Assembly (NCBI GenBank): GCA_947488685.1
Contig: CANLAH010000006.1
Span: forward strand, 1-34,158
From: Acidimicrobiaceae bacterium
GTDB lineage: Bacteria; Actinomycetota; Acidimicrobiia; Acidimicrobiales; Ilumatobacteraceae
Direction of reading: 5' to 3'
DNA length: 34,158 nt
The translations under genes were made by a program, and so were the position numbers. The notes beneath the pieces were generated by a model. The model did no database searches. It saw nothing but the letters and a program-made list of their open reading frames with translations, and had not been told where the DNA came from. Positions 1-34,158 of this stretch are shown one piece after another. Within the stretch, counting starts at the first letter, position 1. Each line of letters starts with the position of its first letter.

Positions 1-2
1 GA

Positions 3-476
3 ACCGAATTGGCAACTGCATGTGATCTTGTCTATGTGGCCGATGACGCAAAAATCGGATACCCACCTGTTCGGCTCATGTCGCCACCTGACATGCAGTG
101 GCAAACATGGATGATGGGTTTGCGTCGCGGCATGGAAGCGCTGCTCACCGGTGACTCAATGTCTGGAACAGAAGCAGTCGCGGCAGGATTCGCTAATCGG
201 GCGTACCCAGAGGCAGATCTCGACACTGCTGTGCTGGCAATCGCTGAGCGTGTGGCAAAGATCCCACTCGATTTGCTTGCACTCAACAAGCGTTCGGCCC
301 ATCGAGCAATGGAAGTGATGGGGATTAGAGCTGGCATTCGAGCAACAGCCGAGATTCAGGCACTTGGGTTTCATCAGCGTTCTTCAATGGATTACATGGG
401 TTCATTTGCCACAAAAGGTGTGACCGCAGCACTCAGTGAGCGTGATGCGAAATTTTCGGATTACCGAGAGGCGTAA
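3..476 (+). CDS. Enoyl-CoA hydratase/isomerase (crotonase family), 5' end outside window
   Basis: This is the C-terminal part of a crotonase-fold enzyme; the frame is open from the first bases of the window, so the gene starts upstream. The first visible residues, TELATACDLVYVADDA, match the segment after the oxyanion-hole glycines in crotonases (GGGTELA..CDL..A). The following IGYPPVRL, and a C-terminal alpha-helical part with LALNKRSAHRAME, are also typical. Family members hydrate or isomerise enoyl-CoA esters in the cytosol during beta-oxidation of fatty, aromatic or steroid-derived acids. It lies 20 bp upstream of livG on the same strand, so it is probably in that operon. The substrate cannot be told, and the N-terminal CoA-binding half is not visible. 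The TTG at 9-11 is an internal Leu codon, not a start. Confidence 0.85.
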   Translation, partial: TELATACDLVYVADDAKIGYPPVRLMSPPDMQWQTWMMGLRRGMEALLTGDSMSGTEAVAAGFANRAYPEADLDTAVLAIAERVAKIPLDLLALNKRSAHRAMEVMGIRAGIRATAEIQALGFHQRSSMDYMGSFATKGVTAALSERDAKFSDYREA

Positions 477-496
477 GATAGCGACGGGGGTATGAG

Positions 497-1255
497 ATGG
501 ATCTTTTAGAAACACGCGGAATGTCTGTGACATTTGGGGGACTGCGGGCAGTTAATAATGTTGACCTAACGGTTGAAAAAGGAAAACTCGTTGGACTGAT
601 TGGTCCTAATGGCGCGGGCAAGACCACTTTTATTGACGGCATTACTGGCTTTGTTCCAGCGACAGGTCGTATTGAGTTCAAGGGTAAAGAAATCAACGAG
701 ATGCCAGTCCATGCCCGTAGTCGTTTGGGTATGGCGCGCACGTGGCAATCTCTTGAACTCTTTGATGACTTAACAATTGAAGAAAATCTTCAGGTTGCAG
801 CAGAGCGACAGACAGTCAAGAGTTTTTTGACAGACATTATTCGCCCGAGTCGAGCGCGCGATAGAAGCGGTGTTGACTTTGCCATTGAGGTTTTAGGAAT
901 TCAGGATCTCATAAAAAAACTTCCCAATGAGATCAGCCAAGGACAAAGAAAGTTGGTCTCAGCGGCGCGAGCACTTGCATCTCAGCCAGAGTTGGTTTGC
1001 ATGGATGAGCCTGCGGCAGGTCTTGATACCAGTGAGTCCCGTGAGCTTGGTCAAGGTCTTCGTCGAATCATTGATGCCGGAATCACAATTTTTTTGGTGG
1101 ATCACGATATGGGACTAGTGCTGGATGTATGCGACTATATTTACGTCATCGAGTTTGGACAAAAAATCGCTGAAGGAACACCAGCACAAGTGAAAACAGA
1201 TGCGCGAGTAATTGAGGCATACCTCGGAAGTAGCGCAACAGAAGGAAAACACTGA
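497..1255 (+). CDS. livG: Branched-chain amino acid-type ABC transporter ATPase (LivG-like)
   Basis: A 252-residue cytoplasmic ATPase of the LivG type, expected to energise a LivHM-like permease. Visible motifs in order: Walker [10 protein letters not shown] at 36-44, Q-loop Gln84, signature ISQGQ at 146-150, Walker B with Asp170-Glu171 ([11 protein letters not shown]), and switch His203 (LVDHD). The signature has Ile-Ser-Gln-Gly-Gln instead of the commoner LSGGQ. The start ATG at 497 follows a G-rich Shine-Dalgarno at about 485-490. The stop overlaps the next start by one base (TGATG), indicating translational coupling with livF. In this kind of neighbourhood Liv-type transporters often import carboxylates or other degradable acids rather than amino acids. 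That substrate change is inference. No permease or binding-protein gene is present downstream. Confidence 0.9.
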
Positions 1256-1968
1256 TGGAAACATTGCTTGAAATAAACGATCTCAATACTGGTTACAACG
1301 GTGTCTCTGTTGTGCGAGGTCTGAACTTGCATGTCAACGCAGGAGAGGTCGTGGCATTACTTGGGCCAAATGGTGCCGGAAAAACCACAACACTGTTGAC
1401 GACATCTGGTCTTGTTCCGATCATCTCGGGAGAGATCAAGGTTTTTGGAAAAAGCGTGAAAGGTCGGCGTCCGCATCTGATTGCTCGTGAAGGGCTCGCG
1501 CACGTACCAGAGGGGCGAGCACTTTTTTATCAGTTGACCGTGGGGGAGAACCTACGATTAGGTGCCGCCAGAGGAGCAGCGGATGTCAAACAGGCATTGG
1601 CGTATTTTCCGATACTGGCAGAAATAATGGATCGGCGCGCAGGTCTCTTATCTGGTGGAGAACAACAGATGTTGGCCATGGCACGCGCACTGACCGTCAA
1701 ACCAAAGTTGTTGATGGTGGACGAGATGAGCCTCGGGTTGGCACCAATTATTGTCGAGCGTCTCTTGCCTATCTTGCGAACAATTGCCGACGAAACTGGC
1801 GCAGGCGTGCTGCTTGTTGAGCAACACGTCAATATGGCGCTTCAGGTTGCTGACCGTGCCTACATTTTGAGTCACGGAGAACTCGTGACTGAAGGCGACG
1901 CTAAAGAACTAGCAAGCAATCGTTCGTTGCTCGAGGCGAGTTACCTCGGCGAGACATCTTCGCACTAG
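1255..1968 (+). CDS. livF: Branched-chain amino acid-type ABC transporter ATPase (LivF-like)
   Basis: A 237-residue second ATPase that would pair with the LivG-like subunit at the cytoplasmic face of the membrane. Walker [10 protein letters not shown] is at 37-45, the signature LSGGE at 132-136, Walker B at about 152-157 (LLMVDE), and the switch His at 191 (LLVEQH). The SLGLAP segment after Walker B is characteristic of LivF, though Met158 replaces the usual Pro of DEPSLGLAP. The start ATG at 1255 shares its A with the livG stop. The gene ends the plus-strand unit. Only 18 bp separate its stop from the end of the frameshifted tail of the convergent gene. Confidence 0.9.
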
Positions 1969-1986
1969 ATCAAGCAACGCACTAAA

Positions 1987-2083
1987 TCAAGCGATTGGCG
2001 CTTTTGGTTCTCTGCTCCAGAGAACATCAAAGTCCTTTGCAACATCAAGGACATGAAACGCTCGTCCCATGCCGATACAGAAT
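1987..2083 (-). other. Out-of-frame C-terminal tail of the CMD-like gene
   Basis: Reading the minus strand one frame away from the annotated CMD-like gene gives a continuous open stretch with FCIGMGRAFHVLDV and ends at a TGA at 1987-1989. The match to the expected C-terminal helix of AhpD/CMD proteins suggests this was, or is, part of that gene. An 8-bp perfect inverted repeat (GTTCTCTG, 3-base loop, CAGAGAAC) at 2007-2025 lies within it. It has no T run on either side, so I do not call it a terminator. Confidence 0.6.
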
Positions 2084-2479
2084 CCCGAGCAGTTCGGTGT
2101 CGGAGTACTGCGCTTGCAGTCGTTTCCAGAGAGCGTCGTCAATGTCAGTGTGATCAATAGCAAATCTCTCCGCGTATTCAGCGGCCAGGCGCTCGCGCAG
2201 AGTGAAAGCAGGGTTGTCGCGATAATCCTGCACTGAGTTGTATAACTCATCTGTTAAGCCCTGTGCCATTGCAGAGGCTGCTCGCGTGTTGAGACACACC
2301 ACACACTGATTAAGTTGAGCAATGCGCATTCTGGCAACTTCGCGTTCGCGGATTCCGAGACTGGATTTTTCGTACACTGCTTCGCTCATGGCGTGCATTG
2401 CAGTCCCCATGTGGGGAGCGAGCATCCACATCCGATGTGCCTCGAGACCGTCGCCCTCTGGAATATCTAGCCGTGCCAT
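2045..2479 (-). CDS. Carboxymuconolactone decarboxylase/AhpD-like protein, 3' end frameshifted
   Basis: A 144-residue product as written, with the AhpD/CMD-like CxxC pair at Cys59 and Cys62 (CVVCLNTR) after REREVARMRIAQLNQ. This family includes 4-carboxymuconolactone decarboxylases and alkylhydroperoxidase-type thiol proteins. The start at 2479 is well supported by GGAGG six bases upstream. The last 13 or so residues do not look like the family. Moving the frame by one base at a GGG run (plus-strand CCC 2084-2086) restores a family-like C-terminus, GFCIGMGRAFHVLDV, that runs on to a stop at 1987. The gene is therefore either truncated by a one-base insertion or carries a sequencing error; a programmed shift is least likely. 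It lies 27 bp downstream of the molybdopterin enzyme and is probably co-transcribed with it. Its substrate is unknown. Confidence 0.75.
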   Translation of the reverse strand: MARLDIPEGDGLEAHRMWMLAPHMGTAMHAMSEAVYEKSSLGIREREVARMRIAQLNQCVVCLNTRAASAMAQGLTDELYNSVQDYRDNPAFTLRERLAAEYAERFAIDHTDIDDALWKRLQAQYSDTELLGILYRHGTSVSCP

Positions 2480-2506
2480 ACTCTGCCTCCGATGAGAACC
2501 TGAATG

Positions 2507-4687
2507 TTATGCGTTGAGTTTTTCAAGAAGTTTAATCGCAACAGGAATAGCACTCTGCACCACCATTCCGGTGAGCGGATCAAAGCCCTGATCAACAGAG
2601 ACCAATCTGCTCGTTGGTGTTCCGATGTCGCGTACTTTTTCGTCCGTGAGCGATGAACCACCCCATGAGTGCGCCATTGAGATAACTCCCGTGCGAACAT
2701 CAGGTGCTGACTCAACGACTGCATGCACAGATGCGCGTGGAGACGTGATTTCAATCAGGTCTCCGTCTGCAATGTCGTACGCCGCCATGTCAGATGGATT
2801 CATATATGCAGGATTAGTGCTGCCCTTTGCTGCAAGTACAGAAAGTTCGTTTCCGAGTGAGTTCAGTCGGTGCTTGAGTCGACGACTCACGAGTCGGAAC
2901 GGGAAGCGGGTTCCGTCAATTCCGAGCGCGTCTGCGCCGTCTGATTCGTTGCGAACAACCGCTAATTCTTCAACAATGTCATCTGGCGCCATTGTGAACT
3001 TGGCAGTACAAGACGGGTCTGCAGCGGTGACGACCATTGCTTTTTCAGGATGAATCTTGCGACGATTGTTGCGGACTTCGCTGATTGGCATACGTGAATT
3101 GGCATAGGCGAGTTCAATAATGTCGTGGTCTGTTGGTCGCGTGTCGGTAGGTGCATCGCCGCCAGGGAAAGGCAAGGTTGAGCCCAACCGCTGGGACAGT
3201 TCCCAAAATACTTCCCACTCATTGAGCACATCGCCATCACGTTCGAGAATGGCGTCCGTGTAGTTGGTGTAGGGAGCGGCAAACCATCGGTCCATGAGGT
3301 GCGGCACATCTGCACGCTCAAGTGCAAGCGTTGGAGCAATGACATAGTCGGCAAACTCAGCAGTCGCAGACATGCGATGGTCGACAACGACAAGAAGTTC
3401 AAGGTCGTTCATGGCGCGAATGGTGAGTTCTTGGTCTGGCCACGCAACAACAGGGTTACCGCCGCTGACGATCAGTGCACGAACCCGACCTTCTCCTGGC
3501 GTAATGATTTCTTCTGACAATGTGGCAGTCGGCATCTCGCCGCGGTAGCCCCGCAAGTTGCGAAAACGTGCAGGTGCACCAGTGACAGCAGAACGTGGTG
3601 CAATCACCTGCGCGCGCTTTGGTGTCTCTGGATATAAAAATAAACCACTTTCGAGTAGATCACCCTCGCGATTTACTCGTCCACATATTGTGTTGAGCAC
3701 GATTCCGAGATGTTCAGTGAGGCTTGGATGTGGAGCCATATTTGGACCGGTTCCAGTTCCGCATGTTCCTTTTGTGCCAGCAGCAAACATTCGCGCTGCT
3801 GCAATGATTTGGTCGGCAGGCACATCACATCGCTGCGCAACATAGTCAGTCGTGAACGGTGCAACGCTCTTGCCCAACGCGTCGAGATCAGAGACCCATT
3901 GATCGCAGAACTCATGGTCAAAGAGTCCCTCATCCAAAATAATATTGATAAGTCCAGCCAATAACGTTGGGTCTTCACCAGGCTTGACGGCAAGATGAAT
4001 ATCTGCGCGACTTGCAAGTTCTGTGCGGCGTGGGTCAATCACGATTAGTTTCATTCCGCGCGCTTTTGCTTCGCGAAGTTTGACAAACGGATCGGTTCCT
4101 TGTAATCCTCCGACGGGTCCATAGCTTGAGACCATGGGGTTGTAACCAACCGCTATCAACACATCTGCATCACGAAAGTTGTGATAGCCAGCTTCCCAGA
4201 TTCCGGTGCGAAAAGGTGCGACACTTTTTGCTGGTTGATCAATGGTGACAGATGTATAAAACGACGACGACTTGATTCCGTCATGAAATGCGCGAGCAGC
4301 AGGAACAGCAACACTATTTTGGTATCCACCAGTGCCTGTGTAACTCGCTACTGCGCGAGGGCCATAGGTGTCGATGATGCGTCGAAGTTCTGCAGCAATG
4401 CCATCAAGCGCATCAGCGGATGACACTTCTTCGAATGTGCCGTCAGCACGGCGACGCAATGATTGACGAATACGTGCGGGATGAGACATCTGTTCTGGAA
4501 TCTGGCGTCCTTTAATGCAGGTGTATCCAGCAAAAAGTGGATCATCGGCGACTCCGCGTACAGCAGTGACGCGACCGAGCGTGACATCGACTTCCATTGG
4601 ACAACTGGCATGACATACTCGGCAAAAAGACAGATGTGTCGATGTTGCTGAATCGCTTGTTGGCATGATTGCTTCGTCTATTGACAT
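2507..4687 (-). CDS. Molybdopterin-dependent oxidoreductase with N-terminal 4Fe-4S domain
   Basis: A 726-residue enzyme of the DMSO-reductase superfamily. From the start chosen here (ATG 4687, preceded by a GGGGG Shine-Dalgarno) the N-terminus carries a 4Fe-4S motif: Cys22-x2-Cys25-x3-Cys29 and Cys57, followed by Lys59 as in electron-relaying members. The MGD-binding body follows, for example VIDPRRTELASRADIHLAVKPGED and a C-terminal molydopterin dinucleotide-binding domain with NPSDMAAYDIADGD. At the usual molybdenum-ligand region the sequence is TIDQPAK (Asp150), not the Cys/Sec of formate dehydrogenases or nitrate reductases. No twin-arginine signal is seen, so it is probably cytoplasmic. 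No iron-sulfur or membrane subunit is adjacent. The substrate is unknown. An in-frame extension to 4729 exists but lacks support and would leave almost no intergenic space. Confidence 0.88.
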   Translation of the reverse strand: MSIDEAIMPTSDSATSTHLSFCRVCHASCPMEVDVTLGRVTAVRGVADDPLFAGYTCIKGRQIPEQMSHPARIRQSLRRRADGTFEEVSSADALDGIAAELRRIIDTYGPRAVASYTGTGGYQNSVAVPAARAFHDGIKSSSFYTSVTIDQPAKSVAPFRTGIWEAGYHNFRDADVLIAVGYNPMVSSYGPVGGLQGTDPFVKLREAKARGMKLIVIDPRRTELASRADIHLAVKPGEDPTLLAGLINIILDEGLFDHEFCDQWVSDLDALGKSVAPFTTDYVAQRCDVPADQIIAAARMFAAGTKGTCGTGTGPNMAPHPSLTEHLGIVLNTICGRVNREGDLLESGLFLYPETPKRAQVIAPRSAVTGAPARFRNLRGYRGEMPTATLSEEIITPGEGRVRALIVSGGNPVVAWPDQELTIRAMNDLELLVVVDHRMSATAEFADYVIAPTLALERADVPHLMDRWFAAPYTNYTDAILERDGDVLNEWEVFWELSQRLGSTLPFPGGDAPTDTRPTDHDIIELAYANSRMPISEVRNNRRKIHPEKAMVVTAADPSCTAKFTMAPDDIVEELAVVRNESDGADALGIDGTRFPFRLVSRRLKHRLNSLGNELSVLAAKGSTNPAYMNPSDMAAYDIADGDLIEITSPRASVHAVVESAPDVRTGVISMAHSWGGSSLTDEKVRDIGTPTSRLVSVDQGFDPLTGMVVQSAIPVAIKLLEKLNA

Positions 4688-4767
4688 GAGACCCCCTACA
4701 TGTGTGCGACTTCGCGAGAGCGAACTCATGGGGTAGTTTATGTCAAGTTCGACAGCAGGGAGTAAGG

Positions 4768-6069
4768 GTGGCTACAAATACGGCGTCTTCACGGGTTGAT
4801 GACCTCATAAATCGGGAACAATCGGCAATCGCCTGCCCGTATCCGATCTTTGCTGAACTGCGCGAGCACGACGGTCCAATTTTTCATGAGCACCTCGGAG
4901 CTTGGTTGGTGACCAAATATGACGATGTGCGGATGATCTTGCGTGATACCGAGAGGTTTTCGAGTCGAAGCCCGACTGGTCCTCAAGCAGCCGGAACCGT
5001 TTTGATGGAAAGGTTTATGGAGTTGTCGCAAGATCCAACAATGGCGCCGTATCTCACATCAATCACCGCCGGGCGGGGACAAGCAGCCGTGTTGTTGAAT
5101 GCTGATCCACCAGATCATCGACGCCAGCGCAAACTTGTGAACCCCGCGTTTCGTCCAGACCGTTTACGCAGCATGGAGCCCGCGATTAGTGAGACGGCAA
5201 GTCGTTTGCTAGATGATGTGGTGGCGCAGATTCAAGCTTCAGGACAAGTTGACATCGTGACCAAGTTTGCCGTCGGTTTGCCGATGACAATTATTGCACT
5301 GGCTCTTGGAGTGTTAGGAGATGACCTCGCGACGTTTAAGCGTTGGTCAGATGACATTGTGATGCCCGTCGGAAATCATTCACCATCGCTCGACCAAGTG
5401 CGCGGATTCATTGTGTCCTCGAATGAATTCAAAGAGTATTTCTTGGGTCGCATCGCTCTCAGCAAGCGAGAGCCTGCAGAGAATATTCTGTCGGATATCG
5501 CAAACGCAGTGATTGATGGCGAAGAACTTACTGACGATGAGCAACTCGGAATGTTGCAACAATTCTTGGTTGCAGGTAATGAGACAACAACTAAGTTGAT
5601 CACTAACATCATTCATGCGCTTGCTGCCGATGCTGCTTTACAAGCGCGAGTCCGTGCTGATCGCACATTGATTGAACCATTAGTCGAAGAAATGTTGCGC
5701 ATTGAAGCTCCGGTCGGTGGTTTGTTTCGTCAGGCCAAGGTAGATGTGCAGATCGGGGCAACGACTGTGCCCGCCGGCGATCATCTGTGGTTGTTGTTTG
5801 CTGCTGCAAATCGGGATCAGTGCAAATTTGCTGAACCAGATGCCGTCGATATCGACAGGTCAAATGTCAAAGATCACTTGGCTTTTGGTAACGGCGAGCA
5901 TTTTTGTCCTGGTGCTGGTTTGGCAAGACTTGAAGCCTGTATTGCCACGGGTCTGCTGCTGGATCGTCTCGCCAATATCACGGTGGCTCCAGACAATGAA
6001 TTTGTGTACGAGGACTCCTTTGTACTGCGGGGTCTCAAGCACCTCAACATCTGCGCTGTCGCGGTTTAG
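4768..6069 (+). CDS. Cytochrome P450 (first of three)
   Basis: A soluble 433-residue bacterial P450 that would hydroxylate a hydrophobic substrate using electrons from a ferredoxin not encoded here. The I-helix oxygen-activation motif is AGNETT at 269-274, the K-helix ExxR is Glu308-Arg311, and the haem loop FGNGEHFC spans 373-380, giving Cys380 as the thiolate ligand. Other landmarks are DPPDHRRQRKLVNPAF in the C-helix region and ANRD before the meander. The start is taken as GTG 4768 because AGGGAG sits five bases upstream. An in-frame ATG at 4702 would overlap the promoter region of the divergent molybdopterin gene. It resembles the second P450 (8978-10246) in its VAGNETTTK I-helix and C-terminal LRGL, so the two may act on related substrates. 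The substrate is not identifiable. Confidence 0.9.
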   Translation: MATNTASSRVDDLINREQSAIACPYPIFAELREHDGPIFHEHLGAWLVTKYDDVRMILRDTERFSSRSPTGPQAAGTVLMERFMELSQDPTMAPYLTSITAGRGQAAVLLNADPPDHRRQRKLVNPAFRPDRLRSMEPAISETASRLLDDVVAQIQASGQVDIVTKFAVGLPMTIIALALGVLGDDLATFKRWSDDIVMPVGNHSPSLDQVRGFIVSSNEFKEYFLGRIALSKREPAENILSDIANAVIDGEELTDDEQLGMLQQFLVAGNETTTKLITNIIHALAADAALQARVRADRTLIEPLVEEMLRIEAPVGGLFRQAKVDVQIGATTVPAGDHLWLLFAAANRDQCKFAEPDAVDIDRSNVKDHLAFGNGEHFCPGAGLARLEACIATGLLLDRLANITVAPDNEFVYEDSFVLRGLKHLNICAVAV

Positions 6070-6102
6070 GCGCTGCCGCAGTTATTGGCGCCTGAGTCCA
6101 CC

Positions 6103-6123
6103 CCTGCGCCTTGAGGTGCCAGG
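6103..6123 (+). terminator. Possible stem-loop after the first P450
   Basis: CCTGCGCC pairs with GGTG-C-CAGG across a TTGA loop, giving about eight pairs with one G-T pair and one bulged C. It begins 33 bp after the P450 stop, in a GC-rich stretch (6070-6160) that otherwise shows nothing recognisable. There is no T run after it, so intrinsic termination is uncertain. Confidence 0.3.
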
Positions 6124-6169
6124 CTGCTCTGGGTTGCCCCGGCCCTGCTGTTGCTTGGGATAGCGCGAG

Positions 6170-6189
6170 AACTAATCAATCGGTTAGTT
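6170..6189. promoter_or_regulatory. Candidate TetR-type operator upstream of the PEP-utilising protein
   Basis: An imperfect palindrome with arms AACTAATC and GGTTAGTT separated by four bases; 7 of 8 arm positions pair. The AACTAA..TTAGTT form is typical of operators of TetR-family repressors. It lies 49 bp upstream of the start at 6239, where it could cover the promoter. A second, shorter palindrome, TGGTCG-GG-CGACCA, lies at 6206-6219. No regulator gene is in the window. Confidence 0.5.
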
Positions 6190-6238
6190 TAGCAAGACAT
6201 ACAAATGGTCGGGCGACCACACAATAGGGGGACCAGAA

Positions 6239-7981
6239 ATGGCAGAGCGTTGGATTACAGATCGTGACCCAAGTGTGCGGTGGCCTCACTACACACGCGC
6301 CAATGCAGGTGAAGTATTGCCAACTGCGGCGAGTCCGCTCGGACAACAGTTCAGTTGGGAAAAAGGAATTCTTCTGGGATGGCGTGACGGTTATGTGCGC
6401 AGCGGAAACTACTCACTCGATGAGTTCACCGAAAGCCCACCCGCAGTGGCCGGATTCTTTGCGGGATATTTCTATATCAACTTGGCAAATGTGCGCATGC
6501 AAGGAGTTCGGAGTCCTGCTGTCACCGTTGAACAACTTGACTTAGCATTTTTTGGAAACCATCCAGAGGTTCCACCGTATGTTGCTCATCCGCTTGATGA
6601 GCGACCTGATCTGCTCGAACTAATTGGTGCGCACTTGGGCTGGTTGATGACAGCGACAACATGGCCAGAGATCAACGATGAAAAAGTACAGACGATCGCA
6701 TTTCGTGCATCTCGGCCGGACTTAACAAAAATGACAGACGTGGCGCTTGTGGAGCGGGCACGTTCTACACAGCCGATGTTGCAAAAACTTTTTGAGAGCC
6801 ACACGTTGCCATCTTCTGGCTCTGGAGTTGCTCCCGGAATTTTGTTTGCAGTTGGTGAAGCTATTGGCGACCCAACAATACCGATGAAAATTGTTGCAGG
6901 CATCGGAGAAGTTGATTCAGCAGAGCCAAGTTATGCGATGTGGAAAATATCTCGTTTGATTCGTGGTTCTCAAGACTTGACGTCAGCATTTGATGCAGGT
7001 GTGACTGGATTGCTCAATCGCTTGCGCGCATCCGGCTCTGCTGATGCCACGGCATTCTTGGCACAGTTCGATCAGTTCATCGCAGACTTTGGTTCGCGTG
7101 GCCCAAATGAGTGGGAGATGAGCGCAGAAGTGTGGGAGACAAAACCAGAAATAGTTCTGGCTGCATTTGATCGTGTTCGGTTTCAGGCTGATGATGAGTC
7201 TCCTGAGATTCGCAATAAGCGTCAAGCAAAAGAACGTGAACAGGCCATCATCGATGTTCGAGCAAAAGTGCAAGTTTTGGGCGAAGAACTTGCTGGCATG
7301 TTTGAGTCTGCAATCGTTGCCTCTGCACAATTAATGTTTAGAGAGCGCACAAAGACCAACATCATTCGGGTTGTGCACGAGGGTCGTATGGCGTTTCGCG
7401 AACTAGGTCGTCGTCACGCAGCGACTGGCGCGATCAAGCAAGCAGATCACATTTTTATGTTGCTTGACGAAGAAGTCGAAGACTTCATCAAAGATCCAGC
7501 CGCAATGGGCGCAACCCTTGCGACTCGGTATGGACAATGGCTGCATCTACAGACACTTGAGCCACCATTTTTTATCAAGAACGGAATCGTGCCGCCACTG
7601 AGTCAGTATCAAAAGAAAGGCAGTTCAGCGGCCGTGCAGGGCAAGCCTGGAGAATCCATTCAGGGCGTTGCAGGTTGTCCTGGACATTACATCGGTCGCG
7701 CTCGCGTTATTTTGGATGCTGCTGAGCCTGGTGATTTGCAACCAGGAGACGTCATGATCGCCCCGAATACTGACCCTGCATGGACTCCACTGTTTATGTC
7801 GTGCGGCGCGGTGGTAGTGAACGTCGGTGGACAAATCAGTCATGCAATTATCGTGAGTCGCGAACTTGGTCTTCCGTGTGTTGTGTCAGCGACAGATGCA
7901 ACTGTGCGTATTCCAGACGGTGCGTTAGTTGAAGTAAACGGAGACAACGGAATCGTCACAATATTGGAGTTGCCAGCATGA
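6239..7981 (+). CDS. PEP-utilising enzyme, phosphohistidine mobile domain without ATP-grasp
   Basis: A 580-residue protein whose C-terminus is the swivelling phosphohistidine domain of PEP synthase-like phosphotransferases. PGDVMIAPNTDPAWTPLF is followed by VGGQISHAIIVSRELGLPCVV, with His535 as the predicted phosphorylated residue. The N-terminal and middle parts (YTRANAGEVLPTAASPL...) resemble the substrate-side portion of rifampin phosphotransferase-like proteins. The ATP-grasp domain that would load the histidine is missing, and the ATG at 6239, with GGGGGA about seven bases upstream, leaves no room for it. A separate ATP-grasp subunit elsewhere would be needed, as in two-part phenylphosphate synthase. 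The stop overlaps the next gene by four bases (ATGA), so it is coupled to an F420-type oxidoreductase and sits between P450s. A role in phosphorylating a hydroxylated intermediate is inference. Confidence 0.8.
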   Translation: MAERWITDRDPSVRWPHYTRANAGEVLPTAASPLGQQFSWEKGILLGWRDGYVRSGNYSLDEFTESPPAVAGFFAGYFYINLANVRMQGVRSPAVTVEQLDLAFFGNHPEVPPYVAHPLDERPDLLELIGAHLGWLMTATTWPEINDEKVQTIAFRASRPDLTKMTDVALVERARSTQPMLQKLFESHTLPSSGSGVAPGILFAVGEAIGDPTIPMKIVAGIGEVDSAEPSYAMWKISRLIRGSQDLTSAFDAGVTGLLNRLRASGSADATAFLAQFDQFIADFGSRGPNEWEMSAEVWETKPEIVLAAFDRVRFQADDESPEIRNKRQAKEREQAIIDVRAKVQVLGEELAGMFESAIVASAQLMFRERTKTNIIRVVHEGRMAFRELGRRHAATGAIKQADHIFMLLDEEVEDFIKDPAAMGATLATRYGQWLHLQTLEPPFFIKNGIVPPLSQYQKKGSSAAVQGKPGESIQGVAGCPGHYIGRARVILDAAEPGDLQPGDVMIAPNTDPAWTPLFMSCGAVVVNVGGQISHAIIVSRELGLPCVVSATDATVRIPDGALVEVNGDNGIVTILELPA

Positions 7982-8949
7982 AAAAGCCATTTCGTTTTGG
8001 AGTACAAGGATACGCCCCCGCATCAGCAGGTGAATGGCGAGCACTTGCACGCAAAGCAGAATCACTTGGCTTTTCTTCGTTTCACTTAGCAGATCATGTG
8101 ATCGGACCTGGTCCCGCACTTGCTGCCACTGGTCATCCTGTACAGACAGTTGCAGCGATTCCAGCAATGGCAGTTGCTGCTGAAGCAACGACAACGATAA
8201 AAATTGGCTGCCGCGTGTTGTGCGTGGATTATCGCAATCCGGTCATGCTTGCAAAAGAACTTGCCACGCTGGATTTCTTTTCAGAAGGACGACTAGAAAT
8301 CGGTTTGGGTGCTGGCTGGCTGCAAAATGAGTACGACGCAATGGGGATCACCTTTGATCGCGCTGGAGTTCGATTAGACCGACTCGAAGAAGTCATTGCA
8401 TTGATTCGTGCCTCGAGTGCAGACGGAGAACTCAACATGGCAGGCAAACACGTGCATGCAGTTGGATTTGAAGCCGTTCCAAAGCCGATTCAACGACCAA
8501 TGCCCCCCATCATGATTGGTGGAGGTGCGCAACGTATCTTGGGAATTGCTGGCCGCGAAGCAGACATCGTGAGTCTGAACTTTAATAATTCATCCGGAAA
8601 ACTTGGTCCAGAGGGCATTGGTTCTGCCACTGCTGAGTTGACGGACCAAAAGATCCAATGGATCAAAGACGGTGCAGGGTCGCGTTTTGATGATATCGAA
8701 ATAGAGATTGCTGCGTATTTCACGGTCGTCACCCCCGACGGCGAAGGCACTCGTGCAAAAATGGCACCGATGTTTGGCTTAACGCCGGAAGTTTTTGCCG
8801 AACATCCCAATGCGCTCATTGGTTCGGTTGACGAAATATGTGATCGCATTGTTGAGCGACGCGAGCGCTACGGAATCAGTTATGTCACATTTGGGTCATC
8901 GGTCATGGAAGCTGCCGCCCCAATCGTTGAAAAACTTTCAGGAAAATAA
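7978..8949 (+). CDS. LLM-class F420-dependent oxidoreductase (first)
   Basis: A 323-residue TIM-barrel protein of the luciferase-like monooxygenase superfamily, F420-dependent branch. Visible signatures are FHLADHV at about 35-41, RNPVMLAKELATLDFFS at 86-102, the glycine-rich RLEIGLGAGW at 105-114 and MPPIMIGGGA in the cofactor region. The overall form recalls the mycobacterial MSMEG_2516-type subgroup. Such enzymes use the deazaflavin F420 for hydride transfer to or from alcohols, enones or imines. The substrate here is unknown. Its ATG overlaps the stop of the phosphohistidine-domain gene by four bases, and the second P450 starts 28 bp after its stop. This implies a shared transcript and probably a shared pathway. 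Confidence 0.88.
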   Translation: MKKPFRFGVQGYAPASAGEWRALARKAESLGFSSFHLADHVIGPGPALAATGHPVQTVAAIPAMAVAAEATTTIKIGCRVLCVDYRNPVMLAKELATLDFFSEGRLEIGLGAGWLQNEYDAMGITFDRAGVRLDRLEEVIALIRASSADGELNMAGKHVHAVGFEAVPKPIQRPMPPIMIGGGAQRILGIAGREADIVSLNFNNSSGKLGPEGIGSATAELTDQKIQWIKDGAGSRFDDIEIEIAAYFTVVTPDGEGTRAKMAPMFGLTPEVFAEHPNALIGSVDEICDRIVERRERYGISYVTFGSSVMEAAAPIVEKLSGK

Positions 8950-8977
8950 ATTAAAAAATTACATGGATGGAGAAACT

Positions 8978-10246
8978 ATGAAAACTGACCTCGCAACATT
9001 TAACCCGTTCGACGCACAAACACTGCAGTGCCCATTCCCGCATTATGCACAGATGCGCGAAGAAGCTCCAGTCTTGTTAGTCGAAGGCATAGGAGTACAT
9101 CTCGTTACGCGTCACGATTTAGTGATGGAAGTTTTGCGTGACCCTCAGACATATTCATCGCTGTTTGGAGGAGCCGGTATGCCTCTTAATGCCGAGGCCC
9201 GCGAACGTTTGAGCGCCGTCGTCAAAGATGGATACCCCCGTGTTCCCACCATGTTGACCGCTGACCAACCAGACCACACCCGGTATCGCCGACTCGTATC
9301 GAAGGCATTCCACCCCAAGGTGATTGCAGAACTTGAACCCTTTGTTCGTCAATTGACAGTGCGACTGATTGATTCCTGGATTGCAAACGGACACATTGAG
9401 TTCGTCAAGGAGTTTGGTGTGCCTTTGCCAGTAGAAGTGATTGCCCACGCACTGAATGTGCCACAAAGCCGATTGGCAGACTTCAAGCGCTGGTCTGACG
9501 ACTCGATTGCAGGTATCGGAACAAACATTTCGCTCGACGAGCGTGTGCGTGCTGAGGGCGGAGTCAATGAGTTCCAACATTATTTTGCAGAGCAGATTAA
9601 TTTGAGGCGTACAGATCCTCGAGATGACATCTTGACAAACTTGCTGAACGCAAGCATTGAAGACGACGATCCAGAAGTCACCGACAAGCGACCACTTGAT
9701 ATGCCAGAGATGCTGAGCATTGTTGCGCAGTTATTGGTTGCTGGCAACGAGACAACAACAAAGATGTTGACTGAGATGATGCGATTGCTGGCAGAGAATC
9801 CAGAACAATGGCAGATGATCAAGGACGACCCATCTCGTATTGACCGCGTTGTTGATGAGACACTTCGTTTGTCTACTCCAACGCAAGGGATGTGGAGAGT
9901 GCTCACTAAAGACACAGAACTCGGTGGAACTAAACTGACAAAGGGATCTCGCATTGTGATCGTTTTCTCTTCGGCTAATCGTGATGAGCGTTTGTTTGAT
10001 GATCCTGATGCTTTTGATCCTGACAGAGAAAACCTTCGGGAGAACTTGGCATTCGGCAAGGGGATTCACTTCTGCCTCGGCGCAAACTTGTCGCGCCTCG
10101 AGGGCAGAGTTGCACTCGAAGAACTTTCAAAGCGAATCGAAAGTTTCACGTTGTCGTCAACGAACAAGTATGAGTATTTCCCTAGCTTTATGTTGCGCGG
10201 GCTCACCAGCCTTGATGTTGACTTTGTTGCAGTAGACAAAAAGTGA
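8978..10246 (+). CDS. Cytochrome P450 (second of three)
   Basis: A soluble 422-residue P450. AGNETT lies at 255-260 (I-helix), ExxR at Glu294-Arg297, and the haem loop FGKGIHFC at 359-366 with Cys366 as ligand. DQPDHTRYRRLVSKAFHP is the usual C-helix region. The start ATG at 8978 has GGAG five bases upstream. In-frame starts further upstream would run back into the oxidoreductase gene and were rejected. The stop shares its last base with the SDR start (TGATG), so the P450 product and the SDR are translationally coupled. A sequential hydroxylation and alcohol oxidation is a reasonable inference. No ferredoxin partner is adjacent. Confidence 0.9.
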   Translation: MKTDLATFNPFDAQTLQCPFPHYAQMREEAPVLLVEGIGVHLVTRHDLVMEVLRDPQTYSSLFGGAGMPLNAEARERLSAVVKDGYPRVPTMLTADQPDHTRYRRLVSKAFHPKVIAELEPFVRQLTVRLIDSWIANGHIEFVKEFGVPLPVEVIAHALNVPQSRLADFKRWSDDSIAGIGTNISLDERVRAEGGVNEFQHYFAEQINLRRTDPRDDILTNLLNASIEDDDPEVTDKRPLDMPEMLSIVAQLLVAGNETTTKMLTEMMRLLAENPEQWQMIKDDPSRIDRVVDETLRLSTPTQGMWRVLTKDTELGGTKLTKGSRIVIVFSSANRDERLFDDPDAFDPDRENLRENLAFGKGIHFCLGANLSRLEGRVALEELSKRIESFTLSSTNKYEYFPSFMLRGLTSLDVDFVAVDKK

Positions 10247-11055
10247 TGGGCTCTCAACTCGCAGGCAAAATTGCCGTTGTCACTGGATCAAGTCGCGGAA
10301 TCGGACGCGGTACAGCCATTGCACTTGGCGAAATGGGTGCAACTGTTTACATCACAGGTCGCACAACAGGAAGTGATCCGCTTTCAATAGACACAACTGC
10401 GGCAATGGTCAATGATGCTGGCGGTCATGGAATTGCGGTTCAGGTTGATCACGGAAATGACTCTGAAATAGCAGCACTGTTTGCTCAAGTGCAAGCAGAG
10501 TCGGGCAAACTAAATATTCTGGTCAACAACGTGTACAAAATTCCTGACCCACCTGCATGGGGTGGCGGATTCTGGGACCATCCAATCAGCATTTGGGATG
10601 ATCAAGTTGGCATCGGATTACGTGCCCACTATGTGGCGTCATGGCATGCCGCCCCTTTGTTGTTTGCGGCTGGTGCTGGCGGATCAATTATCAATGTTTC
10701 ATCACCTGGTGGTACCTCGTATCACTTCAGTTCGTCATATGGTGCCGGCAAGGCTGGTCTCAACCGACTGAGTGCCGACATGGCTATCGAACTTAATCCA
10801 AAGGGGATTGCTTGCTGCTCGGTGTATCCAGGATCTGTGGCAACAGAGTTCATTCAAAAATGGGCTGGCGAACGCGGAACAGATCTATCAACGTCTCAAA
10901 CAACTCTTGGTGTTGGGCGCGCAATTGCCGCGCTTGTGATTGCTCCGAACTTGATGGAACGCTCAGGTTCAATTCAGTGGGTTGAAGACATCTCAGAAGA
11001 GTTTGATGTGCGCGATGAAAACGGAAATCGGGCAGTGAAATACGCTGGTCGCTAA
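10246..11055 (+). CDS. Short-chain dehydrogenase/reductase
   Basis: A 269-residue classical-type SDR with a Rossmann fold. The nucleotide-binding TGSSRGIGRG begins at Thr13, NNVY replaces the usual NNAG, the catalytic Ser is at 152-153 (NVSS), and the YxxxK pair is Tyr165/Lys169 (YGAGK). The GRT after the second beta-strand (VYITGRT) suggests an NADP(H) preference. The overall layout, with a longer NNVYKIPDPPAWGGGFWDHP loop, resembles the DHRS1-like subgroup. It starts at the ATG that overlaps the P450 stop by one base; a GTG three bases upstream is an alternative. It is the last gene of the plus-strand cluster and ends 18 bp before a convergent gene. The alcohol or ketone substrate is unknown. 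Confidence 0.88.
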   Translation: MGSQLAGKIAVVTGSSRGIGRGTAIALGEMGATVYITGRTTGSDPLSIDTTAAMVNDAGGHGIAVQVDHGNDSEIAALFAQVQAESGKLNILVNNVYKIPDPPAWGGGFWDHPISIWDDQVGIGLRAHYVASWHAAPLLFAAGAGGSIINVSSPGGTSYHFSSSYGAGKAGLNRLSADMAIELNPKGIACCSVYPGSVATEFIQKWAGERGTDLSTSQTTLGVGRAIAALVIAPNLMERSGSIQWVEDISEEFDVRDENGNRAVKYAGR

Positions 11056-11073
11056 AGATCTAGTTCTGCAGAA

Positions 11074-11910
11074 TCATTCATCCCACGAGCGATGCCACAA
11101 CAAGGGATTACTCGTTGATGTCGCTGGAGTCCCAGTGGCTGCGCCACCTAGCCATAGCGCCAGATCTAATTCGCGTGCAGGATGATCGGTGACACCGATG
11201 TTGGTTCCGTCTGCAAAATAAATAATGGTCATCACCGATCGCATGATGTCAGTGTTGTTGGCCGGAGCCGAATGCAATGTCCAACCTCGATGGAAGGTGG
11301 CATCCCCAGGGGCGAATGGTCCGTGAGTGGACAATGAGAACCCGCGCTCTTTGACGACTGTTTCAAAATGTGCATGTGACTCATCACCGATCACTTTTTC
11401 ACCGAGGTTTCCGTGTTGCCAACTTTGGTCAGCAAACGTCATACCACCGATATTGCTTGGCACGTCAACAAGGGGCATCCACATCGTGATTGTCTTTGTG
11501 GTGTCAAGCGGCCAATACACCTGATCTTGATGCCATGGCGTAAAACCGCCACCAGGCTCCTTATATAGCGCTTGATCGTGATACAGCCGAACACCATCAC
11601 ACTCGAGTAGTTCGGCGGCAACGCGTGCAAACCGTCGGGCATGCACGAATGCCGCAACGCTTGGATCGTATTGGCAAATGTTTGCTGACTGGATGAACGC
11701 TTTACCGTATGTATCTCGCTCATCGAGCGGACGATTATCCCAACGGCATGCCATCGTGGCGTCGTCGATAGCGCTTTTGTAGGCAGCAATTTCTTGACGA
11801 GAAGCCAACTCCCGAACAACTGCGTGCCCGTCTTGCTGAAAGCGAGAGACGGTGTCTTGCGAAACACAAAAGTACGTGTTGAGTGGGTGAGTGTCAGCAG
11901 GGGATTTCAT
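11074..11910 (-). CDS. Phytanoyl-CoA dioxygenase (PhyH) family protein, copy 1
   Basis: A 278-residue Fe(II)/2-oxoglutarate-dependent oxygenase-like protein of the PhyH family. The facial triad is visible as His127-x-Asp129 (TPWHQDQVYWPL) and His213 (GWTLHSAPANNT). Arg224 (MRSVMTIIYF) is the likely 2-oxoglutarate anchor. RLYHDQALYKEPGGG before the triad is typical. Such enzymes hydroxylate branched acyl-CoAs or other small metabolites. The ATG at 11910 overlaps the upstream PhyH stop by four bases (ATGA), so the pair is coupled. A TTG-initiated extension to 11937 was rejected. The pair with the next gene suggests an ancient duplication or a two-step oxidation. Confidence 0.87.
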   Translation of the reverse strand: MKSPADTHPLNTYFCVSQDTVSRFQQDGHAVVRELASRQEIAAYKSAIDDATMACRWDNRPLDERDTYGKAFIQSANICQYDPSVAAFVHARRFARVAAELLECDGVRLYHDQALYKEPGGGFTPWHQDQVYWPLDTTKTITMWMPLVDVPSNIGGMTFADQSWQHGNLGEKVIGDESHAHFETVVKERGFSLSTHGPFAPGDATFHRGWTLHSAPANNTDIMRSVMTIIYFADGTNIGVTDHPARELDLALWLGGAATGTPATSTSNPLLWHRSWDE

Positions 11911-12710
11911 ACACGTGAGCCGTTGCGCAACACCCACGGAAATCGGGCATTGTCGGTGAGTGGTGTTCCGAGCTTGTCGTGAGGTCCGTCAAAACGAATG
12001 GCATCAGGTCCGACATATTGCAAGATGTAGGCCTTGCGCATGTGGTCCGACACATTTGGACCAGTGAGATGCGGTGTAAGACTTGAGAATATGACTGCAC
12101 CACCGGCGGCAATAGGTGCAGCAATAGGTGTCACGGGCGGGTCTTCAAATATCTCCCAACCCAACGGCTCGACATATGTGTGCAAGAGTGTTCCGCTTTT
12201 GTGGAGTCCTGGTGCTGCCCAAACACAACCTGCCTCGATGGGTACGTCATTCAGCGCAATCCAAATCGTGAGGTAGTGCTCTGGCAAGACAAATGTATAT
12301 CCGTTGTCTTGATGCCACGGAAACCGACGCGGCTTCTCATTTGCTTTGTATACGGCTTGGTCGTGATACAAACGTGCGTCAGGACCAATGAGATCATGCA
12401 CAAGTCCAGTGATTGGCGATGACGATACAAACTTCAACAGCGCATCTGACTTAAGGGCGATATTTGGAGCAAAAGTGATGGCCCCTTTTTCAGCGATAAA
12501 CATTCTGCTGTCAGGTAATTTTTCAAGGAAAGAGTCGGCCTCCTCGCAAAAAATATCAGTCTCGGTGGTGACTTCAGCAAGAGTCGTGGGATCAACAAGG
12601 TTTTCCACGACAAAATATCCGTCTGAGTTGAATTGATTCCACTGCTCATCTGTGAGCGTTGTGCGTGCATGCGTGGGAACTGCAGTGTCCCAATCAAAGC
12701 CAGAAGACAT
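11907..12710 (-). CDS. Phytanoyl-CoA dioxygenase (PhyH) family protein, copy 2
   Basis: A 267-residue PhyH-family protein, diverged from its neighbour but with the same layout. RLYHDQAVYKANEKPRRFPWHQD gives the His133-x-Asp135 pair, the distal His is His214 (SLTPHLTGPNVSDHMRKAY), and Arg225 is the likely 2-oxoglutarate ligand. All catalytic residues are kept. The ATG at 12710 is chosen because GGTGATC, a good anti-16S complement, lies about 11 bases upstream. A GTG at 12728 would add six residues. It sits 74 bp downstream of the carotenoid oxygenase gene on the same strand, so the three genes are probably one operon. Confidence 0.86.
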   Translation of the reverse strand: MSSGFDWDTAVPTHARTTLTDEQWNQFNSDGYFVVENLVDPTTLAEVTTETDIFCEEADSFLEKLPDSRMFIAEKGAITFAPNIALKSDALLKFVSSSPITGLVHDLIGPDARLYHDQAVYKANEKPRRFPWHQDNGYTFVLPEHYLTIWIALNDVPIEAGCVWAAPGLHKSGTLLHTYVEPLGWEIFEDPPVTPIAAPIAAGGAVIFSSLTPHLTGPNVSDHMRKAYILQYVGPDAIRFDGPHDKLGTPLTDNARFPWVLRNGSRV

Positions 12711-12784
12711 CGGGTGCGAGGCGATCACCTTACTAGTGTGCCATATTTGACGAAGGCCACGTATGCCTGTCGTTGATCAGGGCA

Positions 12785-14248
12785 CTACGGGGCGTGGTTG
12801 CTCCAATATGAATGAGTGCCACTACAAATTTTTTCGGGAAGACGTATGGTGGCGATAGGGCCATCACTGACTCGTTGGGCGTCAAAGACGACGCAATCGC
12901 TCGCATCGGACACGGTATCTGTGGTGAACGAGATGAGATAGCCGTCATCTTCTGACTGCGAATTGGTGCGCGGCGCAAAGACGGTCTCGCTGCAGTAGAC
13001 ACCTTCATTAAATCGGTACGACTCTTCAGTACCAGTTTGAACAGAATGCTTGATGACTCCCTCAAAGAGAAACCAGCCATTGACTGGAACAGCACTGTAG
13101 GTGTAGTCGTATTTGCGGCCGGCGTATGCACTGTTGATCATGCCAAACTCGGTAATGGTGTCTGAGATAGGGCCTTCTGTCACCATGCCAGTGCGTCGAT
13201 TAAGGCGCCATCTGTAGGGGCGTGATTGCAATGCATAGAGGTCAAGAAAACGAAACAATCGTGTGTTGAGGTCAGCGTCTGGTGGCATTGTTGGAGATGG
13301 ATCATATTCAAAATAGCCATCTAAGATTATTTCATCACCATCTTCGTACGCATTAATCCAGTGCAAAACATATGTTGCTTCGCATTCGAACCACTGAACA
13401 TCGCTGCTTTTTCCGTGGCGCGGAACAACGCCAATGCGTGTCGGCATATCCTTGTGAAATTGAGTGGCATACACATCTCGTTTGAGTAATTCTTCATCCC
13501 AAAACATGGGGCAATCATTGAGAATAGAAAAGTTTGTCGTAAATGCCATGTCATGTGGCAGGCGTGGTCCGGGTAATGGAATATCGATATATGTGACGAG
13601 TTCGCCTGCACAAGAGAGGACTCCGTAATGCATATATGGGTAGGTCGTTGAATAGTTAAAAAACAACAGTTCACCGGTGTTCTCATCAACCTTGGTATGG
13701 GCAGATACACCTTCTTTTGGAAACACGCCGTTCCATGATGCAGGACCCATGTTGTCAAGCGTGTGTGGGTTCAGTTGATACAGGTCGCCGCATTGGTAAA
13801 AACTTGTGAGCGCGATTCCGTTGTGTACAACGACGTCTGTGCTTGATGCGTCTTTCATGCGGGTGCGCGCACCCCAACCATCCTGACGGATTGACTTCTT
13901 TGGCGATTCAGCAAGACCAGACCAGAGCGCACTGCCATGTTCGAGTTCTGCTGCGAGTCCTTGCGTCTGAATCATTCTGTTGCGATATGCCGCTGATCCA
14001 TCTTGAAAAGTGATTGCATGCAGCATGCCGTCACCGTCAAATGGGTGATACCGAGCAAGCGCAGGCACCAGGGGATTTTCTGTGTTTCGCAAATACACCC
14101 CATTGAGATCGTGCGGGATTTCTCCCTGCACCTGCATCTCGGTAGCGTTCCATTCGCGAGTCTGAGGAGCCCATGCCCCGATGCGATACGGGTGGTCGTC
14201 ATCAGCTGGCAAGAGTGATGGCCAAGTATTGATCAAAATATTTGTCAT
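12785..14248 (-). CDS. Carotenoid cleavage oxygenase family (RPE65/CCD) protein
   Basis: A 487-residue non-haem iron oxygenase of the carotenoid/stilbene cleavage family, a seven-bladed propeller. The four iron-binding histidines can be picked out: His184 (SAHTKVD), His232 (LPHDMAFT), His296 (YVLHWINAYED) and His479 (SGTHSYW). The N-terminal GVYLRNTENPL and HPFDGDGMLHAI segments are also family marks. These enzymes split a carbon-carbon double bond of carotenoids, apocarotenoids or lignin-like stilbenes to aldehydes. The start is strong, with AAGGAGG at 14253-14259 and four bases to the ATG. The nearby aldehyde dehydrogenase (14738-16144) could handle an aldehyde product, which is inference. 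The true substrate is undetermined. The length is normal. Confidence 0.92.
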   Translation of the reverse strand: MTNILINTWPSLLPADDDHPYRIGAWAPQTREWNATEMQVQGEIPHDLNGVYLRNTENPLVPALARYHPFDGDGMLHAITFQDGSAAYRNRMIQTQGLAAELEHGSALWSGLAESPKKSIRQDGWGARTRMKDASSTDVVVHNGIALTSFYQCGDLYQLNPHTLDNMGPASWNGVFPKEGVSAHTKVDENTGELLFFNYSTTYPYMHYGVLSCAGELVTYIDIPLPGPRLPHDMAFTTNFSILNDCPMFWDEELLKRDVYATQFHKDMPTRIGVVPRHGKSSDVQWFECEATYVLHWINAYEDGDEIILDGYFEYDPSPTMPPDADLNTRLFRFLDLYALQSRPYRWRLNRRTGMVTEGPISDTITEFGMINSAYAGRKYDYTYSAVPVNGWFLFEGVIKHSVQTGTEESYRFNEGVYCSETVFAPRTNSQSEDDGYLISFTTDTVSDASDCVVFDAQRVSDGPIATIRLPEKICSGTHSYWSNHAP

Positions 14249-14252
14249 GAGT

Positions 14253-14259
14253 CCTCCTT
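14253..14259 (-). promoter_or_regulatory. Strong Shine-Dalgarno for the carotenoid oxygenase
   Basis: AAGGAGG on the minus strand, four bases before the ATG at 14248. It is one of the strongest ribosome-binding sites in the window and fixes this start. Confidence 0.8.
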
Positions 14260-14308
14260 GAGTTTAACCCTAGGTCGTTATAGTCGGTTGACGAGCAGGG
14301 GAGGTTCG

Positions 14309-14731
14309 ATGACGCACAATTTGCCACACAATCCCAAGAAGGCTTCACCAGTTTTTCGTCGTGAATCGGACTGTGAAACAGAACAGTGGGCTGACTCGAT
14401 CAAGGGCTCGGTAAAATGGTGGACACTGTTTAGCGCAGACCGCACCCCGACGACTGACCTAACAGTAGGGATCGCCGAAATACCTGTTAGCGCTCCCACC
14501 CCGGTGCGTGGTCATTGGCACTCTCTTGCAGAGGTGTATTACATCCTGAGCGGCAGCGGATATGTCTGGATTGCAGGCGACAAGACATCAGTCGTAGCGG
14601 GTGATGCAGTTTTTATTCCAGGAGACATCGAACATTTTGCTGTGAATACTGGCGCTGAGCCACTGCGGTTACTGTATTTTTTTCCGACGGATTCGTTTAC
14701 TGATGTTGAGTACGAGTTTCCGGCGCAGTGA
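14309..14731 (+). CDS. Small single-domain cupin
   Basis: A 140-residue single-domain cupin. Motif 1 supplies His69, His71 and Glu75 (GHWHSLAEVYYILSG), and motif 2 supplies His109 (GDAVFIPGDIEHFAVN), the standard metal-binding set. The start at 14309 has AGGGGAGG five bases upstream; earlier in-frame starts lack such a site. It is divergent from the carotenoid oxygenase with 60 bp between the two starts and convergent with the aldehyde dehydrogenase (6 bp gap). Small cupins act as isomerases, dioxygenases or sensors, and nothing here decides which. The context suggests a function tied to the oxygenase operon. Confidence 0.83.
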   Translation: MTHNLPHNPKKASPVFRRESDCETEQWADSIKGSVKWWTLFSADRTPTTDLTVGIAEIPVSAPTPVRGHWHSLAEVYYILSGSGYVWIAGDKTSVVAGDAVFIPGDIEHFAVNTGAEPLRLLYFFPTDSFTDVEYEFPAQ

Positions 14732-14737
14732 CTGTTC

Positions 14738-16144
14738 TTATGAATGCTTGAGGTGAAACGATTTAAGTTTGATGTACGGCCCGAAGCCAAGTTCTGACAA
14801 TGCAATTCCAGAACCAGTGTCTTTGACTCCAGTCCAAACCAATGATGGGTCTAAGTAGTCACATCTATTCATAAAACACGTGCCTGTCTCAATGAGATGA
14901 CCAAGAGCAGCGGCACGTTCGATGTCTTGTGTCCAAAGACAAGCAGTGAGGCCATAGGGAGAGTCGTTCATCAAAGCGACTGCTTCTTGGTCTCCGAAGA
15001 CTTTCATAATGCCAATGACGGGACCAAATGATTCATCTCGCATGACACTCATTGAATGATTGACGTTTAGCAAAACTGTCGGCCCAAGATATGGAGAATC
15101 AATTCGTGAGGCCGCAAATTCATGCTCACTGACAACAGCGCGTGCCCCTTGAGCGGTCGCAGCAGAAATCTGATCACGCACGAACTGAGCACTCTTTGTG
15201 TTGACCATCGGCCCGAGTGTGGTCTGGGCATCTAGAGGATTGCCAAGCACATACTCACGCGTGAGATTAATAAAGCCATCAACAAAGTCGTCGTATACAT
15301 CAGCATGGACATAGATTCGTTCGATGCCACAACATGATTGGCCACTATTGAAAAATGAACCGTCTACATTTTCGGCGATCGCGACTGAGAGATCTGCGTC
15401 AGCGCGCACATATGAAGGGTCTTTGCCTCCGAGTTCTGTACCGACTCCGATAAAACGACCGGCAGCCGCACGCTCCATCGCTGCACCGCCCTCAACTGAT
15501 CCGGTAAAGACAACAAAGTTGATGCGCTTGTCGCTAATCATCTTGCTCACGGCTGTATGACTGGCATGCACATGTTGAAAAACACCATCTGGAAATCCGG
15601 CGGCACTACAAGCAGCAGAAAACCTTTCGGCGCAGAGGAGAGTCTGTGACGCATGTTTCATGATGATGGTGTTACCGCTTAACAGGGCCGGTACGACTGA
15701 ATTAATAGCGGTGAGATACGGGTAGTTCCATGGGGCCACAACGAGCACGGCTCCGACTGGGTTGCGGCGAATAAATTTGGTAAAACCATCAACGTGGGGG
15801 ACGTCGATATCTCGCAGTTCGCGTTGAGCAATTGACATCATGTGCCGAGCACGTTCTTGTACGCCCCGCAAGATTTCATTGGGCGTGTAACGAATAGGCC
15901 GACCCATTTGTTGCGTGATCTCAAGCCCAATGTCATTGGAATTCGCCTCGAGATAATTCACCATTAGTTCACACAAGCGAATTCGTTCTGCGATGGTGGT
16001 GTTTTGCCATTCAGACTTAGCGTGTGAGGCTCTTTCAAGAACTATTTCTATTTGCGAATCATCGGCCAGTTGGCGTGTTGCCAGCGTTGAACCGTCAATC
16101 GGGGAAATGATATTTTGCAATGTCACTGTATCTACACTAGACAT
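14738..16144 (-). CDS. Aldehyde dehydrogenase family protein (first)
   Basis: A 468-residue NAD(P)-dependent aldehyde dehydrogenase. Oxyanion Asn139 (APWNYP), general base Glu237 (GTELGGKDP) and nucleophile Cys271 in FFNSGQSCC are present, followed by the usual second domain with RDESFGPVIGI. The set is complete, so activity is expected. It oxidises an aldehyde to an acid in the cytosol. The neighbouring carotenoid-cleavage gene makes apocarotenal-type aldehydes an attractive but untested substrate. The ATG at 16144 was chosen over a TTG at 16165, which would overlap the divergent pirin gene. Only six bases separate this start from the pirin start. Confidence 0.88.
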   Translation of the reverse strand: MSSVDTVTLQNIISPIDGSTLATRQLADDSQIEIVLERASHAKSEWQNTTIAERIRLCELMVNYLEANSNDIGLEITQQMGRPIRYTPNEILRGVQERARHMMSIAQRELRDIDVPHVDGFTKFIRRNPVGAVLVVAPWNYPYLTAINSVVPALLSGNTIIMKHASQTLLCAERFSAACSAAGFPDGVFQHVHASHTAVSKMISDKRINFVVFTGSVEGGAAMERAAAGRFIGVGTELGGKDPSYVRADADLSVAIAENVDGSFFNSGQSCCGIERIYVHADVYDDFVDGFINLTREYVLGNPLDAQTTLGPMVNTKSAQFVRDQISAATAQGARAVVSEHEFAASRIDSPYLGPTVLLNVNHSMSVMRDESFGPVIGIMKVFGDQEAVALMNDSPYGLTACLWTQDIERAAALGHLIETGTCFMNRCDYLDPSLVWTGVKDTGSGIALSELGFGPYIKLKSFHLKHS

Positions 16145-16150
16145 TGAGGT

Positions 16151-17089
16151 ATGCCTGCTATACAAGTTGCCGATACTTTGATCCTGCCACGACTAGCAGC
16201 GGTGCTGCCAGAATCAGTTGAGCGGGGCGTGGTCAAGATTGCTCCGGGTCGTGCAGGTCTCGAGGGAGCAGGGTTTCCGGTCTATCGCGGATTCGCTGGC
16301 CTCTCCGTGCAAGACATTGATCCATTTTTAATGCTCGATCAGTTGGGCCCGGTATTGAACGGACCGTTCGAGACCAAAGGAGCGCCATGGCATCCGCATC
16401 GTGGTTTTGAAACTGTGACATATGTGCTTGACGGCGAGATTGCACACCATGATTCACACGGCGGTGGTGGCATCATCGGCGATGGCGACACGCAGTGGAT
16501 GACAGCAGGCGCAGGAATCTTGCACGACGAAGTTCCGACCGACAAAGTGTTGAACAACGGCGGATGGCAACACGGAATCCAACTGTGGGTGAATCTGCCA
16601 AAAACTCTTAAGTTTTCTGCTCCGCGATATCAGGGAATTTCGGCAAACAAGTTAACGCTCACGACATCACACGATGGCGGAGCACTTGTTCGCATTATTG
16701 CTGGAGACATTGCGGCGCACTCAGGGCCTGGCAGTACACATACGCCCATTGCGATTGCGCATGTCACTCTTGCCCCTGGCGCACAACTTGTTGTGCCCTG
16801 GAATCCAGAGTTCAATGCCATGGTGTACATGCTGTTAGGTGGGGCAACCGTGGGCTCCCAGCGTCACGTTTTGCCTCCTCACCATGTCGCTCTTTTTGGC
16901 GCCGGGGGTCATCTTGTGGTCACGGCAACAGACCAAACAGCAGATTTCTTGCTGCTTGGGGGATTGCCGATTCGCGAGCCCGTTGTGCAGTATGGGCCGT
17001 TCGTGATGAACACTCAAGACGAGATTCAGCAGGCGTTTCGGGACTATGAATCTGGCCTCTTGGGGACGATTCCGACCCTGAAGGGGTGA
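16151..17089 (+). CDS. Pirin family protein
   Basis: A 312-residue bicupin of the pirin family. The N-terminal metal site is intact: His81 and His83 (PWHPHRGFETVTYVLDG), His125 and Glu127 (TAGAGILHDEVP). Surrounding family marks include EGAGFPVYRGFAGLSVQDIDPFLMLD (split here: GAGFPVYRGFAG, DIDPFLMLD) and QLWVNLP. Pirins are Fe-binding cytoplasmic proteins; some have quercetinase activity and others modulate metabolic enzymes, so no specific role is assigned. The N-terminal MPAIQVADTLILPR looks like that of other actinobacterial pirins as I recall them, supporting the ATG at 16151. The gene ends 38 bp before the start of the secreted protease gene. Confidence 0.9.
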   Translation: MPAIQVADTLILPRLAAVLPESVERGVVKIAPGRAGLEGAGFPVYRGFAGLSVQDIDPFLMLDQLGPVLNGPFETKGAPWHPHRGFETVTYVLDGEIAHHDSHGGGGIIGDGDTQWMTAGAGILHDEVPTDKVLNNGGWQHGIQLWVNLPKTLKFSAPRYQGISANKLTLTTSHDGGALVRIIAGDIAAHSGPGSTHTPIAIAHVTLAPGAQLVVPWNPEFNAMVYMLLGGATVGSQRHVLPPHHVALFGAGGHLVVTATDQTADFLLLGGLPIREPVVQYGPFVMNTQDEIQQAFRDYESGLLGTIPTLKG

Positions 17090-17127
17090 GCAGACTTTTT
17101 GGTATCATTGGGCTAGAACTAGAGCAC

Positions 17128-20100
17128 ATGAATAAACAATCACTCCCTCGCGCGGCGCAGTGTATGCGCGCCATTCGTTGGGTGGTGCTCGGAGCCACAT
17201 TGGCCGGTGCTGCCGTTACTTTTTCTCCTGCGGCAGTGCAAGCACTCAGTGTCTCTTCTGATTACATCGTGGTGTTGCGCGACGGAGTAAACCTTTCGAA
17301 GAAAGTTGCGTCTGAAGAAAAGCGTGGCAACGACGTTGCAGATACCTTCTCAGCTGGCTCTGACGGCTTCGTTGCGTCGCTCGATAGTTCTGATGTCGCG
17401 AGATTGCGCAAAGACAACGATATACGGATCATCGAGCGAGATGCTCCCGTGTCACTTGTCTCTGATAACGAACCCGACAGAATCAGTGCACTGTCCACCC
17501 CAACCGGTGCAGTTGGCGAGGTCATTCCTGGCCGCTATATCGTGCAATATAAGTCGAACGCTGCGTTACTTTCTTCAGTGAGCACTTTGGGTATCTCGGT
17601 ACTAGCCAATTACACAAATGTTTTCCCCGGGTATGTCGCTGAACTGAGCGCTGCAACAGCCAACCAGTTGCGGGTAACACCAGGTGTTGTGCTGGTCGAA
17701 CAAGACACTGTTGTCACAATAAATACAGACCAAGCAATCGGAGCAGGCGACTCGTGGGGTCTCGACAGAGTTGATCAACGGTCACTTCCGATGAACGGCA
17801 CCTATTCATACACTGCAACTGGTGCCGGTGTTTCGGCGTACATCATTGATACTGGCATTCGAGCCACACACACGCAACTTGCGGGCAGAGTGGGGAGTGG
17901 CTTCACGGCGGTGAATGACGGCAACGGTTCTTCAGATTGCCACGGTCACGGAACACATGTCTCTGGCACGGTGGGGGGAACAAAATATGGCATTGCAAAA
18001 AATGTCAATTTCTTCCCAGTGCGAGTATTGAATTGCAGCGGCTCAGGAAGCATCTCTGGTGTTATTGCCGGAATTGATTGGGTGATCGCACACCACATCG
18101 CAGGTGTTCCAGCGGTTGCCAACATGAGCCTTGGTGGTGGCTACAGCTCTAGCCTCAATGCCGCTGTCGCGCGAGGGGTAGTGGACGGAGTGGTTTTTGC
18201 GGTTGCTGCAGGCAACGAAGCCTCGAATGCGTGCAATGTTTCTCCGGCATCTGAACCAACTGCGATCACAGTCGGTGCAACCGACACAAGTGATGCGCGT
18301 GCATATTTCTCAAACTACGGATCATGTGTCGACATCTTTGCGCCGGGAGTGGGTATCACTTCGTCTACAGCGACAAGTGATACATCAACTGCTTCATGGT
18401 CTGGCACCTCGATGGCTGCACCTCATGTGGCTGGAGTTGTGGCGCAGTATTTGCAATCTCACCCTACGGATACGCCAGCCCAAGTCGCTCGTGCCTTAGA
18501 TGCCGCCGCTACTCAAAATATTGTTGCAAACCCCGGAACTGGCTCACCAAACAAATTGCTCTATAACGCCTCGTTTGACCCAGCACCAATTACTGTGCCG
18601 AGTGCTCCAAATTCGGTGACGTCAGTTATCGGATCCTCGCAAGTCACTCTGAGTTGGGGGACACCCTCAACAGACGGCGGAGCCTCCATCTCTAATTATG
18701 TGGTGGAGTATTCATCTGCTTCAGGCTCGTGGACTACTTTTTCTCACCCTGCGTCGACTGCGCTGTCACTTGTTGTGACTGGTCTGACAAACGGAACTGC
18801 GTATTCGTTTCGTGTATCGGCAACTAATAGCGTAGGCACGAGCGTTCCTTCGGCGATAGTAACCGCTACTCCAACTAATCCGGCTCTGCCGTCCGCGCCA
18901 ACCGGTGTTTCGGCAAAACCCGCAGACGCATCTGCTGTGGTGCGTTGGACTGCACCAAGCGCAACAACTATTTCATCAATCACAATTAACTCGTCTACTC
19001 CGTATGTAGATATTCCACTGGCCGCCGGACCACTTGACGTGATTGGTCACTCAGACCATTCATGCGCTGCACACGTTGCAAGCGCCATTGATCCGTGGCT
19101 TGATGTCGTTGAAGTCTCTTCTGGTCGAGTGATTTTATCTAATGACGACGGTGCTCATAACTATTCAACTGATTGCTATGCATCACGCATCACCACCACT
19201 ATCTCTGGTTCTGGATATGCCTTGAGAGTGAAGGGCTGCTGTGGTCATCCATACGGAGTCGTGCGACTAGAACAACGCTCAACAGTCATAGATGTCACTG
19301 GCTACACGGTCACGTCATCTCCGGGTGCTCGCACATGCACCACGACAACCCTGTCGTGCACAGTAACTGGTCTCACAAACGGCACGCCATATACATTCAC
19401 AGTCATCGCTACTAATGCAGCAGGCAACAGCGTGCCATCTGCTGCATCGACTGCTGTCACGCCAACTGGACCACTTGCTCCGTCTGCACCAACTGCTGTC
19501 GTGGCACGAGCCGCAGACGCATCTGCTGTGGTGCGTTGGACTGCACCAGTGAGCTCGTCTCCGCGTTGGCAGCGAGAAGCTGGCTCCATCCAAGCCACAG
19601 AAGTTGATCTAGATGCTCCGTACGACTCTGGTTATTCAATCCGACAATGGACGAATTGTGCATGCGCTCGATTTAGATGGGTGAGCCCAACGCGAATTTC
19701 TGATGTCTATGACACGGATATTGTGCTGGTCGACACAAAGTTGCCTGTCACTGGCTACACGGTCACGTCATCTCCTGGTGCTCGCACATGCACCACGACA
19801 ACCCTGTCGTGCACAGTGACTGGTCTCACAAACGGCACGCCAACTGGACCACTTGTTCCGTCTGCACCAACTGGTGTCTTGGCAACAGCCGCAGACGCAT
19901 CTGCTGTGGTGCGTTGGACTGCACCAGTGAGCTCGTCTGTCACTGGCTACACGGTCACGTCATCTTCTGGTGCTCGCACATGCACCACGACAACCCTGTC
20001 GTGCACAGTAACTGGTCTCACAAACGGCACCCCATACACATTCACAGTGATTGCTACTAATGCAGTAGGCAACAGCGTGCCATCTGCTGCATCGACTGCT

Positions 20101-21411
20101 GTCACGCCGTTTGCATATGTGCCTGGTGATGTTGTTGCCGCTTCGTGGGGTCTTGATCGCATTGATCAGCGTGCGCTACCTCTGAACGGACGTATCACCA
20201 GAGCCGGAGCGGGCGCTGGAGTGACGGTATATGTTATTGATACTGGTATTTATGCGGAGCATAGTGAGTTTGGTACTCGTGTGAGGTCAGGCTTTGATGC
20301 AGTAAATGATGGTCGTGGAACGCAAGACTGTCAGGGACATGGTACGCATGTCAGCGGAACGGTGGGTGGCACAACATATGGCGTGGCCCCACTTGTCTCA
20401 CTTGTACCAGTGCGTGTTTTGGATTGCTACGGAAGTGGTTCGCTTTCAGGGGTTATCGCAGGTATTGATTTTATGATTCAAGACCATCAAGCAGGGGTTC
20501 CTGCGGTGGCAAATATGAGTCTGGGTGGGGCCGGGGTCAGCGCATCATTAAATGATGCAGTTGAACGTGCCATTGCTGATGGCATCACGGTTGTAGTGGC
20601 TGCAGGGAACAGTTATGCCGATGCATGTGGATTCTCACCGGCGTCAGCGACAGGTGCAGTCACTGTAGGAGCAACGACATCCTCTGACTCAATGGCGTAT
20701 TACTCAAACTATGGATCATGTGTAGATATCTTTGCTCCCGGAAGCTCGATTACTTCAGCGGCAATATCTTCAGTGACTGCGACAGCAACGATGTCTGGAA
20801 CATCAATGGCAAGTCCTCATGTAGCGGGCGTGGCAGCCGTGCTCTTAGGTACGCAGAACTCGTTAACGCCAGCCTCGGTAACGACAGTATTAAAAACAAC
20901 AGCAACTCCTGATGTTGTCACGTCACTTGGGGCGCGTTCTCCGAACCTGTTGTTGTTCTCACGCTTAGTAGCACCGGCAAGCGCTACTCCCGTGACGCCA
21001 CCGACAACTGTGCCAACAACAACTGTGCCAACAACAACCGTGCCAACAACCGTGCCGACAACTGTGCCAACAACCGTGCCAACAACCGTGCCAACAACTG
21101 TGCCAACAACTGTGCCGACAACTGTGCCAACAGCCGTACCGACAGTTGACACACGGTCGGCCGTTGACTCTGCTCCGCAGATCACGGCAATCACGAGTGT
21201 TGGTCGGCGCGTCACGGTCACGGTTAATGCGCCAGCCGGAGCATTAGTCACCATCGTTCGCAATGGCAAGGTTGTAGCAAAGGGCAAGTCGTCGGTCTTT
21301 ACTATTAAAAATGTCGCTCGCGGAAACCATAGTTTTCTGGCAAAAGTCAAGATTGGCAAGCGAACCTTAAAGTCGCAAGTAGTCAGTTTTTCCGTCTCCA
21401 CAAAGCGCTGA
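17128..21411 (+). CDS. Secreted multidomain protein with two subtilisin (S8) domains and Fn3 repeats
   Basis: A 1427-residue exported serine protease. The start at 17128 gives a clear signal peptide (basic [17 protein letters not shown], a hydrophobic core, probable cleavage after VQA39). Order: two inhibitor-I9-like propeptide units ([11 protein letters not shown]..., GRYIVQYKS...), S8 domain 1 with Asp241, His274 and Ser428, one ordinary Fn3 unit, three related Fn3-like units (two interrupted, one shortened), S8 domain 2 with Asp1038, His1071 and Ser1226, an 11-unit Thr-Thr-Val-Pro linker, and a C-terminal beta-rich Lys/Arg-rich domain. Both triads are complete, and the oxyanion Asn lies in NMSLGG in each. 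Both S8 domains resemble proteinase K-type enzymes. No LPxTG sorting signal is seen. A GTG at 17086 is an alternative start but adds a poor leader. The target is unknown; a scavenging or predatory role is only inference. Confidence 0.9.
18889..20110 (+). repeat. Fn3-encoding DNA repeats, interrupted and recombined
   Basis: Three nearly identical Fn3-coding units. The upstream half (GCAGACGCATCTGCTGTGG...) occurs at 18922-18957, 19513-19548 and 19891-19926. The downstream half (GTCACTGGCTACACGGTCAC...) begins at 19294, 19747 and 19939. Units 1 and 2 have unrelated in-frame inserts of 336 and 186 bp at the junction of the halves; unit 3 is uninterrupted. Unit 2 also lacks the last 25 codons. 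The near-identity of the third-strand portions suggests recent duplication or gene conversion. Confidence 0.85.
21004..21141 (+). repeat. Short tandem repeat coding for a Thr-Thr-Val-Pro linker
   Basis: Eleven tandem units, mostly 12 bp (ACAACYGTGCCR) with two 15-bp units, encode (T)TTVP and a final TAVP. The reading frame is kept throughout. Such linkers tether extracellular domains and are often glycosylated; the length probably varies among strains by slippage. Confidence 0.9.
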
Positions 21412-21459
21412 CAGAGTCTGACGAAGTAGGGTTTCTCTGCGGAGGCTAGTAATACACGC

Positions 21460-22224
21460 ATGCTTTTACAACGACTCGACGACTATCAGACATGGTTACT
21501 GACACATGGCTCTACTGCTCTTCTTATTGATCCATGGCTGAGCGCAACAACACTCAGAGGGAGTTTCAATCGAAACCACCTCAATAATTTTATGAGTGCA
21601 GAACAGGTCCCGCACCTCGATGGCGTGGTGTTGTGCACACATGTGCCAGATCATTGTCGAGTGGAGTCACTGGCATTGCTTCACCCTGCAACGCCCGTGC
21701 ACGGCACGCCAAAGGCAGCAAAAGCAGCGCGTGGTATCGGAATGACGTCGACACATGCATATAAAGTCGGGGACTCGTTTGTTATTGGCACGGGCCAAGA
21801 TGCACTGAAGTTCGATGTTGTCAAGACAGGGTGGCCATTAAGTCTGTTGGCCCTTGCTTTTGTGATCGAGCCTGTGGTTGGCGGGACACGGATCTATTTC
21901 GACCCTCACTTACCGTCGCGTTCCTTGGCGTCAGCAGTTGGCCATGCAGATGCAGTTGTGGCACCTATGCGCGGCGTGCGCGCTGTGGTGATTCCGGCGA
22001 CTGCTGGTCCCGCGCGAGTGGCTCGCAGTGCTGCAGTGGTCGGTGCGTCAATGATTATCCCAACAGCACTTGATCCCAAACGAGATATGTCGTGGTGGCA
22101 ACGCATTGCATATCGCGGATGGGGCAGTGTTGCAGCCGTTCAGCAATGCGCCGGCCCAAGTGTGCGTGTTTTATCAGAAGATCAATTGTTGATAGATCTG
22201 GACGATCTAATGACTGCTAACTGA
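21460..22224 (+). CDS. MBL-fold (metallo-beta-lactamase superfamily) protein with degenerate metal motif
   Basis: A 254-residue protein of the beta-lactamase-like fold, UlaG-like branch. LIDPWLS at about 22-28 and YFDPHLPSRS later are characteristic. The HxHxDH metal motif is reduced to THVPDHC, with His61, Asp64 and His65 in a shorter spacing. Some plant and bacterial MBL-like proteins show a similar loss, so the metal load or activity may differ from true hydrolases. The ATG at 21460 has only a distant GGAGG (about 16 bases upstream). It lies 48 bp after the protease gene, and its stop overlaps the convergent P450 3' end by 8 bp. Function unknown. Confidence 0.75.
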   Translation: MLLQRLDDYQTWLLTHGSTALLIDPWLSATTLRGSFNRNHLNNFMSAEQVPHLDGVVLCTHVPDHCRVESLALLHPATPVHGTPKAAKAARGIGMTSTHAYKVGDSFVIGTGQDALKFDVVKTGWPLSLLALAFVIEPVVGGTRIYFDPHLPSRSLASAVGHADAVVAPMRGVRAVVIPATAGPARVARSAAVVGASMIIPTALDPKRDMSWWQRIAYRGWGSVAAVQQCAGPSVRVLSEDQLLIDLDDLMTAN

Positions 22225-23425
22225 GGCGAATCGGCAATTGCTTAATGCCATGAACAAAATGTGATCGCATTCGCTTGACGTCGCCGATTAATTCAATATT
22301 TTTCACCTGCTTAGCGAGTTCTTCAAAGATAATTCGCATTTCTAGCTTTGCCAAGTTTGACCCAAGACAGAAGTGCGGTCCACCGCCGCCAAATGTGACA
22401 TGAGGATTTGGGTTTCGTCGAATATCAAAAGTGAACGGATCAGCAAAAACTTCTTCGTCGCGGTTTGCTGACACATAAAACATGACGACACAGTCACCCT
22501 CTTTGATTTCGTGACCGCGTAGTTCTACGTCGCACACTGCAGTGCGGCGAAAAGAGTTGACGGGAGTAGCCCAGCGGAGGATTTCTTCGACGGCTGACGG
22601 CACAACTGACAAGTCGGCACGCATCTGCTGAAAGGATTCTGGATTTTCTGTGAGAGCCAACACCCCGTGGCTGATTCCGTTACGGGTAGTTTCATTGCCG
22701 GCAACTGAGAGCAGGAGCATAAATAGTTCAAACTCATGTTCGCGCAGGTGATCTTGAGCGGTGTCATCAATAAGTGCCGTGATGATGTCGTTGCGTGGGT
22801 CGGCGCGTCTAGCGGCGGCCACTCCGTTGAAGTACATATATAACTCAGCGGCAGCACTTTGAGCATCTTCTGGACCAGACGACATATCAGGGTCTGTGGA
22901 TCCGATCATTCGGTTTGACCAGTCGAACACTTTATGACGATCTTCGACAGGGATACCCACTAATTCTGCAATCGCAATGAGTGGTAGTTCTGCAGATATT
23001 TTTTCGACAAACTCTACGTCGCCAGATTTGAGTCCTTCGGAGACAAGTTCGGCAGCGACTTCGCGGAAATGGTCTTCGAGCATGCGCATGGCTTTGGGTG
23101 TAAAGCCCCGATTAACGAGTGTGCGCAAACGTGTGTGGTCTGGAGGATCTGTGTCGATCATTAATCGTGACTCTTCAAGGTCTGGTCTGTTCTCTGGCAT
23201 CAAAGAGCCCTTGAGTGCCGAAGAATAAATCTGAAACTGACGACTCACTGAGACAAGGTCGGCGTGTTTAGTAATAGCCCAGAACTTTTCTGGGAAGCCT
23301 TCTTCTAGACCTGGAGCCAAAATGATTGGCGACTCCTGTCGTAGCCGAGTGAAGATCTCGTGAGGTGGGCCATGTCGATAGGCCTCGTTGCTAATGATGT
23401 CAATATCAACGATCTTGCTGTTCAT
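22217..23425 (-). CDS. Cytochrome P450, CYP124/CYP125-like (third)
   Basis: A 402-residue soluble P450. AGNETTRN at 242-249, ExxR at Glu281-Arg284, and the haem loop FGGGGPHFC at 345-353 (Cys353) are all present. The NETTRN...SHGVLAL I-helix and the FGGGGPHFCLGSNLAKLE loop are typical of the actinobacterial CYP124/125/142 group. Members oxidise the terminal methyl of cholesterol or methyl-branched lipids. It overlaps the Ltp2-like gene by four bases as the last gene of a six-gene operon, whereas cyp125 is first in the mycobacterial igr operon. The context supports side-chain terminal hydroxylation of a steroid or isoprenoid. Which subfamily it belongs to cannot be decided by eye. Confidence 0.9.
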   Translation of the reverse strand: MNSKIVDIDIISNEAYRHGPPHEIFTRLRQESPIILAPGLEEGFPEKFWAITKHADLVSVSRQFQIYSSALKGSLMPENRPDLEESRLMIDTDPPDHTRLRTLVNRGFTPKAMRMLEDHFREVAAELVSEGLKSGDVEFVEKISAELPLIAIAELVGIPVEDRHKVFDWSNRMIGSTDPDMSSGPEDAQSAAAELYMYFNGVAAARRADPRNDIITALIDDTAQDHLREHEFELFMLLLSVAGNETTRNGISHGVLALTENPESFQQMRADLSVVPSAVEEILRWATPVNSFRRTAVCDVELRGHEIKEGDCVVMFYVSANRDEEVFADPFTFDIRRNPNPHVTFGGGGPHFCLGSNLAKLEMRIIFEELAKQVKNIELIGDVKRMRSHFVHGIKQLPIRLS

Positions 23426-24600
23426 CTGTCTACTCCTAGGATTAGTCCGCTTGTTGGTACACCTGTCCCTGCCGTCACAAGCACGTGTTCTACATTAGGC
23501 ACCTGATTGACGCTTGTGCTCCGTATTTGGCGAACACCTTCTGCAATTCCGTTCATTCCGTGAATATATGCCTCACCAAGTTGACCACCATGAGGGTTGA
23601 TGGGCAGAGATCCGCCCATTTCGATGCGGCCATTGGTGATGAAGTCTTTCGCATCGCCGCGAGGGCAGAATCCGAATTCTTCTAACTGCATCAATACATA
23701 CGGCGTGAAATGGTCATAGAGCACGGCGGTCTGAATATCAGCAGGTGATAATCCACTTGAACTCCAGAGTTCATCTGCGACCAATTTCATTTCGGGTAGG
23801 TGGGCAATGTCGTCACGATAAAAACTTGTCATTGTCCATTGATCTTTGCCAGCACCCTGGGCGACAGCCTTGACGATGGCAGGCTTCTGGGGCATATCTC
23901 GCGCACGCTCGACAGTTGTAACGATGAGCGCTTGTGCGCCATCGCTCTCTTGGCAACAATCAAGAAGGTGAAGTGGTTCTACGATCCAGCGGCTGTTTTG
24001 ATGGTCTTCGAGCGTAATGGGTTGTTCGTAGAACCATGCCGCAGGATTAGTCGCTGCATGTTTGCGATCTGCGACGGCAACGCGACCCAGGTCGAGGCTC
24101 GTGGCTCCGTAGATGTGCATGTATCGCTGAGCAATCATTGCCACCCAACTAGCAGGCGTCAACAAACCCTGTGACGATGTATACGAAAACTGTGCACGTT
24201 CTGCTGTTGCGGCATTTGGTAGATCTTGAACACCTGAGCCAAAACGGCGGCCACTGCGCTCGTTAAATGCGCGGTAACACACCACGTAGTCGGCGACGCC
24301 GGTGGCGACTGCCATTGATGCCAATTCGATCGTGCCACATGCCGCGCCACCGCCGTAGTGAACGCGGCTGAAATGACGCAGTTCACCGATTCCGAGATGG
24401 CGAGCAATTTCAATTTCAGGATTATTGTCGGCGCTATATGTGACCATGCCATCAATGTCTGAGGGCGCCAGACCGGCATCGTTAATGGCAGCCAGCACTG
24501 CCTCGCACGCTAACTTCATTTCACTGCGTCCTGAATCTTTTGAGAACTCAGTTGCTCCGATACCAACGATGGCTGTTTTGTTTCCTAGTTGATTACTCAT
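23422..24600 (-). CDS. ltp2: Ltp2-like thiolase-fold retro-aldolase (steroid side-chain lyase)
   Basis: A 392-residue thiolase-superfamily protein of the lipid-transfer/SCP-x thiolase type, similar in length to mycobacterial Ltp2. Ltp2 cleaves the 17-hydroxy steroid propionyl-CoA made by ChsH1-ChsH2 in a retro-aldol step, releasing propionyl-CoA and a 17-keto steroid. Tyr295 (LYDHFTPY) and Tyr345 (NPHGGQLGEAYIHG) correspond to the tyrosines implicated in Ltp2 catalysis, as I recall that work. His337 is in the same loop. The gene overlaps both neighbours by four bases. Ltp2 needs the DUF35 domain of ChsH2 as partner, and a ChsH2-like gene is in the same operon. The substrate is inferred from the cassette, not shown. 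Confidence 0.83.
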   Translation of the reverse strand: MSNQLGNKTAIVGIGATEFSKDSGRSEMKLACEAVLAAINDAGLAPSDIDGMVTYSADNNPEIEIARHLGIGELRHFSRVHYGGGAACGTIELASMAVATGVADYVVCYRAFNERSGRRFGSGVQDLPNAATAERAQFSYTSSQGLLTPASWVAMIAQRYMHIYGATSLDLGRVAVADRKHAATNPAAWFYEQPITLEDHQNSRWIVEPLHLLDCCQESDGAQALIVTTVERARDMPQKPAIVKAVAQGAGKDQWTMTSFYRDDIAHLPEMKLVADELWSSSGLSPADIQTAVLYDHFTPYVLMQLEEFGFCPRGDAKDFITNGRIEMGGSLPINPHGGQLGEAYIHGMNGIAEGVRQIRSTSVNQVPNVEHVLVTAGTGVPTSGLILGVDR

Positions 24601-25007
24601 GGCAGAACTATCTCTACTGTGGCGGTGACATGGTCTCCCATTGAATTACTCCCAGTGACAACGACTGTGACGTCATTTCCCGAAGTAGCAGTTATCTTGC
24701 CCCGCATTTTCATTGTTTCTCCCGGATAGTTAGGCACTCCCAGGCGAACCTTGACCGATTTAATGAAGGTGTTTGGCCCTGCCCAGTCCGTGATGTATCT
24801 ACCAACAAAACCATTTGTGGTGAGAATGTTCATAATGATGTCTTGCGAGCCGCGTTCGACAGCAATGCTGGGATCGTGATGAACCTCTTGGTAGTCGCGA
24901 GATGCGATCGCCGTTGCTGTGATAAGAGTGCGAGTGAGCACAATATCGAGTGGAGGTAGTTCCTGGCCGATCTCGACGTCGCTGATAGTGAGAGATAAAA
25001 GTGTCAT
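24597..25007 (-). CDS. chsH1: MaoC-like hydratase, ChsH1-like
   Basis: A 136-residue single hot-dog protein resembling ChsH1, one half of the steroid enoyl-CoA hydratase ChsH1-ChsH2. The segment SRDYQEVHHD gives Asp38 and His43, the acid/base pair with the spacing expected of ChsH1. GSQDIIMNILTTNGFVGRYITDW is close to the mycobacterial protein as I remember it. It would hydrate the side-chain enoyl-CoA made by the two acyl-CoA dehydrogenases. ATGA overlaps on both sides show tight coupling. Confidence 0.85.
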   Translation of the reverse strand: MTLLSLTISDVEIGQELPPLDIVLTRTLITATAIASRDYQEVHHDPSIAVERGSQDIIMNILTTNGFVGRYITDWAGPNTFIKSVKVRLGVPNYPGETMKMRGKITATSGNDVTVVVTGSNSMGDHVTATVEIVLP

Positions 25008-26116
25008 CGCGCAGCAATCAGTTTTCCGAGTCGCGCAAGATGCTGGCTAGCCCCACCAAGTTGCGTACTGATTTGGATTCCCCACAAGAAAAAGCGATGG
25101 ACTGGATAACTAATGTCTGCTCCAACCCCGCCGTGTAGGTGTTGACCAGCCAGCACAACGGAGTGTCCGCCCTCCGTCGCCCAGTACATTGCAACCAAGA
25201 CATCTTGGCGAGCATCAAAGCCTTCTGCGAGTCGCCATGCCGCATTAAGAGTGGTGACACGCATTGCCTCGGTTGTGATGTATGCATCGGCAGCACGCAC
25301 TGCTACTGCTTGTTGGGCGCTCAATGGTTTTCCGAACTGATGGCGAGTTCTGACATGTTCTGCAGTCAAAGCAATTGATCCTTGAGCAACTCCGAGTTGT
25401 ATTGCACACAAGGCAACAAGGGAACGTTCGTGCATCCAACGAAGTGCATCGCGTCCATCACTGGCTGCACCAGCAACAATGTGACTCGTTGGAACGACAA
25501 CATCAAAGTCCATGTTTGCCTGAGGCTGAAGGTCGCTTCCGTTGACAGCGTTCAAAGTGACTCCGCGTGCATCGGTGTCAACAAGGGCAAGAACAATTGA
25601 CCCGTCTGCTCGCTTGGCAGAGACCAACACAAAGTGGGCATATTGCGCATAGGCAACCGCAGGCTTAGAACCAACGAGGCGAACACCACCATCGGTATCT
25701 GTGGCCACCACTGAAGGGTTCATCGCGTCATTGGCGCCAATATTGGCAATTGCAACAGAAAGAATCGTTGTGCCATCACAGACGTTGGGCAACACGAGTG
25801 CCTGAAGCGCTGTGTCTGCGTATTCGGCCAAAGTCATTGCTGCAACTGACGACGACCACAGCGGAACTTGAGCAATTGTTTTGCCTTGTTTTTCTAGAAC
25901 GAGTGAAAGTTCCACGGCGTTCATTGCAAGGCCACCGTATTCTTCTGGCACACACAGGCCGAGGAGGCCGGCCTTTGCGAGCTCATTCCAGAGTTGGCGA
26001 TCAAAACCGTCACCTGCCTGTACATCTGCAATTCGCTCGATGGTGGAAAGGCCGTCAAAAATCTGTTGCGCAAGATCTGCAAGTACATTTTGTTCATCGG
26101 TGAGGTCAAAATTCAT
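25004..26116 (-). CDS. Acyl-CoA dehydrogenase, FadE28/ChsE1-like subunit
   Basis: A 370-residue acyl-CoA dehydrogenase-fold protein. N-terminal NFDLTDEQNVLADLAQ, PEEYGGL and the later RTRHQFGKPL and GQHLHGGVGADISYPVHRFF match the FadE28-type subunit. In ChsE1-ChsE2 this subunit pairs with a FadE29-type partner into a heterotetramer for short side-chain steroid CoA esters. The partner is likely the 27089-28300 product in the same operon, separated here by the ChsH2-like gene. AAAGGA lies five bases before the ATG at 26116. The internal substrate-binding loops are consistent with the family, but catalytic Glu assignment needs an alignment. Confidence 0.83.
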   Translation of the reverse strand: MNFDLTDEQNVLADLAQQIFDGLSTIERIADVQAGDGFDRQLWNELAKAGLLGLCVPEEYGGLAMNAVELSLVLEKQGKTIAQVPLWSSSVAAMTLAEYADTALQALVLPNVCDGTTILSVAIANIGANDAMNPSVVATDTDGGVRLVGSKPAVAYAQYAHFVLVSAKRADGSIVLALVDTDARGVTLNAVNGSDLQPQANMDFDVVVPTSHIVAGAASDGRDALRWMHERSLVALCAIQLGVAQGSIALTAEHVRTRHQFGKPLSAQQAVAVRAADAYITTEAMRVTTLNAAWRLAEGFDARQDVLVAMYWATEGGHSVVLAGQHLHGGVGADISYPVHRFFLWGIQISTQLGGASQHLARLGKLIAAR

Positions 26117-26125
26117 GGGGTTCCT

Positions 26126-27085
26126 TTACTTGTGAACCTTGGCGAAGGGGAGTGTGAGTTCGTCATCAGTGGCACGAAGAACGATGTCTACTTTTTTGCC
26201 GATGGCAAGATCCGCGATGTCTGTGTCAATGGGATTCATTACCATTCGCACCCCTTCATCTAGATCAATCAACAAAACAGGCAGTGGGTATTCCAAGCCT
26301 GGGACTTGCGGATAATGCGTGATCACAAAACTATGAATGGTGCCAGTTCCGACTGCCTCTACTGGCTCCCAGTCCATCGATACGCATGTCGGACAGACAG
26401 GTCCCGGAGGGAATCGCAGTGCTTGACACTTTGTGCAACGTTGAATGAAGAGCTTTGCATTTTGGAGACCATCAAACCACCAACTGTTGTCATGCGTTGT
26501 GGCTGGACGCGGGCGCACAGCATTAGAGGCAGTCTCTTTTCGTGCTGCGGGGCGAAAGCGGATAATTCGAAACAACATTGATCCGACACGTTGATTGTTT
26601 TGGTCAAAATAATCTTGCCGAGTAGTAATGAAATGTCCGGTGCCTAGGGCAGTTGTCTTTTCAGGACTGATTGAATCGATTGTGGTCGTCATTGAGAGTC
26701 TGTCGCCAGGATGAAGGTATCGGTCGTATGTTTGTTCGCAGTTAGTAGCAACGACGCTGGTGAAATTATGCGAGAAGAGTAATTGGTTCATTTCTTCGTA
26801 TGGGCTGGTTCCGCTGACGACACGCGGTTTGATACCGGCCATGACCCAGGCTTGCAGCATTGTTGGAGGAGCAACGATTTGCTGATGAATTGATGCAGCA
26901 GCAGCAGCAGAGTCAAGATATATCGGGTTATTGTCGCCGATTGCTTCACACCAATGACGAATCATTGGGATATTGACTTCGTCTGGTGCGGGCTGTGGTG
27001 GTCCGATTTCTTTTCCGACGAATGACTGCAATTGTTGCCAGAAAGCCTGTTTGTCTTGATCTGTTTGTGATGTGGCGGTGCTCAT
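26126..27085 (-). CDS. chsH2: MaoC-DUF35 fusion protein, ChsH2-like
   Basis: A 319-residue two-domain protein. Residues about 1-180 are a MaoC-type hot dog (AIGDNNPIYLDS, with Tyr in place of the hydratase His). The rest is a DUF35 unit with a zinc ribbon, Cys217, Cys220, Cys231 and Cys234 (RCTKCQALRFPPGPVCPTC), and an OB fold. This is the ChsH2 layout: the hot dog pairs with ChsH1 and the DUF35 part docks Ltp2. The missing hydratase His agrees with ChsH1 providing catalysis. AAAGGA is about seven bases before the ATG at 27085. The gene follows the first acyl-CoA dehydrogenase by three bases. Confidence 0.87.
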   Translation of the reverse strand: MSTATSQTDQDKQAFWQQLQSFVGKEIGPPQPAPDEVNIPMIRHWCEAIGDNNPIYLDSAAAAASIHQQIVAPPTMLQAWVMAGIKPRVVSGTSPYEEMNQLLFSHNFTSVVATNCEQTYDRYLHPGDRLSMTTTIDSISPEKTTALGTGHFITTRQDYFDQNNQRVGSMLFRIIRFRPAARKETASNAVRPRPATTHDNSWWFDGLQNAKLFIQRCTKCQALRFPPGPVCPTCVSMDWEPVEAVGTGTIHSFVITHYPQVPGLEYPLPVLLIDLDEGVRMVMNPIDTDIADLAIGKKVDIVLRATDDELTLPFAKVHK

Positions 27086-27088
27086 TGT

Positions 27089-28300
27089 TTATCCTTTGAC
27101 GAGTTCACGCCACGGCAGGTCGCGGTCAACTGAAGGCTCTCGTGGTAATCCAAGACCACGCTCACCAATAATATTTTGCTGAATTTCATTTGTTCCGCCA
27201 CCAAGCCTAATTGCAAACTGACTCAAGAGATGATGTTGCCACTGCCCGCTATCGATGCTGTGTTCTCCCCACAATGTGGCATCGGCTCCCAAAATCTCCA
27301 TCGCTGTATCCATTGTTTTTTCCCAATGCCGAGCGTATGCCAATTTCATCACAAACATTTCAGGGCCAGGCATTAGTCCGAGCGATGATGCTGTGCGAAG
27401 GCGGTAACCCAGGTACGTCAGTGTCTGGGCCCGAGCATATGCCGCCGCAAGTTTTTGCCGCACCCGTGGATCACTGGTGCGCCCTAGTTTTTGGGCAGTC
27501 TCAATGAGTGCTTCGACGGTCCAAGAACTTCCGCCACCGCCAATGAATGCTCGCTCGCTTGTCAAGGTGGTGTTAGCAACAGCCCATCCGTTATTGACTT
27601 GCCCAAGCACGTTGGCTGCAGGAATACGTACATCGGACAGGAACACTTCATTGAAATGGGCGACACCTGTGATTTGCACAAGTGGCCGTACTTCGATTCC
27701 GGCTGATTTCATGTCAAGAATAAAATAAGTAATACCTTTATGTTTTGGTGACTCTGGTTCAGTGCGAGTGAGCAAGATTCCGTAGTCAGAAAACTGACCA
27801 AATGATGTCCATACTTTTTGACCATTGACAATCCAGGTATCGCCGTCGAGCACCGCTCGAGTTCCGATATTTGCAAGATCGCTGCCAGCATTTGGCTCGC
27901 TAAACAATTGACACCAGACATGATCCCCGCGCAACATTGGCTGCAAAAATTCTGCATGTTGTTCTGGCGTGCCATGCGCCATCAACGTGGGTCCAACCAT
28001 GCCAAGGCTCACGGCAAATGAACCAGTGGCAACATCGAATTTGGATTGTTCTTCTGCAAAAATTGAAGCCTGCAGGCTGGTCCCGCCTCGTCCACCAAAT
28101 TGTTTGGGCCAAGAAATGCCAGCCCAGCCGTTGTCGTAAAGAACGTGTTGCCATTTCTTGCAGGCGTTGACGTGGCCGCCCAGGTCGTCGTGCCACTGAG
28201 AAGCGTCATCAGAATAAAGGGGGGCGTGCTGAGCAAGCCAAGTGCGTGCGTGATCTCGAAATGCCGCCTCTTCAGGTGAATCTCCGATGTGCATCAACAT
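27089..28300 (-). CDS. Acyl-CoA dehydrogenase, FadE29/ChsE2-like subunit
   Basis: A 403-residue acyl-CoA dehydrogenase. CQLFSEPNAGSD at 130-141, NGQKVWTS at 159-166 and the C-terminal GGGTNEIQQNIIGERGLGLPRE are the standard FAD-site landmarks and resemble FadE29. It would introduce the double bond in the side chain together with the FadE28-like subunit. The open frame extends to 28471, but the added 57 residues look non-family and run through the palindrome and into the divergent gene. ATG 28300 is chosen, with GGGAAAAG close upstream; ATG 28294 is an alternative. This is the first gene of the six-gene operon. Confidence 0.87.
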   Translation of the reverse strand: MLMHIGDSPEEAAFRDHARTWLAQHAPLYSDDASQWHDDLGGHVNACKKWQHVLYDNGWAGISWPKQFGGRGGTSLQASIFAEEQSKFDVATGSFAVSLGMVGPTLMAHGTPEQHAEFLQPMLRGDHVWCQLFSEPNAGSDLANIGTRAVLDGDTWIVNGQKVWTSFGQFSDYGILLTRTEPESPKHKGITYFILDMKSAGIEVRPLVQITGVAHFNEVFLSDVRIPAANVLGQVNNGWAVANTTLTSERAFIGGGGSSWTVEALIETAQKLGRTSDPRVRQKLAAAYARAQTLTYLGYRLRTASSLGLMPGPEMFVMKLAYARHWEKTMDTAMEILGADATLWGEHSIDSGQWQHHLLSQFAIRLGGGTNEIQQNIIGERGLGLPREPSVDRDLPWRELVKG

Positions 28301-28354
28301 GTCTTTTCCCAACTTCAGAGCCCAATAATGTTCGTTGAGGCCTGTCCTGTATCG

Positions 28355-28375
28355 TTTCTGACAGTCTGTCAGAAA
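28355..28375. promoter_or_regulatory. Perfect palindromic operator candidate, copy A
   Basis: Arms TTTCTGACA and TGTCAGAAA, each nine bases and fully complementary, flank a three-base spacer. It lies 54 bp upstream of the acyl-CoA dehydrogenase start (28300) and 46 bp upstream of the divergent F420-type oxidoreductase start (28422), so it can serve both. CTGACA in each arm also resembles a -35 hexamer on both strands. The same core recurs at 32064-32084. It does not match the KstR or KstR2 consensus as I know them. TetR-family binding is inferred from form only. Confidence 0.7.
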
Positions 28376-28421
28376 GCAATCGCTGGAAGGAAATGGAGCG
28401 ACCCGTGCTAGGAATAACCGT

Positions 28422-29327
28422 ATGAAATTTTGGTGTGCGACTGCATTTATGGACACGCGCCAACTTGTCAAAGTGTCAACAATGCTGGACGAGGCGGGCT
28501 ACCACGGCTTAATGGTGTCGGATCACTTGGTCTATCCCCAAAAATTGGTGAGTAAGTATCCGTATTCGCCCCACGAGGATGGGCGCCCAATGTGGGAGCC
28601 AAGCGCTTCATGGCCAGACCCCTGGGTATTAATTGGTGCCATGAGTGCGGTCACGACACAGTTGCATTTCAATACCAATATCTATGTTGCACCTCATCGA
28701 CCACTTGTGCAGTTAGCAAAAGAAGTCTCGACAGCGGCAGTCATTTCATCTGATCGTGTCGCTCTTGGTGTTGGGGCCGGATGGATGAAAGAAGAGTTTG
28801 ACTTACAAGGTGTTGACTTTTCTACGCGCGGGAAACGTCTTAATGAAATGATTCCAGCTCTTCGTGCACTCTGGAAAGGTGGATGGGTTGAGTGGCATGG
28901 TGATTATTACGATGTTCCTGCCTGCACGCTTGAACCACACACCGAGACTCCAATTGCGATCTATGGCGGTGGACACACAGATGCGGCGTTAAAGCGTGCT
29001 GCAAAGTATTGCGACGGATGGATCGGTAACGCGTATCCGTGGGACGAAGCAGCACAGTACGTGAGCAAACTGAAGGGCTTCCTGCATGAGTTCGGCCGAG
29101 ACAACGATGATTTCGACATCATCTGTGGTTTGTATGCGCTCCCTGCTCCAGATTTGTATCGACGAGCAGAAGAAGAACTCGGCATTACCGGAACAATGTG
29201 TATGCCGTGGGCACTCGATCAAAATGTCAGCAAAGGCGAAATGTCTGGTCTTACTCAGAGTGCTGATGTGTATCGGCCATCAATTGAAAAATTTGCTGAA
29301 GAAATTTTATCTCAGGCTCAAAACTAG
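28422..29327 (+). CDS. LLM-class F420-dependent oxidoreductase (second)
   Basis: A 301-residue TIM-barrel F420-type oxidoreductase of the luciferase-like superfamily. Visible marks are MVSDHLVYPQ at 31-40, RPLVQLAKEVSTAAVISSDRV at about 93-113 and VALGVGAGWMKEEFDLQG at 113-130. It is shorter than the first one and only distantly related to it. The ATG at 28422 has AGGA about nine bases upstream. It reads away from the sterol-type operon, with the palindrome between them, and converges tail to tail with the CoA-transferase gene (7 bp gap). Substrate unknown; a role in the same catabolic route is likely. Confidence 0.87.
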   Translation: MKFWCATAFMDTRQLVKVSTMLDEAGYHGLMVSDHLVYPQKLVSKYPYSPHEDGRPMWEPSASWPDPWVLIGAMSAVTTQLHFNTNIYVAPHRPLVQLAKEVSTAAVISSDRVALGVGAGWMKEEFDLQGVDFSTRGKRLNEMIPALRALWKGGWVEWHGDYYDVPACTLEPHTETPIAIYGGGHTDAALKRAAKYCDGWIGNAYPWDEAAQYVSKLKGFLHEFGRDNDDFDIICGLYALPAPDLYRRAEEELGITGTMCMPWALDQNVSKGEMSGLTQSADVYRPSIEKFAEEILSQAQN

Positions 29328-29334
29328 TTAGTTG

Positions 29335-30576
29335 TTAGCCCAAGGCGCCAGCAGCGCGAAGTGATGTGATGGCAGCGTCATCAAGATGAAGAATATTTCT
29401 GAGAACTTCATCCGTGTGCTGGCCATTTTCTGGGGCCTTTGCTGGCATCGGGATTTCTTCACCCGTTACATGAAGTGGCAACAAAAGTTGTTCACAGCCG
29501 AGTTGTTCGGTGCTAGCCCATGTGAACCGATCCTGAAACTGTGCATCATCCATGACGGTTTGCGGCGTGTTGACTGGCGCAATGGTTGTGTTGTGCTCGT
29601 CAGCAAATATGAGCCACTCTGCAGTGGTCTTGGTGGCAAAGATGTCACGCAACTCGATCTGAAGAGCAGTGTTTCCGCGTGCATGGTCGGCGTAGGTGCT
29701 GCCCGGAAAAGCATCAAATAAATCAACACGTCCAATACCGTGACAGAAGTTTTTCCAAAAACTTTGTTCACTCGCCATGAATAAGATGTAGCCATCTTTT
29801 GATGCGTAAAACTGATACCGAACGCCTTCCCACATCCCGCCAAGGCCTGGAGCCCGACGTTCGAAATTATCACTAGCGTTTCCGGTGACTTCGCTTTGGG
29901 GGCGCTCGTAAGCCTTATGGGTCTCGATGCGATACCAATCAAAATATGCGGCCGAGTCACTTTGTGCAATCTCCATGCATGCTGGTTCGCCAGTGGTTCG
30001 TGCTCGCACGAGTGCTGCCAGGATCGACATTGCGGCAAATGCCGGACCAGCAGTGATGCCGATATTTGTTTGTGCAGGAATGCGGGCAAAGCCGTCTTCA
30101 TCAATCACGGGAGCAATCACTCCAGACCATGAATCGTATGCAATGCCGTGACTTGGCAAGCCACGGTATGGCCCTGTTGCTCCGTAACCAGAAATCGTGC
30201 AGAACACAATTTTGGGCTGTAGTTCTTTGAGGCGCTCAAAGCCAAGGCCCATTTTGTCCAAGAAACCTGGCCGCATGGCTTCGATAACTACATCGGCAGA
30301 TTTCACAAGATCTTCAAAGATGGCTCGTGCTTCTGGTGTTTTGAGATTAAGTGTGATTGATTTTTTGCCGCGATTGATGTGTAGATGCAAAAGTGATGAG
30401 CCCTCGACAATGGGCCATGTCATTTGGCGTACGTAGTCGCCAGCAGGCGACTCAACTTTGATGACCTCGGCTCCAAAGTCCACAAGGTGTCCACCCAAAG
30501 CAGCAGGGCCAAGCAACGAACATTCAATTACGCGAACGCCAGAAAGAAACCCGGTCTTTATCGAAGAAGAAGTCAT
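29335..30576 (-). CDS. CaiB/BaiF (class III) CoA-transferase family protein
   Basis: A 413-residue CoA-transferase-fold protein. RVIECSLLGPAALGGHLVDFGAEVIKVE near the N-terminus, NRGKKSITLNLKTPEA, and FCTISGYGATGPYRG are family landmarks. At the position of the nucleophilic aspartate of formyl-CoA transferase (before the ILAAL helix) the sequence reads NIGITAGPAF, so the Asp appears replaced. Activity by the usual acyl-enzyme route is in doubt. The start ATG 30576 is four bases after the aldehyde dehydrogenase stop, so the two are co-transcribed. The frame extends to 30657 inside that gene, which was rejected. It would transfer or retain CoA on a carboxylic substrate. Confidence 0.85.
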   Translation of the reverse strand: MTSSSIKTGFLSGVRVIECSLLGPAALGGHLVDFGAEVIKVESPAGDYVRQMTWPIVEGSSLLHLHINRGKKSITLNLKTPEARAIFEDLVKSADVVIEAMRPGFLDKMGLGFERLKELQPKIVFCTISGYGATGPYRGLPSHGIAYDSWSGVIAPVIDEDGFARIPAQTNIGITAGPAFAAMSILAALVRARTTGEPACMEIAQSDSAAYFDWYRIETHKAYERPQSEVTGNASDNFERRAPGLGGMWEGVRYQFYASKDGYILFMASEQSFWKNFCHGIGRVDLFDAFPGSTYADHARGNTALQIELRDIFATKTTAEWLIFADEHNTTIAPVNTPQTVMDDAQFQDRFTWASTEQLGCEQLLLPLHVTGEEIPMPAKAPENGQHTDEVLRNILHLDDAAITSLRAAGALG

Positions 30577-30580
30577 AATG

Positions 30581-32047
30581 TCAGCCAGGCCACACGATGG
30601 ATTGCATCTCGGAGTAGGCGTGAAGCCCAAACTCTCCGCCATCTCGACCAACGCCACTCAACTTAAAACCGCCAAAGGGTGTTTCGGGATTACGTTGAGC
30701 GGTGTTTACTCCGACATTGCCGCTGCGCAAAAGGCGAGCGACTCGATATGCACGCGCCGTGTCTTTGCTGAAGACATAGTCGTACAAACCAAAGTCCGTG
30801 CCATTGGCAATTGAGATTGCTTCTTCTTCGTCATCAAAAGGGAGTACAACGACAACTGGTCCAAAAATTTCTTCTTGAACTGGAGTCATGTCAGGACGAC
30901 AATCCGCCAGCAACGTAGGAGCGACATAAAAGCCATGCTCCATGTGGCTTGGGCGACGACCATCGACGACAATGGTGGCGCCTTGCTGTGCACCAGTGGC
31001 GATGTAACCGTCGATGCGATCACGTTGTGCTGCTGAAATTACTGGACCAACCATTGTGTCAATAGCGGTTGGGTCTCCGACTTTGAGTGCACGTGCTGCG
31101 CCAGCAAGTTTTTCTACTAACTCATCGTATTTACTGCGGTGCACAATGGCGCGCGTTGGGGCAGTGCAGATTTGTCCACTATGAAAACCCCAAACACTGG
31201 CAATGCCACCAACGGCAGCGGCGATGTCGGCATCTTCGAACACAAGTGCAGCGCCTTTGCCTCCAAGTTCGAGCAAGAGTCGTTTCATCGTGAGTGAACC
31301 AGCTGAAAAGATGCGCTGACCAATGCCGGTACTGCCAGTAAACGACACCATGTCTACGTCACGTGTTTCTGTGAGCGCCGCAGCAGGCTCCGCTTTGGTT
31401 GAGGTGATGACGTTAATCACTCCTGGTGGAAAACCAATGTCGTGCATCATCTCAACAAGTTCGATGACTGCGAGAGGGTCTTGTGGAGCAGGCTTGATAA
31501 CAACAGTGCAACCCATTGCCAACGCTGGTGCAATTTTTCCAGCAACGTTAACAACCGGAAAGTTATACGGAGAAATACAGGCGACAACACCAACGGGTTG
31601 ACGATTGACGACGGCCCCGATGAGTCCGCCAGGAGCAAGTGGAGTCGCCAATGTTGAAGATGGTGGTAATGGAATATCAAATGACTTAGCCGCAGCCTTG
31701 GCATAGCGTGCGAATCGCTCAACAGCGACAGGAACTTGCATGCGTGAACCAACCGCTGCAGTTGCTCCAGTTTCAGAAATAATTAGTGGCACCAAATCGG
31801 CAGCACGCTCGCTCAGTCGAACAGAGACGGCATGTAAAAGCCGAGCACGTTCTTCGGGTGCAGTGGCAGCCCACTTGGGAAATGCCTCTCGGGCGGCGCG
31901 GGCCGCATCAAGCGCTTGAGCAACGGATGCCTCAGGGGCGTGCCCAACGACTGTCTCGGTTGCCGGGTTGATAATGGGAGAGGTTCCCTCGGCCCCGTCA
32001 ACCCAATGTCCGCCGATGAGCAACTTGTATGTCTTTGGAATGGTCAT
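30581..32047 (-). CDS. Aldehyde dehydrogenase family protein (second)
   Basis: A 488-residue NAD(P)-dependent aldehyde dehydrogenase. Asn162 (SPYNFP), Glu260 (LELGGKGAALV) and Cys294 (FHSGQICTAPTR) form a complete active site, and EEIFGPVVVV lies in the C-terminal part. It oxidises an aldehyde to an acid, which a CoA ligase would then activate. The start at 32047 has GAGG five bases upstream, and a palindromic operator lies only 16 bp further upstream. It is followed directly by the CoA-transferase gene. It is distinct from the first aldehyde dehydrogenase (14738-16144), with only general family similarity. Confidence 0.9.
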   Translation of the reverse strand: MTIPKTYKLLIGGHWVDGAEGTSPIINPATETVVGHAPEASVAQALDAARAAREAFPKWAATAPEERARLLHAVSVRLSERAADLVPLIISETGATAAVGSRMQVPVAVERFARYAKAAAKSFDIPLPPSSTLATPLAPGGLIGAVVNRQPVGVVACISPYNFPVVNVAGKIAPALAMGCTVVIKPAPQDPLAVIELVEMMHDIGFPPGVINVITSTKAEPAAALTETRDVDMVSFTGSTGIGQRIFSAGSLTMKRLLLELGGKGAALVFEDADIAAAVGGIASVWGFHSGQICTAPTRAIVHRSKYDELVEKLAGAARALKVGDPTAIDTMVGPVISAAQRDRIDGYIATGAQQGATIVVDGRRPSHMEHGFYVAPTLLADCRPDMTPVQEEIFGPVVVVLPFDDEEEAISIANGTDFGLYDYVFSKDTARAYRVARLLRSGNVGVNTAQRNPETPFGGFKLSGVGRDGGEFGLHAYSEMQSIVWPG

Positions 32048-32063
32048 AGCGCCTCAATGATAC

Positions 32064-32084
32064 AATCTGACACACCGTCAGATT
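32064..32084. promoter_or_regulatory. Palindromic operator candidate, copy B
   Basis: Arms AATCTGAC and GTCAGATT, eight bases and perfectly complementary, with a five-base spacer. Aligned with copy A at 28355-28375 it has the same total length of 21 bp and shares TCTGACA on the left and GTCAGA on the right. It lies 16 bp from the aldehyde dehydrogenase start and 82 bp from the divergent amidohydrolase start. TATCAT at 32057-32062 on the minus strand is a possible -10 box that abuts it. Confidence 0.7.
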
Positions 32085-32087
32085 CCA

Positions 32088-32116
32088 TTGACCAGACGGC
32101 AAAAGCGCGTTGAATA
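32088..32116 (+). promoter_or_regulatory. Possible promoter for the amidohydrolase gene
   Basis: TTGACC at 32088-32093 and TGAATA at 32111-32116 with 17 bases between. It lies 3 bp downstream of palindrome copy B and about 50 bp before the start at 32167. The match to the -10 consensus is modest, so this is tentative. Confidence 0.3.
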
Positions 32117-32166
32117 GGCTTGATGGCCACAAAATTGATGAAAACAACAAATTGAGGGACTCCAGA

Positions 32167-33888
32167 ATGCTCGATCATCTGATTACAGGCGCAACAGTTG
32201 TTGACGGAACGGGTGCTCCTGGGCGACGCGCCGATGTCGGCATCAAAGATGGGCGCATCGTTGTGCTCGGAACAACAGACGAGCCGGCCCTCAATGTCAT
32301 CGACGGTACAGGCATGGTGGTGGCTCCAGGATTCGTTGATCCGCATACACATTACGATGCGCAACTGTTGTGGGATCCGATGGCGACGCCGTCAAGTTTT
32401 CATGGCGTCACAACTGTGATTGGTGGCAACTGTGGTTTCACACTTGCGCCACTTAAGCCCGGCGACGGCGATTACTTACGCAAGATGATGTCAAAAGTTG
32501 AGGGAATGCCTTTGCCTGCACTTGAGCACGGAACTGATTGGTCATGGGAAACATTTGCAGATTTCTTACAGCGCTTCGAGGGCAACATCGCAGTAAACGC
32601 AGGTTTCTTGGTGGGGCACTGTGCGATACGACGATATGCAATGGGACTAGATGCTGTCGGAAATCCTGCTGATGCTGAACAGATTGTCGGCATGCGCGCT
32701 GAGTTGGCAAAAGCAATTGAAGCAGGCGCACTTGGGTTTTCTTTTACTAACTCAACATCGCACTCAGATGGAGAAGGAGAACCCGTCGCGAGTCGCTGGG
32801 CGACACATGACGAACTCATTGCGCTCTGTGAAGAAACCGGAAAATATCCAGGAACAACTCTCGAAGGAATCGTTCCGGGTTGTCTCGATACGTTCTCCGA
32901 TGATGAAATTGATCTGCTTGCCAAGATGAGTGCGGCCGCGAACAGGCCGATGAACTGGAACGTGCTCACCGTTGATTCCCGCGAGCCAGATCGCGTGCCA
33001 CGCCAATTGCAAGCGGCTGCACGAGCTAAAGAACTCGGCGGACGAGTTGTCGCACTCACGATGCCAATTCAGGTGCCAATGAATATGTCATTTTTGAATT
33101 TTTGCGGATTATGGCTCATGCCTAATTGGAAAGATGTAATGGCTGGCTCAGTTGCCGAGCGCATTCAACGACTTCAAGACCCCGATACGCGCATCAAGTT
33201 GTTGGAGTGGAGCCTGTCCAAAGAAGCAGGAGTATTTCGACGTCTTGCTGATTGGGCCGACTACATCATCGGGGACACTTTTTCTCAAGAAAATGCTGGA
33301 CTCTCTGGGCGAAGTGTGCGAGATATTGCCACAGAGCGCGCAACATCAGCCTTTGGAACTTTGCTTGACATCGTGATTGCCGATGAACTGCGTACCGTGT
33401 TGTGGCCAACGCCTCAAGACAATGATGCGGAGTCATGGCGCATGCGTGCTGAATTGTGGCTTGATGAGCGCGCCATGATTGGTGGCTCTGATGCAGGAGC
33501 ACACCTCGATCGCATGTGCGGAGCCCCGTACCCAACCAAGTTTCTAAATGACTGTCTACATGGGCACAAACTGATCAGCATGGAGACTGCTGTCAAACTG
33601 ATGACATCTGACCCTGCCGCACTATTCGGACTTAAAGATCGTGGTGTCTTACGAATTGGTGCAATCGCTGATGTCGTCGTGTTTGACCCCGCCACAGTAG
33701 GCAGTCAAGAGCCTCGACTGGTGACGGACTTACCCGGAAACTCGGCGCGACTCACAGCCGATTCTGTTGGCATGAACCATGTCTTCGTTAACGGAGTTGC
33801 GATCTTGTGCGATGGGGTTGCCACGGGAGCAACACCGGGAACTGTATTGAAATCTGGTCGCGACACCGAGACCGTAACGGCACGATAG
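32167..33888 (+). CDS. Amidohydrolase, N-acyl-D-amino-acid deacylase-like
   Basis: A 573-residue TIM-barrel amidohydrolase of the D-aminoacylase-like branch. PGFVDPHTHYDAQLLWDP supplies His60 and His62 as first metal ligands. Cys89 (GGNCGFTLAP) is the metal-bridging Cys position of D-aminoacylases, and IGGSDAGAHLDRMC supplies the late Asp. A C-terminal ADVVVFDP strand closes the beta-sandwich. The start at 32167 has GAGGG eight bases upstream; a longer frame back to 32110 was rejected. Although often annotated as a D-aminoacylase, family members in catabolic clusters have uncertain substrates. It is followed by an enoyl-CoA hydratase gene 8 bp later. Confidence 0.87.
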   Translation: MLDHLITGATVVDGTGAPGRRADVGIKDGRIVVLGTTDEPALNVIDGTGMVVAPGFVDPHTHYDAQLLWDPMATPSSFHGVTTVIGGNCGFTLAPLKPGDGDYLRKMMSKVEGMPLPALEHGTDWSWETFADFLQRFEGNIAVNAGFLVGHCAIRRYAMGLDAVGNPADAEQIVGMRAELAKAIEAGALGFSFTNSTSHSDGEGEPVASRWATHDELIALCEETGKYPGTTLEGIVPGCLDTFSDDEIDLLAKMSAAANRPMNWNVLTVDSREPDRVPRQLQAAARAKELGGRVVALTMPIQVPMNMSFLNFCGLWLMPNWKDVMAGSVAERIQRLQDPDTRIKLLEWSLSKEAGVFRRLADWADYIIGDTFSQENAGLSGRSVRDIATERATSAFGTLLDIVIADELRTVLWPTPQDNDAESWRMRAELWLDERAMIGGSDAGAHLDRMCGAPYPTKFLNDCLHGHKLISMETAVKLMTSDPAALFGLKDRGVLRIGAIADVVVFDPATVGSQEPRLVTDLPGNSARLTADSVGMNHVFVNGVAILCDGVATGATPGTVLKSGRDTETVTAR

Positions 33889-33896
33889 GAAAACGA

Positions 33897-34158
33897 ATGA
33901 CCACCGAAACCGACGACCTGCTGTACACCGTGATTGGCGGCGTTGCTCGCATCACGCTTAATCGCCCTGATGCAGCAAATTCAATTACTCCAGATCAACG
34001 CAATCGATTGATTTCACTCTTTGCTGAAGCGTCTGCTGATCTCAATGTTCGAGTCGTGGTGCTGACGGCCAATGGCAAACATTTTTGTACGGGAGCCGAT
34101 CTGCGTGTGTCACGTATTCAAGAAACACCTCGACCAGAAGGTGCGCCTGAGCGCGGCG
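33897..34158 (+). CDS. Enoyl-CoA hydratase/isomerase, 3' end outside window
   Basis: The N-terminal 87 residues of a crotonase-family protein, cut by the window end. It begins TTETDDLLYTVIGGVARITLNRPDA after the Met, and VRVVVLTANGKHFCTGADL contains the first oxyanion-hole strand (G-x-FCTGADL). The ATG at 33897 has AGGA six bases upstream. It follows the amidohydrolase by 8 bp, so one transcript is likely, perhaps under control of the palindrome at 32064-32084. It is not the same protein as the partial crotonase at the window start, as far as can be judged from non-overlapping parts. The substrate is unknown. Confidence 0.9.
   Translation, partial: MTTETDDLLYTVIGGVARITLNRPDAANSITPDQRNRLISLFAEASADLNVRVVVLTANGKHFCTGADLRVSRIQETPRPEGAPERG

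Follow-up and report, generated by a model that had tools for sequence, protein, structure and literature searches.

A palindrome at steroid-type CoA-catabolic genes and a candidate TetR-family regulator in an Ilumatobacteraceae genome

A single TetR-family repressor very probably controls a steroid-type CoA-catabolic regulon in this Acidimicrobiaceae bacterium, acting through a palindrome from which an acyl-CoA would release it. Site conservation, gene context, and the linkage and co-occurrence of the sites with a TetR gene point to that protein as the repressor, and from them we infer binding, repression, autoregulation and an inducer. Two copies of the palindrome lie in the window, the 34,158-nucleotide stretch of DNA analysed here, which is the whole of contig C6 in an assembly of 188 contigs (1.94 Mb, 82.9% complete). 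The eight sites of the genome and the candidate regulator would form a new regulon of the known TetR-repressor type, in the Acidimicrobiia, a class in which many members, freshwater Ilumatobacteraceae among them, are known mostly from metagenomes and have a catabolic control that is little understood.

The palindromes and the genes behind them

Direct re-reading of the sequence confirmed the coordinates and arm lengths that an earlier note had given for the two palindromes, as well as their placement between divergent genes (Table 1). Site 1 separates the minus-strand igr-like operon from the LLM oxidoreductase gene that begins at 28422. The first igr-like gene probably starts at an ATG near 28300, judging from its orthologues; a mechanical TTG start at 28471, from which the minus-strand ORF would run through site 1 and overlap the divergent gene, was rejected because the orthologues start to the left of the site. 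The aldehyde dehydrogenase gene (minus strand) starts at 32047, 16 bp from site 2, and the amidohydrolase ATG at 32167, a conserved codon that is preferred to the less likely mechanical TTG start at 32110, is 82 bp away. At up to three mismatches the window holds 12 matches to the motif against 16.2 expected, and with no excess at this level only the two full sites count.

Table 1. Predicted sites and genes in the window
Feature	Position	Strand	Basis and remarks
Putative operator site 1, TTTCTGACAGTCTGTCAGAAA	28355..28375		sequence; perfect 9-bp arms; inside ~38-bp block identical in G000, G021, G027, G031
Putative operator site 2, AATCTGACACACCGTCAGATT	32064..32084		sequence; perfect 8-bp arms; overlaps conserved TACAAT; site here in 7/7 TetR-bearing genomes of the genus
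Acyl-CoA dehydrogenase, ChsE-like, first of igr-like operon	27089..28300	-	Pfam; best solved matches Tcur3483 (6wy8), 4x28; mechanical ORF to 28471
ChsH2-like hydratase (FAS1_DH region and zinc-ribbon/OB part)	26126..27085	-	Pfam; 4wnb, 4w78, 6ok1
Second acyl-CoA dehydrogenase	25004..26116	-	Pfam and NCBIfam
MaoC-type hydratase (ChsH1-like from gene order)	24597..25007	-	Pfam
Ltp2-type lipid-transfer/thiolase-like protein	23422..24600	-	NF005892, 682 bits (cut-off 469)
CYP125-type cytochrome P450	22217..23425	-	best solved match CYP125MRCA, 8vxi, 470 bits
F420-type LLM oxidoreductase	28422..29327	+	TIGR03619, 178.1 bits (cut-off 166.9)
Aldehyde dehydrogenase	30581..32047	-	PF00171
CoA-transferase family III	29335..30657	-	PF02515
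Amidohydrolase (Amidohydro_3)	32167..33888	+	Pfam; conserved ATG 32167
Start of gene downstream of amidohydrolase	33897..34157	+	cut by contig end; 273-aa orthologue ORF in G021; enoyl-CoA hydratase according to the earlier note only

A scan of the whole genome, which the earlier note had proposed, showed that the full motif is rare, with its copies at gene starts. TCTGACN5GTCAGA occurs exactly five times in the 1.94 Mb and the reversed-pattern control not at all; the three copies outside the window are at C7:2504, C7:20580 and C53:3966. At the background rate of 0.18 per genome (41 copies in 226 genomes of the class without the TetR), the probability of at least five copies is about 1e-6, in keeping with the earlier judgement that the pair was unlikely by chance. 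Three one-mismatch sites with similar outer arms (C7:29409, C53:10077 and C69:8373) bring the total to eight. The other seven of the ten one-mismatch matches were dropped, four lying within ORFs and three being intergenic (C20, C54 and C122) with scores of at most 15.7. On a matrix of the eight sites these score 26.6–33.8, whereas the next match reaches 16.9 and the reversed pattern never exceeds 9.7 (167 kb of the genome's own contigs), a gap that arises partly by construction because these eight also supplied the matrix; the sites of relatives, which provide the independent part, score 22.9–35.7. Looser scans of the genome, at two and three mismatches, added little (at least 81 against 54 in the control; 39 against 23).

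All eight sites stand at the starts of CoA-catabolic or uptake genes. At C7:2504 two OB/zinc-ribbon proteins of the ChsH2 C-terminal type and a lipid-transfer protein above cut-off lie on one side, and on the other a LIV-type binding protein, permease and ATPase (Pfam/NCBIfam). C7:20580 is flanked on one side by an enoyl-CoA hydratase and an SDR, and on the other by an Amidohydro_2 protein whose best matches among solved structures are DitZ and PtmU3, a FadD3-family ligase above cut-off and further ligases. The remaining sites separate TauD from an ACAD-ACAD-SDR-TetR operon (C7:29409), an enoyl-CoA hydratase from an SDR and a ligase (C53:3966), and an SDR from an ACAD (C53:10077), or precede an Amidohydro_2 gene and, after it, a ligase gene whose nearest family is steroid-22-oyl-CoA synthetase at 658 bits, short of the cut-off of 900 (C69:8373). 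CoA-dependent catabolism is the theme common to these genes, whose content suggests steroid- or terpenoid-like acids as substrates.

The igr-type steroid side-chain operon unites CYP125, two ChsE-type acyl-CoA dehydrogenases, ChsH1, ChsH2 and Ltp2. In the window CYP125, ChsH2, Ltp2 and one ChsE-like dehydrogenase are recognised from sequence, and the second dehydrogenase and the MaoC protein are placed by Pfam and gene order only. KshA, the 3-ketosteroid 9-alpha-hydroxylase expected of a complete 9,10-seco pathway for the steroid rings (PF19298, cut-off 23.3 bits), was found above the cut-off in none of the 32 genomes of the genus and as a weak match below it in five, that of the present genome scoring 20.7 bits; the control genomes for this search included no steroid degrader.

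The candidate regulator and its association with the sites

The earlier note had suggested looking for a TetR-type gene preceded by the motif, and among 14 TetR_N matches in the genome one lies in the operon behind C7:29409. This candidate (C7:32530-33165, 211 aa) is the last gene of that operon. It matches PF00440 at 26.3 bits (cut-off 24) and PF19352, TetR_C_38, at 78 bits (cut-off 23.9); EthR_C reaches 21.4 bits, under its curated cut-off of 27. A 91% identical homologue is encoded on SHUT01000003.1 (Ilumatobacteraceae bacterium Baikal-deep-G17), and the predicted structure of this homologue has a TetR fold (pLDDT 92.6). The solved fold nearest to the model is EthR (Z 20.1, 188 residues, rmsd 2.4), and lower matches (Z 15–16.5) include FasR, FadR and DesT, whose solved structures contain acyl-CoAs; families missing from these lists may still be relatives. 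The 19 homologues of alignment A1, which came from a whole-protein search, all carry the peptide PATFYQYF unchanged in the helix-turn-helix; invariance was taken from A1 only, since the homologues of alignment A2 were found through that peptide. L174 was left out of A2 owing to a stop in its translation.

The TetR gene probably belongs to the same catabolic island as the window sites. In this fragmented assembly it lies on a contig separate from the window, C7, but in three relatives, G021, G027 and G031, it shares one contig with both window sites and the counterpart of C7:20580, at 15.7 kb from site 2. In G031, which was not used for the matrix, a site is present at all eight orthologous positions (the one before the TetR operon was placed by its distance to TetR), and a single 59-kb contig carries six sites and the TetR gene. 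In aligned intergenic regions site 1 is embedded in about 38 identical bases in four of four genomes, and site 2 persists in seven of seven genomes with diverged flanks. Conservation upstream of orthologues, a check proposed in the earlier note, thus holds for site 2 in all seven TetR-bearing genomes of the genus and for site 1 in only four of the seven. Before the igr-type ChsH2 gene G010 has just a degenerate site. G007 and G030 showed none in the unannotated interval from that gene to site 2. The TACAAT conserved at site 2 overlaps the palindrome, an arrangement seen again at C7:20580 of the present genome; it may be a promoter element.

Sites and TetR also travel together across the class. 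In 81 relatives at least two exact sites occur in 16 of the 19 genomes with a strong TetR match (E at most 1.8e-27, then a gap to 5.6e-11) vs one of the 62 without, and the reversed control is zero in all 81. We also took 296 genomes of the class, drawn evenly from a larger group, and counted as TetR-bearing the 70 with a best profile match above 200 bits; the other matches listed reach at most 95.5 bits, except one 114.9-bit fragment in one of the 70. At least three exact sites were present in 47/70 of these and 0/226 of the rest, at least two in 55/70 and 3/226 (Fisher P 6e-42, which ignores relatedness), and at least one in 61/70 and 38/226, with single matches of the reversed control in three of the 296. 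Fewer than three sites were found in 23 of the 70, nine of which have none. Relatedness is answered in part by the recurrence of the contrast inside small groups: in genus g52 the TetR-bearing G331 and G337 have 12 and 13 sites and G143, which has no TetR, one; in genus g51 G221 has three and G082 none; family f36 shows four and four vs one and one, and the contrast is seen also within family f22.

Weaker TetR paralogues predict sites poorly, as only two of 16 genomes with these alone have at least two sites. The three genomes of the class with at least two sites and no strong TetR comprise two with weaker paralogues and one with none. In G052 (L209, L210) we observed three exact sites, two of them scoring 29.4 and 29.5, and only a weak TetR match of 37 bits, which may mean that a contig is missing from this assembly or that its regulator has diverged. 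Within the genus, the seven of 32 genomes with at least three sites are the same seven that have the candidate TetR. A full-length igr-type ChsH2 is found in the same seven; because TetR travels there with the whole island, the contrast in the genus alone does not single it out. Three genus members without TetR (G012, L212; G015; G023) have in common one exact copy, TCTGACAATGGGTCAGA (either strand), which in G012 has a low matrix score of 11.6 and is probably a chance copy inherited by descent.

The association reaches beyond the class with the shorter core CTGACN5GTCAG. In 66 of 80 TetR loci from named records (990 kb; the best 80 of 593 matches, some closely related to each other) this core was counted 48 times vs none for its reverse, and 63 vs 22 with one mismatch. 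Loci with the core include MAGs labelled Deltaproteobacteria, Myxococcota and Pseudomonadales, and also Streptomyces. Across the 80 loci, 63 unique sites were selected by CTGAC, and these are extended by T (67%) and G (74%) on both sides; 40 of them lie outside crude ORFs, and the other 23 lie inside ORFs picked greedily, a kind of call that is unreliable where G+C is high. The site precedes the TetR match by about 33 bp in G049, 57 bp in G205 and 95 bp in G300, distances that fit autoregulation. In whole G+C-rich genomes the short core discriminates poorly: 18 TetR genomes that have one full site or none gave 105 vs 22 in the control, and six comparators without a close TetR gave 26 vs 14, with G082 alone reaching 11 vs 2. 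In the Streptomyces locus L201 six of ten scanned ORFs have Pfam matches (thiolase-like, enoyl-CoA hydratase, AMP-ligase, acyl-CoA dehydrogenase, FMO-like and CoA-ligase type) and four have none. Motif pairs 24–27 bp apart lie near the TetR homologue in the Streptomyces loci L183, L200 and L201, and are perhaps double operators.

Predicted control and its alternatives

In the proposed mechanism a TetR dimer would sit on the palindrome TTTCTGACRNNNYGTCAGAAA, beside or over promoters, and block the divergent igr-like CYP125/ChsE/ChsH/Ltp2 operon, the LLM oxidoreductase, the aldehyde dehydrogenase/CoA-transferase pair and the amidohydrolase. It would act likewise at the six further sites, upstream of acyl-CoA ligases, acyl-CoA dehydrogenases, SDRs, TauD and the LIV-type transporter; one of these heads its own operon and would allow autoregulation. 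A pathway intermediate would release it, most likely an acyl-CoA thioester, by analogy with KstR and KstR2 and their inducers. The proposal of the earlier note that one regulator governs the sterol-type operon and its three neighbouring gene groups in the window gains support from conservation, linkage and co-occurrence, which together suggest the control itself. The same note had called the regulon local: a single regulon is supported, but it spans eight sites, making it larger than first described, and two of them lie on a contig outside the island.

The sites might instead be operators of a different regulator that was inherited with the same genes, leaving the linked TetR a bystander, as the joint occurrence of the whole island with the sites in the genus and the four genomes with two or three sites and no close TetR (G052, G103, G172 and G190) would allow. 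We consider this improbable, since the link to the TetR subfamily holds across the class and across phyla while neighbouring genes differ, several homologues have sites a short way upstream of their own TetR gene, and a TetR dimer is expected to bind a palindrome. There is almost no probability that the palindromes arose by chance or are a repeat without regulatory function, such as a terminator hairpin or a mobile or modification signal: single copies do turn up at the background rate in class genomes without TetR, but five exact copies against none in the control, at gene starts and conserved in orthologous intergenic regions, speak against such an origin, and no terminator is needed between divergent starts.

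Somewhat unlikely, yet compatible with repression by the candidate TetR, is a variant in which the protein binds but, at some of the divergent pairs, controls only one of the two directions, or in which it is an activator. The unequal distances to the two starts at site 2 and the part of the genus without a site before the igr-type ChsH2 gene would suit control in one direction, for which KstR2 offers a precedent: only one direction is repressed at one of its divergent sites (PMC3068626). Against the variant, the sites overlap or abut what we read as conserved promoter-like elements. Characterised TetR proteins, moreover, are mostly repressors, which argues against activation.

KstR and KstR2, regulators of cholesterol catabolism in mycobacteria and rhodococci, are the closest parallels, with a regulon in which an igr operon has its genes in the same order as here. 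They are TetR repressors with palindromes between divergent catabolic operons, and their own genes belong to the regulon (PMC3068626, PMC1995591). The earlier note held that the palindromes resemble neither operator, and TCTGACN5GTCAGA indeed differs from the published cores TnnAACnnGTTnnA (KstR, PMC1995591) and AnCAAGnnCTTGnT (KstR2, PMC3068626). A scan of the window found neither core at the igr-type operon. The KstR core has a single copy at 8999, inside a P450 ORF; the KstR2 core has no exact copy and two one-mismatch matches (1.18 expected), at 14399 and at 31907, the latter inside the aldehyde dehydrogenase gene. The candidate differs from KstR and KstR2 in its PF19352 C-terminal domain, a separation made at the level of domains rather than by direct sequence comparison, and the setting may differ in that KshA is found in the genus only below cut-off.

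EthR of M. tuberculosis is the closest solved fold, but identity is 19–20% and EthR_C falls below cut-off; its gene stands beside the monooxygenase gene ethA, a context unlike that of the candidate. FadR, FasR and DesT share the TetR fold and control of acyl-CoA metabolism genes, at 11–15% identity. Searches by motif and by topic found no published description of this operator; most subscription literature was outside their scope, so a prior description is possible.

The subfamily occurs with the motif widely in Acidimicrobiia, and homologues in Myxococcota/Deltaproteobacteria, in one Pseudomonadales MAG and in Streptomyces have the motif nearby too. Whether the PATFYQYF/PF19352 subfamily with its operator TCTGACGNNNCGTCAGA forms a transferable acyl-CoA-sensing switch that replaces KstR over steroid- or terpenoid-type CoA catabolism is, in our judgement, evenly balanced. 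The candidate regulator, its operator and the predicted regulon could serve as a marker for co-regulated genes of unknown function, and if this regulator is confirmed, a steroid-side-chain type operon would be under a regulator other than KstR.

Elsewhere in the window, between 497 and 22224, no copy of the motif with fewer than two mismatches was found. Ten proteins scanned there include two ABC ATPases, a molybdopterin oxidoreductase, a second LLM oxidoreductase, a second P450, PhyH, an RPE65-type carotenoid oxygenase and a pirin, possibly a further terpenoid-type cluster. The stretch 17086-21411 holds an ORF of 1441 aa that is 86% identical to its G021 counterpart over the part compared.
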